This document shows, one piece after another, positions 1 to 64,000 of a stretch of DNA of 64,000 nucleotides. The first letter of the stretch is position 1. Each line of letters starts with the position of its first letter. The notes below the pieces were generated by a model that saw only the letters and a list, made by a program, of their open reading frames with translations, did not search any database and was not told the DNA's origin. The stretch comes from Halobacterium jilantaiense (lineage in GTDB: Archaea > Halobacteriota > Halobacteria > Halobacteriales > Halobacteriaceae). The translations under genes were made by a program, and so were the position numbers. The stretch covers positions 868,001 through 932,000 of the forward strand of contig NZ_FOJA01000001.1 in assembly GCF_900110535.1 (NCBI RefSeq), in the 5' to 3' direction.

Positions 1-796
1 CGGGCCAGTTGTGGGAGAACGTCTCCCACTGGGTCTCGAACGTGGCCGTTACGTCAGCAATGGCGTCGTAGTGGTCGAGGTACAGTTCGATTTTCTCGTC
101 AACGTTGTCGGTGGGGTCTGACATGCCGGTGATGGATCGAATATCGTCAGCGAAATCGTGGAGCTGTACGACCGTTCGTTGCGGGTATTGTGGTGCGTTC
201 TCAGCGATGAACGTGGTCAGGACGGATTCGACGAAGGCTGTCCACGTCCAGTTACTGAATTCGGGGTCGTTCGCGTCCGGTCGGTCGGCTTGATGCAGGT
301 AGAGATAGTACCCGCCAGACTCGTAGTCGTCCTTTGGCACACCGTCGATGTGCGTGACTTCCTGCCGGTAGAACTCCGTCTGCGTGTCCTCAGCGGCGAA
401 TTTGAGCTCGACCAGCAGGAACCACTCGTTGGGGACTTGCACTGCCAGATCGACGAATCCCGACGACACTGTCTCTCCGTCGGCCTGCTTTGTGAGCTGG
501 ACTTGCTCGTTGACGACGACGTCTGATAGATCGTGGATGTCCTCCTCGAATCCACAGGTTTCGGGGAGGCCAGTGAGGAATGCGCGGAGGAATTCCGCGT
601 TCATCCGGTGGGGCTGCTTTGGGTCAAGGAGGTATGCGAAGAGCCGGTTGATGTATACCTCGGCCTTCTGCTGCGTTCCTAACGAGTACTCGATCACGTC
701 CATCAGCGAACGCGGTGTCTCTGGAACCGCAGTGAGTCGCTCCCACTGGCGTGTGAGCGTCTGCAGTTCACGCCGCAAGTCCTCTATCTCGGACAT
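1..796 (-). CDS. PD-(D/E)XK nuclease-like protein, 3' end cut by window edge
   Basis: An open frame runs on the minus strand from an ATG at 796 to the window edge, at least 265 codons. After an N-terminal helix rich in charged residues comes a helical segment with an early Glu (about residue 45). The nuclease core has Asp116 in GFVDLAV, then Glu130-Leu-Lys132 in LLVELK, followed by a helix with Gln and Tyr (QTEFYRQ). This order of D, ExK and Q/Y is typical of the PD-(D/E)XK superfamily, specifically the PDDEXK_4-like group. It is probably a DNA nuclease of a defence or repair system, but its target is unknown. The stop codon is outside the window, and no partner is visible on this side. Confidence 0.7.
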   Translation of the reverse strand, partial: MSEIEDLRRELQTLTRQWERLTAVPETPRSLMDVIEYSLGTQQKAEVYINRLFAYLLDPKQPHRMNAEFLRAFLTGLPETCGFEEDIHDLSDVVVNEQVQLTKQADGETVSSGFVDLAVQVPNEWFLLVELKFAAEDTQTEFYRQEVTHIDGVPKDDYESGGYYLYLHQADRPDANDPEFSNWTWTAFVESVLTTFIAENAPQYPQRTVVQLHDFADDIRSITGMSDPTDNVDEKIELYLDHYDAIADVTATFETQWETFSHNWP

Positions 797-973
797 TCCA
801 GTATCTACCTGAACAACTCAGCGTGACGGCATAGACGCTTTGCCCATACTGCGAGCGGAGAACAGAGACACTGCCATCCTACAGGCTGGCAATTCAACCC
901 CAGTAATTCACCCCCGTTAATGCATATGAGTTCGACACTTCCTCTGGTGAACATCCGGTGAATAGGTGTGTAC

Positions 974-994
974 CTCAAATTGTTTAAACTTGAG
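974..994 (-). terminator. Hairpin-like inverted repeat downstream of the zinc-ribbon gene
   Basis: CTCAA and TTGAG arms flank a GTTTAAAC core, 38 to 58 bases past the stop codon of the minus-strand gene that ends at 1032. The A/T-rich stretch could end that transcript. The arms are short and the function is only inferred. Confidence 0.25.
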
Positions 995-1031
995 ATAGAT
1001 CAATTCGAGACAAGCCAAAAAGCCGGAATTT

Positions 1032-2447
1032 CTACTCCATGAGCTCTTCAAGCGCGTCCAGATGTTCGGTAGAAAAAATCCCCTCCGGGTCAGCTTGATG
1101 AAGGGGAGAATCCTGTGGCACATAGCTGTACACCAGGCCTGCGCAGGCACCAGCTAATGTACCCTGGCGAGTGGTCAATGGTACAGTAGCTCGACTCCCC
1201 AATTCATTGCCCGCTTCAGCACCTTTCATAATTGTTTCAGGGTTCGTCCGTTCGACGAGGTGTTTGTAGGAGGTGGGTGTGATTCGTTCTGCCAAATACC
1301 GAGAAATCCCCACACTGGCCCCAAGCCGTTCAGTATTGAACTCTGAAAGGTCGAATTGCTTCCCAAGAGCAACACCTGCTAGCCCTCGGTCTATTAATTC
1401 ATCAGGGTCAATTGACAGGGAGGATCCAGAGACGTCATTATGTGCTTTGAGTGCCGTCCCACTGAGCGCACTGAGAGCGACAATCCCGGGCGTCGAAATT
1501 GTCGTGAATTTCGCGTATTTAACTGCTTCAGTGCCTACGCGAATACCCGTTCGGACCGACTCTTTCCAATCAACTTGTTCTCGGGCACTTCGAATTCTAT
1601 CGAGGATTGTCTGGTCAATCACCACACTAGATGGAGTTGGCCCTTCCCCGCTACCACTTGAGGAAGAGCGAGTACCGCCATTTGAGTTAGTAAAGTCGGA
1701 AGTTTGGCGAGTTTGGGTCTCTCCCTGAAGACGGCTCGTTTGGTCTGATGTTGCAGCTAGGTCCTCAATGAATCTGACCAGACTATTTACTTCAGAGCGC
1801 TCTGTGTTCGGATGGAGATATACCTCGAATTTCGCTGTGACCGTCGTCAATTTCAGCTTGTAAACCGCGTCAACATCGCTCGTTACCCCGCCCTGTTCTT
1901 GGACATTCCATTCATAATGGGCCGGTGGGGAAACATCTGCTTCGATGTCGATGATTCTGTTAATTTGAACAGCTGCTAGTGCATCTCCGCCGGGATCGCC
2001 GAGAACGACGAGAAGGCGTTCATCGGTAGCGATGACGATAGGACGGTACCCCTCTTCAGCCATCATCGCATAGACGCTAGGTTCGTCTCGAAGGTATCGA
2101 CTCTCTTCCCGATCTCGGACGATTATGTACTTATTCGCTAGTAAAATGTAGTGTGGATCTTCGCTCGGGGAAAGATAGCCTAGTAATGGTCGATCATGGC
2201 TACGGCGTTTCTGGAGGTCATCGGTCGAGAATAGTCGAGAAATGAAACCAGATTTTTGCGCCGTCAGTCGCTCCGCTGATACCGTATCTGACTCTGCTTC
2301 CGCAGCCAATTGCTCTGCATATTCCTTTTCCCACCAGTACGCATCCTCAGGATACGATACCCAGCCAGTCTCGTGTCCGCATTCCGGGCACTTGCTGACA
2401 ACGGACGGTAATTGTTCGCCACAGGAGACGCATGCTGACATGGCCAT
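1032..2447 (-). CDS. Zinc-ribbon, PH-like domain protein with Gly-rich hydrophobic C-terminus
   Basis: 471 aa. Residues 1-30 hold a zinc ribbon (CVSCGEQ then CPECGHE). Residues of roughly 90-230 alternate short hydrophobic strands (YILLANKYIIVRD, PIVIATDERLLVVLG) in the manner of bacterial PH-like (bPH) domains. A Ser/Gly/Thr-rich linker follows. The last 180 residues contain Gly/Ala-rich hydrophobic stretches that could be membrane-active or amphipathic. A TTAAG box at 2466-2471 would start transcription near 2443, so the second Met at 2441 is a possible leaderless start. The gene is visibly more A/T-rich than its neighbours, which suggests separate acquisition. No specific function is recognised; a membrane-associated sensor or effector is a guess. 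Confidence 0.65.
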   Translation of the reverse strand: MAMSACVSCGEQLPSVVSKCPECGHETGWVSYPEDAYWWEKEYAEQLAAEAESDTVSAERLTAQKSGFISRLFSTDDLQKRRSHDRPLLGYLSPSEDPHYILLANKYIIVRDREESRYLRDEPSVYAMMAEEGYRPIVIATDERLLVVLGDPGGDALAAVQINRIIDIEADVSPPAHYEWNVQEQGGVTSDVDAVYKLKLTTVTAKFEVYLHPNTERSEVNSLVRFIEDLAATSDQTSRLQGETQTRQTSDFTNSNGGTRSSSSGSGEGPTPSSVVIDQTILDRIRSAREQVDWKESVRTGIRVGTEAVKYAKFTTISTPGIVALSALSGTALKAHNDVSGSSLSIDPDELIDRGLAGVALGKQFDLSEFNTERLGASVGISRYLAERITPTSYKHLVERTNPETIMKGAEAGNELGSRATVPLTTRQGTLAGACAGLVYSYVPQDSPLHQADPEGIFSTEHLDALEELME

Positions 2448-2627
2448 CCGTTCAAAAGGTTGTGACTTAAGCGTTGGTAGGTGATGGACGAGAGTAGTGT
2501 CTTCACTGCACTTACCGATACCCCTATCGAGGTTTGTTAGCTGGTGGGAGTTTCAACGAGTCGTTGCATTGGGAGTACTCTTATCACAGCACCGTGCAAC
2601 GATTCGACGTATCTGAGGTTCGATTAC

Positions 2628-4688
2628 GTGCCATCATCATCTATTCGGTCACGGTTCGACGGGACGTTGGTCACGGTACCGTTCGGCGGTGACAACGTCG
2701 AGCGTACTGCGCGGGACGAATATCGAACCCTCCTCGACGAGTACGATTCTGAGGATGTGCTCGTTTTGACGGGTGCGCCGACGAGTTCGGACACGTTCCG
2801 AGAGACGTTAGGTGAGGAGCTGTCGGGTGCGGCGACGCCGTACGTAAGTTCACTCGTGGTGCACGCGACTGATGTCCTGAATCAGACGGATGAACGCGTC
2901 ATTCTCTCTGACGCGCTGCGGCGTGAGCTCCTTCATCGGTTCCTCGCGGACTACGAGTGGGAGACGGAGTACCTCCAGCGGGCGGCTGAACAGCCGTCGT
3001 TCATCGACCATGTAGACCAGGTGATGGACACGATTTCCTGGCAGACTATCACGCCTGAGGAGACACCGGAACTCCGGGAGATTACGGCTGCGCTTGACGC
3101 GTTCCACGAGTGGCTGGCCGAGCACGACCACATCGAACGCGGGCAACTCATCTCCGAAGCGCTTGACGTGCTTACCGGGGATGGCCGCGACGCTGTCGTT
3201 GATTTCGAGGCGGTGCTTGCGGTGGAGTTTGAGGAGTTCTTCCCGCTCGACCGCGCATACCTCGACGCGCTCGCGGGCGACAGTGAGCTCGTCTGTATCG
3301 CCGAGGAGAACGCGAGCGTGCGCCGCACGTGGGTCGAAACAGGACCGGTTACGGACCACGTCTCGTTCAGCGAATCCCGACGCGGGGATTCGGAGACGCC
3401 GTCCACCCGGCCGGCTGCCACGGCAGCGTATTTCGCTGAGGAGACAGTGTCAGCGGATCCGGAAACTGGGTCGGTCTCTGTGCTCGCTGCTGATTCCAGT
3501 GACGAGCAGCTCGCCGAGATTGCGAACGAGATTGAAGCACTCGTCGCGCAACAAGACTGGAGCTACGACGACATCGCGGTCGCCACGAAGCAAAGCGGGA
3601 GTGCTGTGACCGACGTGATTGAGGCGTTCGAGCGGTCGGGGATTCCGACAGAATCGACGACTGTGACGGGGTTCGGTGACGATCCCGCGATTCGGGAGCT
3701 CCTCGCTGTCGTTCGGCACCTCGCAGCCGACGACGACGATGACGTGCCCGGGCACGGTCCAGACCTCGATGAAGAGCGGGTAGACCGCGCTGCAGAGATA
3801 GATGGGCTCGAAGAGGCGTTGCGGTGGTGGGCGACGGAGTCGGGGTTGAAAGCGCAGATTGCGGAGCGGGCATCGCCGCTGGATGCTCGGGCGGAGTTTG
3901 GGAACGTCAGGCGAGCGTTCCGGATGGCGGCGTTCCTCGAAGACACCGAGTTCATGGAGGCGACGTGGGCGTCGCTCGCGGAGATGCTGGAACGCGCCCA
4001 CGAGTATGCGCCCCAGCAGAATCAGACGAGTGCGACGGAGCTCGATGGTGGCGTTCGCGTCGATCACTTGCAGGCGATCAAGAACGAGTCGTTCCGCGCG
4101 GTGTTCCTCGTGAATCTCGTCGACAGCGAGTACCCAGGTGACCCGTTCCTGTCGCGGTTGTTCCCGACCGAGCGTGTCGCATCGATGCCGGATTACCCGG
4201 GCGTCACGCAACTCGATGATGGGGAGGTAGGCGCGACGTTCCCGACGACGTCGACGGCGTCGGGGCGGCCATTCGCGCAGTACCACACTGAGCACGCGCG
4301 GCGACGGTTGGCTGTCGGTGCGGGTGCGGCGTCGGAGCGGCTGTACTGTTGTCTCTACGAGTTCGAGGACACGGCGCTCGAAGAGCGCGCGCAGGCATCG
4401 CGGTTCCTCACGGCGGCGTACGACGATCTGCCGTGGGTGACCGAAGCCGACGATCCCGGCATTACGAGCGAGCGGGCGGCGGAGGAGTATCTACTGTCGC
4501 GGGTTGACGACGCGCTCGCGGAGGTAAGCCGGGCGACCAGTCAGGACGTGACCGTGTCGCTTGACGAGGTGGAAGCAGAACTCGGTGAGATCCAAGAGTT
4601 GCTCGAACGGAGCGGCGCTCGGGGTGAGGAGCTCCGGAAGGCGTTGCGTGCGCGTGTCGAGCTGGCGACCGGGGAGGTGCGGCGATGA
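2628..4688 (+). CDS. AddB/RecC-like inactivated helicase subunit
   Basis: 686 aa from the GTG at 2628; a TGAGG sequence lies 9 bases upstream and a TTATC box near 2581. The frame is open back to 2544, so a longer form is possible. The N-terminus has a strand-loop (VLVLTGAPTSSD) where a Walker A would lie, but it lacks GKT. Later segments resemble UvrD-family C-terminal domains: WSYDDIAVA, then VDHLQAIKNESFRAVFLVNL, as in AddB and RecC where the helicase fold is kept but ATP hydrolysis is lost. It would act as the DNA-holding partner of the helicase encoded at 5584-9048. It is followed with a 4-base overlap (ATGA) by the nuclease gene, so all three proteins are probably made together. Function is inferred from architecture and context. 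Confidence 0.6.
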   Translation: MPSSSIRSRFDGTLVTVPFGGDNVERTARDEYRTLLDEYDSEDVLVLTGAPTSSDTFRETLGEELSGAATPYVSSLVVHATDVLNQTDERVILSDALRRELLHRFLADYEWETEYLQRAAEQPSFIDHVDQVMDTISWQTITPEETPELREITAALDAFHEWLAEHDHIERGQLISEALDVLTGDGRDAVVDFEAVLAVEFEEFFPLDRAYLDALAGDSELVCIAEENASVRRTWVETGPVTDHVSFSESRRGDSETPSTRPAATAAYFAEETVSADPETGSVSVLAADSSDEQLAEIANEIEALVAQQDWSYDDIAVATKQSGSAVTDVIEAFERSGIPTESTTVTGFGDDPAIRELLAVVRHLAADDDDDVPGHGPDLDEERVDRAAEIDGLEEALRWWATESGLKAQIAERASPLDARAEFGNVRRAFRMAAFLEDTEFMEATWASLAEMLERAHEYAPQQNQTSATELDGGVRVDHLQAIKNESFRAVFLVNLVDSEYPGDPFLSRLFPTERVASMPDYPGVTQLDDGEVGATFPTTSTASGRPFAQYHTEHARRRLAVGAGAASERLYCCLYEFEDTALEERAQASRFLTAAYDDLPWVTEADDPGITSERAAEEYLLSRVDDALAEVSRATSQDVTVSLDEVEAELGEIQELLERSGARGEELRKALRARVELATGEVRR

Positions 4689-5587
4689 GTTCGTCGCTGT
4701 CCCCGTCTCGGTTGGCGACGTACGCGACGTGTCCGCGGCAGTACGACTACGGCTACGTGCAGGACGTGAACACGCCAGACCGGACGGAACTGTATCTCAA
4801 CCAGGGGACGATCTATCACGAGACGATCGAGGACGTCTGTGACGAGACCGACCGCGACGATGCTCCGGAGACGATACACGAGCGGGCGATGCGGGTCTTC
4901 GATGCGAAGTGGGCTGAACACAGTACTGCGGAGGATTACGAATCGGATGCGCATCAGGCGTACCAGCGGGCGGAGAATCGTGCGGGCATCGCGGCGTTTT
5001 TCGATCCGGACGGCGGTGACGGTATCGAGCACGCGCGGCGGTCGGTCGCCACCGAGGTGTGGGTTGAGTGCGAGTGTGACGGCGTCCGTCTCCACGGGAA
5101 GGCCGATAACGTTGTTCGGACCGATGAGGGGCTCCATATCTTCGACTACAAGCGGAACGTGCGTGGTGTCCTCACCCCGTGGACTGCTCAGTATCTCGCG
5201 GATCACCGCGACGGCGACGCGCACGAACCGAAACGCGTCCGGAACGCGTTCCAGACGGCGACGTACGTTGAAGGTGTGAAGAACGAGGCTTTCTATGAGG
5301 CGGACATGGAGGTCCGGTTCAGCTTCTATGGCCTCCTGCATGACACGGACTTCACGAGCACGCCAGACGGTTACGAGGTGTCCGCAAGCGGGAAGGAACG
5401 CGAGACGACGGAGCTCTACGAGGAGCATTACGACACGATTTGGGCGCTCATTCGGGAGGCCCATGATGGGATTACGAGTGAGCGGTACGAGCCAGCGTTT
5501 TTCGAGTTGATTACCGAGGAGGCGTGTCCGGACTGCGACTACAGGGAGATGTGTGCTGACCGGTTGTCCACGGAGGTGCAGCGATGA
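4685..5587 (+). CDS. RecB/Cas4-family PD-(D/E)XK nuclease with four-Cys Fe-S signature
   Basis: 300 aa. The N-terminal signature LATYATCPRQYDYGY supplies Cys16. A central HGKADNVV strand gives the acidic residue, and IFDYKRN (about 153-157) gives the D-Y-K of the nuclease site. The C-terminus has CPDCDYREMC (about 281-290), three more cysteines. One N-terminal Cys plus three C-terminal Cys is the Fe-S staple known from AddB and Cas4 nucleases. In AddB this nuclease is the C-terminal domain; here it is a separate gene, starting 4 bases inside the AddB-like gene and overlapping the helicase gene by 4 bases. It likely degrades DNA ends opened by the helicase. Confidence 0.8.
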   Translation: MSSSLSPSRLATYATCPRQYDYGYVQDVNTPDRTELYLNQGTIYHETIEDVCDETDRDDAPETIHERAMRVFDAKWAEHSTAEDYESDAHQAYQRAENRAGIAAFFDPDGGDGIEHARRSVATEVWVECECDGVRLHGKADNVVRTDEGLHIFDYKRNVRGVLTPWTAQYLADHRDGDAHEPKRVRNAFQTATYVEGVKNEAFYEADMEVRFSFYGLLHDTDFTSTPDGYEVSASGKERETTELYEEHYDTIWALIREAHDGITSERYEPAFFELITEEACPDCDYREMCADRLSTEVQR

Positions 5588-8500
5588 GCGACGACGCTGA
5601 GTATCCGTCTTGGTTCCCGGTCCCCGAAGAGGATGTCTCACCGGAGCCCCAACAGGAGGCGATTATCGATTCAGACGCGTATCCGATGCGCGTGCTCGCG
5701 GGAGCCGGCACGGGGAAGACGTTCACGATGGTGCGGAAGATCGAGCACCTCATCGACGAGGAAGATGTGTCGCCGGACCGGATTCTCGCGTTGACGTTCA
5801 CGAACAACGCGGCGGACTCGATGCGGGAGAAACTTAACGCGAAACTTGGGACCGCGGGGTACGACATCGACGCGTACACGTACCACTCGATCTGTAACGA
5901 GATCCTCACCGACTACGCGTACGAAGCCGGGATCGACCCGGACTTCGAGGTTGCCACGGACGCCGAAAAGTACGCTATCGTGCTGGATGTGCTCGACGAC
6001 ATCGAGTACCGATCGGTCAAACCCAACGTGTACGGCTCTGATGGGTACGCGTCCGGAGCTGCGTCGAAGCTCCTGAACTTCATCGGGTCGATGAAGCGCA
6101 GCGGCATCTCCCCCAGCGACATCGACGCGTTCCTCGGCTCTGCTGACCGCGTCTACGAGCGCGCCGACCTGCCGGAGCGCATCGAAACGATTGCCAGCGA
6201 CCATCTCGGCGGGCGGTCCGTCGGCAGTGTGTTGGACGCACTCCCTGATGTGCGCGACGAGCTCGCCGCTGAACGTGACGCCCTGGGCACGGACGGGATG
6301 GCAGCGAGCACTCGGGACTTCATCGACCGGCTCCTCGAAGTCTGTGATGCGCTCGAAGCCGCGTTCGAGGCTCACGAAGCTGGCGAGCGAAGCCTGCCAG
6401 ACAACGCATACAAACTCCCGAAATACCTGCTCGGCGGGTACGCGAGCGGAGCCCCGACAGGGATCCCGGACGACCTGGACCTCGAACTCACGGACCACCT
6501 CGACTCGTTCGTCGCCGACTGTCTCACCGCCAGAGACCTCACGGCAGGCTACGCTGCGTATGAACGCGAACTCAACGAGCGGAATCTCATTGACTTCGAC
6601 GGCTTGGTCGTCGAGACCGCTGCGCTGATGGACTCGCCGGTTGGTGAGGAGATCGCCGAGCGGTGGGACTACGTGTTCTGCGACGAGTTCCAGGATACTG
6701 ACCGGCTGCAGTTCGATCTCGTCACGTCGCTCGTCACTGATGACAATCTGTTCGTCGTTGGCGACGACGACCAGGCGATCTACGAGTGGCGTGGCGCGCA
6801 CGTCGCTAACATCACCGACGAGCTCGACCGTGCGTTCGCTGCACTCAGTGACGAGCCGCTGGAGGAGAACTTCCGTTCCCGGCAGCCGATTCTCGACCTG
6901 GCGAACGAAGCGATCACGAAACTCGACGGCCGCGAGAGACACAAAACGCTCACGCGCGTCGATGAACCGGCGTACGACGGTGACACGGTCGCCACCGTCG
7001 AACTCCCCGAGGACGACGACGCTGACGGCTCGGCACAGCTTCGGACTGTCGTCCAGAATTTGCTGAGCGGTGACGCGGAGGCCCTCGACGAGGCGTACGA
7101 CCCGGGCGACATCGCGCTGCTCGTCCGGAAGAACGACCACGCGACCCCCGTCATCGAGGAGTTCGAAGACGCCGGGATTCCGTACCAGGTTGCTGGCGAT
7201 CTGGCCACAGAATCGGTCGGCGTTGGCACCGTCACCGCCTACCTGAAGGCGCTCGCACGGCCGGAGGACGAGGTGAGCTGGAATCGCGTCCTGCTGATGC
7301 GGTACCGGCTCTGCGATGCGGACCTCCGCACGCTCAACGCCGGCGAGGAGCCACTCGTGGACGCGCTTCGGGGGACACCACTCGATAAGTTCGAGGAGCC
7401 TGACCGCGTCGCTGAGGCGCGCGAGCACGTCACGGAACTGCTCGATATTCGGGACTCGGCGTCGCTCAGTCATCTCTACCGCGAGCTCACGGACCGCACG
7501 AATATCGAGTGGTACCTCAGTGAACAGGAGCGCCGCGATCTCGCCCAGCTAGAGGACGTCATCGAACAGTACGGAGACAGCGCCGTTCAACCACCACTCA
7601 CTCCTGAGTTCATCGACTCGCTCGAACACTACGACTCGCTGTTCGACGAGAGCGGGTCCTCGCCGACGAGTCAGCCGGATGTCGCCGACGATGCGGTCAA
7701 CGTGATGACCATCCACAAGAGCAAAGGCCTGGACTTCCCGGTTGTCCTCATCCCGCAGATCACCGCCGAGGAATGGGCCCCGAGTTCACGGACCTACAAC
7801 GCGTTCGAAACGAGCCTCTCGGACGGCCCCACGGCCGCGTTCGCTCAGGACTTCGTTGAGCGTGATGCCCGTGAAACTCGCCGCGTGCTCCACGTCGGCA
7901 TCACGCGCGCCGAAGATGTTCTCGTTCTCCAGGGCGGCACCGACGACGAATCTGATGCATCGGGCACGCACCCGGTCACTGAGGCGGTCAGTGAGATACT
8001 GCCGTCCCGAATCCCGTGGCAGCCAGAACGAGGACACCTCCCCCTCTGGGCAGATATCCAGGAGTGCCTCCCGGATGAGGCGGTAGACTGGACTACGACG
8101 CTGGCCACTGAGACAGTGGGGAACGTCGGGGGGATAGTCCGCCATAACGGGGATGACCTCACTGTTCGGACCGCACGCGACCGCGTCATCTCTCTGGCAA
8201 CGGCTACGCTCGATGGAGACCTCACGCCACGCGCCGACCGGGAACGACTGCAGGTCCCGTCGCTGAATGGTCCGGCAACGCAACCGCCGGCACTCTCGCA
8301 TAGCTACACGTCATTGACGGCGTACGAGGAGTGCCCACGGAGCCACTACCTGGAGTACGTCGTCAACGCGTTCCCCGACTACCAAGAGAACACGAACGAT
8401 ACCGGGGACGGCGTATCGCAACGCGAAATCGGCGTGCTGTTCCACGACACTGCCGAACAGGCCGCGAAGCAAGACGTCGGGAACCGTGAGGGGTGGTACG

Positions 8501-9048
8501 ACATTTGCCAGCGGCTCGCCAGTCAGCGTCGGGCAACGGACGCACTCCCGGCGGCGAAACAGTGCATCGACCGGTATTTCGAGTTAGAGCTCTCCGAGTA
8601 CGAGGTCATCGACGCAGAGCGCGAGTTCGAACTCGATATCGATGGCCACGAACTCATCGGGTTCATCGACGCGGTCTACCGGACACCCGACGACGAGCTA
8701 CTCGTGATCGACTACAAGGCGACGGAACGCCGCCGCGACCTGGAGACCGATAAGCAGCTCCCGATTTACCTCTTGGCCTGCCGTGACCTGTACGACGAAC
8801 CAGTGACCCGCGCTGGATACGCCTACGTCGGCGACATCGGCCCGCAGGTCGAGGAGCGAGTATTCAGCGACGCCGAAATTCAAGCGGTTGCCGATGACGT
8901 GACGGAATCGATGAGTCAAATTGCGGAGCTATCCTTTAGCGAGTATTCCGCCGGCGACCACTGCCAGTGGTGCCAGCACAACCAACTGCCCTGTGCTGAC
9001 GATGCCCCCCGTACTGCGGCAGAAATACCACCGGATCGGCCTCAATAG
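5584..9048 (+). CDS. UvrD/AddA-like SF1 helicase fused to Fe-S PD-(D/E)XK nuclease
   Basis: 1154 aa. Helicase motifs appear in order: Walker A AGAGTGKT (39-46), motif Ia LALTFTNNAA, motif II CDEFQDTD (about 365), motif III VGDDDQAIYEWRG, motif V TIHKSKGLDFPVV and motif VI HVGITRA. The last 250 residues form a RecB-like nuclease: Cys in TAYEECPRSHY (about 918), GHELIGFIDAVY, then LLVIDYKATE (about 1042), and a final CQWCQHNQLPC that completes a four-Cys Fe-S staple. It is expected to unwind DNA from ends and cut it, in complex with the two upstream products. In typical AddA the nuclease lacks the Fe-S cluster, so having the staple on both nuclease domains is unusual. Roles in double-strand-break repair or anti-phage defence are both possible. 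Confidence 0.85.
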   Translation: MSDDAEYPSWFPVPEEDVSPEPQQEAIIDSDAYPMRVLAGAGTGKTFTMVRKIEHLIDEEDVSPDRILALTFTNNAADSMREKLNAKLGTAGYDIDAYTYHSICNEILTDYAYEAGIDPDFEVATDAEKYAIVLDVLDDIEYRSVKPNVYGSDGYASGAASKLLNFIGSMKRSGISPSDIDAFLGSADRVYERADLPERIETIASDHLGGRSVGSVLDALPDVRDELAAERDALGTDGMAASTRDFIDRLLEVCDALEAAFEAHEAGERSLPDNAYKLPKYLLGGYASGAPTGIPDDLDLELTDHLDSFVADCLTARDLTAGYAAYERELNERNLIDFDGLVVETAALMDSPVGEEIAERWDYVFCDEFQDTDRLQFDLVTSLVTDDNLFVVGDDDQAIYEWRGAHVANITDELDRAFAALSDEPLEENFRSRQPILDLANEAITKLDGRERHKTLTRVDEPAYDGDTVATVELPEDDDADGSAQLRTVVQNLLSGDAEALDEAYDPGDIALLVRKNDHATPVIEEFEDAGIPYQVAGDLATESVGVGTVTAYLKALARPEDEVSWNRVLLMRYRLCDADLRTLNAGEEPLVDALRGTPLDKFEEPDRVAEAREHVTELLDIRDSASLSHLYRELTDRTNIEWYLSEQERRDLAQLEDVIEQYGDSAVQPPLTPEFIDSLEHYDSLFDESGSSPTSQPDVADDAVNVMTIHKSKGLDFPVVLIPQITAEEWAPSSRTYNAFETSLSDGPTAAFAQDFVERDARETRRVLHVGITRAEDVLVLQGGTDDESDASGTHPVTEAVSEILPSRIPWQPERGHLPLWADIQECLPDEAVDWTTTLATETVGNVGGIVRHNGDDLTVRTARDRVISLATATLDGDLTPRADRERLQVPSLNGPATQPPALSHSYTSLTAYEECPRSHYLEYVVNAFPDYQENTNDTGDGVSQREIGVLFHDTAEQAAKQDVGNREGWYDICQRLASQRRATDALPAAKQCIDRYFELELSEYEVIDAEREFELDIDGHELIGFIDAVYRTPDDELLVIDYKATERRRDLETDKQLPIYLLACRDLYDEPVTRAGYAYVGDIGPQVEERVFSDAEIQAVADDVTESMSQIAELSFSEYSAGDHCQWCQHNQLPCADDAPRTAAEIPPDRPQ

Positions 9049-9201
9049 CACCGCTCGTCTCCGGTAGAAGAACGGTTTTGCCTGTCCCGACTTCTCGTTT
9101 CCGTAATGGAGGGATTCGACGCCGTTGAAATTCTCGCTGACTAACGAACTCTAATTGGGAATCTCGTTGAGTACCGGGAACGCGCGTTCCAATGGCTCTG
9201 A

Positions 9202-9486
9202 TTAGTCGTCGTCTGCTGTATATGCGCCTCCACGACGCTTGATTCGGGCAATGACGAGCCGCTTTTTGTCCTGCCGGAATGTCGCGGCGAGCCGAAATCC
9301 ACCAACTCGGATTTTCTTGTGGGGACTGTTTTGCAGTGGCTCGCCGTAGTCCGGCGGGTCGCGCCACGGGGAGGTGACGATTTCATCAAGTTTGTCGAGG
9401 ACCCGTTCCTGCTCCTCGGGGGAGAATGCGTCAAGGTCGGTCCGCGCGGTCGAGGAGAGTTCCCAGGTCCACTCCTCGTCACTCAT
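9202..9486 (-). CDS. RelE/ParE-superfamily toxin
   Basis: 94 aa. The start is the ATG at 9486 (MSDEEWTWELS), which lies inside the end of the antitoxin gene; the two overlap by 8 bases (ATGAGTGA). The fold pattern is that of RelE/ParE toxins: N-terminal strand, two helices (SPEEQERVLDKLDEIV), then basic strands KIRVGGFRLAATF and RLVIARIKRRGGAY. A RelE member would cut mRNA on the ribosome, whereas a ParE member would poison gyrase; the sequence alone does not decide. The antitoxin is the gene immediately upstream. Such pairs commonly stabilise mobile islands. Confidence 0.75.
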   Translation of the reverse strand: MSDEEWTWELSSTARTDLDAFSPEEQERVLDKLDEIVTSPWRDPPDYGEPLQNSPHKKIRVGGFRLAATFRQDKKRLVIARIKRRGGAYTADDD

Positions 9487-9760
9487 CGCTTGTGCCGAAC
9501 GTCTCGCGTGCTTGTTCGGCGTCCATCGTCTTGCCCTTGCGGCTGTCTTCCTCGGCGGCGAGCAGTGCGATGAGCTCATCACGGTCGAACGTCGGGTTCT
9601 CGACTGCATCTCGGAGCGTGTACCGAATGAACTCGCTCCGACTGTTGAAACCGCGACCTTGCCAGGCCTCGTCAATCTCGGTGAGGAATGACTGCGTGGT
9701 TTTGAAATTCACCGTGACAATCTCGTCTTCGCCGTCCCCGCCCGTAGAAGCTTCAGACAT
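9479..9760 (-). CDS. Ribbon-helix-helix antitoxin
   Basis: 93 aa from the ATG at 9760; the frame extends further upstream, but MSEASTGG matches the beginning of typical short antitoxins. The strand EIVTVNFKTTQSFLTEIDEAW and helix-turn RSEFIRYTLRDAVE are the CopG-like ribbon-helix-helix DNA-binding unit. The charged C-terminal part (EEDSRKGKTMDAEQ) should wrap the toxin. It overlaps the toxin gene by 8 bases, so the two are translationally coupled. It probably represses its own promoter in the short region upstream of 9760. Confidence 0.7.
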   Translation of the reverse strand: MSEASTGGDGEDEIVTVNFKTTQSFLTEIDEAWQGRGFNSRSEFIRYTLRDAVENPTFDRDELIALLAAEEDSRKGKTMDAEQARETFGTSDE

Positions 9761-9886
9761 ACGCACGTAATACGCTGGTAATACTGTTAACGGTTTCGCC
9801 GACTTCGACGTCCGAGCCCACTGATGCACTCGCAACCGGATGGTCGGCATCAGCAGTTTCTCGTTACTGGACTTGATCCGCACCGG

Positions 9887-11656
9887 TCAGTGCGGTTGGT
9901 CGATTTCCGTGAGTGCCCACGCCGCGCGGTTGCGGACCCGTTCGTCGTCGTCATTGATTCGAACGTCGTCCAGCCGTGAAGCTGCCGGGTCTGCACGAAC
10001 GTGTCCGAGCATCCAGCAGGCGTTCAGCCGGACGAGGCGGTGGTCGTAGTCGAGTAACGAGATGTATTGTTTGGTCAGGTGCTCGACTGCGGTGGGGTTC
10101 GTGTCGGCGACTCGTGAGAGGGCGGCGGTTGTGTTCACGAGCGCGTAGTCGTCGTCGGATTCGAGGAGTACTGCGAGTTGGTCGACGTAGGGAACGAGCT
10201 CGGTCGCGTGGCCTTTTGCGATATCGCCGAGGACGCCGGCTGCGTTCGCGCGGAGGCGTTGGTTGTCTGCGTCTATGAGGTCGGCGAGTGGTTCGATAGC
10301 ATCGAGGGCTGCGTCCGGGTATTCACTGGCTATTCGGCCGAGTGCGGCGGTGGCGTTCAGCCGTGGTTGAACGTCCAGTGATTCGTCTTCGAGGACCTCT
10401 GTGAGTGTGGTAGCGGCGGGGCGTACTTCGTCGGGGTGTTCCGCGGCGGTCCGATTGAGCGCGAACAGTGCGTAATCGAACCCCGCCAGTTCGTTAGCGA
10501 CGATGGCACTCAACGCTGGCACGGCGTCGACGACGTCCGCGGGGTGGTCGCTGGCGACCTCCGAGATAATTCGAGCCGCTGAGCGCTGCTGCCGGGCGTC
10601 GTCCGTCAGGAGATACGGTATCACGTCGGGAACGAACGGCGCGATGTCCGCTGGTCGGGCGGCGGCGATCGGGGCGAGGCACTTCAGAACCGGGGTTGCG
10701 TGGGTGTCATCAGCGAGGTGGCTGCGAAGCGCAGGGAGGACCGTCAGGCAGCCCTCGGGTCGGGCTTCGGCGAGCGACTGGACTGCATCCAGTACGGTCT
10801 CGCGTACGGTGCTGTCGTCGCTATCGAGCAGGTCGATGACGGTGGCGAACTCGACTTGGTCGGGGGCGGTGGCAGCGATGTCGGCGAGGGATTTGGCGCG
10901 TGCCAGCGGTGTCTCTCCGTCGACGGTGAACAGGTCGGCCGGCGGCTCGACAGCCTGCAGAGACCGTATGTCGTCGAGGCGAACACGGAACGTTTCACCG
11001 CTCGGCGGGAGAGCCACACACTCAACGGTGATGGCGGCGGCGGGCCGGCGGACAGTCCGTTCAACGATGCTCGCGTCCCCGACCAGCCGCTGTTGGCTCC
11101 CATGGTCGCTGTGGTACGCGAGCTCGAAGGCGTCAGCATCCGCGTGCTCATCGAGGAACGACCGAAGCCCATCGAGGTCAGGCCGAGTGATGCTAGCAGC
11201 GGTGGTTGGTGAGCCGCCATCGGTACGAGGCGTGCACCAGGGGAGGCCGGGGTCGATGTTGCCGTTCTTGACGGCGGGGACGAAGTCCCAGGCGTGGTAG
11301 TGCGTCCAGTCGTTGACGTCGCTGAGGTCCAGGTCGTCGACGACGATGTACTGGTCTGCGTTGGGGTGGAGATCGGCGATCAGGGCGAGGCGCTCGCGGC
11401 GGGTCGGGAAGCGTTCGTATCGGCCGTCGGGTTGCTTGCTGCCGAGCCACTCCCCCCATTGGTCTGGGTGTCGGCCGACGATGTCGACGACGCCGGGGAT
11501 TGCGGCTTCGTCGGCGAGGTCCTGGTTGCCGATGGCGTAGACGGCGTGGTTGGTTTCGTGGGCGAGGTGGCGGACCCACTCCAGGGGAACCGCATCGTGG
11601 CGAGGGTGGGGATTCACGTCGACGGTCCAGTCGCGGTCGAACGCGAACACCGTCAT
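9887..11656 (-). CDS. HAD-like domain fused to HEAT-repeat array
   Basis: 589 aa. Residues 1-150 resemble a HAD phosphatase: FAFDRDWTVD gives the DxDxT-like nucleophile motif, and YIVVDDLDLSDV resembles the acidic motif IV. A middle region of about 100 residues is unassigned. From about residue 245 to the end are repeated helical pairs of about 38 residues with Asp-rich turns (for example NATAALGRIASEYPDAAL, NAAGVLGDIAKGHATELV), which are HEAT/ARM repeats used for protein binding. The gene begins inside the last codons of the VWA gene (4-base overlap), so the two products very likely work together. No published system of this exact composition comes to mind. Confidence 0.7.
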   Translation of the reverse strand: MTVFAFDRDWTVDVNPHPRHDAVPLEWVRHLAHETNHAVYAIGNQDLADEAAIPGVVDIVGRHPDQWGEWLGSKQPDGRYERFPTRRERLALIADLHPNADQYIVVDDLDLSDVNDWTHYHAWDFVPAVKNGNIDPGLPWCTPRTDGGSPTTAASITRPDLDGLRSFLDEHADADAFELAYHSDHGSQQRLVGDASIVERTVRRPAAAITVECVALPPSGETFRVRLDDIRSLQAVEPPADLFTVDGETPLARAKSLADIAATAPDQVEFATVIDLLDSDDSTVRETVLDAVQSLAEARPEGCLTVLPALRSHLADDTHATPVLKCLAPIAAARPADIAPFVPDVIPYLLTDDARQQRSAARIISEVASDHPADVVDAVPALSAIVANELAGFDYALFALNRTAAEHPDEVRPAATTLTEVLEDESLDVQPRLNATAALGRIASEYPDAALDAIEPLADLIDADNQRLRANAAGVLGDIAKGHATELVPYVDQLAVLLESDDDYALVNTTAALSRVADTNPTAVEHLTKQYISLLDYDHRLVRLNACWMLGHVRADPAASRLDDVRINDDDERVRNRAAWALTEIDQPH

Positions 11657-13752
11657 TCGTTAGGCACCTCTGCGCCGGCTGTTGGTGCTTCCCAGCCGAG
11701 GATGTCGAGGAGGTCCAGTTCCTGCTGGAGCGTGTCGTCGCCGACGGCGTCCATCTCGTCTGCGAGGTAGTCGTGGAGCTGGACGAATCGGCTGGCGGAC
11801 TGTTGGGGCACGGTCAGCGGGACCGATTCGCGTTCGTGGTCGCCGCGGGCGTCGCCGAGCAGCCAGTCGTCGATGCCACCCGTTGCGTCGGCGCGCTCGT
11901 GGACGTCTCGGCTCCAGGCGCGGAGTTCGCGGGCGTATCGGGCGAGCGCGACGGCCTTCCGAATGCCGTCGTGGGCGAACGTCTCCGGGTCATCTGGGAT
12001 CTCGACGGTGACGTGTTCGGTGTGGTCGCTGCCGTTTCGTTCCGTCCACGAGGCGACTAGCTCCAGGTCGGCGTCAGCCCGGGTCTCTTCTAGGCGGACG
12101 AGGACGACGCCGCCGCGGGCTTCGCCGTCCTGTTTGGCGGAGGGGAACAGCGTCCCAACGTGCATGAGGTCGCCCGTGGCCGCGTCCGCCGACGGCGAGC
12201 CGTGGACCGACGCGATCTGGTAGCCGTCGGTCCGGAGTTCGAGATCGAGGTCGTACACGAGCGGGGAGACCATGTAGGCGAACTCGTCGCCGAGGCGCTG
12301 CTTGAACTCCTGAGCGGAGTGGACGAAGTAGTGGTTCGCACCGCGAATCCCGGACAGCGTGTCCGCGAGTTCCGCGTTGGCGTCGAGGCCCATGCCGACG
12401 AACGTGGTGTGAATGCCGTTGGCGGCCGCGTCGGCGAACAACTCGGTGAGTTCGCTGTCGCCCGTCGCGCCCGTGTTCGGTATCATGTCGGTGAGGAAGA
12501 CGACGCGTTGCTCGTCACGGGGGTTGCCGGTGTGGTCGGCGAGCATGTCGACGGCAGCTTCGAAGCCGTCTGCAAGGTTCGTGCTGCCGTCGGCGGTGAT
12601 GTCGCGGATGTGGCGACGAATCGCCGGCATGTCCGTCGTGCCGACATCGCGGAGGGGTTTAGCGACGTGTGCGCGGTGGTTGTAGAGGACGACGCCCAGC
12701 CGGTCGTCCGGATGGAGCTGTTGAGTGAGCGCGCACAGCGACTGGGTTGCGGCCGCCAGCTTCGTCGACGCGTCGGGTTCGGCCTCGCGCTTGCGGCCGT
12801 GTTCGTCGTAGTAGTACGCGTCGAACGGGCTGGTCATCGACCCGGAGACGTCGAGGACGGCCACGAGGTCCAACCGCGGGCGTTCGAAGTCGGCGACCGA
12901 CAGCGTCGAGTCGAGGCCGACCGAGAGGTACTGCTCCGTCTTACCACTAATCGGGTGCTCGGTCACGGCGGCGGCGTACCGCGGGGCGAACAGGCTGTCC
13001 GAGTCGGTGCGCTCGCCGGTCTCGAAGTGGTAGTCGTAGAACAGCCCCTCGTCGCTGATGGCTTCGGGCTGTGGGGTGTAGCCGTCGATGACGTTCTCGC
13101 GGAAGTTGGTGACGTCCTTCGCGCCGCCAGCGGCGAGCCCGACGGTCTCCGGGCTCGCCATGTCAGAAGTGGCCGGTGCGGGCGACACGTTCTCCACGAA
13201 CTCGTCGAGGGCGTGGTCGGCCTCGGGCGCGTCGTGGTGATGTTGGGAGGCGGTGTGTCGTCTGCAGTCGGTGCAGACGTAGTCAGGTGCCGCCACGCGC
13301 CCGTCATCGTCATCATGCATCGGGGTCCAGTCGTCGACGGTGGTCGTCCCGGGGCGGACGCGACGGATGGTTGTCGCGTTGTCGATGATGCCGATGCGGG
13401 CGTCGAGCCCCAGTTCTGTGGCGGCCTCGGCGACTGTCGGGCCAGCAGCATCGGCGACGGTTCCGGGCCGTAGTGCGCCACCACAGTTGGGGCAGGTGGC
13501 GTCCGTTGTTTCTGTCGCGTCGGGCGGTGTTGCGCCGAGGAGGCTGGTGATGCGGTGGGTCGCGCCGGTTTTCAGGTCGCGGATCGGGTCGCTGTCCGGC
13601 GTGGTGAGGATGGCGAATTCCGTGCCGTTCTGGTCGGCGACGAGGAGTCGGTGGACGCGGCCGTCCGGGCAGTCGATTGCACGGCGTGTGATGAACTCGA
13701 CGGCGATGTCGAGTCGGGCTTCGGCCTGGATGTCGGCGTAGGTCGTGTCCAT
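11653..13752 (-). CDS. VWA-domain protein with zinc ribbon and N-terminal OB-like region
   Basis: 699 aa from the ATG at 13752; a longer frame to 13869 exists, but its extra residues look non-coding. The N-terminal 80 residues (IRDLKTGATHRITSLL) look like an OB/RPA-type strand set. Two Cys pairs, CPNC (87-90) and CTDC (160-163), could bind zinc. The VWA domain starts near 295 with the MIDAS motif DVSGSM (D301, S303, S305), followed by DGSTNLADGF and FLTDMIPN for the Thr and Asp ligands, so it should bind a metal. VWA proteins mediate metal-dependent protein contacts, often with AAA ATPases or in conflict systems. It is coupled to the downstream HAD-HEAT gene and divergent from an ATPase gene. 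Confidence 0.8.
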   Translation of the reverse strand: MDTTYADIQAEARLDIAVEFITRRAIDCPDGRVHRLLVADQNGTEFAILTTPDSDPIRDLKTGATHRITSLLGATPPDATETTDATCPNCGGALRPGTVADAAGPTVAEAATELGLDARIGIIDNATTIRRVRPGTTTVDDWTPMHDDDDGRVAAPDYVCTDCRRHTASQHHHDAPEADHALDEFVENVSPAPATSDMASPETVGLAAGGAKDVTNFRENVIDGYTPQPEAISDEGLFYDYHFETGERTDSDSLFAPRYAAAVTEHPISGKTEQYLSVGLDSTLSVADFERPRLDLVAVLDVSGSMTSPFDAYYYDEHGRKREAEPDASTKLAAATQSLCALTQQLHPDDRLGVVLYNHRAHVAKPLRDVGTTDMPAIRRHIRDITADGSTNLADGFEAAVDMLADHTGNPRDEQRVVFLTDMIPNTGATGDSELTELFADAAANGIHTTFVGMGLDANAELADTLSGIRGANHYFVHSAQEFKQRLGDEFAYMVSPLVYDLDLELRTDGYQIASVHGSPSADAATGDLMHVGTLFPSAKQDGEARGGVVLVRLEETRADADLELVASWTERNGSDHTEHVTVEIPDDPETFAHDGIRKAVALARYARELRAWSRDVHERADATGGIDDWLLGDARGDHERESVPLTVPQQSASRFVQLHDYLADEMDAVGDDTLQQELDLLDILGWEAPTAGAEVPNE

Positions 13753-14078
13753 TGGTCTGGGTCGGCTGCCAGTCCCCGGGCAGCCAGCGGGTTGTTTTGC
13801 GAACTCCGACTCCTCACACCCCTGCCTAAACAACACTGGGATGTTCCTTATCGTTCTTCTACACCCCATAGTGTGAGCTAAATTGTAATAAACTCTTCGC
13901 CAAGATGGACTGTGTGGGTGTATATCTGGCTCAAAGGCACACCAAAGTGTACTTTCTCAGTATATCCGGTGGATGGAGCATGCTCCGTAGCGGTTAGTGG
14001 TTCGGAATGGACGTTGGGCTGTCGGGTAGAGGGCCGAAACAATCATTGGAGAGTCTTTCGTGGGTCCGACAACGCGCC
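13753..14078. other. Divergent intergenic region with palindrome and paired TATATC boxes
   Basis: 326 bases between the VWA gene (minus) and the ATPase gene (plus). It contains TATATCTGG at 13921-13929 and TATATCCGG at 13961-13969, exactly 40 bases apart, a perfect 12-base palindrome GGAGCATGCTCC at 13975-13986, and a TTTATTA element on the minus strand near 13888. These fit two divergent promoters with a possible operator. No gene was found here; the long minus frame that reaches 13869 covers part of it. Confidence 0.45.
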
Positions 14079-15644
14079 ATGTCTATCGACGCCGGTGACG
14101 CCCTTCTCCGGGCGCTCCACGACCACAACCCCTGGTGGGAACACGGAACGGACGCGTTCTCTCTCCCAGCCCGCCAGAAGAGTGACTTCTACCACCTAAC
14201 CCGCCCAGAGCGCTCGGGCAGCCAGTTCGAGGACCAACCACTGCTCGGTCTCGTCGGTCGGCGAGGCGTCGGGAAGACGACGCTCCTCCACCAGTTCATC
14301 CACCACCGCATCGACCACGGCGACGACCCAGCGCAGTTCCTCTACCTCCCATTCGACGCCGACCCGCTCTACCAGCTCCAGTCCGACGACCAACTCCGGC
14401 GCGCCATCCGCTACTACGAGAGCCGCGTCCTCGGCCGCCTCGACACAGACACCCCACACTTCGTCATCATCGACGACGTCCACCAGATCGAACACCCCAA
14501 CAAACCGACGATCGACGGCTGGGGCGGCCCCGTCGCTGACCTCCTCAACGATCCCGCCGACCGCCACGTCGTCGTCACAGCCAGCGCAGCGATACAGGTC
14601 GAACGCGAACTCCAGAGTGCCGGCGTCAGCGACGACGACTACGGGATTCAGCCCATCCTTCCCGAGAAGTTTCGTGACTACCTGTTCAGCCTCTACCCCG
14701 CCCTCGAAGAACCAGACACCCGCGTCAGTCCAACGTCGCTCCGCAAAGGCGAGAACAGCCTCCCTACAGCCCTCAAAACGAGAGACATCGGACCGTTCGT
14801 CTCCGAACTCCGTGTGAAGCACGACCGCGTCGCAGACGTCGAACGCCGCATCCAGTCACAGGTCGTCGATTATCTCGCCATGGGCGGCACCATCAGCTTC
14901 GAACGCGACGGCGTCGTCGAATCCGCAGCCGACCTCAACGAAGCCGATTACACGCGCCTGCGGGACAACGTGCGAAATGCACTCTATCAAGAAGTCCCGG
15001 GATTCGAATCCATCCAGACCATCGCCGACTTGGAGCGCCTGTGCGCGCTCGCGGCCCGAAACCGGGGCGCGGATACGTTCCGGTACCAGGACCTCGTGGA
15101 ACTGTTCGATGTCGACCGGCGAACTATCGCCGACAGCTACCTCCCCGCGCTCAAAGAACTCTACCTCCTGACGAGCGCTACCGAATACGACAACAGCCGC
15201 CCGCGGTCCGTCCATCTCTATCTCCGGGATACGGGCCTGGTGACCGCCCTCGCTGACGGTGACGCGGCAGCCGTCCGCAACAACTTCGACCGCGAGGTGG
15301 ACCTTGCACGCGTCGCCGCCTTCGACCACACCATGCGGTTCGCGTACGGCGTCAACGCCATCCAGGGCAACGATGCGTCGCCGTCCATCCAGTATTGGCG
15401 GGGGCGCGACGGCGAGGTCGACTTCGTCTTCGAGGTCGGCGACACCCCCGTGCCCGTCGGCCTCGCATATCACTCCGGCGAGCGAGACGCAGCGCTCGCG
15501 GCGGTCCGCGAGTTCAAACAGACATACGAAGCACCAGTCGGACTGCTGTTGGCTGGCGACACCGTCCAAGCGGCGCAGCCCATTGAGGATCTCGGTGACG
15601 GCGTCGTCCAACTCCCCTACTGGCTGTACCTGTTGCTCTGCTAG
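14079..15644 (+). CDS. AAA/P-loop ATPase with DUF4143-like C-terminus (COG1373 type)
   Basis: 521 aa from the ATG at 14079 (MSIDAGDALLR); the frame extends 24 codons further upstream. Walker A is GRRGVGKTT (about 67-75) and Walker B is FVIIDDVHQIE. A winged-helix-like segment (FRYQDLVELFDVDRRTI) sits in the middle, as in COG1373 proteins. The C-terminus corresponds to the DUF4143 nuclease-like fold, but where related proteins have an E-V-K it reads VGLAYHS, so that site appears inactive. It is read away from the VWA/HEAT pair and shares their regulatory region. Related ATPases are abundant in archaea and mostly uncharacterised. Confidence 0.75.
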   Translation: MSIDAGDALLRALHDHNPWWEHGTDAFSLPARQKSDFYHLTRPERSGSQFEDQPLLGLVGRRGVGKTTLLHQFIHHRIDHGDDPAQFLYLPFDADPLYQLQSDDQLRRAIRYYESRVLGRLDTDTPHFVIIDDVHQIEHPNKPTIDGWGGPVADLLNDPADRHVVVTASAAIQVERELQSAGVSDDDYGIQPILPEKFRDYLFSLYPALEEPDTRVSPTSLRKGENSLPTALKTRDIGPFVSELRVKHDRVADVERRIQSQVVDYLAMGGTISFERDGVVESAADLNEADYTRLRDNVRNALYQEVPGFESIQTIADLERLCALAARNRGADTFRYQDLVELFDVDRRTIADSYLPALKELYLLTSATEYDNSRPRSVHLYLRDTGLVTALADGDAAAVRNNFDREVDLARVAAFDHTMRFAYGVNAIQGNDASPSIQYWRGRDGEVDFVFEVGDTPVPVGLAYHSGERDAALAAVREFKQTYEAPVGLLLAGDTVQAAQPIEDLGDGVVQLPYWLYLLLC

Positions 15645-15842
15645 ATAGTAGTAAATACTAACGCTGTTTCGATATCCAGAACCTCTTTGAAATATGTGGT
15701 ACGGGGTTGGTCTGCCTATTGAACCCCAATCATTTTGTGCAGATGATTTGATAATATAGGTTTGGCAGATTCAGCTGAGACACCGCATATGTATACCTCT
15801 TGAACAGAAACGCCTAATAACGTCACTTGTCTCGAACGACGT

Positions 15843-17537
15843 ATGAGTGGGAATTTAGGCATTTCTGCGAACGAAGATACCATCGAAAGTGTTCTTTCTC
15901 GCAACTATCGCTACACAGTCCCGGACTACCAGCGCCAATATTCATGGGGTGAAGAACAATGGCGTGCTCTCTGGGAAGACCTGCAAGCATTGGATGACGA
16001 GGACACTCACTTCCTCGGGTCGGTCGTCGTAATTGAGCGCTCGGAAGGATTAAACGAGTTAGACCGGCTCGAAGTCGTCGATGGTCAACAGCGCTTAGCG
16101 ACCATTCTAGCGATGCTCTCCGTGATGCGACAGAAGTATCTAGACGAGGGAGAGCAGAGTCAGGCGGACGCTATTCGAAACGAGTATCTCTTCGAGCAAG
16201 ATCTCGACCAGCGAGAATACCAGAATCTCTCTCTGAGTCGGTACGACAACGATTCGTTCGCATCTATCTTGAACTGCGACTTCGGGCAGGTAGACAACGA
16301 GAATCTAGACGAGGCACTCGAATTCTACGGCTCGCGGATTCATAGCCTGACCGTAGAGGAAACGGATACGCTTCGGAAAAAGTTGCTGAGCTCTATCACC
16401 CTTGTCACTATCGAGTGTACCGAGGAGCAGTCGGCCTTCCGTCTTTTCGAGACGCTAAACGAGCGCGGGCTGGAACTGTCCTCGGTTGACCTGATGAAGA
16501 ATCACGTCTTCAGTCTTGCTGCTCAAGAGGACAGTGTTGATTACGACGACATCCAGAAATCGTGGCAGAGAGCGGTAGAAAACACGGTTCCGAATCTCAA
16601 CAAGCCGAGTCGATTCTTCCGGCACTACCTCATGTCGGCTCCAGAGCCGGACTTCACCGACGCCGTTTCAGATTACAAACTCTATGATACGTTCCAAGAA
16701 ATAATCGAGGAAGTTCGGTCGTCGCCTGGCATCTCTCTGGAATCTTATCTAGCAGACATCGCGGAGCAGTCCGAATTGTATATGCGGATTGTGAATGCGG
16801 ACATCAATCAGTTCGATCGGAGCGGCAACGAAGCTATCAATGAGAAACTGACCCAACTCCATCACATCAAATCAGTTCAAGCACGCACACTGTTGCTCCG
16901 TATCTTCCGTGAGTTTGACAACCCGAACAAGGCTATGGAAGCTCTTGGCGTCCTTGAGCGCTTCCTGATTCGATGGAAGGTCGCTAACTATGCGACCGGC
17001 AGTCAATTAGACCGGATCTATTCCGAACTCTGTTCCACTGTATTTGACGAGAGCGATCCCGTGGAGCAGATGGCGGACTATCTGAGCGAAAAGTATCCGA
17101 GTGAGGAGGAGTTCAAGGCAGGCATCGAGAACAAACGGGTTAAGCTGAACAATCGGACAAAGTACATGCTGAAGCGCATTGAGGAAGTTCACTACGGAGG
17201 TACTATCGACCGGATGGACGACTACGAGTTGGAACACATCGCGCCCCGGTCTGCGTACACCGCTACGAAACACAGCGCTTGGGTCACCACGTTAGACACC
17301 ACTGAGGCAACCTTCGAACAGCACCGTGACCGGCTCGGGAACCTTACTCTACTCGAATCGGACAAGAACATCCGAGCGAGCAATAACCCGTTCGAGACAA
17401 AAAAGAGCGAATACGCTACTTCGAACGTTACGATGACCCAGACGCTCGCCGAAGACTACGATGACTGGAATCTTGACTCTATTCAACAGCGCACATCTGA
17501 GCTTGCAGAGGTAGCCGCGAACATCTGGTCGCTATAA
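15843..17537 (+). CDS. GmrSD-type modification-dependent restriction endonuclease (DUF262/DUF1524)
   Basis: 564 aa. The N-terminal DUF262 (GmrS-like NTPase) domain has VPDYQRQYSWGEEQW and VVDGQQRL. The C-terminal DUF1524 HNH-like domain (about 460-540) has ELEHIAPRSAY and a downstream RLGNLTLLESDKN with conserved Asn residues. In the family, these single-chain enzymes use nucleotide hydrolysis to cut DNA with glucosylated hydroxymethylcytosine or other base modifications, so this is a type IV restriction enzyme against modified phage DNA. The gene is clearly more A/T-rich than its neighbours, consistent with recent transfer. The upstream 198 bases contain TATA-like GTATAC near 15790 and no gene. 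Confidence 0.85.
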   Translation: MSGNLGISANEDTIESVLSRNYRYTVPDYQRQYSWGEEQWRALWEDLQALDDEDTHFLGSVVVIERSEGLNELDRLEVVDGQQRLATILAMLSVMRQKYLDEGEQSQADAIRNEYLFEQDLDQREYQNLSLSRYDNDSFASILNCDFGQVDNENLDEALEFYGSRIHSLTVEETDTLRKKLLSSITLVTIECTEEQSAFRLFETLNERGLELSSVDLMKNHVFSLAAQEDSVDYDDIQKSWQRAVENTVPNLNKPSRFFRHYLMSAPEPDFTDAVSDYKLYDTFQEIIEEVRSSPGISLESYLADIAEQSELYMRIVNADINQFDRSGNEAINEKLTQLHHIKSVQARTLLLRIFREFDNPNKAMEALGVLERFLIRWKVANYATGSQLDRIYSELCSTVFDESDPVEQMADYLSEKYPSEEEFKAGIENKRVKLNNRTKYMLKRIEEVHYGGTIDRMDDYELEHIAPRSAYTATKHSAWVTTLDTTEATFEQHRDRLGNLTLLESDKNIRASNNPFETKKSEYATSNVTMTQTLAEDYDDWNLDSIQQRTSELAEVAANIWSL

Positions 17538-17630
17538 AAATGACTGCTGATGGGACCTACGCTCAGGATGATGATGCATCCCTCACTTAGCGGCTGTTTC
17601 ACCCCATACTCTGAATAAAGAGACCATCAT

Positions 17631-18668
17631 TCAGTCGGTTGCGGACAGGATTCGGAGGTCGCGTTCGATTTGTGGCGCTACCTTTGGGCTGCGGCAGTCG
17701 ATGTCCAGTTCTTCGTGCTGCCAGTGTCGGCCATCCTTGTCGTTCCAGACGCCGTACAGCGTGACCTTCGGGAGTTTGAGGACGCCGAAGAGGATGGTGA
17801 GATAGTACAGTAATTCGGTGGCGTCTGTCCACGAGCCCTGTGCTTTCCTTGGGAGATCGACGGGATAGGTCACGTGGTGAGCGGGAACTCCTGCTTCCTG
17901 TGCGCGGTCCACGAATCCATAATCGTTGGACAACAGGAGCACGGTCTTCCGGCTGTCTTCGTTGAACTCACGGTACGCGTCGACGATTTCCTGGTCTCCC
18001 GTTTCGGAGTTGACGATATCGACGGTTCGGGTGGTGCGGAGGCGGCGATACTCGTATAGGCCGAGGAATCCCTCGCGGTTCGGTCCTGCCGGCTGTTCGT
18101 CCAGTCGCTCGAATTCGTCGCCGAACGCGGCCGTGAGTTCGTGGGTGTTGTACTGCTTGTAGTGCCAGTCGAGTTCTTCCTTGACACCGGTCGCTAACGC
18201 GTACCCGTTCGTCGGTGCGCGATCCTTGTCGTCGCTTTCGCCGGTCTCACTGTCGATGCCGAGCGTTTCGGGGAGCCGCCAAGGTACGAGGTTCGTGTCC
18301 AACCCCAACACGACTGGCTCGTGACCCGCCTCCAGATCTGCGTACCCGTAGCGGTCGAAGAAGGACGCGATTTCACTGTCGTTTTCGACGTCGACGAGCC
18401 CACTGGCGACTACAGCCCGCGTGTACGTCTCGGCGTCAGGGAGGTCATCGTATGCAGGCTCGCCGTGTTTCACGGGAATCTCTTCCCGGTTGTCCTGGTA
18501 GGTGTACGTTCCCTGGGTGAACCGAACCGTCGCCGCACCGTCGTCTTCCAGTTCGATGCGGACGAGCTCGCCGATGTCACTGGAGGGGTGTTCGACCGGG
18601 ATGGAGTCGACGCCCGCGTCGTAGAGCGCGTTCAACAACACAGTGAGCCGGGATCGAGTGACCTGCAT
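17631..18668 (-). CDS. PIN-like nuclease partner of CARF-like protein
   Basis: 345 aa. The first 110 residues are an unassigned alpha/beta region. A PIN-like core begins with VVLGLDTNLVPWR (D124, N126), continues with EELDWHY (E164/E165), and has LLLSNDYGFVDRA (D249, D254), the usual spread of acidic residues that bind metal in PIN RNases. The start ATG shares one base with the stop of the CARF-like gene (TGATG), so the two are co-translated. The natural reading is an RNase controlled by the cyclic-oligonucleotide sensor next door. It differs from VapC toxins in length and in lacking an antitoxin neighbour. Function is inferred. Confidence 0.65.
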   Translation of the reverse strand: MQVTRSRLTVLLNALYDAGVDSIPVEHPSSDIGELVRIELEDDGAATVRFTQGTYTYQDNREEIPVKHGEPAYDDLPDAETYTRAVVASGLVDVENDSEIASFFDRYGYADLEAGHEPVVLGLDTNLVPWRLPETLGIDSETGESDDKDRAPTNGYALATGVKEELDWHYKQYNTHELTAAFGDEFERLDEQPAGPNREGFLGLYEYRRLRTTRTVDIVNSETGDQEIVDAYREFNEDSRKTVLLLSNDYGFVDRAQEAGVPAHHVTYPVDLPRKAQGSWTDATELLYYLTILFGVLKLPKVTLYGVWNDKDGRHWQHEELDIDCRSPKVAPQIERDLRILSATD

Positions 18669-19138
18669 CAGAGCACCTCCGTGAAGTCGATGAGGTCACT
18701 CGCAGTGCGCGGCATCTCCGGATAGAACCGTCCCCGGTAGCGTCCAGCTTTCCGATGGAAGTAGTAGACGTGGTCCGCGCCGAACTGGATGCCGGCCTGA
18801 AAAGCGATTGCGGACATGAACTTCCGCCCCGGGGTGACGTCGATCGCTATCTCGTCACCGGCGGTGGTCGCTGCCTCGATGCAGGACTGGTAGTAGTCGA
18901 CGATCGATTCGAAGTCCGTCTCACTTACGAGCTCGTGGACGTCGGTCTCGGTGTCCCCGCCGTACGCAGCCACCGTTTCTTCCATCAGTGTGACGGCTTC
19001 TTCGACGTCGTCGGCGACCGGTGGGTTCGACAGCACGTGGACTTCGTCCGGGACGTACCCGCCGTCACAGGCCGCGATCAGCGGGTTCAGAATTCCGGGG
19101 GTCGTCGGCGTCCCACAGGTCACCCAGTGGCGTGTCAT
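18668..19138 (-). CDS. Stand-alone CARF-like domain protein
   Basis: 156 aa from the ATG at 19138; the open frame extends upstream to 19201 but without typical composition. The first strand and loop (WVTCGTPTTPGILNPLI) and the second strand (EVHVLSNPP) are followed by a late motif, IAIDVTPGRKFMSAIAFQAG (about 98-115), which matches the conserved nucleotide-binding turn of CARF domains in Csm6, Csx1 and Card1. CARF domains bind cyclic oligoadenylate made by type III CRISPR Cas10. No CRISPR array or cas gene is visible in the window. The gene is coupled to a PIN-like nuclease, so sensor and effector are on separate chains. Confidence 0.65.
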   Translation of the reverse strand: MTRHWVTCGTPTTPGILNPLIAACDGGYVPDEVHVLSNPPVADDVEEAVTLMEETVAAYGGDTETDVHELVSETDFESIVDYYQSCIEAATTAGDEIAIDVTPGRKFMSAIAFQAGIQFGADHVYYFHRKAGRYRGRFYPEMPRTASDLIDFTEVL

Positions 19139-19236
19139 CGTTGCCACAGATGGCGACAGCCCTGAAGTAATCAGGTGGTGGTCCTGGGTGCTGCCAGCCA
19201 CGGAATCTTCATGTGGCCCCCGAGGTATCTCGACAC

Positions 19237-20496
19237 ATGGCTAGTGCGGCGTCGTTGTCTGAGCCCCAAGTGCTTGCGACAGCTAAACGCCGCCTCTTCC
19301 CGGAAACGGGCGAATCGGATGCCTACGCGGTGGCTGATACGCAGTTTGCAACCGACGAGTGGCTCCCCGGCCAACCGATTCCCAACCAAATCCGTGATCA
19401 GCTCGCGCCGTTCAATCACGTGCGCATCGGATCCGGCTATCCCGACCTCGTCGGCGTCCGCCAACTCGATTCCAGCCTCCTCGCCGTCGACCGCTTCGGT
19501 GACCACCCACCACTGATCGCCGTCGAAGCCAAGGGATACACGGAACACGGTGGCGTGGACATTGAACGTGGAATCGTTCAGGCGTACGACCGGCTCCACG
19601 AAGCGAACGCCGCTTACACCGCGGTCCCGGCCGCGGCTGTCTCCCAGTCGAATCGGGCGCTAGCCCGCGAATTGAACGTCGGCATGCTCGGCATCACTCC
19701 GGACCACTCGGTCGAGGTGCTCGAAACACCGCGGATCGTCGGTAATCGCGCCCCGGACGAGGCTGCGGCAATCCGGTTTCAGGCCTCCGCACAGGGCGTC
19801 GCGGACAAATCCTTCGGGCTGAATCACCCGAAGAACTACCTCGCGTATCCACTCGCCATCTACCACGAAGCCGAGACTGCGGAGGTTCTCGCGGACCACG
19901 TCGTTCGCGCGGTTGACGCTGCACGAACGGGAGCCGCGTTCCTCAATTTGATCGACGACCAACCGAGCGGGCCGACGGTCACTGCGCTCGGAGCGGAGGT
20001 CATTCGGTTCGCACTACAGCGGTACGAGTCCGTGGACGCTGCGCTGTCTGCATTTGAAGATTGGCAGGGGTCACGCAGTCGGTTCTACGACGTGGCTCCC
20101 GAGTGGGGGTTACTGACTCGGCGAATCGTCTGGGCGTATCCGGCTACGCAACTCATCGTCTCGGAACTGCAGACGATGCACGAGGACGGCATCACGACGC
20201 CGTCGTTAGTTGACCTCGTCGAGTGGCTGCACGTTCACCATCCCACGTTTACGATCGAACTCTTCATTCGCGGCACTGACGATGCTCGTCAGCGCGTCCT
20301 CGACGTCGACGGAGACCTGCGTGTGGACGCACTCTCCGATGGTGAGGTGTATCACTCGCCGACCGTCTTCCAACTGAAGGCGATTCTCTACCACGCAGGC
20401 ATCCTCCAAACGCGTGGCGCGGAGCCGCACCGTCTCGACCCGGAGACTGAGAAATGGAGTCTCTGTAATCCCCTTACGGCACTGCGACTGGAGTGA
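19237..20496 (+). CDS. PD-(D/E)XK endonuclease-like protein, possible restriction enzyme
   Basis: 419 aa from the ATG at 19237 (MASAASLSEPQVL). The nuclease core is at 60-130: GSGYPDLVGV provides the Asp and PPLIAVEAKGY provides E-A-K, followed by a helix with Gln (IERGIVQAYDR). The remaining 290 residues are mainly helical and unassigned. The next plus-strand gene is a DNA adenine methyltransferase 340 bases on, which suggests a restriction-modification pair, although the spacing is larger than in most operons. It could instead be a stand-alone nuclease. Divergent from the CARF/PIN pair with a 98-base gap. Confidence 0.6.
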   Translation: MASAASLSEPQVLATAKRRLFPETGESDAYAVADTQFATDEWLPGQPIPNQIRDQLAPFNHVRIGSGYPDLVGVRQLDSSLLAVDRFGDHPPLIAVEAKGYTEHGGVDIERGIVQAYDRLHEANAAYTAVPAAAVSQSNRALARELNVGMLGITPDHSVEVLETPRIVGNRAPDEAAAIRFQASAQGVADKSFGLNHPKNYLAYPLAIYHEAETAEVLADHVVRAVDAARTGAAFLNLIDDQPSGPTVTALGAEVIRFALQRYESVDAALSAFEDWQGSRSRFYDVAPEWGLLTRRIVWAYPATQLIVSELQTMHEDGITTPSLVDLVEWLHVHHPTFTIELFIRGTDDARQRVLDVDGDLRVDALSDGEVYHSPTVFQLKAILYHAGILQTRGAEPHRLDPETEKWSLCNPLTALRLE

Positions 20497-20836
20497 TTCT
20501 CCGACCGGCTGCGACAAGTGGTTTCCCATAGGCGGCTTCGGACGCGGCAGTCCGGAACACAGCGTACCAAGCGTGCCAGCGTGAGTAAGAGGGGATCTGG
20601 AGTGCACGGGCTTCGTTAAGGCGTGAATTAGCGATGGTCCAATTCTGGACGGTGAGCGAATTGGTTGTCGGCAGGGGATCGTTGGGCGTGGTACTCTGGG
20701 CGAAATGGTCGTGCTGTGAGTCGGAAGGCCAGACTGTCAACCAGTGTTCGCCGGTTTTAGAGCGCTAGGGGCGCGAGTTCGGCGCATCCCGCGCTAATGT
20801 TTTTAAGTGCCTGGTTCATGAAGCCGCGGTACTCCA
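20497..20836. other. Intergenic region with possible gene remnant and methyltransferase promoter
   Basis: 340 bases. On the minus strand a frame from about 20764 to 20474 encodes protein-like sequence (KTGEHWLTVWP, then SYSRWHAWYAVF) but has no ATG or GTG in a sensible place; only a TTG at 20740 could start it. It may be the tail of a lost gene. It also overlaps the end of the nuclease gene by a few codons. On the plus strand TTTTTAAG at 20800-20807 is a good TATA box for the methyltransferase. Confidence 0.3.
20800..20807 (+). promoter_or_regulatory. TATA box of the methyltransferase gene
   Basis: TTTTTAAG lies about 30-37 bases before the ATG at 20837, giving a start site near 20830 and a very short leader, as usual in haloarchaea. 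Confidence 0.5.
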
Positions 20837-23122
20837 ATGCCTACGAGCACCGTCACGAATCTCGGCCACTGCCGCTCGGACAGTGCCGATGGCTCCTATC
20901 CGTCGACAGAGCCGGACCTAGTCGTCGAGACCCACGCAATCGACGACGCTCCGGTCGCTTCAATCGACCAGCCATCCGGTGAAATCCTGACCGCCGACAG
21001 TCCTGCAGCACAGCGCTCCATCCCGGACGAGCGACTCACTCGAACAATCACTGAGGTGGCTGCGTCCATCGCACCGGCACTCACAGATGCACCCTCCTCG
21101 CTTCACTCACGACTTCCCTCGTGGTGCGACCTGCACGGACTTGACGAGGTAAGTGACGACACGAGGCGACGCATTCTAGCCCGACAAGCCGCTTACCATC
21201 ACTTGCTGAAAGCCACGCTGTACGAGCACCATCATCGACACACCGAGCTACCAGAACTCCCCGCAGACGTCCGAACCGGATTCCAGAACGCGCGAACGGT
21301 CACAGACAATCCCGCGTTCGACGAATGCGTCCTCGACGACATCATCTACTTGGCCAGCCGGGCTGACAGAGAGCCGCTTATCCAGAAGCGGACGCTGCTC
21401 CTTGACTCGACCCAGCCCGCTGAGGATGTCGGCCGCATCTACGAAGCAGTGATTCCGGATGCCCACCGTCAGCTCCTCGGCCAGTTCCGCACGCCGCCAG
21501 AGATTGGCACCCTGATGCGGACCTGGACGGCAACCGGGTCGAGCACCGTGCTCGACCCCGGAATGGGGGCTGGTGTGTTAGCGAGCCCGTTCCATCCAGA
21601 CTGGGACGTGAGCAGCGACCCAACGCACGTCACGGGAGTTGACCGCAGCCCACTCTCGATTCTGATGGGAAGTACCGCACTGACACTCTACGGGCAATCC
21701 CATGACCCGCCGAACATGGATTTCCTGGCGATGTCTCTGGACGACCGGCCGGAGGCAGTTGATGCGCTCGTCTGCAATCCACCGTACACGAAGGGAGATG
21801 CCCTCCCGCCGACGTACAAAGCAGAGATCAACACGCGCTTCGAGCGCGAAACGGGACTGAGCATTAGTGCTCGCTCACCGCTGTACGCGTACTTCATCTA
21901 CCACTCACGGAAGTTCCTGTCCGCGGGTGATCGCGCGGCGTTCATCACTCCGCACAGTTTCCTCGGCACCCACTACGGCGAGTCACTGAAGCAGTTCTTC
22001 CTGGAGCAGTATTCAATCGAGGCGTTCGTCCAGTTCAACCCCGAGAGCTACCCGGTCTTCGACAACGCCGACACGACGGCCCTCGTCACATTCCTCGAAG
22101 CTCCAGTCGAAGACGACACAGCCGGCCAAACACGGTTCATCCGCGTCGATGAGCCCATCCCAGCTAGCACGGTTCGCGCAGCCGTCCGCGGGGACCACCA
22201 CGGGACAACAGACTGGGGATACGTCGCCGCCGTCCAGCAAAACCAACTATCTCCGATCCAGAACTGGCAAGCGCGATTCACACCCATCGACATCGATACG
22301 AGCGATCTGATTCCGTTGTCCGACCTGGCCACGGTTCACCGCGGCGTGAGCACGGGAAACGTCGGATTCTTCACCCTCTCACAGGACGATGTCGATGCCT
22401 ACGACCTCTCCGAGCACCATCTCACTCGCTTGGTTCGGCGACCTGCTGTCGTCAACGGGTACGACTTCCGCGAGGCCGACTGGAAGACGCTCCGGGCGGC
22501 CGGCGAAGCCGTGTGGCTGTTGGACCCGGACAAGCTGTCGGCCGTCCCCGACTCACTGACGGCGTTCCGCGAGCACGTCGAGGACTCCTCCCGAAGCCTG
22601 GATGATGGCCGCGGTGAGGAAGCAGACCTGGTCGACTATCTCCGAACAGCGATCACCGACCACGACCTCTCCAGCACGTCGACCGTAGAACAGGGCGAGT
22701 GCTGGTATCGACCACCGAGACGAGACTCCCCGCGCGTGCTCGTCCCTGATAGTAGCCGGGATGGCTTCCCGTTCGTCCTGAACGAAACCGATGCGCGAAA
22801 CATCCACAACTACCACGGCATCACGAACGTCTCCGTTGACGAGACGGACCTGAAGGCGGTCCTCGCATACCTGAACAGCACAGTCGGACAGCGGGTCGTC
22901 CGACAGCGCACGCGGCTGCGGGCAGACGGATATGAGAGCCTCGGGGTCAGAGCCCTCAAGAATCTCCCCGTAATCGATCCACGCGCATTAGACGACGAGA
23001 CCGTTGTGAACCTCGCAGACGCGTTCGACGACCTGCGAGCAGCCGCCCGCCATGACGATGACACCGAGGCCGTCCGCAAGCACATCGATGGATTGCTTGA
23101 GTCGCGGATAAACCTCCAGTAG
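20837..23122 (+). CDS. N6-adenine DNA methyltransferase (Eco57I-like)
   Basis: 761 aa. Residues 1-200 are an unassigned helical region. Motif I is LDPGMGAGVLA after LGQFRTPPE, the SAM-binding site; motif IV is ALVCNPPYTKGD, the NPPY of adenine-N6 methylases; motif VIII-like FNPESYPVFDNAD follows. The C-terminal 350 residues, ending with LNSTVGQRVVRQRTRLRADGYESLGV, match target-recognition regions of type I/IIG enzymes. It is too short for a BREX PglX. It would protect host DNA from its partner nuclease, most likely the product of 19237-20496. Confidence 0.85.
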   Translation: MPTSTVTNLGHCRSDSADGSYPSTEPDLVVETHAIDDAPVASIDQPSGEILTADSPAAQRSIPDERLTRTITEVAASIAPALTDAPSSLHSRLPSWCDLHGLDEVSDDTRRRILARQAAYHHLLKATLYEHHHRHTELPELPADVRTGFQNARTVTDNPAFDECVLDDIIYLASRADREPLIQKRTLLLDSTQPAEDVGRIYEAVIPDAHRQLLGQFRTPPEIGTLMRTWTATGSSTVLDPGMGAGVLASPFHPDWDVSSDPTHVTGVDRSPLSILMGSTALTLYGQSHDPPNMDFLAMSLDDRPEAVDALVCNPPYTKGDALPPTYKAEINTRFERETGLSISARSPLYAYFIYHSRKFLSAGDRAAFITPHSFLGTHYGESLKQFFLEQYSIEAFVQFNPESYPVFDNADTTALVTFLEAPVEDDTAGQTRFIRVDEPIPASTVRAAVRGDHHGTTDWGYVAAVQQNQLSPIQNWQARFTPIDIDTSDLIPLSDLATVHRGVSTGNVGFFTLSQDDVDAYDLSEHHLTRLVRRPAVVNGYDFREADWKTLRAAGEAVWLLDPDKLSAVPDSLTAFREHVEDSSRSLDDGRGEEADLVDYLRTAITDHDLSSTSTVEQGECWYRPPRRDSPRVLVPDSSRDGFPFVLNETDARNIHNYHGITNVSVDETDLKAVLAYLNSTVGQRVVRQRTRLRADGYESLGVRALKNLPVIDPRALDDETVVNLADAFDDLRAAARHDDDTEAVRKHIDGLLESRINLQ

Positions 23123-23336
23123 CTTCGTTCCGCTGCTATTCTACATACTGTATTGTTGGGTTCCTCGTCTGAGTTTCACGGGATGTCATCGTTGGGTGTT
23201 GCCGAAGTAGGGGTGCTCCAGGCAAGACATCGCCATTAGTTTGAGGCCTCAGGAGTAGTTGCGGTGGTGATTTTCGTGGGTCGGAAACCGGTGAGGAGGT
23301 GTGGGTCACGGCGCTGTTTCATCAGGGCCGTACAAG

Positions 23337-25628
23337 CTAGTCGCCGAACAGACGGGAGAGAAACCCTCCAGACTCATCGCTGCTAGCCGCCTCTGGCGTC
23401 TCGGATGCTTGTGCGGTGTCTGTGCCCGTTTCGGCCGCACCGTCTAGCAGTTCGTCGACGGAGTACCCGAGCCATTCGGCGAACTCCTCTGGCGCACCGA
23501 TGTAGACACTATTCGAGGATTTCTCAGACATGAATCGTTTTGGGAGGCGTTTCTCGTAGTCGTACACTTCGTATTCGTCGCGGTCGAAGTTCGCCGTGAT
23601 TGCGTTGGGTTCGGATTCGAAGGTGACGCGCCCGCCCTGGATGTCGCGCTGCCACTTGAGCCGACCCGTGTCGTACGTCTTCTCGGCCGGTTCGTCGGCG
23701 GGGAAATACTCGGGCTGCTCTCGGTTCGCTTCGTCGTAGAACTCGCGGACGATACGACGGACGTCCTCTATCGTGCCGTTCCCGTCGGTCCACGGCTGTT
23801 CGGTGAGCATCCGGCGAGCCACGTAACTGAAAATCGGGTTCTGTCGCTCCAGCACCTCAGAGAGGTCCTCCTGGGCTTCCCGAAACCCAGGGTCCTCCGG
23901 ATTTGACGGGAACGAGACGTCCATGCTCAGGATCTTCATGCGGTTGCGGAACTCGGATTTCGGGAGCGCGTCGTTCGTCGTGAAGATCAGGCACGGCTGG
24001 TCGACGCTGGTGGGCGTCCAGTCGCCCCAGTAGTTCCGGATCGGACTCCACCGCTGGATCTTCTCTTTCTCCGCGTCGATGATCGCGTACGGGAAGCTGG
24101 TGTCCCATTCGCGGACGCCGCGGACTTCCTTGACACCGACGTCGTCGGCGTCCACGCCGGAGATGACCGTGTTGTCGGAGACCAGTCGGAGGATGTACTC
24201 GGTGAGTTTGTCCTTCCCGGCGTCGCTCTTTCCTTCGATGTACAGGTGCTGGAGGACGTTGTCCAGCGTCCGTGACGGCGACGACATGGCTTCGGCGTAC
24301 TGGTTGGCGAACGGCGCCCAGAACCCGTACAGGAACGCCTCGTACATCTGGGCCATCACCGCGGTCTCGGACTGCGTGTGCCCGTGGTTCTCGACGGTCT
24401 CGATGTAATCCTCGATCGTGCCCAGGCAGTGGTCCAGGACTTCCGGCGTGGGTTCGTCGGTGGCGACGAGAATCATCTCGTCGTCTTCGCCGATGACGAC
24501 CTGCTCGGCCTCCGGTAGAACCGACATCGTCGGGATCGACGTTGACTCCTTGACCTGTTTGTTGTACGCGCTCATCGGCGCGGTGATGCTGTGGTCCTCG
24601 ATGGTCGCGCCGCGGTCACGGAGACTGGTCCCGAACTCGTCGGCAGTGTCCTTGTCGACCTTGCTCGTCCCCATGCGAATCTTCTCTTCGGGCGCTCGCA
24701 CACGCGGTCGATCCAACGTGTCCGTGAGCTCCGTCTCGTGGTCGGACTCAACAAGCCCAACGTCCGGCGACTCCTCGCCCTCCATGGATTCACCAGAATC
24801 CATCTCATCACCTTCCTCGCTGCTCGCTGACTCCTCGTCGGGCTCGATAATCGTTCGGTCGGCGTTCTCAGGCTCTTCGACGAACGCGACTGTCCCGTCG
24901 GCCTCTTCTGGATCGTCAACGACAGCGGTGACTTGCCCAGCGACGTCTTTGAGGTCCTCGACGGCGTCCTGGTTCAGCGCAGCTGTATCGCTCACGTCGA
25001 GGTCACCAGCACCGACCCAATACTCGATGCGGTTCTCTCGCTCCTCCGGCGAGTCCGCCTCTTCGAGCGCGTCGACCAACCCCTCAAGGAGTGTCTGGTC
25101 GCTGTACCCCTCGCGGTACTGATCGATGAACCGCTCGAACTCTTCGTCCAGTTCTGTCCCGACGTCGGTCGTAAAGACGGAGATCTGGTTCGTGTGGTAC
25201 TCCCAGGAATTCCGCGAGAGATTTGCCGAGCCCTGAACGAGTTTCACCGTGTCGTCGGGCATGACGATCCGGTAGATCTTCGAGTGGACTGTCTTCTGGT
25301 TCTTCAGTCGGACGGTCAGCCGATCGGCTTCCCGAAGCTGGACGAGCGACTTGGCCGTCGAGACCTCGTTGACCTGGTTGGCGTAGTCGTCGGCGTTTCC
25401 GATAAGCACGTCCAGTGACCCGATGTCGTACTCGGTTAGCATCTGTACCATCAGTTCGGGCGTCTCCGCGTAGGTCACCGCATCCACGTGGCGCGCACCC
25501 TCGAACAGGTCGAGGAAGTCGCTCCGGTCTTTCACCATCGCTAGGCGGTATTTCGCGGCTCCTGACCCGTAGAATTCCGGCATGTCGGCGAACCGGTCGA
25601 ACGAGATGTTCGCCGTCAGTTCGTCCAT
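23337..25628 (-). CDS. PLD-family nuclease fused to P-loop ATPase
   Basis: 763 aa from the ATG at 25628; a TTATTC box at 25652-25657 places the transcript start there, so this Met is preferred over the one three codons upstream. The N-terminal third is a phospholipase D-type nuclease with one HKD site: TVHSKIYRI and QGSANLSRNSWEYH (about 114-145). An acidic Ser/Glu linker covers about 240-345. The C-terminal half has a Walker A-like GKSDAGKDKL (about 466), a Walker B-like PYAIIDAEKE, and a sensor-like LIFTTND with downstream RNRMK, resembling SF3/D5-type ATPases. One HKD per chain implies dimers. A DNA- or RNA-cutting defence role is likely; no close named system comes to mind. Confidence 0.65.
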   Translation of the reverse strand: MDELTANISFDRFADMPEFYGSGAAKYRLAMVKDRSDFLDLFEGARHVDAVTYAETPELMVQMLTEYDIGSLDVLIGNADDYANQVNEVSTAKSLVQLREADRLTVRLKNQKTVHSKIYRIVMPDDTVKLVQGSANLSRNSWEYHTNQISVFTTDVGTELDEEFERFIDQYREGYSDQTLLEGLVDALEEADSPEERENRIEYWVGAGDLDVSDTAALNQDAVEDLKDVAGQVTAVVDDPEEADGTVAFVEEPENADRTIIEPDEESASSEEGDEMDSGESMEGEESPDVGLVESDHETELTDTLDRPRVRAPEEKIRMGTSKVDKDTADEFGTSLRDRGATIEDHSITAPMSAYNKQVKESTSIPTMSVLPEAEQVVIGEDDEMILVATDEPTPEVLDHCLGTIEDYIETVENHGHTQSETAVMAQMYEAFLYGFWAPFANQYAEAMSSPSRTLDNVLQHLYIEGKSDAGKDKLTEYILRLVSDNTVISGVDADDVGVKEVRGVREWDTSFPYAIIDAEKEKIQRWSPIRNYWGDWTPTSVDQPCLIFTTNDALPKSEFRNRMKILSMDVSFPSNPEDPGFREAQEDLSEVLERQNPIFSYVARRMLTEQPWTDGNGTIEDVRRIVREFYDEANREQPEYFPADEPAEKTYDTGRLKWQRDIQGGRVTFESEPNAITANFDRDEYEVYDYEKRLPKRFMSEKSSNSVYIGAPEEFAEWLGYSVDELLDGAAETGTDTAQASETPEAASSDESGGFLSRLFGD

Positions 25629-25772
25629 AGAACACACTCTCGCTTGACACGAATAAGCTCATTCCACGAACTGATAGTAGAGCCTGATCGGTCTGGAGTA
25701 GTCCCTGGAGATCTGGCAGAGGAACCAAAGGAGTCACCGCGCTCAGGGTGCAGTTCAGTAGTGGTCGGTGAT

Positions 25773-25877
25773 TCAGAAAACGCCCGCCAATCCAGCCGTG
25801 CCGATAAGCATCAGGCACACTCCAGTGAGTAGGATTAGCAGTTGCCGCAGTCCCATCACGTCAATCGCGCGTGTCAT
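25773..25877 (-). CDS. Possible small single-span membrane protein
   Basis: 34 aa from the ATG at 25877: a short charged start (MTRAIDVMG) followed by one hydrophobic segment of about 24 residues rich in Leu, Ile and Gly (LLILLTGVCLMLIGTAGLAG). Haloarchaea encode many such micro-membrane proteins. The longer frame back to 26069 does not look coding. No function is recognised. It lies between the PLD-ATPase gene and the tRNA gene. Confidence 0.35.
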   Translation of the reverse strand: MTRAIDVMGLRQLLILLTGVCLMLIGTAGLAGVF

Positions 25878-26267
25878 CGTTGAACAGGTTTGCCGTAATT
25901 GACTATTGGGGCGCTCGTGGCAAAACATTGCTGGCGCCCTCCATCGCTCGCGCAATACGTGGGCGGTCTGGGCACCAGCCTTCGTTCGGGCTGTTGGGCG
26001 CATTATCGAGACCGCTGGACTGAATGATTCTGCGGGCATTTGAACTCGAAGTCTACTACCGCTTGCCAAAATTGGGCCCTTATTCGCGCTCGTACCGCAC
26101 CACGACCCCTAGTATTATGTTCCCTCACTGTCATTCAAATGTAAGCGAATCGCATGACACCGGCAACCCCCGTTCCGAAACGTGACGAAATCAAATCGGC
26201 CGAGGAGGGGTTTCTTTATAAACGCCGTGCCGCCGTCTGCCAAATGTTGCCCGTCACGCAGAATGAT
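25878..26267. other. Gene-free region at the island edge, with a tRNA-like remnant
   Basis: 390 bases with no credible gene. At 26030-26048 the sequence CTGCGGGCATTTGAACTCG resembles the T-arm end of the neighbouring tRNA-Arg gene (CTGCAGGATTTGAACCCG, same strand), which could be a decayed attachment site. A TTTATAAA-like stretch lies at 26214-26221. Confidence 0.35.
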
Positions 26268-26341
26268 GGGCGCTGCAGGATTTGAACCCGCGGCATCTTG
26301 GTCCGAAGCCAAGTGCTCTGTCCAAGCTGAGCTAAGCGCCC
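26268..26341 (-). tRNA. tRNA-Arg (UCG anticodon)
   Basis: 74 bases, no intron, no encoded CCA. Acceptor arms GGGCGCT and AGCGCCC pair fully; D stem GCTC/GAGC; anticodon stem CTTGG/CCAAG around the loop CTTCGGA, giving anticodon TCG; T stem GCGGG/CCTGC around TTCAAAT. It reads CGA codons. Its 3' end faces the defence island, the usual orientation for integration into a tRNA gene. Confidence 0.95.
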
Positions 26342-26368
26342 TGCGGCCGCAGATAGTCGGAGGGTAGA

Positions 26369-26374
26369 TTTAAA
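26369..26374 (-). promoter_or_regulatory. TATA box of tRNA-Arg
   Basis: TTTAAA about 28 bases upstream of the tRNA 5' end on the minus strand. Confidence 0.55.
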
Positions 26375-26389
26375 CCCCGTGATTCGGAG

Positions 26390-27097
26390 TCACTGGCGGG
26401 CGGCGAGGAGGACGGCGGCGGCGAGCGCGACGACTGCCAGCAGCAGGCCGGGACCGGGTGCCGAGCCGTCGGCGTCCGGCGTTGTCGTCACTGTGGCCGT
26501 CGACTGGTCCGACGCGCCGCCGGTGACGACCAGTGGGAGTTGCATGCCGGTCTGTTCGTGCTGGGGGAGCGTGGAGAGCCCCTCGTAGGTCCCGGACTCG
26601 CTCGGGGTGACGAAGGCGGCGGTGACGCTGCCGCGGTGCGCGACCTCGATGGCGACGTACCCGCCGGGGTAGGTGGCAGTGGGGAGGCCGCTGACGACCC
26701 ACTGGTGGCGGACGTCGTCGTGGTTGACGAGCGTGACGACCAGCCGGGTGCAGGCCGGCGCGGTGACGCTGTCGAGGTCGTAGCCGAACGCGTCGCCGTC
26801 GGCAGCGTACTCGCGGCCTGCGTCGACGGTGAGCCGACGTTCTCCCTGGATTGCCTCGCAGCCGGGCGGGCGGACAGTGCCGTTGGCGTTGACGACGCTG
26901 CCGTTCTCGACGACGCGCGTCTCGGGTTCGGCGTCGCCGTCTGGCGTCGGGTGGGCGACGACACCGCTGCCGGCCGCGCTGGAGACGGGGTCGGCTGCGA
27001 GTGCGAGGCTCGCGGAGCCAGCGACGGCAACAGCGAGGACAGCGACGGCGGCGAACGCAGAGACGCGCCCGTAGCGGTGACTGGTCACGTCGTCCAC
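26390..27097 (-). CDS. Exported cupredoxin-like protein with Cys-to-Ser change at the copper site
   Basis: 235 aa. A signal-like hydrophobic stretch occupies about 12-35 and a C-terminal membrane anchor occupies about 212-232, after a Thr-rich linker, so the domain faces outside. The cupredoxin core has DVRHQWVV for the first His. The usual C-x4-H-x4-M loop reads LSTLPQHEQTGM: His and Met are kept but the Cys position is Ser, so a normal type 1 blue-copper site cannot form. It overlaps the upstream multicopper-oxidase-like gene by 13 bases and is expected to act with it. Possible ligands are Cu in a type 2 site or none. Confidence 0.7.
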   Translation of the reverse strand: MDDVTSHRYGRVSAFAAVAVLAVAVAGSASLALAADPVSSAAGSGVVAHPTPDGDAEPETRVVENGSVVNANGTVRPPGCEAIQGERRLTVDAGREYAADGDAFGYDLDSVTAPACTRLVVTLVNHDDVRHQWVVSGLPTATYPGGYVAIEVAHRGSVTAAFVTPSESGTYEGLSTLPQHEQTGMQLPLVVTGGASDQSTATVTTTPDADGSAPGPGLLLAVVALAAAVLLAARQ

Positions 27098-28812
27098 CTC
27101 CCGATTGCGACGCCGGCCGCGACGAGCACACCGCCGGCGACGAGGCCGGTCAGCAGGAGGACGGCGTCGGGCAGCCCCGTGGCACCGCCGGACGGAGCCG
27201 GCGCGGGCGGCGGCGAGTCGGTCGTGGTTGTCGTCCGATTCGGGTGGAGGTCGGCCGGCGGGGCCGCGAGTCGCGAGTCGTCGAGGTGCCGCCAGGTCGG
27301 GACATCGCCGGCGTAGTAGGCGGCGTCGAAGTACCGGGAGACGTTCGCTGTGGCCGGGATGCCATTATCGCGGAGCGCGTTCCGGGGAGCGACGACGGTC
27401 GCGCTCCCGCCGGGCGCGATGCCGTCGGTCGTGACGGCCGCGGTCCGTGGGTCGTGGAGGAACTGGACGCCAGCGTCACCCGACGGCGAGGCCGGCGTCC
27501 GGAAGGTGAGTGTCGCGCGCTCCGAGGGCGAGAGCGCGACCGGGTCGCTGGCTCGCACAGTGGCGGCGGCTCCCTCGCCGCCGACACTCGCGGCGGTGAG
27601 GTCGTGGCCGTGCGCGTGCAGGGGGAGCGTGTCGTCGCCGGCATTGAACACGCGCAGGGCGTAGGACGCGTTCGGTTCGGTGGCGACGACGGACTCGCGG
27701 AGCGTGTACGGGAACGCGCGGCCGTTCGCGAGGAAGTAGTCGGGGCTGGCGTCCGTCGCGTCGTAGGTCCGGGTGACGGCCGTGGCGATGGCGCGAACGT
27801 CGTCGTAGCGCTGGGGAATGTCGTGGAGCGTCTCGTCGATGGCCTGGTAGTGGAGGTCGTAGACTGCGTCGTGGGAGAGGCCCTCGGAGGGGTGTCGGAC
27901 TTTGCCGCCGCCGACGTTCAGCGTCTGGACGCGGTTCTCGGACGCGTTCGGGACGACGACGAGCATGCCCGCGAGCCCCATGGCCGCGCCGGGGCCGGCC
28001 GCGCTCGACCGGTAGGCGTACGTCCCGGGTTCCTCGGGCGTGAGTTCGTACGTCCGCGCCTCGCCGGGCTCGACGGGGTCGTCGAGCGCATGGAGGTCGT
28101 CGACCCGGCTGCCGTTCGCGACGACGGCGGCGTCGACGCCGGGGAACGCCAGCGACTGCGGGAGGTAGTGCGTGTTCTCCACCGTGAGGCGGAGCGTGTC
28201 GCCGGCCTCGACGCGAATCGGCGGGCTCGGTGCGCGCACCAGGTCGCCGGCCGCCGTGCCGGGGACGACGATGCCCTGGGTCTTGGGCGCGAACAGCCAC
28301 ATCGCGGGGGTGACGCCCGGCGCGACGGCCTGCGAGAGCGCGGCGTTGTGGCCGTTCACCGACAGCGCCTCGACCGTCACCTCGACGACATCGGGGTCCC
28401 CGTCGCCGTCGCGGTCCTCGTCTTTGACGACCGCGTCACGCGCCAGCCCGGAACGCTCGACGACGGCCGCCGGTGCTTCGTTCGTCCCGAGGACGCTCGC
28501 GACGACGACGTTCGGGTCGTCCGGCCGGCAGGCGCGCTCGGCGTCCACGCGGACGCCGGCGACGAGCTGGGGTGCGCGCCACGACGGCCGGTCGAACTCG
28601 CAGACCGACTCGTCGGGCTGCGCGGACTGTGCGACAGGCGCGGAGCCGGGTGTCGACGCGGTCGAGCCGGCGGCCGCGCCGACGCCCGCGACACCGACGC
28701 CTGCGACGGCGGCACTAGTGACGAGAAGCGCGACGACGACCGCAGTTCTGACTACCGCAAGAGAGGGCGTCGGAGCGGCGTCCGGGCGGGTGTGGGCGGG
28801 ACGGTCTGCCAT
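27085..28812 (-). CDS. Multicopper oxidase-like exported protein with incomplete copper sites
   Basis: 575 aa. N-terminal hydrophobic segment (about 19-45) and C-terminal anchor (about 545-568) after a Pro/Ser/Thr linker. Two cupredoxin-type domains are visible. The region of the first copper motif reads NTHYLPQSLAF instead of HxHG, the second reads GTYAYRSSAAG without histidines, the third LPLHAHGHDLTA keeps three His, and the last VQFLHDPRTAA lacks the HCH triad. A conventional laccase activity is therefore doubtful. It may be a structural or single-copper protein. It is co-transcribed with the Cys-less cupredoxin downstream (13-base overlap) and divergent from the prenyltransferase gene. 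Confidence 0.7.
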   Translation of the reverse strand: MADRPAHTRPDAAPTPSLAVVRTAVVVALLVTSAAVAGVGVAGVGAAAGSTASTPGSAPVAQSAQPDESVCEFDRPSWRAPQLVAGVRVDAERACRPDDPNVVVASVLGTNEAPAAVVERSGLARDAVVKDEDRDGDGDPDVVEVTVEALSVNGHNAALSQAVAPGVTPAMWLFAPKTQGIVVPGTAAGDLVRAPSPPIRVEAGDTLRLTVENTHYLPQSLAFPGVDAAVVANGSRVDDLHALDDPVEPGEARTYELTPEEPGTYAYRSSAAGPGAAMGLAGMLVVVPNASENRVQTLNVGGGKVRHPSEGLSHDAVYDLHYQAIDETLHDIPQRYDDVRAIATAVTRTYDATDASPDYFLANGRAFPYTLRESVVATEPNASYALRVFNAGDDTLPLHAHGHDLTAASVGGEGAAATVRASDPVALSPSERATLTFRTPASPSGDAGVQFLHDPRTAAVTTDGIAPGGSATVVAPRNALRDNGIPATANVSRYFDAAYYAGDVPTWRHLDDSRLAAPPADLHPNRTTTTTDSPPPAPAPSGGATGLPDAVLLLTGLVAGGVLVAAGVAIGRWTT

Positions 28813-28886
28813 CGACCGTCCCGTCGGAGCGCGACGGGAAGTTGGTTTCGCTCGCTTTTAGTGGCGGGCCCTCCCCGGTTCCGGCA

Positions 28887-29726
28887 ATGACGGTCGCGGA
28901 GACGGGACGCGGGCTGCTGGAGTTGACGCGACCAGTCAACACGCTGGCCGCCGGCGCGCTCACGTTCATCGGTGCGTTCGTCGCGGGCGGCGCGTTCGAC
29001 CACGGAACGGCGACCGCGGCCGCCGTGGGCGCAACGTGGTTCGCGACCGCCGGCGGGAACGCCGTCAACGACTACTTCGACCGCGACATCGACCGCATCA
29101 ACGACCCCGAGCGCGCGATTCCGCGGGGCGCGGTTTCCGCCCGCGGCGCGCTCGCGTTCAGCGTCGTGCTGTTCGCCGGCGCGACCGTGCTCGCGGTGAC
29201 GCTGCCGGTGCTCGCGCTCGCCATCGCCGCCGTGAACCTCGTCGGGCTCGTGACGTACACGCAGTACTTCAAGGGGCTGCCGGGTGCCGGGAACGCGCTC
29301 GTCGCGTACCTCGGCGGGAGCACGTTCTTGTTCGGCGCGGCCGCCGTCGGCGACCCGCTCGCGGGCGCGGTGCTCGCGGCGCTCGCCGCGCTCTCGACGT
29401 TCGCGCGGGAGGTCGTCAAGGACGTCGAGGACGTCGCCGGGGACCGCGAGGAGGGGCTGCGCACGCTCCCCGTCGCCGTCGGCGAGCGGCGCGCGCTCAA
29501 GATAGGTGCCGGCCTGCTCGTGCTCGCAGTGGCAGCCAGCCCACTCCCGTACCTCGCTGGGACGTTCAACTGGTGGTACCTCGCAGCCGTCCTGCCGGCG
29601 GATGCCGTGATGCTCGCGGCCGCAGCCCGGAGTTTCGGGGACCCGGCGCGCGGTCAGGCACTGTTGAAAGTGGGGCAACTACTTGCCGCGGGCGCATTCG
29701 TCGTCGGTCGACTGGCCCCGACGTGA
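28887..29726 (+). CDS. UbiA-family prenyltransferase, probable DGGGP synthase
   Basis: 279 aa from the ATG at 28887; a TTTTAG box near 28855 supports a short leader. A membrane protein with about eight or nine hydrophobic segments. The first Asp-rich motif is NDYFDRDIDRINDPERAIPRG (split over about 63-83) and the second is DVEDVAGDREEG (about 178-189), as in geranylgeranylglyceryl-phosphate geranylgeranyltransferase. That enzyme adds the second C20 ether chain to the archaeal core lipid. Other UbiA activities such as menaquinone prenylation are possible, but archaeal members of this pattern are usually the lipid enzyme. Confidence 0.8.
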   Translation: MTVAETGRGLLELTRPVNTLAAGALTFIGAFVAGGAFDHGTATAAAVGATWFATAGGNAVNDYFDRDIDRINDPERAIPRGAVSARGALAFSVVLFAGATVLAVTLPVLALAIAAVNLVGLVTYTQYFKGLPGAGNALVAYLGGSTFLFGAAAVGDPLAGAVLAALAALSTFAREVVKDVEDVAGDREEGLRTLPVAVGERRALKIGAGLLVLAVAASPLPYLAGTFNWWYLAAVLPADAVMLAAAARSFGDPARGQALLKVGQLLAAGAFVVGRLAPT

Positions 29727-29744
29727 GGCCCCCCAATCAAAAGG

Positions 29745-29751
29745 AATATAA
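29745..29751 (+). promoter_or_regulatory. TATA box before the 21-aa leader ORF
   Basis: AATATAA centred about 29 bases before the ATG at 29777, so the transcript would begin at that codon. Confidence 0.5.
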
Positions 29752-29776
29752 CTGAAACCGAACACAATCAGGGCAG

Positions 29777-29842
29777 ATGAGCACGGGGGAACTTCGGGAC
29801 CCGACGGTTCGCCCCCGGTCGCTGTCGGGAGGCGACGAGTGA
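29777..29842 (+). CDS. Possible 21-aa leaderless leader peptide
   Basis: Encodes MSTGELRDPTVRPRSLSGGD plus a final Glu and ends one base before the ATG of the next gene. The TATA box at 29745 puts its start codon at the 5' end of the mRNA. It could be a regulatory uORF that couples translation of the ATPase, or a fixed small protein. Too short to judge by composition. Confidence 0.4.
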   Translation: MSTGELRDPTVRPRSLSGGDE

Positions 29843-29843
29843 C

Positions 29844-30488
29844 ATGTACGAGCTAGGCGCGGCATTCTCGGGCGTGGAAGTACAGGAGGGCACGAACCTC
29901 CTGATCGAGGGACCGCCGATGAGCGGCAAGCGCGACCTCGGTTTCCAGATTCTGTCGGACGGCATCGAGGGCGGCGAGGGCGCTATCGTCGTCACGACGA
30001 AAGACGGCGCTGACCGCGTTCTCGAGGACTTCGCGGACCTCGTGGCCGCCCAGAATCCGACAATCGGCGTCGTCGACTGCGTGACGAAACAACAGGGGAT
30101 GGGGACGCAGCGGGAGTCGGATCTGGTCCGGTACGCGTCGTCTCCGAACGACCTGACCGGCATCGGTATCGAGCTCTCGGAGCTGCTGCGGACGCTCTAC
30201 GAGCAGCGCGGCGTGCAGAAGAACCGCATCCTCCTGCACTCGCTGTCGACGCTGCTGATGTACTCCGACCTCCAGACCGTCTTCCGGTTCATGCACGTGT
30301 TCACGGGCCGCGTGCAGTCCGCGGACGCCCTCGGCGCGTTCGTCGTCGACTCCACCGCCCACGACGAACAGACCGTGAGCACCCTCAAACAGCTGTTCGA
30401 CGGCGTCATCTCGATTCAGGAACGCGACGACGGCTTCCGCGCGCGGCTGCTCGGCGTCGGCGACGACGACTCGTGGCGCGAGCTGTAG
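29844..30488 (+). CDS. RecA/KaiC-like ATPase-domain signalling protein
   Basis: 214 aa. A RecA-superfamily fold with a Walker A-like IEGPPMSGKRDLGFQ (about 21-35) and strands GAIVVTT, NRILLHSLSTLL and ALGAFVVDS. Sequences like this are common in haloarchaea beside sensory regulators and are paralogous to the protein at 35453-36103 (shared SDLTGIGI/NDLTGIG and HDEQTVSTLKQ/HDDQTVSTVTQ blocks). Biochemical role unknown; an ATP-dependent switch in signal transduction is inferred. A short ORF sits one base upstream. Confidence 0.65.
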   Translation: MYELGAAFSGVEVQEGTNLLIEGPPMSGKRDLGFQILSDGIEGGEGAIVVTTKDGADRVLEDFADLVAAQNPTIGVVDCVTKQQGMGTQRESDLVRYASSPNDLTGIGIELSELLRTLYEQRGVQKNRILLHSLSTLLMYSDLQTVFRFMHVFTGRVQSADALGAFVVDSTAHDEQTVSTLKQLFDGVISIQERDDGFRARLLGVGDDDSWREL

Positions 30489-30519
30489 GCTTATCCTCGC
30501 GGCCGACGTAGCCGCGTCC

Positions 30520-30930
30520 ATGCCAGTCGAATCCGACAGCGGTCTCGCCGACGTGTTCGACCTCGACAGCGTCGCGGTCGTCGGCTGCTCGTCGACGCCG
30601 GGGAAGGCCGCCCACGACATTCCGCGGTACCTCCGCGAGCACGGCTACGACGTGATTCCGGTGAATCCGTTCGCCGACGAGATATTCGGCCGGACGGCCT
30701 ACGACTCGCTCTCCGGTGTCGAGGAGGACGTGGACGTAGTGGACGTGTTCCGGCCGAGCGAGGAAGTCGCCGGCATCGTCGACGAAGCCATCGACCGCGG
30801 GGACGTTCAGGTGGTCTGGCTGCAACTCGACATCACGGACGACAAGGCGGCGGCCCGGGCGGAGGACGCGGGGCTGCGCGTCGTCCAAGACAAGTGCATG
30901 AAGGTCGAACACCGGCGGCTGACGGCGTAA
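30520..30930 (+). CDS. CoA-binding (Rossmann) domain protein
   Basis: 136 aa. The sequence VAVVGCSSTPGKAAHDIPRYLREHG (two parts: the Gly-rich turn and the helix), then DVIPVNPFADEIFG and VDVVDVFRPSEEV, is the CoA_binding_2 pattern of the YccU family, with a closing VVQDKCMKVEHRR. These single-domain proteins resemble the nucleotide-binding domain of succinyl-CoA synthetase; the precise substrate is not known. The gene starts 31 bases after the RecA-like gene and may be in its transcript. Confidence 0.85.
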   Translation: MPVESDSGLADVFDLDSVAVVGCSSTPGKAAHDIPRYLREHGYDVIPVNPFADEIFGRTAYDSLSGVEEDVDVVDVFRPSEEVAGIVDEAIDRGDVQVVWLQLDITDDKAAARAEDAGLRVVQDKCMKVEHRRLTA

Positions 30931-31014
30931 GGCGCGCGCCGAGATGCGTGGCTCTCACTACGTGCGAAGGCTGGGGGAGTTCTTTGCTGCGTCCGGCAGA
31001 CGGTCCAGTGACTC

Positions 31015-32637
31015 GTGCGCTCTCGTTCCGGAGTCGGTCACGCGGTCCGCATCGCCGTAACCGAGTGGCGTCGAGCCCACCGACGGGCGAGCGACTCGTG
31101 GACGTGGCAAGTGCTCGTCCTCGTCGCCGTGGTGGGGAGTGCTGGTCTGGCGGGCGTTCGCGCCGTTTCCTTCGGCGCGCGCCTCTCCACGCGTCCCGCG
31201 CCACTAGACTCGGTCGCAGTCCTCGCGCTAGGCGGCTTCGTTACCGTCGCGTTCGCCGCGGCGCGGCAGTCGGTTCGAACGCTCGAACGCGCCGACGTCG
31301 AGCACCTCCGGGTACTGCTCCCCGACAATCAGGTGGCGGCCGGCATCGTGGCGACCGTCTCCGGGAAACTGGGCGTCGTCGCGACACCCCCGCTCGTCGC
31401 CGTGGCGGTCGGCGTCGGCGTCGGCACTGGATCGCTGCTCTCTGCGGCCACGACCCTGTCGGCGGGAGCGGCGCTGTTTCTGGTGGCTACGCTCGTCGGC
31501 GTCGCCGCTGCGTTCGGTGTCACCCTCCTCCAGCGGGTCTCGCCGCTCGCCCAAACGGCGACAGCGGCGTCGAGGCCCGTCGCGTTCGCCGTCGGCCTCC
31601 TGCTCTGGATGGTCGTCGTCACCGGACCGGTAGATGTGCCGTCGGTCGCACCCGTCGCCGCTGGGCTGCCGTCCGCGTGGTTCGTCGACCTCGCGCTCGC
31701 CGCCACGCCGGCGGCAAGCGGCGCTCGCGCCGCTGCCGCCGTCGGCATCACTCTCGTCGCTGTCCCCGCGACAGCGTGGGCTATCGTCGGCCTCGCAGAG
31801 CGCGCGTGGGCCGCGGACCACACAGGGAAACGGTCGACCGGTGGGTCGAAGCGAGTCCCGGGTGGAATCCTGGATACGGCCCTCGTCCGACGGCACGTCT
31901 CCCGGCCCGTCCGGACGGTGGCGAGCAAACGATGGGTGCAGGAGCGGCGCGTCCCCAGCGGCCTGTACGGTGTCGCGTACCTGCTCTTTTTCACGCCCGC
32001 GGTGTTTCTCCCCGCGTTCGCTGCCAAAGCCGTTCCCGGCGTGTCGCTCGTCGTCGCCGCGTTCCTCGTCGCGTCGTCGACGGGACTCGTCTTCGGGCTG
32101 CGGACGCTCGCCTCTGACTACCGGTCGCTCTCGGCGACGTTGACGGCGGTCCCGGCGTCCACGTTCGTTCGCGGCGTCCTCTTCGCCGGCGTCGCCAGTG
32201 GCGGCCCGGTCGTCGTCGCGACGACAGCCGTCCTCGGCGCTTTCAGTCCCCTGCACGCACTCGAACTCGCGATACTCGCTGTCGCGGGCGTCGCGCTCTG
32301 TGCGTGCAGCGTCGCGACCGGTGCCGCCCTCGCGTCCCGCATCAAGTACCTCGACTTCCAGCCGGTTCCGCTGCCGTTCACCGACGCCGTCGTCTACGAT
32401 GTCGTCGGCCGGCGCGGCTTCGTTCACCTCGCCGCCGTCGTGGGCTTCACTGCACTGGTCTGCGTTCCACCGGGAATCGCGTACGGCCTGCGGTTCGCTC
32501 CGCAGACGGGGACTGTCGGCTATTCCTCCGGGGTGGGTATCGCCGCCCTCGCGCTGACGATAGTCGCGGCTGGAGCGAGTACACTGGTCGCGTACAGGCG
32601 CGCCGTGCGCCGAATCGAGAACTACACCCTTCCGTAG
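31015..32637 (+). CDS. Polytopic membrane protein, ABC-2-like permease candidate
   Basis: 540 aa starting at a GTG; a later start is possible. About twelve hydrophobic segments rich in Ala, Val and Gly (for example WQVLVLVAVVGSAGLAGV, AGAALFLVATLVGVAAAF), a charged loop around 270-300 and a last span before a short basic tail. No ATP-binding gene lies beside it. Its layout resembles large exporter-type permeases, but I do not recognise the family. Codon use matches the core genome. Confidence 0.6.
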   Translation: MRSRSGVGHAVRIAVTEWRRAHRRASDSWTWQVLVLVAVVGSAGLAGVRAVSFGARLSTRPAPLDSVAVLALGGFVTVAFAAARQSVRTLERADVEHLRVLLPDNQVAAGIVATVSGKLGVVATPPLVAVAVGVGVGTGSLLSAATTLSAGAALFLVATLVGVAAAFGVTLLQRVSPLAQTATAASRPVAFAVGLLLWMVVVTGPVDVPSVAPVAAGLPSAWFVDLALAATPAASGARAAAAVGITLVAVPATAWAIVGLAERAWAADHTGKRSTGGSKRVPGGILDTALVRRHVSRPVRTVASKRWVQERRVPSGLYGVAYLLFFTPAVFLPAFAAKAVPGVSLVVAAFLVASSTGLVFGLRTLASDYRSLSATLTAVPASTFVRGVLFAGVASGGPVVVATTAVLGAFSPLHALELAILAVAGVALCACSVATGAALASRIKYLDFQPVPLPFTDAVVYDVVGRRGFVHLAAVVGFTALVCVPPGIAYGLRFAPQTGTVGYSSGVGIAALALTIVAAGASTLVAYRRAVRRIENYTLP

Positions 32638-32679
32638 TGGAGCGAGCGGTTCGCAGCGTCTGAGCGGCGACGCTGGCCC

Positions 32680-33660
32680 TCAGCCCTCCCACTCCTCGTA
32701 GCTGCCGTAGACGCCCTTCGAGAGGTAGCGCTCGCTGGAGTCGGCGAAGACGGTGACGACGCAGTCGTGGGGGAGGTCGATGTCGCCGGCGGCCGCGCGC
32801 TCGGCGACATCGAGGGCCGCGAGGCTGTTCGCGGCGGCGCTGGACGCGACGAGCTGGCCTTCCTCGGCGGCGAGGCGCTGCATCTCCGCGTGCGTATCCT
32901 CGTCGAGAATCTGGACGATGTCGTCGACGAACTCGGGGTCGAACAGCTCGCTCGTCTCGGGGTTGTGGGTGCCGATACCCTCGGTCTTGTACTCGCCTTC
33001 GTCGAGGTCCTGTCCCTTCGTGGTGCCGTACAGCGAGCCCTGCGGTTCGACGGCGGTGACGTGGAGGTCCGACACCTGGTCGCGGAGGTACCGGCTCGTT
33101 CCCATCAGGGTACCGGCGGTGCCGCAGCCGGCGACGAACGCGCCGACCTCACCGTCGAGGGCCTCGTCGATCTCCGGGCCCGTCGTCTCGTAGTGCGCCT
33201 CGGCGTTCAGGGGGTTCGAGAACTGCTGGGGGACAACGGCGTCGTCGAGTTCCTCAGCGAGTTCGTGGGCGCGCTGGATGGCTCCGCCCATGCCGTCCTC
33301 GGTCGGCGTGTTGATGACGTCAGCGCCGAGCGCGCGCATCAGTTGCTGTTTCTCGACGCTGAAGCGCTCGGGCACGACGAAGACGGCGTCGACGTCGAGT
33401 TGGCCGGCGGCGACCGCGAAGCCGATGCCGGTGTTGCCGGCGGTCGGCTCCACGACGGTGCCGCCCTCGGGGAGTTTCCCGGATTCGAGCATCTGTTCGA
33501 CCATGTACAGCCCGATGCGGTCTTTGATGCTCGCGCCGGGGTTGAACGACTCCAGTTTCGCGTACACCGGGACGTCGTCGGGCGCGGCCTGCACGCGCAC
33601 GAGCGGCGTCTCGCCGACGGTGTCGAGCACGGACTCCAGCGGCCTCCGGTGGGTAGTCAT
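32680..33660 (-). CDS. cysK: Cysteine synthase (O-acetylserine sulfhydrylase family)
   Basis: 326 aa, normal family length. PLP enzyme of fold type II: the catalytic Lys is in SFNPGASIKDRIGLYM (about 40-55), the phosphate loop is EPTAGNTGIG, and the later loop GCGTAGTLMGTSRYL binds PLP phosphate. It makes cysteine from an activated serine and sulfide; cystathionine beta-synthase-type activity cannot be excluded. The minus-strand neighbours downstream are convergent with the permease gene 42 bases away. Confidence 0.9.
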   Translation of the reverse strand: MTTHRRPLESVLDTVGETPLVRVQAAPDDVPVYAKLESFNPGASIKDRIGLYMVEQMLESGKLPEGGTVVEPTAGNTGIGFAVAAGQLDVDAVFVVPERFSVEKQQLMRALGADVINTPTEDGMGGAIQRAHELAEELDDAVVPQQFSNPLNAEAHYETTGPEIDEALDGEVGAFVAGCGTAGTLMGTSRYLRDQVSDLHVTAVEPQGSLYGTTKGQDLDEGEYKTEGIGTHNPETSELFDPEFVDDIVQILDEDTHAEMQRLAAEEGQLVASSAAANSLAALDVAERAAAGDIDLPHDCVVTVFADSSERYLSKGVYGSYEEWEG

Positions 33661-33771
33661 CGAGTCGGTAATTTTTGCCTGCGTTCTTTAGTCGTTACCA
33701 TCCGGGCCGCCCCCGGCCACTCGGACCCGCCGCCGCGCGCGTCGGCTGTGGGGGCGACCCGCTGCCGTCGG

Positions 33772-34050
33772 TCACTCGGCCTGACTCCCGCCGTCGGCGG
33801 CAGCCTCCGGTGCCGTCGCCGCGTCCTCGACCGCCGCCTCGACGTCGACGCCGTCCTGTTCGGCGAGCGCCTCGACGAGCGCGCGCTGCTCGGCGAGCTG
33901 GCGTTCCAGCGTTTCGACGCGGTCGTTCGTGTCCTCGACGGTGGTCCGGAGCGCGTCGACCTCGTTGCGGAGCTTCTCGAAGCGCTCGTAGAGCTGCTCG
34001 GCGTACTCGGTGACCTTCTGGAGCTTCTTCGCGGTGGAACCGAATCCCAT
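33772..34050 (-). CDS. Small coiled-coil protein
   Basis: 92 aa from the ATG at 34050. The N-terminus (MGFGSTAKKLQKVTEYAE) is followed by a long heptad-patterned helix (LRNEVDALRTTVEDTNDRVE, LERQLAEQRALVEALAEQ) and a disordered Ala/Glu-rich tail. Conserved among haloarchaea as far as I recall, but of unknown role. It starts 8 bases after the stop of the synthetase-like gene and is probably in the same transcript. Confidence 0.7.
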   Translation of the reverse strand: MGFGSTAKKLQKVTEYAEQLYERFEKLRNEVDALRTTVEDTNDRVETLERQLAEQRALVEALAEQDGVDVEAAVEDAATAPEAAADGGSQAE

Positions 34051-34058
34051 ACGACCCG

Positions 34059-34910
34059 CTAGCAGCCCCGGGTGGTTGACCGTTTCCCCTCCGACGGCCA
34101 CGCCCGCGACAGGTCGGCGAGGAAGTCCGCGTACTCCTCGACGGCGGCGTCCCAGACCCCGCCACCCGCCCGGCAGGCCGCTTCGAGTTCGGCCAGCCGG
34201 GCGGCGTCGACGGGCGCGTCGGCGAGGTGGTGTTCGTTCGCCCGGACGAGCGCGTGCTCGTCGACGCCCAACACGAACACCGTCTGGTCGTAGCCGTCGG
34301 CCAGCGTCGGGTGGACGAAGTCCGCGAGACAGAGCAGGCTCGCCGCGTCGCCCCCGAAGTCGGTCGTCGTCGCCTCGTCGGCGGGGCCGTCGCGGTCGCG
34401 CTCGTACGCGGCCTGGAGGGCCTCGACCCACGCAGTCGGCTCCGCGTCGACGCCGATGCTGGCGTCCGGGTCGAAGTGGGGTGCCAGCCGGAACGCTGTC
34501 TGCATCACGCCGGTGGCGTCGTACTGCGTCCGGACGCGGCCGTCGTACCCGATGCCGTCGAGAAACGCCCGGTAGTCGTCGGCGAGGCCCCGGACGACGT
34601 CGAGGTCGCGGCCGCCCGCGGCGACCTTCTCGTAGTCGGCGAGCAGGAACTCGGTATCGAAGCCCGCCTCGCGCAGGCGCTTCACCGCGAACATCTGGGC
34701 GACGGTGCCGACGTGCGGCGGCCCCGTCAGTCCGGCGCTCGCCACGAACAGCGTCTCCTTGTCGGCCGCCTCGCGGAGCGCGTCCTCGTCGGTCGTCGCA
34801 GCGAACGCACGGTCGACGACCTCGGCGTCCACGTCGCCGATGTCGACGGTCGGACGGTCGTAGTCGAACACCTCGCGGAGGGTCTCGTAGTGGTTCGGTA
34901 GCGCGGACAT
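34059..34910 (-). CDS. Tryptophanyl-tRNA synthetase-like protein lacking KMSKS
   Basis: 283 aa from the ATG at 34910 (MSALPNHYETLREVF). The class I catalytic core begins with GLTGPPHVGTVAQMF, a HIGH-like motif, then FLLADYEK. TVFVLGVDEHALVRANEHHLAD corresponds in two parts to the VG-DQ and RD helices of TrpRS/TyrRS. After that the chain ends in about 50 residues with no KMSKS motif and no anticodon-binding domain. It therefore cannot be a full synthetase. It may be a paralogue making aminoacyl-adenylate or a regulatory protein. Real TrpRS genes must lie elsewhere. Confidence 0.65.
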   Translation of the reverse strand: MSALPNHYETLREVFDYDRPTVDIGDVDAEVVDRAFAATTDEDALREAADKETLFVASAGLTGPPHVGTVAQMFAVKRLREAGFDTEFLLADYEKVAAGGRDLDVVRGLADDYRAFLDGIGYDGRVRTQYDATGVMQTAFRLAPHFDPDASIGVDAEPTAWVEALQAAYERDRDGPADEATTTDFGGDAASLLCLADFVHPTLADGYDQTVFVLGVDEHALVRANEHHLADAPVDAARLAELEAACRAGGGVWDAAVEEYADFLADLSRAWPSEGKRSTTRGC

Positions 34911-34990
34911 ACTCGGAGACACGACGGACTTCGACAAAGTGATAACGCGAGACACGGTAGCGAACACCATTCACGCGAACCCGAAAGGCC

Positions 34991-34998
34991 CTTAAGAA
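34991..34998 (+). promoter_or_regulatory. TATA box of SRP RNA
   Basis: CTTAAGAA about 23-26 bases upstream of the predicted 5' end of the SRP RNA. Confidence 0.55.
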
Positions 34999-35016
34999 CG
35001 ACCCGGGTAGGTGAAA

Positions 35017-35323
35017 GTGGACTAGGCCGGGCGGTTTGGCTCCGCCCTCCACCCGTGAGACAGTCATCAGCGGGGGCCGAAACACGGGGAAGTCCGGCCG
35101 ACGCGGTCGGGCCCCGGAAGCCAACGTGGAAGCCTCGTCCGTCGGGGACGGCGGTCCGCGGCGTGCACCCGCAGGGGCGTTACGTCGTGGTTCGACGGTG
35201 GCAGCCCGCCAGGCACGGAAGTGAGCAGCGGACCACCGAACGCCCGTCGCTCGACGGGTCGCGGGGTGGAGAAGGCGACCGGGACTACCCGGCCGGGAAC
35301 GCCGGGCAACCCCGAGCGTCCAC
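35017..35323 (+). ncRNA. SRP RNA (archaeal 7S RNA)
   Basis: About 307 bases, close to the 304 known for Halobacterium. The ends GTGGAC (35017-35022) and GTCCAC (35318-35323) pair to form helix 1, specific to archaea. The 5' domain contains GGCGGTTTGGCTCCGCC. The SRP54-binding helix 8 is marked by CAGGCACGGAAGTGAGCAGC near 35211. It is the scaffold of the signal recognition particle that takes membrane proteins to the translocon. ORFs that cross this segment are chance frames. Confidence 0.93.
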
Positions 35324-35452
35324 ATTCATACTACCGTTTACGACCGAGAGCCGACGGCTCACGGTCGCAAAATCTACGCTAAAACCGCACAGCGGTGGCG
35401 CAATCGTTCTGGTCTGTCGGCCGGCTCGCGCTGGGCGCGACACTCCGGTCAG

Positions 35453-36103
35453 TCACTCCGTGCGCACGTCGAAGTCCATCCACTCGCGAGACTGGCCGGG
35501 GATGCCGCGGGCGCGTAACTCCTGGCCGGTCTCCGTCTCGCGAACGTCGATCCGTGCCGAACAGAACTGCGTGACTGTACTCACGGTCTGGTCGTCGTGC
35601 ATCCCGGGGTCGATGAAGAACATGCCGATGCCGTCGACGGCGTCGATGCGGCCGGAGAGCGTGTGGACGAACCGCGAGACAGTCTTCAGGTCGCCGAACG
35701 ACAGCAGCGTCGAGACCGAGAACAGCCCGGTGCGCACGCGCTCGATGCCGGTCTCCGTGAACGTCCGGTAGACGTCCGAGTACCGCATCCCGATGCCCGT
35801 CAGGTCCGAGGGGCCGGACACCGGCAGCACTCGGGCGGGCACGTCCGCTTCCTCGTCGCCGACGCAGTCCAGAATCGCCGCCCGGTCCTCGACCAGTTCG
35901 AAGCCGCTCCGGGCCCAGTCGTCGGCGATGCGGTCCGCGCGATGGTTCGTACTGATGAGAATAGACCCCTCGCTCGGTGGCCCGGAGAGCATCTGGAACC
36001 CGAGGTTCCGGGTACCGACGTGTGCGGGACCGGTGACAAGCACTGTCGTTCCCGGTCGGAGCGAGGCCAGCGGGAGGTCCGCGAACTCGTAGGCGTCACT
36101 CAT
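35453..36103 (-). CDS. RecA/KaiC-like protein with degenerate Walker A, partner of response regulator
   Basis: 216 aa from the ATG at 36103 (MSDAYEFADL); a GTG nine bases upstream is an alternative. Same family as 29844-30488, but the Walker A position reads TGPAHVGTRNLGFQ, with Thr-Arg where Lys is expected, so ATP hydrolysis may be lost. Conserved blocks are SDLTGIGM, VSTLLSFGDLKTVSRF and HDDQTVSTVTQF. It overlaps the response regulator gene by 8 bases, which suggests a signalling role. Confidence 0.65.
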   Translation of the reverse strand: MSDAYEFADLPLASLRPGTTVLVTGPAHVGTRNLGFQMLSGPPSEGSILISTNHRADRIADDWARSGFELVEDRAAILDCVGDEEADVPARVLPVSGPSDLTGIGMRYSDVYRTFTETGIERVRTGLFSVSTLLSFGDLKTVSRFVHTLSGRIDAVDGIGMFFIDPGMHDDQTVSTVTQFCSARIDVRETETGQELRARGIPGQSREWMDFDVRTE

Positions 36104-36977
36104 CGTCGTCACCTCCGTCGGCCGGAGCGCGCTGCCGCAACGTCAACTGCTCCATCGCCTCGTCGCCGAGCATCGACAGGAGTTCGCGGTCCCTCTCGGG
36201 GAACGCTCGTGGCTCGTCGTCGTAGATACAGAACGTCCCGATTGCCTGCCCGTCGGGCGTCACGAGCGGCGCACTCGCGTAGAACCGCACGCCCGCGGCG
36301 TCCAGGGCCTCGTTGTCGGCGAACCGGGGGTCCGCCAAGACGTCTTCGACCACCATCACGTCCGTGTCGAGAATCGCGTACGTGCACGTGGTGTCCTCAC
36401 GGTCCATCGGCTCGAAGGCGATACCGTGACACGAGAGGAACTTCTGGCTGTGGGCGTCGATGATACCGACCGCAGCCGCCTTCGCGTCGAACAGCTCCGT
36501 GGCAATCACCGTCAAGCGGTCCAGTGAGTCCCCGAGTTCGGCGGGGTCCGTCGCGTACTGTTCGAGCGCCGCGACGCGTGCGGCCTCGTCGTCCGGCAGC
36601 GGGTACGCGGTCTGACTGCGGAACGCCAGCGCGTGCTCGACGAGACCGAGCAGTTCCTCGCGGTCCTCGCCCTGTTTTCGCACGTACTCGGCGACGAGTG
36701 TGCCGAACGTCCCGGTGTCGACGTCGTCGAGCGGCGTCGTCGTGAACAGCACGCACGCCGCGTCCGGCGAGCGCTCGCGGACGCCCTCGGCGAGTTCCAG
36801 ACCGGTGCCGTCGCCGAGGTCGTACTCCGTGACGAGGCAGTCCACGCTCGCTCGGTCGGCGAGCACGTCGCGTGCGTCGGCGAGTGACCCCGCGTGTTCG
36901 ACGTCGAATCCGGCGTCGGCGAGCGCGACCGCGGTCCGCTCGCGGGCGGCCGCGTCGGGGTCGACGCAGAGAATCAT
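36096..36977 (-). CDS. Response regulator receiver domain plus GAF domain
   Basis: 293 aa. Residues 1-115 are a CheY-like receiver: ILCVDPDAAARE with the acidic pocket, the phospho-accepting Asp in LVTEYDLGDG (about 53), the Thr in VLFTTTP and the Lys in YVRKQGED. Residues 140-280 are a GAF domain (DSLDRLTVIATELFDAKAA, FYASAPLVTPDGQAIGTFCI). No output DNA-binding domain exists, so it likely passes the signal to a partner such as the RecA-like protein encoded in the overlapping next gene. No histidine kinase is nearby. Confidence 0.85.
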   Translation of the reverse strand: MILCVDPDAAARERTAVALADAGFDVEHAGSLADARDVLADRASVDCLVTEYDLGDGTGLELAEGVRERSPDAACVLFTTTPLDDVDTGTFGTLVAEYVRKQGEDREELLGLVEHALAFRSQTAYPLPDDEAARVAALEQYATDPAELGDSLDRLTVIATELFDAKAAAVGIIDAHSQKFLSCHGIAFEPMDREDTTCTYAILDTDVMVVEDVLADPRFADNEALDAAGVRFYASAPLVTPDGQAIGTFCIYDDEPRAFPERDRELLSMLGDEAMEQLTLRQRAPADGGDDDE

Positions 36978-37149
36978 ACCCGCTGTTGCTGGTCCGCCCT
37001 CCTAAACGTTGGTACTCGTGGATTCACCGGACAGCTTCGCTAACGACCGAATATCCCGTCATTCCCGCAACACTCTCGCCGCAGTCGCGTGTCGTGACAC
37101 GGCCACGCTGTCACGGGGTTCGTCCCGGTCGCCGAGAACCACAGCCGCC

Positions 37150-37155
37150 TTTATT
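37150..37155 (+). promoter_or_regulatory. TATA box of the universal stress protein gene
   Basis: TTTATT 25-30 bases before the ATG at 37180, giving a leaderless mRNA. Confidence 0.55.
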
Positions 37156-37179
37156 GTCCGCGGTGCGGGAGGTGTGGGT

Positions 37180-37629
37180 ATGTACGAGCGCATCCTGCTC
37201 GCGACGAACGGCGGTGTCGCATCGGAAGACGCCGAGGCGCACGCAATCGAACTCGCGGCGTCTATGGACGCCACGCTCCACGTCCTCTACGTCGTGGACG
37301 AAGCGGTGACGACCGCGTACAGCGGCGACGAGTACGTGGACGAAGCCGAGGGCCCGGAGCACGGCCTCGAAGAACACGGGCGGGAAACACTGGACGGTGT
37401 CCGCGAGCGGGCGTCGGAGGCCGGCGTCGAGACCATCGACGCGATGCGGTACGGCGACCCGGCCGAGGCGGTCGTGGCTTACGCCGACGACGAGGACGCC
37501 GACCTCCTGGTGCTCGGGACGAAGCGCCGGCCGGACGAGTACCGGTCGCTGCTCGGCAGCGTCACGGACCGCGTGGTTCGGCTCACGCACCGGCCGACCA
37601 CGGTCGTCAAAACGGAGACGGCGGACTGA
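37180..37629 (+). CDS. Universal stress protein (UspA family)
   Basis: 149 aa from the ATG at 37180. MYERILLATNGG and HVLYVVDEAVTT start the alpha/beta fold, and the ATP-binding type signature LLVLGTKRRPDEYRSLLGSVTDRV is present in two parts (G-x2-R then G-S-V). Its closing strand is RPTTVVKTE. It is a cytoplasmic dimer linked with stress responses. The preceding 202 bases contain a 6-base inverted repeat CGTGTC/GACACG at 37088-37101 but no gene. Confidence 0.9.
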   Translation: MYERILLATNGGVASEDAEAHAIELAASMDATLHVLYVVDEAVTTAYSGDEYVDEAEGPEHGLEEHGRETLDGVRERASEAGVETIDAMRYGDPAEAVVAYADDEDADLLVLGTKRRPDEYRSLLGSVTDRVVRLTHRPTTVVKTETAD

Positions 37630-37638
37630 CTGGACGGA

Positions 37639-38520
37639 TTACGCTTCGAGGTTGTCGGTGACAGCCTCACCGGTCACCTCGACGTCCACGTCGCCGTCGA
37701 GCGTGCGGACGGGGTACGGGATGTCGATGCCCTCCTCGTCGAAGCGCTGCTTGACCGCGGTGACGTACTCGCCGCGGGTCTTCACGAAGTCGGACCGGGA
37801 CGGATTCCCGATCCAGAACCGGGACTTGAGCCCGACGTAGGAGTCCCCGAGTTCGGTCAGCCGCACCGACACGGCGGGATCGTCGAGGATGTCCGGGTGC
37901 GCTTCGGCCTCCTCGACGATGATATCCGTCGCCGCCTCGATGTCGTCGTCGTAGCCGATGCCGAACATGAACTGGAGCCGGAGCTTGTCCTTCGCGACCG
38001 GATTCTTCACCACACCGTCGGTCAGCGTGGAGTTCGGCACCGTCAGTAGCTCGTTGTCGAACGTGCGGACCCGCGTGACGCGGAGGCTGATGTCCTCGAC
38101 GATGCCCGAGTTGCCGTCCCACTCGATCCAGTCGCCGATGCGGAACGGCTCGTCCGTGTAGATGAACACGCCCGCGACGAAGTTCGCGATGACGTCCTGC
38201 ATCGCGAACCCGATGGCGAGCGTCGCGGCCGCCGCGATGGTCGCGAGACTCGTCAGGAAGTTCCCGTAGCCCGCGAACCCGAACGCCACCGAGACGGCGA
38301 CGAAGAGGACAGCGACGCTCACGATGCGCTTCAGCGGTCGTCGCGCGTGGGCGTCGAGGCTCCGGCGCTGAAGCACGCGCTCGAACAGCGGCTGGACGGC
38401 CAGCCGGCCGACGAGGTACACCGCCAGGAACGACACGACGAAGTACACTGCCTGAGTGACGGCGATAGCGTAGTCGCCGAGAGCACCCTGCAGACCCGGC
38501 AGCGGCTCGATGGCCATCAC
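37639..38520 (-). CDS. Small-conductance mechanosensitive channel (MscS family)
   Basis: 293 aa. Three hydrophobic spans: about 15-40, 65-88 and 90-115. The pore helix LTSLATIAAAATLAIGFAMQDVIANFVAG (first and last parts) is the hallmark. The beta domain follows (FRIGDWIEWDGNSGIVEDI, TVPNSTLTDGVVKN). It opens on membrane tension and protects cells from osmotic downshift. It starts 4 bases within the YhbY gene (ATGA), so they are in one operon. Confidence 0.92.
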   Translation of the reverse strand: MMAIEPLPGLQGALGDYAIAVTQAVYFVVSFLAVYLVGRLAVQPLFERVLQRRSLDAHARRPLKRIVSVAVLFVAVSVAFGFAGYGNFLTSLATIAAAATLAIGFAMQDVIANFVAGVFIYTDEPFRIGDWIEWDGNSGIVEDISLRVTRVRTFDNELLTVPNSTLTDGVVKNPVAKDKLRLQFMFGIGYDDDIEAATDIIVEEAEAHPDILDDPAVSVRLTELGDSYVGLKSRFWIGNPSRSDFVKTRGEYVTAVKQRFDEEGIDIPYPVRTLDGDVDVEVTGEAVTDNLEA

Positions 38521-38759
38521 CGGTACACCGCCGTGTTGCCCCGCACGTCGATCACCTCGGTTCCCGTCCGCTCTGCGAGGTCCGCGGCGAGGTCGGCCGT
38601 CTCGTCACCGCCCCGGGCCGACCGGAGGAACTTCACCTTCACCACGTCGCGGTCGTCGAGCTGGTCGGACAGCTCTTCGACGACGGACTCGATACCGGCC
38701 TTCCCAACCCAGACGGTGACGTCTGCCTCGTGGGCTTTCGTCGCCAGGTCGTCGGACAT
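38517..38759 (-). CDS. YhbY-family (CRM domain) RNA-binding protein
   Basis: 80 aa, a single CRM domain: DVTVWVGKAGIESVVEEL, VVKVKFLRSARGG (the place of the GxxG-like RNA loop) and closing RGNTAVYR. Such proteins bind rRNA in the large subunit precursor. The gene lies downstream of the RNase P protein 4 gene, the usual archaeal pairing, and overlaps the MscS gene by 4 bases. Confidence 0.85.
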   Translation of the reverse strand: MSDDLATKAHEADVTVWVGKAGIESVVEELSDQLDDRDVVKVKFLRSARGGDETADLAADLAERTGTEVIDVRGNTAVYR

Positions 38760-38882
38760 TGTTACCCCTGCTTGCGGCCCGGGCTGTTTGAAGCTTGTTG
38801 CCTGGCCGTCCGGTTCCAGCGGGCTACACCGCGGTTCGTCGTCGAGAACTAACCGACGCTCGAACGCGGGCCGGCTGACGGG

Positions 38883-39158
38883 TCACTCGTAGGGGTAGCG
38901 GGCCTGGGTCCCGCAGTCGCAGGTGACGACGACGTGGCCGTTCCGGGTGCGGACGCGGGCGTTCCGACCGGGGACGAGGAAGGCGTCGCAGGCGTCGCAG
39001 GTGAACCGCCGGAACTCGCGGGGGAGCCGGAGGCGGTTGCGTTCCGCGAGCCGACGAGCGAGTCGGACGTACTCGCGGGCGCGATCGTCGTCGCCGGCGC
39101 GCGCCGTCGCTCGGGCGAGCGCGTGCAGGCGGTCGATGCGTTCGGCCGCGATGGACAT
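38883..39158 (-). CDS. rnp4: Ribonuclease P protein component 4 (Rpp21/Rpr2)
   Basis: 91 aa. N-terminal helices (IDRLHALARATARAGDDDRA, YVRLARRLAERNRLRLP) followed by a zinc ribbon, CDACDAFLVPGRNARVR with a second pair CDCGTQARYPY. This is the Rpp21/RNP4 fold which, with Rpp29, binds RNase P RNA to process tRNA 5' ends. It is separated from yhbY by 123 bases without a gene and divergent from the glycosyltransferase. Confidence 0.9.
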   Translation of the reverse strand: MSIAAERIDRLHALARATARAGDDDRAREYVRLARRLAERNRLRLPREFRRFTCDACDAFLVPGRNARVRTRNGHVVVTCDCGTQARYPYE

Positions 39159-39230
39159 ACCGGCTCTCGGTCTGTGCGGCCCAAGACAGTTCCGGTAGGG
39201 TTATCGGCGGCCACCAGCATCCACCGATTG

Positions 39231-40319
39231 ATGCGAGCGCTGAACTACCTCGAACTGGAGGACGCCGTCCGGGGCGGGATGGTGACGGCGACCCGCCAGC
39301 AGCGGAAAGCGCTCTCCACGACTGACGTCGAGGTAGTCGAGACGCCCTGGCGCGCCGGCAACCCCGTGCAGTCTCTGGGCACCCTGTTCGCGGGCGAGGG
39401 CTACTTCACCGACGTCGACCTCGCGCACTGCAACCTCGTCGGCCCGGGCAGCGTCGCAGTCGCCCGGCACGCGAGACGCGAGGACATCCCCCTGATTCTG
39501 CACGCACACGTTACTAAGGAGGACTTCGCGCAGTCCTTCCGGGGGTCGAGCAGAGTCGCGCCCGCCCTCGAACCCTACCTGCGGTGGTTCTACTCGCAGG
39601 CCGACCTCGTGCTCTGCCCGAGCGAGTACACGAAAGGCGTGCTGGAGTCGTACCCCGTGGACGCCCCCATCCGCCAGATCTCGAACGGCGTGGACGTCGA
39701 GAGCATGCAGGGGTACGAGCAGTTCCGCGAGGAGACCCGGGCGCGCTTCGACCTCGACGGCATGGTGGTGTACGCCGTCGGCGAGGTGTTCGAGCGCAAG
39801 GGCCTGACGATGTTCTGCGAACTCGCGAAAGACACCGACTACGACTTCGCGTGGTTCGGCCCGTACGACGAGGGACCGCAGGCCGGGACCGCGACGCGCC
39901 ACTGGGTGAACAATCCGCCCGAGAACGTGACGTTCACCGGGTTCATGGAGGACAAGCGCGCGGCGTTCGGCGCGGGCGACGTCTACCTCTTCCCGGCGAA
40001 AGTCGAGAACCAGGGCATCGCCGTCCTGGAAGCGATGGCCTGCGGGAAGCCGGTCGTCCTCCGGGACATCGACGTGTTCCGGGAGTTCTTCACGGACGGC
40101 GAGGACTGCCTGATGTGTTCGACGTTCGAGGAGTTCCGGGAAGCGCTCGAACGCCTCGCCGACGACCCCGACCTGCGGCAGCGCCTCGGCGAGAACGCCC
40201 GCGAGACGGCCGAATCCCACAGCCTGGACCGAATCGGTGACGAACTGGCCGACGTCTACGACGCGCTCCTCGACGGCAACGTCGAGCGAGCCGCGTCGGG
40301 CGACGCCGTGGAGGGGTAG
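39231..40319 (+). CDS. GT4-family glycosyltransferase (first of two)
   Basis: 362 aa from the ATG at 39231 (MRALNYLELEDAVRGG); the frame is open further upstream, but overlaps the RNase P gene. GT-B fold: GPGSVAVARHARREDIPLILHAH, LVLCPSEYTKGVLE, ISNGVDVE, VGEVFERKGL, GFMEDKRAAFGAGDVYLFP, and the donor site ENQGIAVLEAMACGKPVVLRD (E-x7-E, in parts). It likely transfers a sugar from a nucleotide donor to a membrane lipid. It is followed after 1 base by a second GT4 gene. Confidence 0.85.
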   Translation: MRALNYLELEDAVRGGMVTATRQQRKALSTTDVEVVETPWRAGNPVQSLGTLFAGEGYFTDVDLAHCNLVGPGSVAVARHARREDIPLILHAHVTKEDFAQSFRGSSRVAPALEPYLRWFYSQADLVLCPSEYTKGVLESYPVDAPIRQISNGVDVESMQGYEQFREETRARFDLDGMVVYAVGEVFERKGLTMFCELAKDTDYDFAWFGPYDEGPQAGTATRHWVNNPPENVTFTGFMEDKRAAFGAGDVYLFPAKVENQGIAVLEAMACGKPVVLRDIDVFREFFTDGEDCLMCSTFEEFREALERLADDPDLRQRLGENARETAESHSLDRIGDELADVYDALLDGNVERAASGDAVEG

Positions 40320-40320
40320 C

Positions 40321-41427
40321 GTGAGCGGAGCCCTGCCGACCGTCGCCGCGTTCACTGACTCCTACCTGCCGACGGTCAACGGCGTGACGTACACCGTCTC
40401 CTCGTGGCACGAGGAGTACCAGTCCCGGGACGGCCGGATGCCCGTCGTCTACCCGAAGTCGAGTCACACGCCCGGAAAGGGCGAACACCCGGTGTCGAGC
40501 CTGCCGTTCCCGTTCTACGACGGCTACCGGATGGCGCTGCCGAGCACGCCGGACGCGGTCCGGGACGCCGACGTCGTTCACGCCCACACGCCGTTCGGCC
40601 TAGGGCTCGCGGGCCTCCGGCTGGCGCGCCGGAGCGACACCCCGCTGGTCGCGACCTACCACACGCCGACCGCCGAGTACGCCGAGTACGTCGGTCCGGA
40701 CGCGCTCACGGGTGTCGTGCGGGCCGCCAGCGAGCGCTACGAACGGTGGTTCCTCGGGCACGCCGACCTCGTGCTCTGCCCGAGCGAGCGCACGTGTGAG
40801 ACGGTTCGAGCCCTCGGCGTCGACACGCCCGTCGAGGTGATGCCGAACGGCGTCGACACCCAGCACTTCCGCCCGACCGACCCCACGGCGTTCCTCTCGC
40901 GCCACGACCTCCCGACGGACGAGCCGCTGGTCGGGTACACGGGCCGGCACGGCTACGAGAAGCGGCTCTCGGACCTGCTCGCGGCCGCCGAAGACCTCGA
41001 CGTCACAGTCGTGTTCGGCGGCGACGGCCCCGCGCGCGACGACCTCGAAGCCGAAGCCGCAGAGCGCGACGTCGACGCCCGCTTCCTCGGGTTCCTCGAC
41101 CGCGACGAGCTGCCGGCGTTCTACTCGGCGCTGGACGCGTTCGCGTTCCCGAGCCCCGTCGAGACGGAGGGGCTGGTCGCGCTGGAGGCCAACGCCTGCG
41201 GCACGCCCGTCGCGGGCGTCGACGCGGGCGCGCTCTCCGAGACGATTCTCGACGGCGAGACCGGCTACCACTACGGCGAGGGGAGCATCCCGGGGTTCCG
41301 GCGCGCGATACGGCGGACGCTGGACGACTGCGACCGGCTCGCGGAGAACTGCCTGGCGCGCCGTGAAGAAGCAGGCGTGGGACGCGCCATCGACCGGCTC
41401 GCGGCCCGCTACCGCGACCTCCTGTAA
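40321..41427 (+). CDS. GT4-family glycosyltransferase (second of two)
   Basis: 368 aa from the GTG at 40321, which follows the stop of the first enzyme by one base. Motifs include DSYLPTVNGVTYTVSSW, VVHAHTPFGLGLAGL, LVLCPSERTCE, MPNGVDTQHF, GYTGRHGYEKRL and the E-x7-E site in SPVETEGLVALEANACGTP. The Gly-Val-Thr N-terminus is typical of family 4 diacylglycerol-like glucosyltransferases, so synthesis of archaeal glycolipids by the pair in series is a reasonable inference. Confidence 0.85.
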   Translation: MSGALPTVAAFTDSYLPTVNGVTYTVSSWHEEYQSRDGRMPVVYPKSSHTPGKGEHPVSSLPFPFYDGYRMALPSTPDAVRDADVVHAHTPFGLGLAGLRLARRSDTPLVATYHTPTAEYAEYVGPDALTGVVRAASERYERWFLGHADLVLCPSERTCETVRALGVDTPVEVMPNGVDTQHFRPTDPTAFLSRHDLPTDEPLVGYTGRHGYEKRLSDLLAAAEDLDVTVVFGGDGPARDDLEAEAAERDVDARFLGFLDRDELPAFYSALDAFAFPSPVETEGLVALEANACGTPVAGVDAGALSETILDGETGYHYGEGSIPGFRRAIRRTLDDCDRLAENCLARREEAGVGRAIDRLAARYRDLL

Positions 41428-41446
41428 CTCCTCACCGGAAGCGCGC

Positions 41447-41854
41447 TCAGTCTTCGAGCGCGTTCGCGATACGGTCGAGCTTGTTGTTCGTGCGCTCGAC
41501 TTCCTTGCGGAGCATCTCCAGTTCGCGCTCGACTTTCTCGCTGGTGCCGCTGTCGCCGGACTCCTCGCCGGGGCCGCCGCCCATCCCCGGCGGGCCGCCA
41601 CCGCCGCCCATCATGCCGCCCATCATCTGCGCGAACGGATTGCCGCCACCACCGCCGCCGCCGCCCATGCCGGGCGGACCGCCCGCACCGCCGCCCATCG
41701 CGTCCTTCATGCGCTCGCGGGGGTCTTCGCCGTCGCCCTCGTCGCGCTCTTCGGCTCGCTCCTGGCGAATCTCCTCGACGCGCTCCCGGAAGGACTTCTC
41801 CTCCCCGTCGTCGCCGTTCTCGGCGTCCGATTGGTCTGGTTCGTCGTCTGCCAT
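41447..41854 (-). CDS. Acidic protein with Gly/Met/Pro-rich low-complexity core
   Basis: 135 aa. Charged N-terminal region (residues 1-50), a low-complexity Gly/Met/Pro-rich block of about 50 residues containing repeated GGPPGMGGG, and a C-terminal coiled-coil helix (KVERELEMLRKEVERTNNKL). No enzymatic motif. Probably an oligomeric, partly disordered protein; function unknown. It converges with the second glycosyltransferase. Confidence 0.6.
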   Translation of the reverse strand: MADDEPDQSDAENGDDGEEKSFRERVEEIRQERAEERDEGDGEDPRERMKDAMGGGAGGPPGMGGGGGGGGNPFAQMMGGMMGGGGGPPGMGGGPGEESGDSGTSEKVERELEMLRKEVERTNNKLDRIANALED

Positions 41855-41917
41855 ACCTCACGATTCGCCGCCCGCATTGAAAAAAGCCGGCTTCCGGAGA
41901 CGGCGGCCGGAAGACCC

Positions 41918-42361
41918 ATGCCGGATTCGGGAGAACGCCGACGCGTGCAGTCCCGCTGGCCCGCCCTGCTGGTCGTCGGGTTCGTCCTGCTCGCTGGCTG
42001 TGGGGGAACCGGCCCCACGGGCGTCACCCCCGAGAACCCGCAGACGACGTACGTGCCCGCCGAGACAACGACCGCGTCGTCGCCGCCTGCCCTCACCGTC
42101 CTGCACAGCGGCGACGGCCCGACGACGGTGCGGGTGACACTCGGCTCCGTGCCGACCGGGACGACGTTCTACGAGCGCGAGACGACCATGGACCCCGGCT
42201 CACAGCTCTACCTGACGAGCGAAGTCGCCGACCGCGACCAGTACCGGATTACGGTGTCGACAGCGAACGCGACTCACACCCACGACGTGTACGCCGGCGA
42301 GGGGTACGTCGTGACTGTCGCGAACGACTCGGCCATCGACGGCCGCCACACGACGGACTAG
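41918..42361 (+). CDS. Small lipoprotein
   Basis: 147 aa from the ATG at 41918. The signal peptide with lipobox LLAGCGG (about residues 23-29) gives a lipid-anchored protein on the outer face. A Thr/Pro-rich spacer follows, then a beta-sandwich-like domain of about 90 residues (TVRVTLGSVPTGTTFYER, RITVSTANATHTHDVY). A lipoprotein of similar layout is at 49849-50316. Function unknown. Confidence 0.75.
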   Translation: MPDSGERRRVQSRWPALLVVGFVLLAGCGGTGPTGVTPENPQTTYVPAETTTASSPPALTVLHSGDGPTTVRVTLGSVPTGTTFYERETTMDPGSQLYLTSEVADRDQYRITVSTANATHTHDVYAGEGYVVTVANDSAIDGRHTTD

Positions 42362-43116
42362 AACGCGCCGAGGCTGGACTGGACGTCCCGGTCGTCGGCA
42401 CCCGCCGTGAGGTCGTGGCCGACGAGGTCCCGCATGTCGACGCCGTAGGTGGTCCCCTGCCGGTCCAGCAGGAGGACGCGCCCCTTCGTCCCGCGAACGG
42501 TCCCAGTGAGCATCGTCTCCGCGACCGGCCGGCTGTCCACGTCGACGCCGTAGTCGAAGGCGAACTCCTCGATGGGGTCGAAGTCGTCGACCAGGGCTTG
42601 CCACGCCTCGTCGTCGACCGACTCGCCGAAGCCGTCGAGTTTAGTGGGGACGCGCACGCGGTCGGGGATTCGGTCGGCGATGCCGGCCTCGATACGGCGG
42701 GCGCGCCGGCCGTCCTCGACGGTCCGGATGTGCGCCGCGCGGTCGGCACCCTGCTCGCGGAGCCGGGTGTCGAGTCGCCACGAGCGCGTCACGCCCACCT
42801 TGAACGTGTCCGGCGCGAACGCCGCGAGGTAGACCGCGTGCTCCTCGTGACACGAGTCCAGCGGCATCGCGCAGTTCCCGGTGCAGCGCGCACACGGCCA
42901 CGTCGAGGTGTGTTCGTCGCAGTACGGAGCGTCCGGGCGCTGGCAGGTCCGGTGGCCGTCGCTGCCGCGGTCGACGCCCGCGCAGTGGCGGTCGCCCAGC
43001 GTGTAGGCCAGTTCGTTCCCGGCCACCAGCGGGACGCGGTCGACCTCGCCCGCATCGGCGACGCGGAGGGCTGCCGGCCCGCCGCCCGGAGTCGTCTCGT
43101 ACCCGACGACTTGCAC
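42358..43116 (-). CDS. DUF2797-family zinc protein
   Basis: 252 aa from the GTG at 43116 (VQVVGYETTPGGG). It has scattered Cys/His clusters (HCAGVDRG, TCQRPDAPYCDEH, CARCTGNCAMPLDSCHEEH) suitable for zinc, then a domain starting with AVYLAAFAPDTFKVGVTR like a GIY-YIG-related fold, which is typical of DUF2797. The last 4 bases overlap with the convergent lipoprotein gene. Role not known. Confidence 0.75.
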   Translation of the reverse strand: MQVVGYETTPGGGPAALRVADAGEVDRVPLVAGNELAYTLGDRHCAGVDRGSDGHRTCQRPDAPYCDEHTSTWPCARCTGNCAMPLDSCHEEHAVYLAAFAPDTFKVGVTRSWRLDTRLREQGADRAAHIRTVEDGRRARRIEAGIADRIPDRVRVPTKLDGFGESVDDEAWQALVDDFDPIEEFAFDYGVDVDSRPVAETMLTGTVRGTKGRVLLLDRQGTTYGVDMRDLVGHDLTAGADDRDVQSSLGAF

Positions 43117-43247
43117 GCGACGACGTATGACGGTCCCAGATAAAGCGGTGGCGCTCCCGGGCAGGCAGCGCGCGGCGGTGACACCGCCGTCACCGGGTGG
43201 CACGGACGCCCGCGAGCCCTTTTCCGCCGTCAACGACTAGACGAGGT

Positions 43248-43535
43248 ATGGCAGACGACTCCATCCCGGTCAGCGCCGACGTGCCCGACAGCCCGTTCCG
43301 AACCACCGGCACCGACCACGTCACGGTCTGGGGGAGCAACGCCGAGGAGACCATCGCGTTCTACCGCGACCTGCTCGGGATGCCGCTCGTGATGCGGCAG
43401 CCGAACCTCGACGACCCCTCGCAGACCCACCTGTTCTTCGACACGGGCGACGGCCGCATCCTCACCGTATTCGTCAGCGACGAGCGGTCCTCGAACCGCG
43501 GCCGCCTCCGCACGCAGGTCGGCGGCGTCCGGTAG
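43248..43535 (+). pseudogene. Truncated VOC/glyoxalase-family gene at deletion junction
   Basis: 95 aa left of a gene for a metal-dependent VOC protein: GTDHVTVWGSNAEETIAFYRDLLGM (in two parts) and FFDTGDGRILTVFVSD are the normal first strands with the metal His. The protein then reads VGGVR and stops, losing the usual HHLAF-type strand that carries the next metal ligand. The break coincides with that of the convergent truncated transporter gene, so DNA between them has been deleted. Confidence 0.75.
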
Positions 43536-44065
43536 ATGAGGCCGTTGTCCTCGAGGCCGCTGATGGCCGGGGACGTGCTCGCGGGCGAGCAGCCGACCAT
43601 TCCAGAGGGGATGAAGACGTTCTCCGCGACGGAGATGGTGACCTCCGAGGACGCCGCGCCCGTCACCGCCGGGTAACCGCCGGCGCGGAGCGACTGTGCG
43701 GCGGACTGCGCCGCGTTCGGGTCGGTCTGGGTGTCCTGGACCGAGAAGTCCAGTTCGAAGTCGGTCTCGCCTTCCAGCACGGTCTGCGGGAGGATGGCAC
43801 CGTTACGAATCGGGCCACCGAGGTCCGCGAGGTCGCCCGTGGTGGGCAGCAACACGCCTTGCTTGATGGTGCGGTCCATGGAGCCGCCACCGTCGGACTC
43901 CGTCGTCGTGGTGTCTCCACCGCCGCCCCCGCCTGATTCCGTCGTTGTGTCGTCATCACCGCTGTCGCCGTCACCGCCGCCGTCTCCGGTACAGCCTGCG
44001 AGTCCCGCGATGCCGGCTGCGCCGAGGCCGCGAATGACGTTGCGTCGATTGATTCGTTGAGCCAT
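43510..44065 (-). pseudogene. Truncated substrate-binding protein of a branched-chain amino-acid-type ABC transporter
   Basis: About 185 residues remain out of the roughly 400 expected. A twin-Arg signal with lipobox (RRNVIRGLG and LAGCTG), a Gly/Asp/Thr-rich linker, then IKQGVLLPTTGDLADLGGP and GAASSEVTISVAENVFIP and VGCSPASTSPAISGLEDNG are good LivK-type sequence, up to LIYRTPPT. The frame then continues as non-homologous sequence into the antisense of the VOC gene (to 43361). Its promoter (TATAAA at 44089) is intact, so the transcript may still be made. Confidence 0.75.
43517..43530. other. Deletion junction with short microhomology
   Basis: The block GGTCGGCGGCGTCC reads as Val-Gly-Gly-Val of the VOC frame on the plus strand and Thr-Pro-Pro-Thr of the transporter frame on the minus strand. 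Both are the expected residues there, so this short stretch probably existed in both genes and joined them when the DNA between was lost. Confidence 0.6.
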
Positions 44066-44088
44066 ACCACGAGGTTGCGTGGGTACGG

Positions 44089-44094
44089 TATAAA
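44089..44094 (-). promoter_or_regulatory. TATA box of the truncated transporter gene
   Basis: TATAAA on the plus strand (TTTATA on the minus), 24-29 bases upstream of the start at 44065, giving a leaderless transcript. Confidence 0.55.
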
Positions 44095-44186
44095 TTCGTT
44101 GTGCCTGTGTCACAAACTCTCATTGACCACACTACACCCGTGGGGTCCCTGCGTACACTTTTCAGAGCGCGCTACGAGGGACGTGT

Positions 44187-45500
44187 ATGACTGCCAGACG
44201 GTTTCTCATCGTGTCGGCCGACGCCGCCCTCGCGACGGACCTCGCGTGGCAACTCCACCGCGAAGGCCACGACGTCAGACACTACGTCGAAGCGGACAGC
44301 GACCGGGACATCGGTGACGGGTTCGTCACACGGAGCGAGGACTGGCGTTCGGACGCCGACTGGGCGGACGTCGTCGTCTTCGACGATATCTGGGTCGGCG
44401 ACGAAGTCGGGACCGGCGCGCTCGCCGAGGAACTCCGCGAACAGGGAACGGCCGTCGTCGGCGGGACACCGAACACCGACCGCCTCGAGGAAGACCGCGG
44501 GTACGCCATGGACGTCCTCGAATCGCAGGGCGTGAACACCATCGACCACCGCGTGTTCACCGACTTCGGCGCGGCCATCGAGTTTGTCGAAGCGAACCCC
44601 GCTCCCTACGTCGTGAAGCCGCTCGGCGAAGTCCAGAACGTCAAACGGCTGCTGTACGTCGGCGACGAGGACGACGGCAGCGACGTCGTCGACGTCCTGC
44701 GCGCTTACGAGACGGCCTGGGGTCACCGCATGAAGGGGTTCCAGCTCCAGCGCAAGGTCGAGGGCGTCGAGGTGGCGGTCTGTGGCTTCTTCGACGGGAA
44801 CTCGTTCGTCGACCGGGTGAACTTCAACTTCGAGCACAAGAAACTGTTCCCGGGGAACGTCGGCCCGTCGACCGGCGAGATGGGGACGTCGATGTTCTGG
44901 GCGGGGCGCAACCGACTGTTCGCCGAGACGCTCGGCAAGCTCGAGGGGTGGCTCGCCGACGAGGGGTACGTCGGCAGCATCGACGTGAACTGCATCGTCA
45001 ACGACTCCGGCATCTACCCCCTGGAGTTCACGCCGCGGTTCGGCTACCCGACCATCGCGCTCCAGGAGGAATCCTTCGAGTCGCCGACCGGCGAGTTCTT
45101 CTACGACCTCGCACACGGCAACGACCCCGACCTCGACGTCCATCAGGGGTTCCAGGTCGCGGTGCGCGTCGTCCTCCCGCCGTTCCCGTTCGACGACGAG
45201 CAGACGTACGACGAGAACTCGCGGAACGCCGCCGTCGTCTTCGAGACGGACAGCCGCGAGGGCTACCACCTCGAGGACGCGAAGCGCGTCGACGGCCAGT
45301 GGCGGGCCGCCGGCGAGAGCGGGATGCCGCTGGTCGTCACCGGGAAGGGCGAGACGATGCAGGCCGCCCGCGAGCAGTGCTACGACTGCGTCGACGCGAT
45401 CACGATGCCGAACATGTACTACCGGGACGACATCGGGGAGCGCTGGGTCGGCGGTGACGGCGACCGCCTCCAGGCCTGGGGTTACCTCGGTCCGGCCTGA
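44187..45500 (+). CDS. PurD-like ATP-grasp protein
   Basis: 437 aa. Motifs of the ATP-grasp fold include PYVVKPLGEV (about 148-157), the hinge QLQRKVEGVEVAVCGFF, the GPSTGEMGTSMFW turn and the metal site YPLEFTPRFGYPTI. This is the pattern of glycinamide ribonucleotide synthetase. However the N-terminal domain is atypical (LIVSADAALATDLAWQL, WADVVVFDDIW) and lacks the usual Gly-rich PurD loop, so it may ligate another amine and acid. No purine genes are near. It is divergent from the truncated transporter gene. Confidence 0.65.
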   Translation: MTARRFLIVSADAALATDLAWQLHREGHDVRHYVEADSDRDIGDGFVTRSEDWRSDADWADVVVFDDIWVGDEVGTGALAEELREQGTAVVGGTPNTDRLEEDRGYAMDVLESQGVNTIDHRVFTDFGAAIEFVEANPAPYVVKPLGEVQNVKRLLYVGDEDDGSDVVDVLRAYETAWGHRMKGFQLQRKVEGVEVAVCGFFDGNSFVDRVNFNFEHKKLFPGNVGPSTGEMGTSMFWAGRNRLFAETLGKLEGWLADEGYVGSIDVNCIVNDSGIYPLEFTPRFGYPTIALQEESFESPTGEFFYDLAHGNDPDLDVHQGFQVAVRVVLPPFPFDDEQTYDENSRNAAVVFETDSREGYHLEDAKRVDGQWRAAGESGMPLVVTGKGETMQAAREQCYDCVDAITMPNMYYRDDIGERWVGGDGDRLQAWGYLGPA

Positions 45501-46657
45501 CCGCCCGCATTTTCGTCGCGCTCTCGGCCGCCGAGCCCGAGTTCCTCACGGAGCAGCCCGACCGCGTCCTCGACGCCCCCAGTGTTTGCCAGGTAACCGA
45601 CGCCGACGCCGACCTTCGCGGCCTTCGCGGCAGTTCCACGGACGACGCTCGGCCCGATCTGGGCGACGGCACCGTCCCCGACTGACACCAGCCAGCCGGG
45701 CGACTCGAAGGTGTAGCGCTGTCGCGGCCGGACGTCGCCGTCGCGGCGGTCCGCCACGAGGGACGCGACGTTCGCCGCGGCGACCCTCGCTTCCCGGACT
45801 GCGGTCTGCGCGCTCGCCGGGACGGCCGACCCCTCGGCGTCGACGACGCGCGCCGCATCACCCACGACGACCGTGTGGTCGTCTGCGGTAAGGTCCGCTC
45901 GCACCGACGGCCGCTCCCCGCCGAGGGCGTCCGGGCCCTGAATGCCGCCCGTCCACACGAACAGGTCGCTGGGAACCGACCCGTCGGCCGTCTCGACTGC
46001 GTCCCCGGTGGCGCTGGTGACCGTCACACCAGTCCGCACGTCCACGTTCTCCAGCAGCAGCTCCTCGCGGACCGCCTCCTGGAACTTCGGCGGGAAGGAC
46101 GGTGCCACCCGGTCGGCCTGCTCTAAGAGCACCACGTCCACGGAATCACCCGCGTCGGCGTCTCGCGCGAACGCCGCGAGCTCGCCGGCCGTCTGGACGC
46201 CAGAGAGACCCGCCCCGCCCACGACAGCGGTGCCGCCCGATTCGAGCACGCCCTCGAAGCGCGCCCGAATCGCTTCCGCGTCCGCCAGCCGCTTCACCGG
46301 GAACGAGTGCTCTTCCACGCCCGGGAGCCCGTAGTAGGCAGTCTCCGCGCCGAGACAGACCGCTGCCACGTCGTACTCGAGGCTGCGGCCGTCGGCGAAC
46401 TCCACGACGCAGTCGTTCTGGTCCACCTCGCTCACGCGACCCTGTTGAACGCGCGCCCGGTCGAAGATGTCGCGCAGCGGCACGCGAACGTCGTCCGCGA
46501 GCCCGGGTCGCCGTATCACGCGGTGGAGTTCGTGCTGGACGAGGTGGTAGTCGTGTTCGTCGACGACGACCAGGTCCACGTCCTCCGGGAGAGTGTCTTC
46601 CAGTCGACCGGCGACCACGATACCCGCGTAGCCAGCGCCGAGCACGACGACTCGCAT
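45482..46657 (-). CDS. Type II NADH dehydrogenase-like FAD/NAD(P) oxidoreductase
   Basis: 391 aa. FAD-binding VVVLGAGYAGIVVAGRL (residues 2-18), an NAD(P)-binding GTAVVGGAGLSGVQTAGELA (about 142-161), and FAD contact TVVVGDAARV. In haloarchaea with no proton-pumping NADH input module these membrane-associated enzymes can pass electrons from NADH to menaquinone. A role as sulfide:quinone oxidoreductase relative is possible but the catalytic Cys pair is missing. It converges with the ATP-grasp gene and overlaps it by 19 bases. Confidence 0.8.
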   Translation of the reverse strand: MRVVVLGAGYAGIVVAGRLEDTLPEDVDLVVVDEHDYHLVQHELHRVIRRPGLADDVRVPLRDIFDRARVQQGRVSEVDQNDCVVEFADGRSLEYDVAAVCLGAETAYYGLPGVEEHSFPVKRLADAEAIRARFEGVLESGGTAVVGGAGLSGVQTAGELAAFARDADAGDSVDVVLLEQADRVAPSFPPKFQEAVREELLLENVDVRTGVTVTSATGDAVETADGSVPSDLFVWTGGIQGPDALGGERPSVRADLTADDHTVVVGDAARVVDAEGSAVPASAQTAVREARVAAANVASLVADRRDGDVRPRQRYTFESPGWLVSVGDGAVAQIGPSVVRGTAAKAAKVGVGVGYLANTGGVEDAVGLLREELGLGGRERDENAGGQAGPR

Positions 46658-46712
46658 ACCCCCGTCTTGGGACGGACGAGGGAAAACCGTATGCCCGGCG
46701 GCGAGACCGACG

Positions 46713-47684
46713 TCAGAAGATGGCGTCGTCGACGACGTGGGCGGGGCCGCCGACCTCCCAGACGTCGGTGTCGACCCCGCAGTCCGCGATGGTCGCCTCG
46801 ACCTCGTCGGCGTGCTCGGCTCGCGTGTTCACGTAGACGGTCGCGCCGGTGTCCGTCGAGAAGTACGCGGGCACGCCGTCCTCGCGGAGGTCGCGGACGG
46901 CCTCGAAGATTTCGAGGGTCTCGGGCTGCCAGTACACCCACCCCGAGGGACCAGTCATCGTGGTCGCGGCAAGCGACAGCGAGTCGTGTTCCGCCGTCTC
47001 GAACGTGCGCTCGAAGTCGCCCTCGCGGAGCGAGTCACGCACCACGCCGAGCTGGTGGTGAATGTGCGCCAGCCGGGCCTCGAACATGTGGCTGTCTTCG
47101 GCCTCGTCGTGGGCGGCCTGCGTCTCCTTGTACGCCGGTACCTTCCCGATGACGATGCGGAGGTCGTCCGCGAGGTCGTCGTCTACGTCGAGGCGCTCGC
47201 TCCGGCAGTCCTCGTCGTTCATTCCCGCGTGGAGGTCCGAGAAGCCGCCCGTGACCGCGCGCGCCGCCGACGCCGACCCGCGGCGCGCGATGGCCGACAC
47301 GTCCGGCAGCGTGAGGTCGAGGTCGAGCGCCTCGACGCACGCCAGCGCCGCCGCCGCGAACCCGGACGCCGACGACCCGAGGCCGATGTTCGTCTGGAAG
47401 TTGTTCTCGCTCTCCAGACGGACGCGGTGGTCGACGCCCGCGCGCCGCCGGGCCTCGTCGACGACGGACCGGATGCGGTCAGCCCCGCTCCCGTCGACCG
47501 TCTCGCCGTCCACGACGTACACGTCCTCCTCGCGGTCCGGGTCGAACGCGGCCGTCGTCGTCGTGTTCGACGGCGCGGTGCAGACGCTGATGGAGTCGTG
47601 GTACGGGAACCGGAGGTCGTGGTCCCGCATCCCGTGGTACTTCACCAGTCCCTGAATCGGGTGCGCTCGAGCGGTCGCTTTCAT
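46713..47684 (-). CDS. mvaD: Phosphomevalonate decarboxylase (MvaD family)
   Basis: 323 aa from the ATG at 47684 (MKATARAHPIQGLVKYHG). GHMP-like: ATP loop FQTNIGLGSSASGFAAAAL, GGFSDLHAGMND and a late VNTRAEHADEVE. In Haloferax, the homologue decarboxylates mevalonate phosphate to isopentenyl phosphate in the altered archaeal mevalonate pathway (established knowledge), so the same reaction is expected here. It supplies isoprenoids for ether lipids, including the substrate used by the prenyltransferase encoded at 28887-29726. Confidence 0.88.
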   Translation of the reverse strand: MKATARAHPIQGLVKYHGMRDHDLRFPYHDSISVCTAPSNTTTTAAFDPDREEDVYVVDGETVDGSGADRIRSVVDEARRRAGVDHRVRLESENNFQTNIGLGSSASGFAAAALACVEALDLDLTLPDVSAIARRGSASAARAVTGGFSDLHAGMNDEDCRSERLDVDDDLADDLRIVIGKVPAYKETQAAHDEAEDSHMFEARLAHIHHQLGVVRDSLREGDFERTFETAEHDSLSLAATTMTGPSGWVYWQPETLEIFEAVRDLREDGVPAYFSTDTGATVYVNTRAEHADEVEATIADCGVDTDVWEVGGPAHVVDDAIF

Positions 47685-47818
47685 ACCACGTAGCCGGATT
47701 GTCGCGCGCATAAACGTCCCGGAAGCCGGCCAGCGCGCCCGCCCGCCGGACGACGCCCCGTACTCGAACGTTCGCCCGCTTCCGGTACAGCGAAGGGCGG
47801 CGGCGCACAGGCGACAGT

Positions 47819-48502
47819 ATGGGCACACGTCTGGAGTCGGGGGAAGCGCAGGCCGTAGAGGTAATCGACCGCCTCTCCGAGGCGTATCCGGAGCCGGAGA
47901 TCTCGCTGACGTTCTCGAACCGGATGGAACTGCTCGTCGCCGTAATCCTCTCCGCACAGTGCACGGACGAGCGCGTGAACAAGGAGACCGAACACCTCTT
48001 CGAGACGTACGAGACCGTCGAAGACTACGCGAACGCCGACGAGGAGGAACTCGCGGAGGACCTGAACTCCATCACGTACTACAACAGCAAGGCGGGCTAC
48101 ATCAAGAGCGCCGCGCAGGCCATCCGCGACGAGCACGACGGCGAGGTCCCGGACACGATGAGCGAGCTGACCGACCTCTCCGGCGTCGGCCGGAAGACGG
48201 CGAACGTCGTCCTCCAGCACGGCCACGACATCACGGAAGGCATCGTCGTCGACACGCACGTCCAGCGGCTCTCGCGGCGGCTCGGCATCACCGAGGAGGA
48301 GCGGCCGGAGGCCATCGAGGAGGACCTGATGCCGGTGGTGCCCCGCGAACACTGGAAGAACTACACGCACTGGCTCATCGCGCACGGCCGAGAGACGTGT
48401 ACGGCGCGGAACCCCGACTGCGCGGACTGCGTCCTCTCGGACATCTGTCCGTCCTCGAAGGCGGACAGCGACGTGGACCTCGCGGACGGCAGCGAGTGGT
48501 AA
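47819..48502 (+). CDS. nth: Endonuclease III (DNA glycosylase/AP lyase)
   Basis: 227 aa. Helix-hairpin-helix LSGVGRKTANVVLQHG followed by the catalytic Asp in IVVDTHVQRLSRRLG, and the Fe-S cluster C-terminus CTARNPDCADCVLSDIC with four Cys. It removes oxidised pyrimidines in base excision repair. It begins 134 bases after the divergent mvaD start. Confidence 0.95.
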   Translation: MGTRLESGEAQAVEVIDRLSEAYPEPEISLTFSNRMELLVAVILSAQCTDERVNKETEHLFETYETVEDYANADEEELAEDLNSITYYNSKAGYIKSAAQAIRDEHDGEVPDTMSELTDLSGVGRKTANVVLQHGHDITEGIVVDTHVQRLSRRLGITEEERPEAIEEDLMPVVPREHWKNYTHWLIAHGRETCTARNPDCADCVLSDICPSSKADSDVDLADGSEW

Positions 48503-48581
48503 CACCGTTCCGTCCGGCGGTAAGTCGACGTTTGTCCCCGGTTCACCGGGGATGAAACCGCGATTTTAGCTTCACGAGACG

Positions 48582-48587
48582 TTTTAC
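48582..48587 (+). promoter_or_regulatory. TATA box of the wHTH membrane regulator gene
   Basis: TTTTAC lies 25-30 bases before the ATG at 48612. Confidence 0.45.
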
Positions 48588-48611
48588 TGGAGGGGGACGA
48601 ATCCCCAGTCG

Positions 48612-49307
48612 ATGACAGCGAACCGTCTACTCCCGGGCGGGTCGTCCGTGGAGCGCGGCGAGGGCTCGGAGGTCGTGAGCATCCGGGAGGACGCCGCCGA
48701 CGAGGTCTTCGAGGCGCTGTCCTCGGGGACCGCCCGCGAGATTCTCGCGGCGCTCTACGAGGACCCCGATACGGCGTCGAGCGTCGCCGACCGCGTCGAC
48801 ACGTCCCTGCAGAACGCGAGCTACCACATCGAGAAGCTCGTCGACGCGGACCTGGTAGAGGTCGCGGACACGTGGTACTCCGAGCAGGGCCGGGAGATGA
48901 AGGTGTACGCGCCAGCGAGCGACTCGCTGGTGCTGTTCGCGTCCGACGAGTCGTCGGCCCCTGCGCTCAAAGACCGGCTGCTGCGGCTGCTCGGCGTGGT
49001 CGGCATCCTCGGCGCGGCGAGCTTCGTGGTCCAGCGGCTGGTCGGCGGCCAGGCGTCCGACGGACAGGCCGCCACCACCGGGGGAGGTGAGGGCGGTGGA
49101 TTCCAGCTCGCCTCCAAGGAAAGCGTCGACGCAAATACGACGGCCCAGCAGACGGTGGAAAAGGCTGCAGATTCGGAGGCCACCGACTTCGTCGCGGAGG
49201 CAGCCGACGCCGTCGCGGGTGGCGTCCCACCGGGCCTGCTGTTCTTCGCTGGCGGCCTGCTGATGCTGGCTGTCGTCCTCGGATTCTCTTGGTACCGCGG
49301 CCGCTAA
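48612..49307 (+). CDS. ArsR-type winged-helix protein with membrane anchor
   Basis: 231 aa. Residues 35-105 form a winged helix (EVFEALSSGTAREILAAL, ASSVADRVDTSLQNASYHI, HIEKLVDADLVEV with a wing WYSEQGREMKVY). A hydrophobic segment at about 135-150 and a C-terminal membrane span (PPGLLFFAGGLLMLAVVLGFSW, in part) follow. Membrane-tethered transcription factors of this build are common in haloarchaea. The last 4 bases overlap the stop of the convergent membrane gene. Confidence 0.8.
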   Translation: MTANRLLPGGSSVERGEGSEVVSIREDAADEVFEALSSGTAREILAALYEDPDTASSVADRVDTSLQNASYHIEKLVDADLVEVADTWYSEQGREMKVYAPASDSLVLFASDESSAPALKDRLLRLLGVVGILGAASFVVQRLVGGQASDGQAATTGGGEGGGFQLASKESVDANTTAQQTVEKAADSEATDFVAEAADAVAGGVPPGLLFFAGGLLMLAVVLGFSWYRGR

Positions 49308-49792
49308 ATCGGAATCTCGTTGTACCGCATCGCGTACCGGACGACGCCGAGCACCCACGCGACGAGCCAGCAGCCGACGTACCCGACGACGCCGCCGCGC
49401 AGCCGCATCCGCCAAGCGCCCATGTTCTCGTGAATCTCGTCGATTTCGATGTCCCGGTCCGGGTCGTTGTAGAGGTTGTACTCGCGCTTCGCGCGGAGGA
49501 TTGGGACGATGCCCGTGAGCGCGAACGCGAGGAACGCGTACGCCTGCACGCCGAAGAAAGCGTGGAGAGCAGCGAACCCGCCGAGCTGGTCGAACAGCCG
49601 GGGAATCATCCAGACGGCGACGGGCACCGTGTTGAGTGTGAGGCCGACGAAGATGTACGAGAGGTGGTGGCGGAGCACGCCCCACGTCACCGGTTCGGCG
49701 TCGATGATGATCCACGCGCCGTAGATGTAGAAGGGGAAACTCAGCGTGACGAGCAACCCGGCGACGGTGGCGACCGCCACGTCCTCGACCAT
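49304..49792 (-). CDS. Membrane protein with conserved histidines, bc-complex neighbourhood
   Basis: 162 aa from the ATG at 49792. Four hydrophobic spans: 5-25, 38-60, 75-98, 130-150. His residues occur at the membrane boundary (VLRHHLSYIF, FAALHAFFG), so heme binding is conceivable. It lies upstream of the bc-like cluster and is divergent from the lipoprotein gene. I believe that this family is restricted to haloarchaea and found with the pet genes, but the number of the DUF cannot be checked. Confidence 0.7.
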   Translation of the reverse strand: MVEDVAVATVAGLLVTLSFPFYIYGAWIIIDAEPVTWGVLRHHLSYIFVGLTLNTVPVAVWMIPRLFDQLGGFAALHAFFGVQAYAFLAFALTGIVPILRAKREYNLYNDPDRDIEIDEIHENMGAWRMRLRGGVVGYVGCWLVAWVLGVVRYAMRYNEIPI

Positions 49793-49848
49793 GTGTGGTC
49801 CTTCGGCCGACGGGACAAAACCGGTTCGACTCGCGGCCCACAAGACGT

Positions 49849-50316
49849 ATGCCGAATCTGGGGGAACGGCCGAACATGTCCCCGAGGCGCGTGCTGCTGG
49901 TCGCCCTCCTCGTCGCGGTCGCCGGCTGCACCGGTGATGGTCCGTCCGGTGGCGTCGGCGACGACACGACTACAACGACGGCCGCTGCCACGACCGCGCC
50001 GACGACCGGTGAGACAATCGAACCGCACACAGCACACGGAACGTCGCACACCAGTCGCCACCTCACCGTGCAAGCGTGGCACGACGCCGAGAACGTCACC
50101 GTCACGCTCGCACCCGAGGGAGACACCGAGCAGTTCGCTGTTCGGGCGGGCGAGGAGCGCTCGTTCACCAGAAGTATTCACGAGCGCGGGCACGGCGTGC
50201 ACGTCGTCGTCGAACGGGACGGCGAAGTCGTGTACGAGGCCTCCGTCCTGGCCTACCAGTACCACCGGGTGACTGTCCGCGAGAACGAGACGAGCGTCAC
50301 GAAGGCAGTCACGTAG
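49849..50316 (+). CDS. Small lipoprotein
   Basis: 155 aa from the ATG at 49849 or 146 aa from the ATG at 49876 (MSPRRVLLVALLV), which is the better lipoprotein start. The lipobox is VAGCTGDG. After a Thr-rich spacer comes a small beta domain (LTVQAWHDAENVTVTLAPEG, VVVERDGEVVYEASVLAYQY in parts). It is similar in plan to 41918-42361. It precedes the acidic membrane protein of the respiratory block by 44 bases. Confidence 0.7.
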   Translation: MPNLGERPNMSPRRVLLVALLVAVAGCTGDGPSGGVGDDTTTTTAAATTAPTTGETIEPHTAHGTSHTSRHLTVQAWHDAENVTVTLAPEGDTEQFAVRAGEERSFTRSIHERGHGVHVVVERDGEVVYEASVLAYQYHRVTVRENETSVTKAVT

Positions 50317-50360
50317 GTCGGTCGGAAGCGTTTACACGCTCGGACCGCAACCCTCAGGGG

Positions 50361-51272
50361 ATGACGGACTCCAGCGCCGGCGGAGACGAGTCCGAGCCGT
50401 CGGGTGACGACACCCCGCCGGACGGACGCGAGCCGGACCCGGAGCGAGCGCAAGTAACCCCGAGCGAGGTCGCGGCGGACGTCGACGAGGAGTACGACTT
50501 CGAGGAGTTCGGCCCCGGACAGATGGCCGATATGACCGCCGAGGAGTGGGAGGCGGCCTTCGACCCGGACACCTGGATTACAGGGGCAGACCTCCTCGAC
50601 CGCGTGGAAGCCGACCTCAGGCACCGCGTCGCCACGCGCGACGTGTTCGCCGTCGTCGAGCGCGACAGCATCGACGGCGAACCGGTCGTACTCGCGTACT
50701 CCGACGAGGGGTACGGCGTCGTCTACGACGACGGCACCGTCGAGGGGTCGGGGACGGTGCTTCGGGACGTGAAACCGACTGTCGCGCTCTGCTCGATGGA
50801 CGACTACGACGTTCCCGAACCGCCGGAAGGGGCCGGCCTCCCGGACCCTCGAGAGATACCCGAGGGCAGCGGCGGCTTCGGAACGTCGCTGCTGAAGTAC
50901 GTCGGCATCGCTCAGCTGGTGGCCGGCGTCCTGCTGTTCTTCGCGCCGTTCGTCTACGACCCCATCGTGCGCGGCTGCCCGTCCGTCCCGGACTCGGCCG
51001 CACACGCCTGTTCAGTCGCGGGGACGACACTGACGCTCCACCCGCTCGGTGACTCCGCAGTCATCGCCGCCATCGCCGGCGTCGGATTCGTCGCCTTCGG
51101 CGTGTTCATGCTCACACTCGTCGCGAACGCGCGCCTCTCGGACCGCTTCCGGGCCGAAGAGTTCCGGAACCGCCTCCGCTCGGCGGGCGTCGGTGGCGGA
51201 GAGCGGCCGCCGTTCGTCCCCGAGACCGACGGCTACGACGAGAGTGCGGAACCGGGCGAAGAAGCCCCGTAA
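50361..51272 (+). CDS. Acidic protein with two C-terminal membrane spans, bc-complex neighbourhood
   Basis: 303 aa from the ATG at 50361. A long acidic cytoplasmic part (residues 1-170) that includes a small beta domain (DVFAVVERDSIDGEPVVLAY, GVVYDDGTVEGSGTV), then spans at about 185-202 and 233-253, with a two-Cys loop (RGCPSVPDSAAHACSV) between them on the outside. It precedes the halocyanin gene by 75 bases. A subunit or assembly factor of the halocyanin-linked complex is inferred from position. Confidence 0.65.
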   Translation: MTDSSAGGDESEPSGDDTPPDGREPDPERAQVTPSEVAADVDEEYDFEEFGPGQMADMTAEEWEAAFDPDTWITGADLLDRVEADLRHRVATRDVFAVVERDSIDGEPVVLAYSDEGYGVVYDDGTVEGSGTVLRDVKPTVALCSMDDYDVPEPPEGAGLPDPREIPEGSGGFGTSLLKYVGIAQLVAGVLLFFAPFVYDPIVRGCPSVPDSAAHACSVAGTTLTLHPLGDSAVIAAIAGVGFVAFGVFMLTLVANARLSDRFRAEEFRNRLRSAGVGGGERPPFVPETDGYDESAEPGEEAP

Positions 51273-51315
51273 GCCGCCGATACTGGCCTCGTAGCGGCAC
51301 CGGGCCATCGGTGGG

Positions 51316-51321
51316 TTTATG
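51316..51321 (+). promoter_or_regulatory. TATA box of the halocyanin-bc operon
   Basis: TTTATG 27-32 bases before the halocyanin ATG at 51348, giving a nearly leaderless polycistronic mRNA through 54816. Confidence 0.5.
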
Positions 51322-51347
51322 CGTTTCCCATCCTGATTCTGGAGTGT

Positions 51348-52019
51348 ATGAAGAGGCGGGACTTTCTGAAAATCGCGACCGGTTCGGCTGGCGGTGCCGC
51401 GGCCGTCGGAGCAGCCGGTGCGCAGTCGTCTCCGTCCTCGTCAGCCGTCCTGCAACAGGAGGGTAACAACTCCACAGCCAACGGCACGACGACGGGCAAC
51501 GGCACAGAGGGCAACAGCACGGCCACGTCCGGTGGCGGCGGTGGCGGCACCACCAAGACCGTCGCAGTCGGACCCAATGGTCAGAACGTATTCGAACCGG
51601 CCACCGTCTACGTCGCGCCCGGTGACACCGTCAAGTGGGTGTGGGAAGGAGAAGGCCACAACGTCCACGCGACCGGTGTCCCGGACGAAGCCGACTGGAG
51701 CGTGCAGACGGAGATCGTCTCACCGCCGTTCGAGTACGAGTACACGTTCGACGGGCCGACCGGCGAGTACAACTACGTCTGTGACCCCCACGCCTCCGTC
51801 GGCATGGAGGGCACCGTCGTCGTCAACGAGTCCGGCGCTCCGCCGGAGGGCGAAGGCGGTGGTGGCGAGTCGCGGACACCCCACGAGATGGGCGTGCCGT
51901 TCCAGGCCCACTTCGTCGGTATCGCCACCATTCTCATGATGATCGTGAGTCTGGTGTACACGTTCTTCGTGTTGAAGTACGGCGAGTCGCGCCACGCCAG
52001 CGCACCGAACAAAGAATAA
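51348..52019 (+). CDS. Membrane-anchored halocyanin (blue copper protein)
   Basis: 223 aa. Tat signal MKRRDFLKIATGSAGG. A Gly/Thr/Asn-rich spacer precedes the cupredoxin domain (about 70-165): the copper ligands are His in GHNVHATG, Cys and His in YVCDPHAS and Met in VGMEG. A C-terminal membrane span (about 188-208) fixes it to the outside face. It accepts electrons from the Rieske/cytochrome b complex in place of soluble cytochrome c. The stop codon shares its last base with the start of the next gene (TAATG). Confidence 0.92.
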   Translation: MKRRDFLKIATGSAGGAAAVGAAGAQSSPSSSAVLQQEGNNSTANGTTTGNGTEGNSTATSGGGGGGTTKTVAVGPNGQNVFEPATVYVAPGDTVKWVWEGEGHNVHATGVPDEADWSVQTEIVSPPFEYEYTFDGPTGEYNYVCDPHASVGMEGTVVVNESGAPPEGEGGGGESRTPHEMGVPFQAHFVGIATILMMIVSLVYTFFVLKYGESRHASAPNKE

Positions 52020-52405
52020 TGTCATCCAAAGGCTCCAACTACGGCGACATCCACCGGTACGAACCCGCCAACGAGAGCACCGCGGCGATGATCACCATCG
52101 TCTTGCTCACCATCGTCGAGGTGGTGTTCGTCGCGCTGTTCACGTGGGGACTCGTCACCGGCCTCGGCACCGACCCGGTCGGCAACATGTACCTCGGGTT
52201 CCTGCTCGCGGCCATCTTCATCGACCTCTCGTTCATCCTCATGCTGTACCGCAAGGAGTTCCTCCCGGACGTGATGATCGTGAAGAAGCGCCGCCGGAAG
52301 TGGGAGGACCTCTACATCCGTGAGGACCAGGCCGACGGGACGTCGATGGTCGGGGACACGGTCGAACAGTTCAAGAAGGCGGTCTACCCGTACATGAGGA
52401 AATAA
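52019..52405 (+). CDS. Small two-span subunit of the halocyanin-bc complex
   Basis: 128 aa. Two hydrophobic segments, 24-46 and 55-75 (TIVLLTIVEVVFVALFTW, MYLGFLLAAIFIDLSFIL), then a basic cytoplasmic tail (VKKRRRKWEDLYIRED). It lies between the halocyanin and Rieske genes with a 1-base overlap and a 4-base gap, so it should be an obligate subunit. No known catalytic motif. Confidence 0.75.
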   Translation: MSSKGSNYGDIHRYEPANESTAAMITIVLLTIVEVVFVALFTWGLVTGLGTDPVGNMYLGFLLAAIFIDLSFILMLYRKEFLPDVMIVKKRRRKWEDLYIREDQADGTSMVGDTVEQFKKAVYPYMRK

Positions 52406-52409
52406 CACT

Positions 52410-53237
52410 ATGTCAGATAAGTACCCAGAGAGCTCGGGGCGTCGCCGGTTCGTGAAGGGTGTCGTGGGGAGTGCGACCCTCGCCGGCGCCGGCACGGCCG
52501 GTGTCGCGGCCCTCGACAGTGTCACGAACCCGAGCGGTGCCGGCGGTGGCCCGGTCGAGTACTACGCCGTGGAGAACGTCGCGGGTCCGGCACCGAGAGG
52601 GATGCCGATGGTCCCGCTCGAAATCGACGACGAGGGGTTCGTTCGCGGTATCTACCCCGAAGTCCAGAAAGTCGAACAGAAGGGCGAGACCGTCGAGGTC
52701 GCCCGCGAGGAAATCGGCGGCATCGAGTACAGCCCCGACTGGTTCCAGTACTGCGGCGTGCAGGGCTACGAGGGAGTCGACCCGGGCTACGACGGTGACA
52801 ACTACTTCCGGTACTCGAACACGGGCTACGATTGGCAGCCGACCTCGGGCCGTGTCAACGTCGAGGACTTCCAGGACTACGACACCTGGGAGAACGACTA
52901 CGGCGACGCCGGCATCGGGAAGCCTGCGAAGGCGACGTGGCGCTCCCAGAACACGGAGAACACGATGCCGATTCAGATTATCCGTAGTTCCATCATCGAG
53001 GACAAAATCGAGTCCGAGAGCGGCGAGGTTGTCGACTGGCTGGACGCCGCCACGCAGGACGGCTTCATGGCCATCCTGAACAAGTGCACGCACTTCTGCT
53101 GTGCGCCGAGCGGCTTCCGGACGTCCAGTTACGGCGGAGCCGATGACAAGATCTACTGTCAGTGCCACCAGTCGATCTACGACCCGTACAGCATCGTGAA
53201 AAAGAGCTTCGTCGCGTTCGCGCGGCCGGAGAACTGA
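52410..53237 (+). CDS. petA: Rieske iron-sulfur protein
   Basis: 275 aa. A Tat-like start (SSGRRRFVKGVVG) with a following hydrophobic helix anchors it. The 2Fe-2S ligands are Cys and His in KCTHFCC (about 225-231) and CQCHQS (about 250-255). The large insert before them (about 60-200) is rich in Tyr and acidic residues. It moves electrons from quinol on cytochrome b to halocyanin. Four bases after the previous gene and two bases before petB. Confidence 0.93.
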   Translation: MSDKYPESSGRRRFVKGVVGSATLAGAGTAGVAALDSVTNPSGAGGGPVEYYAVENVAGPAPRGMPMVPLEIDDEGFVRGIYPEVQKVEQKGETVEVAREEIGGIEYSPDWFQYCGVQGYEGVDPGYDGDNYFRYSNTGYDWQPTSGRVNVEDFQDYDTWENDYGDAGIGKPAKATWRSQNTENTMPIQIIRSSIIEDKIESESGEVVDWLDAATQDGFMAILNKCTHFCCAPSGFRTSSYGGADDKIYCQCHQSIYDPYSIVKKSFVAFARPEN

Positions 53238-53239
53238 CA

Positions 53240-54052
53240 ATGAGTGTCGAACGCAAAGACGAACACGACCACGAAGCCTGGATTCAGGAGAAAGACCTGA
53301 CGCCCATCGAGAGTACGTTCCTCACGGTGCTGGTCTGGCTGGACCGCCGCATCCGCATCGTCGACTACCTGGAGCTGCTGGAGACGCTGTACTACCGCGT
53401 CAACCTCCAGATGCCGAAGAGCCACACCGAACAGTACAACCTCGACAACAAGTTCTGGTACTGGTACCCGCTGTACTCGCTGGGGTTCTTCTCGACGTTG
53501 GCGTACGTCGTCGCGGCGATCTCCGGCGCACTGCTGGGGTTCTACTACTCGCCGTCCGCGGCCGCCGGCACGGCCAACATCGAGGGCGCGACGGTCGCGT
53601 ACAGCACCGTCGCCGCCATCATGACGGACCTGAACTTCGGGTTCTTCCTCCGGTCGCTGCACCGGTGGGCCGCGCAGGTGATGACCGCCGCGGTCTTCCT
53701 GCACATGCTCCGCGTCTACTTCACGGGCTCGTACAAGGAGCCGCGCGAAGTGAACTGGCTGATCGGCATCGTTCTGCTCAGCCTGACGATGGTCTTCGGG
53801 TACACCGGTTACCTGCTCCCGTGGGACCAGCTGGCGTACTGGGCGGGACAGATCGGCGTCGAGATGAGCCTCTCCATACCGTTCGTCGGTGAGTGGGTGG
53901 CACAGCTCATGTTCGGCGGCTTCTCGCTGGGCCAGGCGACGCTCCAGCGGATGTACATCCTCCACGTGTTCCTGCTCCCGTTCGTGGTGACGACGGTCAT
54001 CGCCATCCACCTCGGGCTGGTGTGGATGCAGGGCATCGCGGAACCCCACTGA
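53240..54052 (+). CDS. petB: Cytochrome b (b6-type) subunit
   Basis: 270 aa from the ATG at 53240. Heme ligands are His141 and His155 (HRWAAQVMTAAVFLH) and His242 and His257 (LHVFLLPFVVTTVIAIH); the spacing of 14 and 15 is that of b6 rather than mitochondrial b. GYLLPWDQ (190-197) is also typical. About four or five spans. It forms the quinone sites with subunit IV encoded next. Confidence 0.95.
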   Translation: MSVERKDEHDHEAWIQEKDLTPIESTFLTVLVWLDRRIRIVDYLELLETLYYRVNLQMPKSHTEQYNLDNKFWYWYPLYSLGFFSTLAYVVAAISGALLGFYYSPSAAAGTANIEGATVAYSTVAAIMTDLNFGFFLRSLHRWAAQVMTAAVFLHMLRVYFTGSYKEPREVNWLIGIVLLSLTMVFGYTGYLLPWDQLAYWAGQIGVEMSLSIPFVGEWVAQLMFGGFSLGQATLQRMYILHVFLLPFVVTTVIAIHLGLVWMQGIAEPH

Positions 54053-54054
54053 CA

Positions 54055-54816
54055 ATGACAGACGACAACCAATCCGAGGAACCTCGGACCGACGGCACGG
54101 GCATCGTTCCGCCGGACGACGAGACTCCGACGTGGCGCGAGCGCAAGGAGCGCACGACGGGGCTCTCCCGGCTGACCTACGAGTACTTCGAGCGCTCGCG
54201 ACGCGAGGATCAGAACCTCCGTCAGGAGTCCGACTACGTCGAGCGTGACGTGCTGGCGTTCCCGACGTGGCCCCACGAGCTCGTGCGCAACCTCGCGCTG
54301 ACGAGCTTCTTCGTCGGGATGATCATCTTCCTGGCGGCGACGCTCCCACCGCACCTCGGTGACCCGGCGAACCCGAGCGTGACGCCGAGTATCATTCTGC
54401 CCGACTGGTACCTCTACTGGTCGTTCGGCCTGCTGAAGCTCGGCCCGCTGAACCCCGAGCTCGCCATCCTCGGCGGCGAGAAGCTGCTCGCCGACCGGAC
54501 GTACGGCGTGCTCGCGAACGTCGTCGTGGTCGGCTTCATCGCCATCGTGCCGTTCCTCAACAAGGGGAGCGCTCGCCGACCCGTCGAGCAGCCGTTCTGG
54601 GCGTCCGTCGGCGTGATGGGCGTGGTCTTCGCGTTCACCATCAGCGCGTACTCCGCGAAGAACCTCATCCCGCTCGACCCCCACCTGCTGTTCGACCTGA
54701 CGTTCCTGCTGCCGCCGCTCATGGGCGCGCTCGCGTACCCGCTGCTGAAGTCGATGCGCGAGGGGTACATGTACGACCTGAACCGGCGGTACTACAAGCT
54801 GCGGCCGCCGAAGTAA
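54055..54816 (+). CDS. petD: Cytochrome bc subunit IV-like protein
   Basis: 253 aa. Cytoplasmic N-terminal 75 residues are charged, then three or four spans. The quinol-oxidation motif is LPDWYLYWSF (P116-D117-W118-Y119), a PDWY in place of PEWY. In the family this Glu-to-Asp change is associated with low-potential menaquinone, the quinone of haloarchaea (established knowledge). It completes the core complex: the four genes from 52019 to 54816 have gaps of 2-4 bases. Confidence 0.9.
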   Translation: MTDDNQSEEPRTDGTGIVPPDDETPTWRERKERTTGLSRLTYEYFERSRREDQNLRQESDYVERDVLAFPTWPHELVRNLALTSFFVGMIIFLAATLPPHLGDPANPSVTPSIILPDWYLYWSFGLLKLGPLNPELAILGGEKLLADRTYGVLANVVVVGFIAIVPFLNKGSARRPVEQPFWASVGVMGVVFAFTISAYSAKNLIPLDPHLLFDLTFLLPPLMGALAYPLLKSMREGYMYDLNRRYYKLRPPK

Positions 54817-55001
54817 GCGGTCCGTCGGAGACCCGTCGGTTTCCGCGACATCACCGTTCCTCGTTTTGCCGTCCTGTTCCGTCACACTGTCCCCAGTCGA
54901 GTCGCTCGTGTGCCTGTGTACTCTCGGCCACCGTCCCCGATGCGCCAGTCTGGGCAGTGGTTCCGCCGCAGTAAAGTAGCCTGCAGCCCGAGTCCCGAGA
55001 G

Positions 55002-55295
55002 ATGGCAGACGACTCCCGCGGCCGCGAGGTCGTCGTCCCGGAGCGACTCTACAAGACCGTGACGGTGTTCTCGACGCTGTTCGCAATCGTCGCGGTCGTC
55101 CTCGGGTTCGTCGCCCTGGACGCGGCGACAGACACTGGGTCGGCGGCCCCGGAGGAAGTGAGCGTGCCGACGGCCGCACTCGGTGTCGGACTCATCGCCG
55201 CGGGCGGCGTGGTGTACGCGTTCGCGTCCCGGTTCCGGGCTCGCGGAATGGTAACGGATAAGAACAGCGACGACGAAACATCCGATAATGGCTGA
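55002..55295 (+). CDS. Small two-span membrane protein, bc cluster
   Basis: 97 aa. Spans at about 20-42 (VFSTLFAIVAVVLGFVAL) and 57-77 (AALGVGLIAAGGVVYAF), with an acidic tail. It overlaps the next gene by 8 bases (ATGGCTGA), so the two are coupled. Position after petD suggests a haloarchaea-specific accessory subunit. The 185 bases before it contain no gene. Confidence 0.7.
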   Translation: MADDSRGREVVVPERLYKTVTVFSTLFAIVAVVLGFVALDAATDTGSAAPEEVSVPTAALGVGLIAAGGVVYAFASRFRARGMVTDKNSDDETSDNG

Positions 55296-55548
55296 CGAGT
55301 TTGCGAAGGGACTTGGCCTGTTGACGGGTGCGGGCCTGGTCTGGATGGTGCTCGCGGGCTGGTACAAGACGCCGAGTTTCGCCGGCGGACAGCTGACCAG
55401 TTCGGTCCCGAGCGAACTGACGATGTACGACCAGCTGGCCGTCGTCCTCCTCGAGGGGATGTTCTGGCTGGCCATCTTCGGCGCGCTGTTCTTCTGGATC
55501 GGCGTTCCGCTCGGCCGCGAACTGCACGCGAAGTACAGCGGCGAGTAA
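55288..55548 (+). CDS. Small two-span membrane protein, bc cluster
   Basis: 86 aa. Spans at 7-25 (GLGLLTGAGLVWMVLAGW) and 48-72 (LAVVLLEGMFWLAIFGALFFW, in part), ending with a short charged tail. Starts within the previous gene. No motif beyond the membrane pattern. Confidence 0.7.
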   Translation: MADEFAKGLGLLTGAGLVWMVLAGWYKTPSFAGGQLTSSVPSELTMYDQLAVVLLEGMFWLAIFGALFFWIGVPLGRELHAKYSGE

Positions 55549-55828
55549 CTGACGTCCGTTCTTCCGACAATCTCGTCCCGAGTAGCTGCTGCGCCGGCCA
55601 ACCCACTGACGGTCTGGGCTGAGGTCAGCGATAGCTATCGGCGGAGCGGGCGATAGAGCGCGACCGGACGGTCCACGGTTACCAACTTCCACCGCTGAAG
55701 GGGCCACAGGCAGTACAGACCGTCGAAAAGGCGCGAGGAGACACAGCCGACGCACTACTGTGTGGCGACTGCGGCGTGGAGTTCGCTCGGAGAAAACGAG
55801 TGCGAACGGTGTCGGGCCGCGAGAGACC
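55549..55828. other. 280-base gap with a start-less CxxC frame
   Basis: Between convergent genes. A plus-strand open frame encodes LLCGDCGVEFARRKRV and reaches a stop near 55862, but it has no ATG or GTG upstream of the Cys pair, so it is either a decayed small zinc-finger gene or chance. Confidence 0.3.
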
Positions 55829-56269
55829 TCAGATGACCTGCGTCCAGTACGGCTTGATGAGGTAGAACACGCTGATGAAGGCGACGTAGAGGAACGTGAA
55901 CGTGGCTGCGACGAGCGCGCCCTTCGGCCGTTCCAGTCCGTGGCCCTCGCGTGCTTCGACTTTCCGGGCCTCGAACTCGAAGAGGTCCGCGATGTACATA
56001 CTGAGGACGAGCGTCGCGAGCACCATCCCCGAGTGGTGGTGGAGCGTGAGGTAGTAGAACGTCGAGAGCACGAGCCCCCACGTCGTGAACGAGTGGAAGG
56101 GATGCCGGGAGATGGCGTCAGCGCCGTCCTCGGCCTGCTTGACGTGCTGACCGTGCGCGACCCGGCGGCTCACGAAGTTCAGCAGGACGAGTGCCAGTAG
56201 CACGAACTCGATGTAGGGCGCGACCAGTGTGTCGAGAGGCCCGAAGAGCGCGACCGAGGGGTCTACCAT
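55829..56269 (-). CDS. Four-span membrane protein, bc cluster edge
   Basis: 146 aa from the ATG at 56269. Spans at about 18-35, 62-80, 82-100 and 120-140. Histidines at the membrane interface (RHPFHSFTTW, LTLHHHSGM). It is convergent with the small membrane genes of the bc cluster and belongs to the same neighbourhood family. Function unknown. Confidence 0.65.
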   Translation of the reverse strand: MVDPSVALFGPLDTLVAPYIEFVLLALVLLNFVSRRVAHGQHVKQAEDGADAISRHPFHSFTTWGLVLSTFYYLTLHHHSGMVLATLVLSMYIADLFEFEARKVEAREGHGLERPKGALVAATFTFLYVAFISVFYLIKPYWTQVI

Positions 56270-56313
56270 GTGCGGGTTTCGGTGTGTCGCGGTATTATGT
56301 CTTTTCCAATCGC

Positions 56314-57033
56314 TCAATCGGGCCGCGGCGGGCGGCGCGTCGCCGGCACGACAGCGACTCGCAGCGGCTCGCCCCAGGTGAGCGCGACCGGGTCGTCGAC
56401 GGCGAGCGTCCCGTGTGTTCGGCCGTCGACGTGGAGTTCGACACTGGTCTCGTCGCGGGCGACGGTGACCGACAGCGGGGGCGCGACCACCCAGTTGGTG
56501 CGGTCGACGCGGAACGGCGAGATGGGGACGACGCCGACGGCCGGCACATCGGGTTCGAGGCGTGGACCACCGGCGTCCGTGGCGTACCCCCGACTCCCGG
56601 TGGGAGTGGCGGCGACGACGCCGTCCGCGCGCACCGAGTCGACGCGGCGGTCGCCGGCGTCGACGACGAACTCGGATATCTTCGCGGGTTCGGTGGTCGC
56701 GAGGGTGACGTCAGCGAGCGCTCGCGCGGAGACGCCGGGAGCGTCGACGGCCAGCGTCGGCCGGTCGACGGCGGAGAAGTCGCCAGCGGCCAGCGACGCG
56801 AGCGCGGGCTCGACGTCCGCGCGGGCGACGCCGCCGTACTCGCGGCCGGCATCGACTGGCAGGAGCGGAGCCGGCGGGTCGACAGCGGCGTCCAGCAGTG
56901 GGTCCTCGCCGAGCGCAGCGACGACGTCGGCGTCGGCCGGGTCGACGACCGTCCCGCCGGCGTCCCTGACGGCGTCGGTCGCTTCGCCGGTGTCGTCGCC
57001 GACGACGGCGACCCGCGTCGTCACCGCGACCAC
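56314..57033 (-). CDS. NAD kinase-like protein with degenerate GGDG motif
   Basis: 239 aa. The later part is good NAD kinase sequence: GVVAATPTGSRGYATDAGG (the TPTGSTAY-type motif), VGVVPISPF and a final beta-sheet. The nucleotide-binding GGDGTxL reads VAALGEDPLL, so Gly-Gly-Asp-Gly is lost and phosphotransfer is doubtful. It is probably a paralogue of the true NAD kinase with a changed job. The exact start is uncertain because several GTG codons are available; the frame begins at 57033. Confidence 0.65.
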   Translation of the reverse strand: MVAVTTRVAVVGDDTGEATDAVRDAGGTVVDPADADVVAALGEDPLLDAAVDPPAPLLPVDAGREYGGVARADVEPALASLAAGDFSAVDRPTLAVDAPGVSARALADVTLATTEPAKISEFVVDAGDRRVDSVRADGVVAATPTGSRGYATDAGGPRLEPDVPAVGVVPISPFRVDRTNWVVAPPLSVTVARDETSVELHVDGRTHGTLAVDDPVALTWGEPLRVAVVPATRRPPRPD

Positions 57034-57169
57034 CCGCCGGTGGGTGCAGTCACCGGATTCTCCGCGCGGGGCGACCCGTCGGTCGGCGTCCGTGTCATCG
57101 GTGAGACTGCGGCGCGGCAGTCACAAAAACCCCGCGGGCGCGAGGTGGCTGGGCGAGGAGTCGGCTCGG

Positions 57170-58471
57170 TCAGTACGGCCAGTCGCCGGTGATCTTCATG
57201 CCCTCGGCGAGATCTTCGTCCTCGAGGGCGGCGGCGATGTCAGCCTCGCTGGCGTGCGCGACGGCGAACCCGTCGTCGGCGAGGCGGACGGCGAGGTCGG
57301 TGAGGAGGACTGCCTGCTCCCGGAAGTTCCGGACTTCGAGTTTCTCGAGCGTGTCGGCGTACGTGTGGCCCCAGCCGCGGCCGGCACCGCCGGTCTCGCT
57401 GGCGACGTGGTAGCCGGGGACGCCGTGCTGGACGTACTCCCAGTGGTCGGAGTGCGGGCCGAGTTTCGGCGTCACGGAGACCGGGTGTCCGAAGTCATCG
57501 CCGACGCCGCGCGCGGCGTCCGCGAGCGCGTCGAAGCCGTGGGCGTAGAACTTCAGCGTGCGGCCGCGGACGACGCCGTCGAAGTTGAGAACGGCACGCA
57601 CGCTGGCGAGGTCGCGTTCGTCGGCGTCGTGGGCAGCGCCGACGAGGCCGACTTCCTCCGCGCCGTAGCAGACGAAGTGGATTCTGGTGTCGAGTTCGTC
57701 CTCGCGGGCCGCGAGCGCGCGAGCGACTTCGACGACCATCGCTGTGCCGGCACCGTTGTCCATCGCGCCCTCGGCGATGTCGTGGGCGTCGACGTGGCTG
57801 GTGACGAGCAGCTCCTCGTCGGTGTCGGGGCCGAGCGTCGCGTGGACGTTCTGGCTGGTCGCGTCGTGGACGTCGGCGTTCACCGAGACGGTGACCTCGT
57901 CGCCCTCGAAGCGCCGCGAGAGCCGGGCACCGACTTCCCGGGAGACGCCGACGGCCGGGATGTCGCCGATAGGGGCGTCCGAAGTACCGACACTGCCCGT
58001 CGGCGGCAGACAGCCCTCGACGTGGTTCTCGTAGACGAAGGCTGCGGCACCGGCCTCGACGGCGTGGTAGTACTTCTCCCGGCGGTGGAGGTAGCGGTCG
58101 TACCAGTCGGGGACGTCCGATGCGACCATGACGACCTTCCCGTCGAGGTCGGCGTCCTCGAAGTCCTCGGGGAGGCCGTGGCCGAGGTCCACGAACTCGC
58201 CGGCTGCGTCACCGCTGGGACTGCGCGGAAGTGCGATGGAGTCCTCGACGCCGGCGGGCGTCTCGACGCCGCTGTCGCCGCGCGTCCAGCCCTGAATGTC
58301 GAACTCGTCGAGCCAGGCGTCGTCGGCGTGCTCGGCCAGCGCGTCGCGCGTGGCCACGGCCGCCTCGCGTTCGCCGTCGCTGCCCGCCATCCGGTTGCGG
58401 ACGTCGACGAGTCGTTCGAGGTGGGTCCAGCCGGTGTCGCTCGTGAAGGTGTCACCGATCCAGTCAGCCAT
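57170..58471 (-). CDS. M28-family zinc aminopeptidase with PA domain
   Basis: 433 aa. A PA insert is at about 105-200 (DLDGKVVMVASDVPDW, AAFVYENHVEGC). The two-zinc site uses HVDAHDIAEGAMDNGAG (His and Asp), GAEEVGLVGA (Glu, Glu), NFDG and the final His in GWGHTYADT. It removes N-terminal amino acids from peptides. No signal peptide, so it is cytoplasmic. Confidence 0.9.
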   Translation of the reverse strand: MADWIGDTFTSDTGWTHLERLVDVRNRMAGSDGEREAAVATRDALAEHADDAWLDEFDIQGWTRGDSGVETPAGVEDSIALPRSPSGDAAGEFVDLGHGLPEDFEDADLDGKVVMVASDVPDWYDRYLHRREKYYHAVEAGAAAFVYENHVEGCLPPTGSVGTSDAPIGDIPAVGVSREVGARLSRRFEGDEVTVSVNADVHDATSQNVHATLGPDTDEELLVTSHVDAHDIAEGAMDNGAGTAMVVEVARALAAREDELDTRIHFVCYGAEEVGLVGAAHDADERDLASVRAVLNFDGVVRGRTLKFYAHGFDALADAARGVGDDFGHPVSVTPKLGPHSDHWEYVQHGVPGYHVASETGGAGRGWGHTYADTLEKLEVRNFREQAVLLTDLAVRLADDGFAVAHASEADIAAALEDEDLAEGMKITGDWPY

Positions 58472-58548
58472 GGCTGGCCAGACGAGGAACGTCCGCTAAG
58501 AAGTTGTGGAAGAGGAACCACCGCTGGCTCCCCGAGCCGACAGCCGGG

Positions 58549-58806
58549 TTACAGCTCGTCTTCGTCTTTCAGACCCGCGATGACGTCGTCGACCAGGTCG
58601 TCGACGTTGTCGTAGGGGAACTCGGCGCGGCTGGAGAGCTTCGTCGCGAGCTCCATCGCGGTCCAGGACTGGCCGCCGGCCTCGAAGGACGTCGACGGGC
58701 CGTTCGGGAGCGCGGGCACGAGACCCATCTGGTTCTTCACGGGGTAGTCGGCGTTCGAGAACGCCTCGGTGAGTTCCTCGCGGAGTTCGGCTTCGGTGTC
58801 GGACAT
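58549..58806 (-). CDS. MTH865-like small protein
   Basis: 85 aa from the ATG at 58806. Helical pattern EAELREELTEAFSNADYPV, then ALPNGPSTSFEAGGQ and a C-terminal helix DLVDDVIAGLK, as in the archaeal MTH865 family of EF-hand-like fold. Function unknown. It follows the divergent M42 peptidase gene by 142 bases. Confidence 0.75.
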   Translation of the reverse strand: MSDTEAELREELTEAFSNADYPVKNQMGLVPALPNGPSTSFEAGGQSWTAMELATKLSSRAEFPYDNVDDLVDDVIAGLKDEDEL

Positions 58807-58918
58807 GAACGGTACGTCTCCGGCGTCCGGCAAAAGGGTTCTGGAACCCCGAACCCCGGGCGTGGAGTTTCCCGGCCGCAGTCCCCGTAGCGCCGTCCAG
58901 CCTACCGGGACGCGGGCC

Positions 58919-58924
58919 TTTATT
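58919..58924 (+). promoter_or_regulatory. TATA box of the M42 peptidase gene
   Basis: TTTATT 25-30 bases before the ATG at 58949. Confidence 0.55.
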
Positions 58925-58948
58925 GGGTCGCGATAGCCTGTCACACGT

Positions 58949-60001
58949 ATGGCCGTCGACTTAGACCTGCTGCGGGAACTGACCGAGACCAGCGGCGCGC
59001 CCGGCCACGAGGAGCGCGTCCGCGACGTGGTGCGCGCCCACCTCCCGGACGACGTGGAGGAGGTCCAGACGGACGCGATGGGGAACCTGATTGCGACCGT
59101 GGAGGGCAGCCAGAACCCAGACTTCGAGGTGCTGGTGCCCGCGCACATGGACGAAATCGGATTCATCGTGAAGCACGTCCACGAGGACGGCTTCGTGCAG
59201 GTGGACGCGCTCGGCGGCTGGGACCCCCGGATTCTGCGGGCCGAGCGCGCGACCGTCCACACCGACGACGGCGACATCCCGGGCGTCATCGGGTCGCCGC
59301 CGCCACACATCGAGGACAACCCCGACACGCGGGACCGCGACGAGATTCGGGACGTCTTCATCGACGTGGGGCTGCCCGCCGACGACGTCGGAGACCACGT
59401 ACAGGTCGGTGACGCCGTGACGCTCTCACAGCGTCTGGAGCCAGTGGGAGACCTCGTCACCGCGAAGGCGCTGGACAACCGCGTGAGCGTCTACGAGCTG
59501 CTGAAGGCCGCCGAGCGCGCGTCGCCCGACGTCACGGTTCACTGGGTCGCGACCACGCAGGAGGAGGTCGGGCTGCGGGGTGCGGAGGCGCTCGGCCCGG
59601 ACATCGAACCCGACCTCGTCCTGAACCTCGACACGACGGTCGCCAACGACATCCCGCAGTTCGTCTACGAGGAAGACTACGTCACGGAGGTCGGCGAGGG
59701 CGCGGCGGTGAAGTTCAAGGACGGCGTCGTCATCCCGAACCCGAAGGTCGTCGACCACCTCCTCGACGTCGCCGACAGCGAGGGTATCGACCACCAGCGC
59801 GAGGTTCTGGGCGCGGGCGGCACCGACACCGGTCCGCTCCAGCGCACCCACGGCGCGACGCCCGTCGGCGCAATCTCCACGCCCACCAGATATCTCCACA
59901 CGCCCGTCGAGGCCGTGCACACCGACGACATCGAGCACGTCGTCGACCTCACGGCGGCGTTCGTGACGAGTCTCGACGGCAGCGAGGACTTCACGCTCTG
60001 A
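58949..60001 (+). CDS. M42-family metallopeptidase (tetrahedral aminopeptidase type)
   Basis: 350 aa. Metal ligands and catalytic residues are VPAHMDEIGF (His, Asp), AKALDNRVS (Asp), TTQEEVGLRGAE (Glu, Glu), LNLDTTVAND (Asp) and TRYLHTPVE (His). The GGTDTGPLQ turn is conserved too. Members form dodecameric shells that trim peptides from the proteasome; some were once called endoglucanases. Confidence 0.93.
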   Translation: MAVDLDLLRELTETSGAPGHEERVRDVVRAHLPDDVEEVQTDAMGNLIATVEGSQNPDFEVLVPAHMDEIGFIVKHVHEDGFVQVDALGGWDPRILRAERATVHTDDGDIPGVIGSPPPHIEDNPDTRDRDEIRDVFIDVGLPADDVGDHVQVGDAVTLSQRLEPVGDLVTAKALDNRVSVYELLKAAERASPDVTVHWVATTQEEVGLRGAEALGPDIEPDLVLNLDTTVANDIPQFVYEEDYVTEVGEGAAVKFKDGVVIPNPKVVDHLLDVADSEGIDHQREVLGAGGTDTGPLQRTHGATPVGAISTPTRYLHTPVEAVHTDDIEHVVDLTAAFVTSLDGSEDFTL

Positions 60002-60073
60002 GCGGACCACCTGCTCGCGTCCCCGGGGAGTCAAACCAAAGTATTCAGTACCCGTGATTCCCTAGCGGACGGC

Positions 60074-60652
60074 ATGAACTCCGAGAACGACGGCGACGAC
60101 GGGCAGGTGTCCCGGCGGAGCGTCATCCGTGCCGGCGCGGCCGCGGCCGCTGCGACCGCCGCGACTGGCACCGCAGCCGCCCAGGAGGAAGGCGGAGACG
60201 GCGAGGGAAGCAGCAGCGGGGAGAAAATCGTGAAGGTTGGGCCGAACGGCCAGAACATCTTCGACCCCGCAGAGCTCTACGTCACTCCCGGGACCACGGT
60301 GCGGTTCGTCTGGGAGGGCAGCGGGCACAACGTTCACGCGACGGAAGTTCCCGGTGACGCCGAGTGGAGCGCGAAAACCGAGATAACGGGGCCGCCGATG
60401 GAGTACGAGTACACGTTCGACGGGCCGATGGGCGAGTACAACTACGTCTGTGACCCCCACGCTTCCGTCGGCATGGAGGGCACCATCATCGTGACCGACA
60501 GCCCACCGGAGAACGAGGGCTACCAGACTCTCGTCCCGGACTCCGCGAAGACCCTGGCCGTCGCGGCGGTCGGGTCGATGACGTCCGTCCTCGGCATCGC
60601 GTACTTCTTCATGAAGTACGGCGGCGACTACGACGGCGAGTTCGAGGAGTAA
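60074..60652 (+). CDS. Second membrane-anchored halocyanin
   Basis: 192 aa. Tat-type start VSRRSVIRAGAAAAAA. The cupredoxin domain is very like that of 51348-52019 (GPNGQNIF, GHNVHATEVP, YNYVCDPHASVGMEG), with all four copper ligands. The Gly/Thr linker is shorter, and a C-terminal span is present (about 153-175). A likely alternative electron carrier between the bc complex and a terminal oxidase, or one that is expressed under other conditions. Confidence 0.9.
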   Translation: MNSENDGDDGQVSRRSVIRAGAAAAAATAATGTAAAQEEGGDGEGSSSGEKIVKVGPNGQNIFDPAELYVTPGTTVRFVWEGSGHNVHATEVPGDAEWSAKTEITGPPMEYEYTFDGPMGEYNYVCDPHASVGMEGTIIVTDSPPENEGYQTLVPDSAKTLAVAAVGSMTSVLGIAYFFMKYGGDYDGEFEE

Positions 60653-60697
60653 CGGCCGGCCGCCCGCACCGTTCGCTCGACACCGCTGGCCCGGACG

Positions 60698-61189
60698 CTA
60701 CCGCGTCTCCACGTGGAGGTCGACCGGACGGCGCTGCCCTTCGAGGTCGGCGACGACGCGTTCGACGACGCGTTCGCCCTCCTCGGTGATTTTCTCGACG
60801 ACGCGCTGGGCGACCCAGTCGAACGACGCGAACATCGGGAGGTCGAGGACGCCCCTCGCGCTCCCGGAGTCGTAGGTCACGACCAGCGAGACTTCTGCGC
60901 CGTCTTCGGCCGCTTCGACGAGCCACTGGCCGCTGGCGTCCAGCGTCCCAAGGACTTCCCAGTCGATGCGGTTCGGTTCGTCCGTGTCCGCCACGCGGGA
61001 CCGGAAGGTGTGCGAGAGCTTCCACCACGAGAACGTCAAGTCGTACTCCGTGCCCGCGCTGCCGTCGCCGTGCTGCCGGACCGAGTCGAGGTACTTCGAG
61101 TACCGCGCGTACCCGGGAAAGTTCTCGAGGAACGCGTACGCCTCCTCCGGAGGCACGCGGACGTCGGTGGTGACTTCGAGGGTGTCCAC
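60698..61189 (-). CDS. SRPBCC (START-like) ligand-binding protein
   Basis: 163 aa from the GTG at 61189. The beta-grip fold starts with VTTDVRVPPEEAYAFLENF and ends in a long helix RVVEKITEEGERVVERVV, typical of polyketide cyclase/COQ10-like proteins. These bind hydrophobic ligands such as quinones or lipids. Divergent from the FAD protein gene with 72 bases between. Confidence 0.75.
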   Translation of the reverse strand: MDTLEVTTDVRVPPEEAYAFLENFPGYARYSKYLDSVRQHGDGSAGTEYDLTFSWWKLSHTFRSRVADTDEPNRIDWEVLGTLDASGQWLVEAAEDGAEVSLVVTYDSGSARGVLDLPMFASFDWVAQRVVEKITEEGERVVERVVADLEGQRRPVDLHVETR

Positions 61190-61261
61190 GCTGCGTCCCA
61201 GGGCCGCCGGCAGTATAGTCGTACCGCGACACTTGTGTTCCTCGCCCGTCAATCAGTGACG

Positions 61262-61975
61262 ATGACCGAGCGAGTCGCAGTGGTCGGCGGCGGGCCCGCC
61301 GGCCTGATGGCAGCCACGTACACGGCCCGCGCCGGCCTCGACACGACGGTGTTCGACGGCGGTGAGTCGATTCTCGCGCGGAACGCCCACCTGGAGAACG
61401 TTCCGGGGTTCCCTGCGGGCGTGAACGCGCGGTCGTTCCTCGACGCCACCCGCGAGCAGGCCGCCGACGCCGGCGTCGGCTTCGTCGACGAGCACGTCGC
61501 GTCCGTGGCCGGAGACCGACCGTTCACCGTCGAGACCGAATCCGGCGCGGCGCACGCTGCCGAGTTCGTGGTGGCGGCGTCTTGGCCGGACACCAGCTAC
61601 CTCGACGGCTTCGACGTCGAGCGCGTCCAGCGCGGGTCGAAGACGATGCTGGTCGCCGACCGCTTCGCGCGCCTCGACGTCGACGGTCTGTACGCCGCCG
61701 GTCGCGTCGCCCGCCAGTACCACCAGGCGGTCGTCGCGGCCGGCCACGGCGCGACGGCGGGGCTCACCGTCGTCGAGGACAGCGACAGGGCGTACTACCA
61801 CGACTGGGTGGCACCAGACGGCTACTTCACGGGCCGAGGACGTGACGTTCCTCCGGGAACGGAGGAAATCGGCGAGGAGGAACGCCGGCAGCGCGAGCGT
61901 GAGAGTCTCGAAGCACTCGATAGTCGCTCACCCGCCGACCCACCGAGCCAGCACCCGAGTGTCGACGACGAGTAG
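61262..61975 (+). CDS. Single-domain FAD-binding oxidoreductase-like protein
   Basis: 237 aa from the ATG at 61262. Thioredoxin reductase-like: VAVVGGGPAGLMAATYTARAG and LYAAGRVARQYHQAVVAAGHGA for FAD binding. The NADPH-binding domain and the redox-active CxxC of thioredoxin reductase are missing, so it cannot be a classic reductase. A basic/acidic tail follows after 190. In haloarchaea such proteins may be flavin-dependent enzymes of unknown substrate. Confidence 0.7.
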   Translation: MTERVAVVGGGPAGLMAATYTARAGLDTTVFDGGESILARNAHLENVPGFPAGVNARSFLDATREQAADAGVGFVDEHVASVAGDRPFTVETESGAAHAAEFVVAASWPDTSYLDGFDVERVQRGSKTMLVADRFARLDVDGLYAAGRVARQYHQAVVAAGHGATAGLTVVEDSDRAYYHDWVAPDGYFTGRGRDVPPGTEEIGEEERRQRERESLEALDSRSPADPPSQHPSVDDE

Positions 61976-62147
61976 CCGAACGTTCTTCTGTGAGGGCGGG
62001 ACCACCGCCGTCCGTGACGTGACCGCCGACGCCCGGCAGTCCGCGGGAGCGCGACCCGCTGTCGGGCAGTCCGGGAGTCGGTAGCTGCCGCCGCTCCGCC
62101 GGGGTCGCCTGTCAGCCCACTCCCGCCAGCGTCTGCCATCGCCCCGA

Positions 62148-62153
62148 TTTAAG
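62148..62153 (+). promoter_or_regulatory. TATA box of coaBC
   Basis: TTTAAG 27-32 bases before the ATG at 62180. The 204 bases between the FAD gene and coaBC hold no gene. Confidence 0.5.
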
Positions 62154-62179
62154 TCCTCACCCCACAGACTCACAGGGGA

Positions 62180-63331
62180 ATGCTCTCCGGAGTGAACGTC
62201 GCCCTCGGCGTGACGGGCAGCATCGCGGCGGTGAAGGTCGTGGAGCTCGCCCACGAGCTGCGCCGCCGCGGCGCGAGCGTACGAGCCGTTGTGACCGAGA
62301 GCGCGCAGGGAATCGTCCACCCGTGGGCGGTCGAGTTCGCGACCGACGCGCCGGTCGTCACGGAAATCACGGGGAGCGTCGAGCACGTCAAACTCTGCGG
62401 CCGCGACGGCTGGGCGGACGTCTTCCTGATTGCGCCGGCGACTGCGAACACCGTCGGGAAAATCGCGGCCGCCGTCGACGACTCACCGGTGACGACGACC
62501 GCCACCACCGCGCTCGGGGCGGGCGTCCCGGTCGTCGTCGCGCCGGCGATGCACGAGCCGATGTACGACCACCCGGGCGTCCTCGACGCCATCGACCGCG
62601 TGGCGTCGTGGGGCGTGGACTTCGTCGACCCGCGCGTCGAAGAAGGAAAGGCGAAAATCGCCAGTGAGGAGGCGATAGTCCTCGCAGCCGCGCGTGCCGC
62701 CGGTGACCGCCCGCTGGACGGCGAGCACGTCGTCGTGACCTCGGGCGCGACGAGCGAACCCATCGACCCGGTGCGCGTGCTGACGAACCGGTCCTCGGGG
62801 AAAACCGGTCGCGCCGTCGCCGCCGCCTGCTACGTCCGGGGTGCCGACGTGACGCTCGTCCACGGCGACGGCGACGTTCCGTACGCCGACGTGTGCGACG
62901 TCGAGACGGCCGCGGAGATGACGGCGGCGACACTCGACGCCTGCGAGGACGCCGACGCCCTCGTCTCCGCGGCCGCCATCAGCGACTACACCGTCGAGCC
63001 GAGCGAGGAGAAGATTCGCTCCGGGCGGGAACTCACGCTCGACCTCCAGCCGACGCGGAAGCTTCTGGACGCCGTTCGCGACGAATACCCCACTCTCCCG
63101 ATAGTCGGCTTCAAGGCGGAGACGTCGGGCGAGGACGACGCGATGGTCGAGGCAGCCCGCGGCATCCTCGACCGAAGCGCGCTCTCGTTCGTCGTCGCGA
63201 ACGACGCCAGCGTGATGGGCGGCGACGAGACGCGCGCGCTGTTCGTCACGGCCGACGACGCCAGCGAGTTCGTGGGCGACAAACAGGGGCTCGGGCGGCG
63301 AGTCGCCGGCGAACTCGCCGACCGCCTCTGA
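62180..63331 (+). CDS. coaBC: Bifunctional phosphopantothenoylcysteine synthetase/decarboxylase
   Basis: 383 aa, normal length. The CoaC half (1-180) has VALGVTGSIAAVKVVELAH, APATANTVGKIAAAVDD and APAMHEPMYDHP, where the archaeal PAMH replaces the bacterial PAMN. The CoaB half has VVTSGATSEPIDPVRVLTN and SSGKTGRAVAAACYVRG. It makes 4'-phosphopantetheine for coenzyme A from phosphopantothenate and cysteine. Confidence 0.93.
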   Translation: MLSGVNVALGVTGSIAAVKVVELAHELRRRGASVRAVVTESAQGIVHPWAVEFATDAPVVTEITGSVEHVKLCGRDGWADVFLIAPATANTVGKIAAAVDDSPVTTTATTALGAGVPVVVAPAMHEPMYDHPGVLDAIDRVASWGVDFVDPRVEEGKAKIASEEAIVLAAARAAGDRPLDGEHVVVTSGATSEPIDPVRVLTNRSSGKTGRAVAAACYVRGADVTLVHGDGDVPYADVCDVETAAEMTAATLDACEDADALVSAAAISDYTVEPSEEKIRSGRELTLDLQPTRKLLDAVRDEYPTLPIVGFKAETSGEDDAMVEAARGILDRSALSFVVANDASVMGGDETRALFVTADDASEFVGDKQGLGRRVAGELADRL

Positions 63332-63396
63332 GGACGGGGCGCTGCCACCGGACCGCGCGCGTCGTCCGGTACGGTTCACGCGGCTCCCACAGTGTG

Positions 63397-63492
63397 TCAC
63401 CGCCACTCCTCGAACGTGATGCAGCCAGAGCAACCCTCACGGGGCGAAACCGGCCGACAGCCGGGGAAACCGAAGGTATCATCATCGGTCAC
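63397..63492 (-). CDS. Possible 31-aa Cys-rich small protein
   Basis: A GTG-started frame (VTDDDTFGFPGCRPVSP then CSGCITFEEWR) with three Cys, resembling haloarchaeal small zinc-finger proteins. Its wobble bias is weaker than that of neighbouring genes, so it may be chance. Confidence 0.25.
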   Translation of the reverse strand: MTDDDTFGFPGCRPVSPREGCSGCITFEEWR

Positions 63493-63571
63493 CGCCACCT
63501 GCCGAACACGACAATGACGACAGCTACGCGGCCGCCCGACGGGGTGCGGCCCGAACCACCGGAGGTGAGAG

Positions 63572-64000
63572 ATGTCGGGGGCTGACCTGCTCGTCCCGGT
63601 CGAGGACTCCGTGTCGCTCAGGCAGACGGTCGCGCACGTCGCCGAGCGCGCCCGGGACGCCGGCGTCCCGGTGACGCTACACTTCGTCTGCCCGATCTCC
63701 GAGCGTCCGGTCGGCGGCGGGGACAGCGAGGTCGCGGGCGACGCCGAAGCGTTGCTCGACCGCATCGAAGTGTGGGCCGAGGAGGACCTCGGGGAGCACA
63801 GCGAGGACGTCTCCGTGGTGACTAGCGTCGTCGGGGCCGACGTGTACCTGTTCAATCCCGGCGACTACGCAGACGTGCTGGTCGCGTACGCGCGGCGGAA
63901 CGGCGTCGATACCGTCGTCCTCGACCCAGAGTTCAATCCGCTCGGCATGGCACCGCTACTGCCGCCGCTGGAGCGCGAGCTGGAGGCGGCGGGTCTGAAC
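63572..64000 (+). CDS. mnhE: Na+/H+ antiporter subunit E with N-terminal Usp-like domain, 3' end cut
   Basis: 143 codons to the window edge. MSGADLLVPVEDSVSLRQTV and VTLHFVCPISERP give a universal-stress-protein-like fold, and VDTVVLDPEFNPLGMAPLLP matches the segment before the membrane part of haloarchaeal MnhE/MrpE proteins. The membrane domain and the rest of a Mrp/Mnh operon must lie beyond 64000. Assignment is from memory of the haloarchaeal family layout. Confidence 0.65.
   Translation, partial: MSGADLLVPVEDSVSLRQTVAHVAERARDAGVPVTLHFVCPISERPVGGGDSEVAGDAEALLDRIEVWAEEDLGEHSEDVSVVTSVVGADVYLFNPGDYADVLVAYARRNGVDTVVLDPEFNPLGMAPLLPPLERELEAAGLN

Follow-up and report, generated by a model that had tools for sequence, protein, structure and literature searches.

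Related systems

Several described systems share parts with the three-gene cassette analysed here, which lies at positions 2628-9048 of a 64,000-nucleotide stretch of the Halobacterium jilantaiense genome (the window). AddAB, represented by the Bacillus subtilis structures 3u4q and 4ceh and by methanogen loci (L108-L110), has in common with the cassette an inactive AddB fold, an AddB-type Fe-S nuclease and an AddA-like motor-nuclease, all encoded in a compact operon. It differs in that the AddB of the cassette is distributed over two genes, such that the Fe-S nuclease is not the C-terminal domain of AddB, and in that the nuclease of the cassette motor carries Fe-S cysteines, which are absent from the AddA proteins of L108-L110. 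AdnAB from mycobacteria also has a nuclease on both chains, and the models of genes 1 and 2 align to AdnA, but AdnAB is bacterial and consists of two fused chains. UvrD-Cas4 fusions, which have been reported in defence contexts (Hudaiberdiev 2017, PMC5704561), combine a UvrD helicase and a Cas4-like Fe-S nuclease in a single chain, as does gene 3 of the cassette. The kinship with the published family is drawn from profile scores, and in the cassette the corresponding gene comes third, preceded by the genes for the AddB-like protein and for another nuclease.

Other relatives are linked to Argonaute proteins (pAgo). Cas4, PLD and UvrD proteins are known more generally from pAgo operons (PMC6299218, PMC2743648), and a Cas4-type nuclease is linked to pAgo both in the Argonaute-associated Cas4 ACE1 (PDB entries 9iac and 9iab) and in the SeAgo/Cas4/UvrD system of Synechococcus (PMC10653904), where transfer or maintenance of RSF1010 benefits from the loss of any one of ago, cas4 and uvrD. 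The fold of gene 2 is similar to the two ACE1 entries, with Z-scores of 14.6 and 13.5, but no AddB-like scaffold or fused motor-nuclease turned up with ACE1. In Escherichia coli, RecBCD shapes the pool of small guide DNAs of pAgo, yet it is not required (PMC10269773). The haloarchaeal pAgo-AgaP system (APAP; PMC11442185) consists of an Argonaute gene followed by a PLD-domain gene, an arrangement which is shared by a gene block in relatives of the cassette. A helicase gene adjoins some of the ago-agaP operons (Cheng 2024, PMC11442185); the text of that paper contains no description of a three-gene AddAB-like machine. Likewise, no description of the cassette is present in the EVE-domain paper (PMC7641849) or in the Haloferax repair review (PMC7776575), in which AddAB is unmentioned. 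The single links are already known, but the whole three-gene machine and the contrast between its resident and mobile forms appear to be unreported in the literature searched, outside of which fall most subscription journals.

Overall organization of the cassette

The cassette consists of three genes on the forward strand, with a 4-nt overlap at each junction according to the ORF calls, in agreement with the initial annotation. Gene 1 (2628-4688) encodes an AddB-like inactive SF1 helicase subunit of 686 residues without a nuclease domain, gene 2 (4685-5587) a free-standing Fe-S PD-(D/E)XK nuclease of the Cas4/AddB type with 300 residues, and gene 3 (5584-9048) a UvrD-type active helicase fused to an Fe-S PD-(D/E)XK nuclease, with a total of 1154 residues. 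For gene 1 the GTG codon at 2628 is preferred as the start, since relatives begin near this position; a longer form starting from the GTG at 2544 is possible. The gene order is more than chance, because it recurs in all relatives. A sequencing error or local break was ruled out as the origin of the split, which recurs across all clades.

Predicted structures of the AddB-like protein and the separate nuclease

Gene 1 matches the Pfam families UvrD_C (3e-5) and ADDB_N (0.004), both of which fall short of the curated Pfam cut-offs, and searching the PDB by sequence gave no usable match for gene 1 or gene 2. The AF2 model of gene 1, built from 44 sequences and with a pLDDT of 85, can be superimposed to B. 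subtilis AddB (3u4q_B) over 611 residues with a Z-score of 27.8, residues 11-676 of the model covering residues 2-766 of AddB. The Z-score against UvrD is higher (32.6), but is associated with a shorter alignment of 496 residues, and the query-normalised TM-score from Foldseek is about 0.66 for AddB versus 0.56 for UvrD. A comparison using hhalign places gene 1 on columns 11-347 of the fused archaeal AddB profile (E 5e-14). No Walker A motif is found in gene 1 in the homologue rows inspected across all clades. Together with the extent of the AddB superposition, this bears out the earlier proposal that the first protein has an inactive AddB-like fold.

Gene 2 matches the Pfam family PDDEXK_1 (3e-25). 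Its model, with a pLDDT of 90, is most similar to the nuclease domain of AddB (residues 786-1138, Z-score 16.6), followed by AdnA (Z-score 16.3) and ACE1. All four Fe-S cysteines (16, 281, 284 and 290) are intact, and the catalytic residues D141, D154, K156 and Q190 are present. Each modelled singly and compared with B. subtilis AddAB, genes 1 and 2 thus both reveal an AddB fold, and the AddB nuclease is indeed found as a separate gene of 300 codons, as had been proposed. Because the two models cover AddB residues 2-766 and 786-1138, genes 1 and 2 are predicted to tile the AddB chain. The same tiling is seen in the profile comparison with fused archaeal AddB, where gene 2 occupies columns 709-1011. 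By profile, however, the nuclease of solo UvrD-Cas4 proteins is about as similar to gene 2 as the AddB nuclease is, so that the two possible origins, a split AddB or a recruited Cas4-like nuclease, are not distinguished.

The motor subunit and the second nuclease

Gene 3 matches the Pfam families UvrD-helicase (4e-61) and PDDEXK_1 (2e-24). The Walker A and DEFQDT motifs of the motor, the nuclease residues D1029, D1043 and K1045, and the Fe-S cysteines 917, 1127, 1130 and 1137 are conserved in essentially all aligned relatives. The profile scores are 256 bits for PcrA/UvrD versus 137 bits for AddA, and solo archaeal UvrD-Cas4 fusions match the gene 3 profile with E-values of 1e-99 to 1e-107. 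Such fusions (L103-L106) carry an Fe-S nuclease, whereas the archaeal two-gene AddA proteins (L108-L110) do not contain the Fe-S cysteines. An assignment as plain AddA was rejected, as both the cysteines and the profile scores favour UvrD-Cas4; gene 3 is AddA-like in its position and UvrD-Cas4-like in its composition. The suggestion that the AddA-like chain ends in an Fe-S nuclease that ordinary AddA lacks therefore holds for the four cysteines and for the archaeal two-gene AddA proteins, but gene 3 does not represent a new kind of AddA, since solo UvrD-Cas4 has the same feature. An assignment as Gabija GajB was also rejected: the similarity is that of UvrD proteins in general, and no GajA (OLD/TOPRIM) is encoded by the cassette or by any of the neighbouring genes scanned.

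Resident and mobile forms in haloarchaea

Relatives of gene 1 are present in 96 of 293 genomes of the order to which the window belongs (Halobacteriales). The middle gene is found between genes 1 and 3 at every locus with both flanks (about 66 loci); at nine loci (e.g. L067, L071, L074, L079 and L082) it was detected by profile search. Gene calls were heuristic, and the locus flanks extended over 10 kb or less. In a phylum-wide profile search full-length relatives are confined to Halobacteriales. A few methanogens show partial matches, which were rejected as full three-gene systems, being either two-gene AddAB with a fused AddB (L108-L110) or solo UvrD-Cas4 (L103-L107). The split of AddB is a lineage-wide haloarchaeal layout and not a local oddity.

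The haloarchaeal loci are of two kinds: a resident kind, which corresponds to clade C2, and a mobile kind, comprising clades A, B and C1 and including the window. A resident query finds a match in 67 of the 81 Natrialbaceae genomes, a few of these matches being of the mobile kind, and the resident loci have recurring chromosomal neighbours, for example a CBS-domain-like gene. In the resident middle nuclease the catalytic D, K and Q are lost (typically RYR and E), while the Fe-S cysteines are kept; the nuclease of gene 3 remains intact. At Natrialbaceae-type loci (e.g. L072-L097) this middle pseudonuclease is retained across the family. The mobile clades A, B and C1 have both nuclease sites intact in the rows read. 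Near-identical copies from different families (e.g. Natronomonas and Halosimplex) are found in the gene 1 tree, which comes from a fast search, has SH-aLRT values as its sole measure of support and contains some long branches, and the cassette is present in 16 plasmid records, mostly in its clade-B form. Because the tree mixes families and plasmids carry the cassette, the spread of the mobile kind looks horizontal. The anticipated association of the homologues with defence islands is observed for the mobile kind, which lies among defence genes, but the resident version of Natrialbaceae is probably housekeeping, and the family as a whole is not always defensive.

The resident kind raises the question of whether the mobile cassette is likewise a DNA-repair (end-resection) enzyme, carried on islands and plasmids and only incidentally linked to Argonaute. 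AddAB elsewhere is a repair machine, the resident three-gene version is widespread in Natrialbaceae with chromosomal neighbours in common, and an mre11-like ORF is located beside the island, where the flanking sequence analysed begins on its left side. The broad, syntenic distribution of the Natrialbaceae relatives possibly points to DNA repair as the older role, which weighs against a defensive reading. On the other hand, the mobile kind keeps both nucleases where the resident middle nuclease is without D, K and Q, it is spread over families and plasmids, and it shows a fixed 5-nt junction with a PLD gene (see below) across orthologues that are 84-97% identical. In addition, the resection machinery described for Haloferax is Mre11-Rad50 (PMC7776575). 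A repair role of the mobile cassette is therefore considered unlikely. The two-nuclease mobile form and the one-nuclease resident form provide a natural experiment on the change of a repair enzyme into a defence enzyme, or the reverse.

The plasmid copies are also relevant to the idea that the cassette aids its carrier plasmid or element, for example by degradation of competitor DNA or by recombination, instead of defending the cell. This would fit the plasmid records, with their predominance of the clade-B form, and a VirB4-like gene that pAArc1-01 carries at a distance of several kb from its cassette. It is nevertheless quite improbable, considering that the window copy and many others reside on main chromosomes and have genes for restriction, CARF and Argonaute proteins around them.

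The Argonaute-PLD gene block

The most telling context of the cassette, which lies beyond what the initial annotation could cover, is a gene block with Argonaute and PLD genes in relatives. An Argonaute gene is located directly upstream of the cassette in 10 of 25 named clade-A relatives; the encoded block Argonautes are long, with an N-terminal extension. In nine of these ten Argonaute-linked loci an intact PLD gene ends 5 nt before addB, the spacing being the same in all nine, and in the tenth (L017) the PLD gene is decayed. The identities among the nine blocks are 84-97% for Argonaute, 94-98% for the PLD protein, and 84-97%, 82-98% and 86-94% for genes 1, 2 and 3, respectively. All nine Argonautes in the 293-genome sample that are at least 85% identical to the query are in one block with the cassette. 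For the complete plasmid NZ_CP100464.1 the public annotation reads AAA/Piwi/PLD/UvrD/PD-(D/E)XK/helicase. At the genome level, Argonaute is present in 11 of 21 clade-A genomes and in 25 of the remaining 272 (Fisher p 3e-6). A PLD-family gene is found within 25 kb of 17 of the 41 mobile loci and of none of the resident loci, as tallied by hand, with 55 resident loci used in the test and about 58 on recount.

Clade B has a PLD protein downstream of the cassette, without Argonaute. The clade-B PLD proteins contain a long-spaced HxK...GSxN motif like that in PMC11442185, which is lacking in the clade-A block PLD proteins; these have the ordinary short HxK-GSxN spacing and, for this reason, may not qualify as AgaP sensu stricto. 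In L005 and L010 PLD remnants immediately precede addB, and in G051, G067 and G138 PLD fragments adjoin the cassette. Locus L011 begins at a contig edge. Neither an adjacent Argonaute nor a PLD remnant is found at 13 of the 26 clade-A loci.

These partnerless loci would be expected if the cassette were a stand-alone anti-virus nuclease that is independent of Argonaute, with the linkage arising solely from co-residence on islands. Half of the loci in clade A are without an Argonaute neighbour, and the intact cassettes beside PLD remnants or fragments indicate that the cassette survives the loss of PLD. Moreover, shared defence islands by themselves create linkage. However, the block has a fixed, short spacing in many hosts and is accompanied by a significant genome-level association, and clade B retains its PLD protein in the absence of Argonaute. 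Full independence of Argonaute is thus regarded as rather unlikely.

Proposed mode of action

Taken together, the balance of evidence leans towards a mobile, split AddAB-type machine that degrades DNA ends and is used in defence, often together with Argonaute-PLD. The three proteins would form an AddAB-type helicase-nuclease complex acting on double-strand ends, in which subunit 1 would serve as an inactive scaffold of the AddB helicase type, subunit 2 as the AddB nuclease in the form of a separate protein, and subunit 3 as an ATP-driven motor, presumably of 3'-5' polarity, with the second nuclease. By analogy with AddAB, a DNA end would enter the complex and be unwound by gene 3 along the gene-1 scaffold, upon which both strands would be cut. 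Since both of its nucleases are intact, the mobile form should be able to start at an end of linear DNA, unwind it and cleave the two strands. It would move among haloarchaea via defence islands and plasmids, and its function is presumably directed against viruses. Because partnerless cassettes are common, the cassette has to be capable of acting on its own or with other partners.

In one branch the cassette constitutes the distal part of an ago-PLD-addB-nuc-addA block, and to judge from this arrangement it most likely cooperates there with Argonaute and the PLD nuclease of the latter. It could degrade DNA that has been opened by Argonaute and the PLD nuclease or, hypothetically, supply single strands that become Argonaute guides. 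A more specific scenario is tentative: an AddAB-type machine with a split AddB and both nucleases intact may have been taken into haloarchaeal Argonaute-PLD immunity as the dedicated arm that generates guides and shreds targets, beside a resident form with a dead second nuclease. The source of the guides of catalytically active pAgo is an open question, and E. coli RecBCD does not serve Argonaute specifically. With an AddAB-like machine positioned 5 nt behind an ago-PLD pair, as in many haloarchaea, guide supply would become genetically testable within one block, and the separate encoding of the AddB halves allows tests at the level of subunits that are impossible with a fused AddB.

The island in the window

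The claim that the window cassette lies inside a defence island is supported by its neighbours, which include GmrSD, a CARF/PIN pair, an N6-methylase and an AAA/DUF4143 protein. The family of the AAA_14/DUF4143 ATPase (14007-15644, forward strand) recurs next to mobile cassettes of clades A and B, and that of the Eco57I/N6 adenine methylase-like protein (20837-23122, forward strand) has members no more than 10 kb away from several clade-A loci. A PLD-domain protein (23337-25637, reverse strand), 14 kb downstream of the cassette, is in its C-terminal part about 31% identical to the Argonaute-linked PLD proteins. The GmrSD-type modification-dependent restriction enzyme (PADLOC Orf5/HEC-06) is encoded at 15843-17537 on the forward strand, and the adjacent genes for a CARF protein and a CARF/PIN-like protein at 17631-19201 on the reverse strand; relatives of the latter two adjoin other cassettes too (L026, L062 and L064).

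The genome also contains an Argonaute gene, which lies outside the window (G000:C1:858951-861179), 9.4 kb upstream of the cassette. The protein matches the pAgo model with 1065 bits and has a Piwi domain, and it belongs to a different lineage from the block Argonautes (33% identity). In locus L099, outside the window, genes for an OB-type protein, a DEAD/MZB helicase, an HHH/RNase-H-like protein and this Argonaute lie side by side at G000:C1:853324-861179. The mre11-like ORF mentioned above is found beside the low-GC island, at G000:C1:848001 (the L099 start, outside the window). Adjacent ago and agaP genes in one operon, by which APAP is defined, are observed in relatives, whereas here the Argonaute and PLD genes are 9.4 kb upstream and 14 kb downstream of the cassette, and a search immediately upstream of the window cassette revealed no PLD remnants. 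In the quick tree, gene 1 of the window falls outside the subclade that contains the Argonaute blocks (SH-aLRT 94), so that the window cassette may never have been part of the block. On the clade-B plasmid NZ_CP024045.1 the cassette, an OB-type protein, a PLD protein, a DEAD helicase and an RNase-H-like protein are encoded in a row, preceded by an AAA ATPase. All five partners of this cassette, among which there is no Argonaute, have relatives in the window island. On this basis the window island can be interpreted, with moderate confidence, as the same parts loosely assembled over about 40 kb.

Divergent from the cassette, at 1032-2447 on the reverse strand, lies a gene for a 471-residue Zn-ribbon protein, which matches no known family past the ribbon. 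A ParE-like toxin ORF and an overlapping antitoxin-like ORF are located directly downstream of the cassette (9202-9883, reverse strand). They are followed by an overlapping pair of genes for a HEAT-repeat protein and a VWA-domain protein (9887-13869, reverse strand), and relatives of the HEAT-repeat protein recur near other clade-A loci.

Follow-up and report, generated by a model that had tools for sequence, protein, structure and literature searches.

A very probable recent short-repeat-mediated deletion joining the 5' parts of convergent VOC and LivK-type genes in Halobacterium jilantaiense

Two convergent gene stumps and their join

The window analysed here is a 64,000-nucleotide stretch of the Halobacterium jilantaiense genome (C1:868001–932000 of G000; genome size 2.95 Mb, 2 contigs, 99.99% completeness), in which the 5' part of a VOC/glyoxalase-family gene on the plus strand abuts the 5' part of a LivK-type substrate-binding protein gene on the minus strand. 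The two parts meet at positions 43517–43530 through one copy of GGTCGGCGGCGTCC, a 14-mer that occurs once in the window (mean of 0.01 in shuffles of the window) and that is read both in the VOC frame (plus strand) and in the LivK frame (minus strand), just as the original prediction had it. We take this 14-mer to be the sole surviving copy of a direct repeat of 13–14 bases.

The VOC stump (positions 43248–43535, plus strand) encodes 95 residues up to a new TAG stop, ending in ...RTQVGGVR*, compared with ~203–204 residues for the intact form in congeners; the Pfam Glyoxalase model matches it over profile positions 3–61 of 121 and matches the intact gene of Halobacterium sp. TGN-42-S1 (G003), the closest relative that has the linked locus, over positions 3–117. 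The LivK stump proper (positions 43518–44065, minus strand) comprises ~182 codons from an ATG at 44065 that matches relatives, and its frame continues antisense through the VOC stump as an out-of-place tail of ~52 codons to a stop (positions 43361–43517, minus strand), which makes the whole frame 234 residues long from the ATG at 44065 to the stop at 43361. Pfam Peripla_BP_6 aligns with the LivK stump over positions 1–87 of 343, below the cut-off, and with the intact G003 gene over positions 5–311. A TTTATA motif (positions 44089–44094, minus strand), which we presume to be the TATA box of the LivK stump, sits 24 bases ahead of the LivK ATG and is invariant in all five aligned sequences (four relatives and the window); this supports the prediction that the transporter promoter remains.

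An ATP-grasp gene (PurD-like, below the cut-off; window positions 44187–45500) adjoins livK. It is a plastic neighbor: the livK-adjacent place lacks it in G001, G003, and G010 and has it in G002, G004, G005, G007, G008, G009, and G012. On the other side, positions 41447–41854 (minus strand) hold a frame with a long glycine/proline/methionine-rich middle and charged ends, and similar frames occupy the same place in relatives.

The intact locus in congeners and the missing stretch

We searched positions 43248–44065 of the window against 40 relatives, 12 of which are congeners, with the VOC and LivK parts matching separately in each genome. In nine of the 12 congeners, a single contig carries both VOC and livK, arranged and oriented as in the window and with both frames open across the break points. 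The start-to-start spacing of the two 14-mer sites in these genomes is 7219 (G003), 7848 (G010), 10501 (G007), 10904 (G001), 11368 (G005, H. bonnevillei PCN9), 12413 (G009), 12443 (G002), 12473 (G012), and 12495 (G011) bases, or 7.2–12.5 kb overall. The two genes lie on two contigs in Halobacterium sp. KA-4 (G004); G008 (87% complete, 210 contigs) has LivK only, and G006 has VOC only.

Full-length VOC is found in 11 of the 12 congeners (none was found in G008), with an identity of 100% for the query's own genome, G001, and 86–96% for the other ten, and a livK frame of at least 431 codons is likewise found in 11 of 12 (none in G006) when the N-terminal 280 residues of LivK are used as query. 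Short forms of either gene are absent from the congeners. Both genes are therefore cut short and are not naturally short genes, and relatives do possess the intact locus that had been anticipated, with permease and ATPase genes between the two whole genes in nine of the 12. The VOC-side similarity to the window stops at 43528–43530, and the LivK-side similarity starts at 43517–43518, in each case in all 11 congeners that have the gene in question; similarity to relatives thus swaps from VOC to LivK at the 14-mer, and the two convergent genes are, as predicted, cut at one point.

These comparisons bear on two other readings of the locus. Both truncated genes might encode short proteins that work and are under selection, instead of being debris, as their intact frames, start codons, and LivK TATA-like box would allow and as the lack of an excess of amino acid changes (see below) would suggest. 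We consider this very improbable given that the VOC product is missing half of its domain, that LivK is missing most of its binding domain and has acquired ~52 antisense residues, and that none of the congeners has the short forms, VOC being full length in 11 of 12 and livK reaching at least 431 codons in 11 of 12. Alternatively, the window could represent the older state and the relatives an insertion, a reading that finds some encouragement in the interval between VOC and livK, whose varying length (7.2–12.5 kb) and gene content indicate gains or losses of other genes. This is next to incredible, however, since both window genes end exactly at the join, nine of the 12 relatives have both genes whole and linked, and a state of two half genes can hardly be ancestral. 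Truncation of both genes in the window, against both whole with liv genes between them in congeners, is the pattern of a deletion and not of an insertion.

The corresponding interval in G003 contains, in order, the second half of VOC, a DoxX-family gene, two BPD_transp_2 permeases, two ABC ATPases, a small frame with no family match, and the second half of LivK. The missing piece was expected to hold the second halves of both genes and probably the permease and ATPase genes of the transporter, and the G003 interval includes all of these; the DoxX, permease, and ATPase genes, however, share the VOC strand and face livK instead of lying downstream of it on its own strand. The G003 genes at L025:1430–7582 exceed Pfam cut-offs for two BPD_transp_2 permeases, two ABC ATPases, and a Peripla_BP_6/ANF_receptor binding protein, which is the composition of a LivKHMGF-type ABC importer. 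The best NCBIfam models are LivM, LivG, and LivF for three subunits and UrtB followed by LivH for the first permease, and no subunit reaches the curated NCBIfam cut-offs (LivH, LivM, LivG, LivF) that would assign branched-chain amino acids as substrate. Its domain content makes the lost system a Liv-type importer, to which these cut-offs assign no substrate, and the lost DNA probably encoded a nutrient importer. By comparison with the congeners, the length lost would be ~7–12.5 kb.

The interval itself is variable. Other congeners have further genes here, among them a hydrolase-like gene, a second VOC-like gene, and, between livF and livK, a pair of frames (names assigned by eye). In G002, two frames inside the interval (L030:4409–6137) resemble, by eye, an ammonium transporter and a PII protein; matches to them occur in five other loci, which suggests gain or loss of nitrogen genes in the interval as well.

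Fate of the missing DNA and age of the join

A move of the missing stretch to another place in G000 was considered and rejected. The second half of VOC has no match in G000, the second half of LivK finds no orthologue and only paralogs of 26–27% identity, and the DNA of the whole G001 interval gives long matches to the rest of G000 that never exceed 71% and are paralogs only. The search itself works, since the full VOC query recovers the orthologue in 11 of the 12 congeners. G000 does retain a complete paralogous livK-H-M-G-F operon at C1:1316652–1321687 (L044:3653–8688), which we rejected as a relocated copy: separate counterparts of this operon exist in G003 (87%) and in G007 and G010 (~80% each), genomes that also retain the VOC–liv locus. 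This operon could possibly serve as a backup for the lost importer. VOC and this transporter have presumably lost their functions, and the strain should be without one Liv-type importer and without this VOC protein, with the paralogous importer kept.

We looked for decay of the stumps and found private amino acid changes in 0 of 63 columns of VOC and in 1 of 76 columns of LivK, against 0–3 in other genomes, in a test that covers few columns. The VOC sequences of G000 and G003 are separated by 4.0 nonsynonymous differences at a dS of 0.258, and the nonsynonymous distance to outgroups is no greater for G000 than it is for G003 (e.g., VOC to G001, 0.041 and 0.042). Simple arithmetic gives ~28 VOC changes for free drift over half of the G000–G003 distance, compared with a total of 4.0 between the two genomes. 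The stumps thus lack an excess of amino acid changes, which indicates that the loss is recent, and the deletion postdates the split from G003 by far.

So young a join could also be an artefact of assembly or culture, the wild strain being intact and the join having been made by an assembler or on the bench; the lack of excess amino acid changes is consistent with a join that is very young or even artificial. We judge this unlikely. Assemblers rarely collapse 7–12 kb over 14 bases, the assembly consists of 2 contigs at 99.99% completeness, and even a deletion that arose on the bench would be a real feature of the strain.

A tree was built from the minus-strand neighbor at positions 42358–43119 and the VOC stump in 11 genomes, leaving out G005 and G008, each of which has one of the two genes missing from the stretch. 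This two-gene tree places G000 as sister to a G003–G006 fork that has 93/92 support. G006 (L033:1209–2892) has VOC whole but has lost livK, the ATP-grasp gene, and the gene after it; its match to the window picks up again at 46713. With VOC whole and similarity resuming only at that point, the loss in G006 is a separate event. A broader reading, which we hold to be rather doubtful, is that the VOC–liv–livK interval is a site of repeated loss in Halobacterium (by microhomology in the window genome and independently in G006), with GC-rich codon use making short repeats in opposed genes. If this were true, gene loss would be partly predictable from codon-made microhomology.

The repeat, its proposed role, and comparison with known haloarchaeal deletions

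The exact 14-mer is present at the VOC site of four of 11 congeners (G001, G006, G007, and G010) and at the LivK site of none of 11, where GTCGGCGGCGTCC, the last 13 of the 14 bases, is present in four of 11 (G001, G003, G007, and G009). On these counts the homology is best termed one of 13–14 bases. Comparing the two sites within each genome gives a run of 13 identical bases in G001 and G007; elsewhere the number of matching positions out of 14 is 12 in G010, 11 in G009, 10 in G003, nine in G002 and G005, and eight in G011 and G012. As to the expectation that relatives would show the repeat at both ends, 13 identical bases are found in two of nine genomes, and a degraded version (8–12 of 14) in the other seven.

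Random pairs of break points with at least 13 matching bases arise 5 (G001) and 3 (G007) times per 1,000,000 simulated, with a mean match of 0.8, so chance is far from accounting for a shared run of this length at the join. Further direct repeats of at least 13 bases, spaced at least 3 kb apart, number 18 pairs in G001 and 25 pairs in G007 across the region, which indicates that the join used one of several available and that the repeat is not exceptional in kind; such direct repeats are expected in GC-rich coding DNA. We conclude that the scar is very probably a recent short-repeat-mediated (microhomology) deletion. What speaks against this conclusion is that only 10 of 14 bases match in the closest relative, G003, and no more than 12 in seven of nine relatives; the repeat in the window lineage would have to be reconstructed from the genomes of other species.

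We infer strand annealing as the mechanism. The ancestor would have had VOC (plus strand), DoxX, livH, livM, livG, and livF (plus strand), and then livK (minus strand), with 13–14 matching bases contributed by the Val-Gly-Gly-Val codons of VOC and, antisense, by the Arg-Thr-Pro-Pro codons of livK. Strands would have annealed at the two copies, most likely in the course of end-joining repair of a broken chromosome, with loss of all DNA between the copies and of one copy. Microhomology-mediated end joining sets out from a double-strand break that is resected by Mre11-Rad50. The same deletion could instead have come from fork slippage or template switching between the repeats with no broken end, a less probable but serious contender. 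A length of 7–12 kb is long for simple slippage; the product, however, would look identical, so end joining and break-free slippage are indistinguishable from it. In the available part of their survey of haloarchaeal deletions, the authors argue that their events are independent of double-strand breaks (PMC3119063). A search for Ku in G000 detected none (the control found Ku in one of 14 genomes).

Our literature search did not meet this particular deletion, and we make no claim that it is unpublished. The locus provides a base-exact and cleanly dated case of such a repeat-mediated deletion from a natural genome of Halobacterium, for which intact relatives allow comparison, and it carries a warning for annotation: the short VOC and substrate-binding open reading frames found here are remnants of longer genes and should not be taken for independent ones.

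According to the accessible text, microhomology-mediated end joining operates in Haloferax volcanii, which has no Ku homologue (PMC7776575); deletion by annealing of short homologies is common to that process and to the scar described here, and G000 is likewise without a detected Ku. As far as the accessible portion of a second source goes, CRISPR self-targeting was used to induce deletions in mutant laboratory strains of Haloferax volcanii (PMC7521656), whereas the window scar lies in a natural genome. The closest parallel is found in the work of Dyall-Smith et al., the available part of which describes repeat-mediated deletions in Haloquadratum walsbyi C23 versus HBSQ001 over repeats of 4–20 bp (4–19 in most cases), haloarchaeal deletion cores of 10 bp to 34 kb, a 10,007 bp deletion over an 8 bp repeat in Halobacterium salinarum NRC-1 versus R1, and repeat copies that may differ slightly in the intact strains (PMC3119063). 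As in those deletions, one copy of a short direct repeat is left at the join, its length lying in the class range of ~4–20 bases. Unlike the deletions in that part of the survey, the break points here fall inside two convergent genes, so that one event cuts two genes, and the intact form comes from other species and not from a second strain of the same species. Deletions of this size by short repeats have already been described for Haloquadratum and Halobacterium; the window scar, well supported but ordinary, fits this haloarchaeal class on each point with a clear outcome and adds one case to it.
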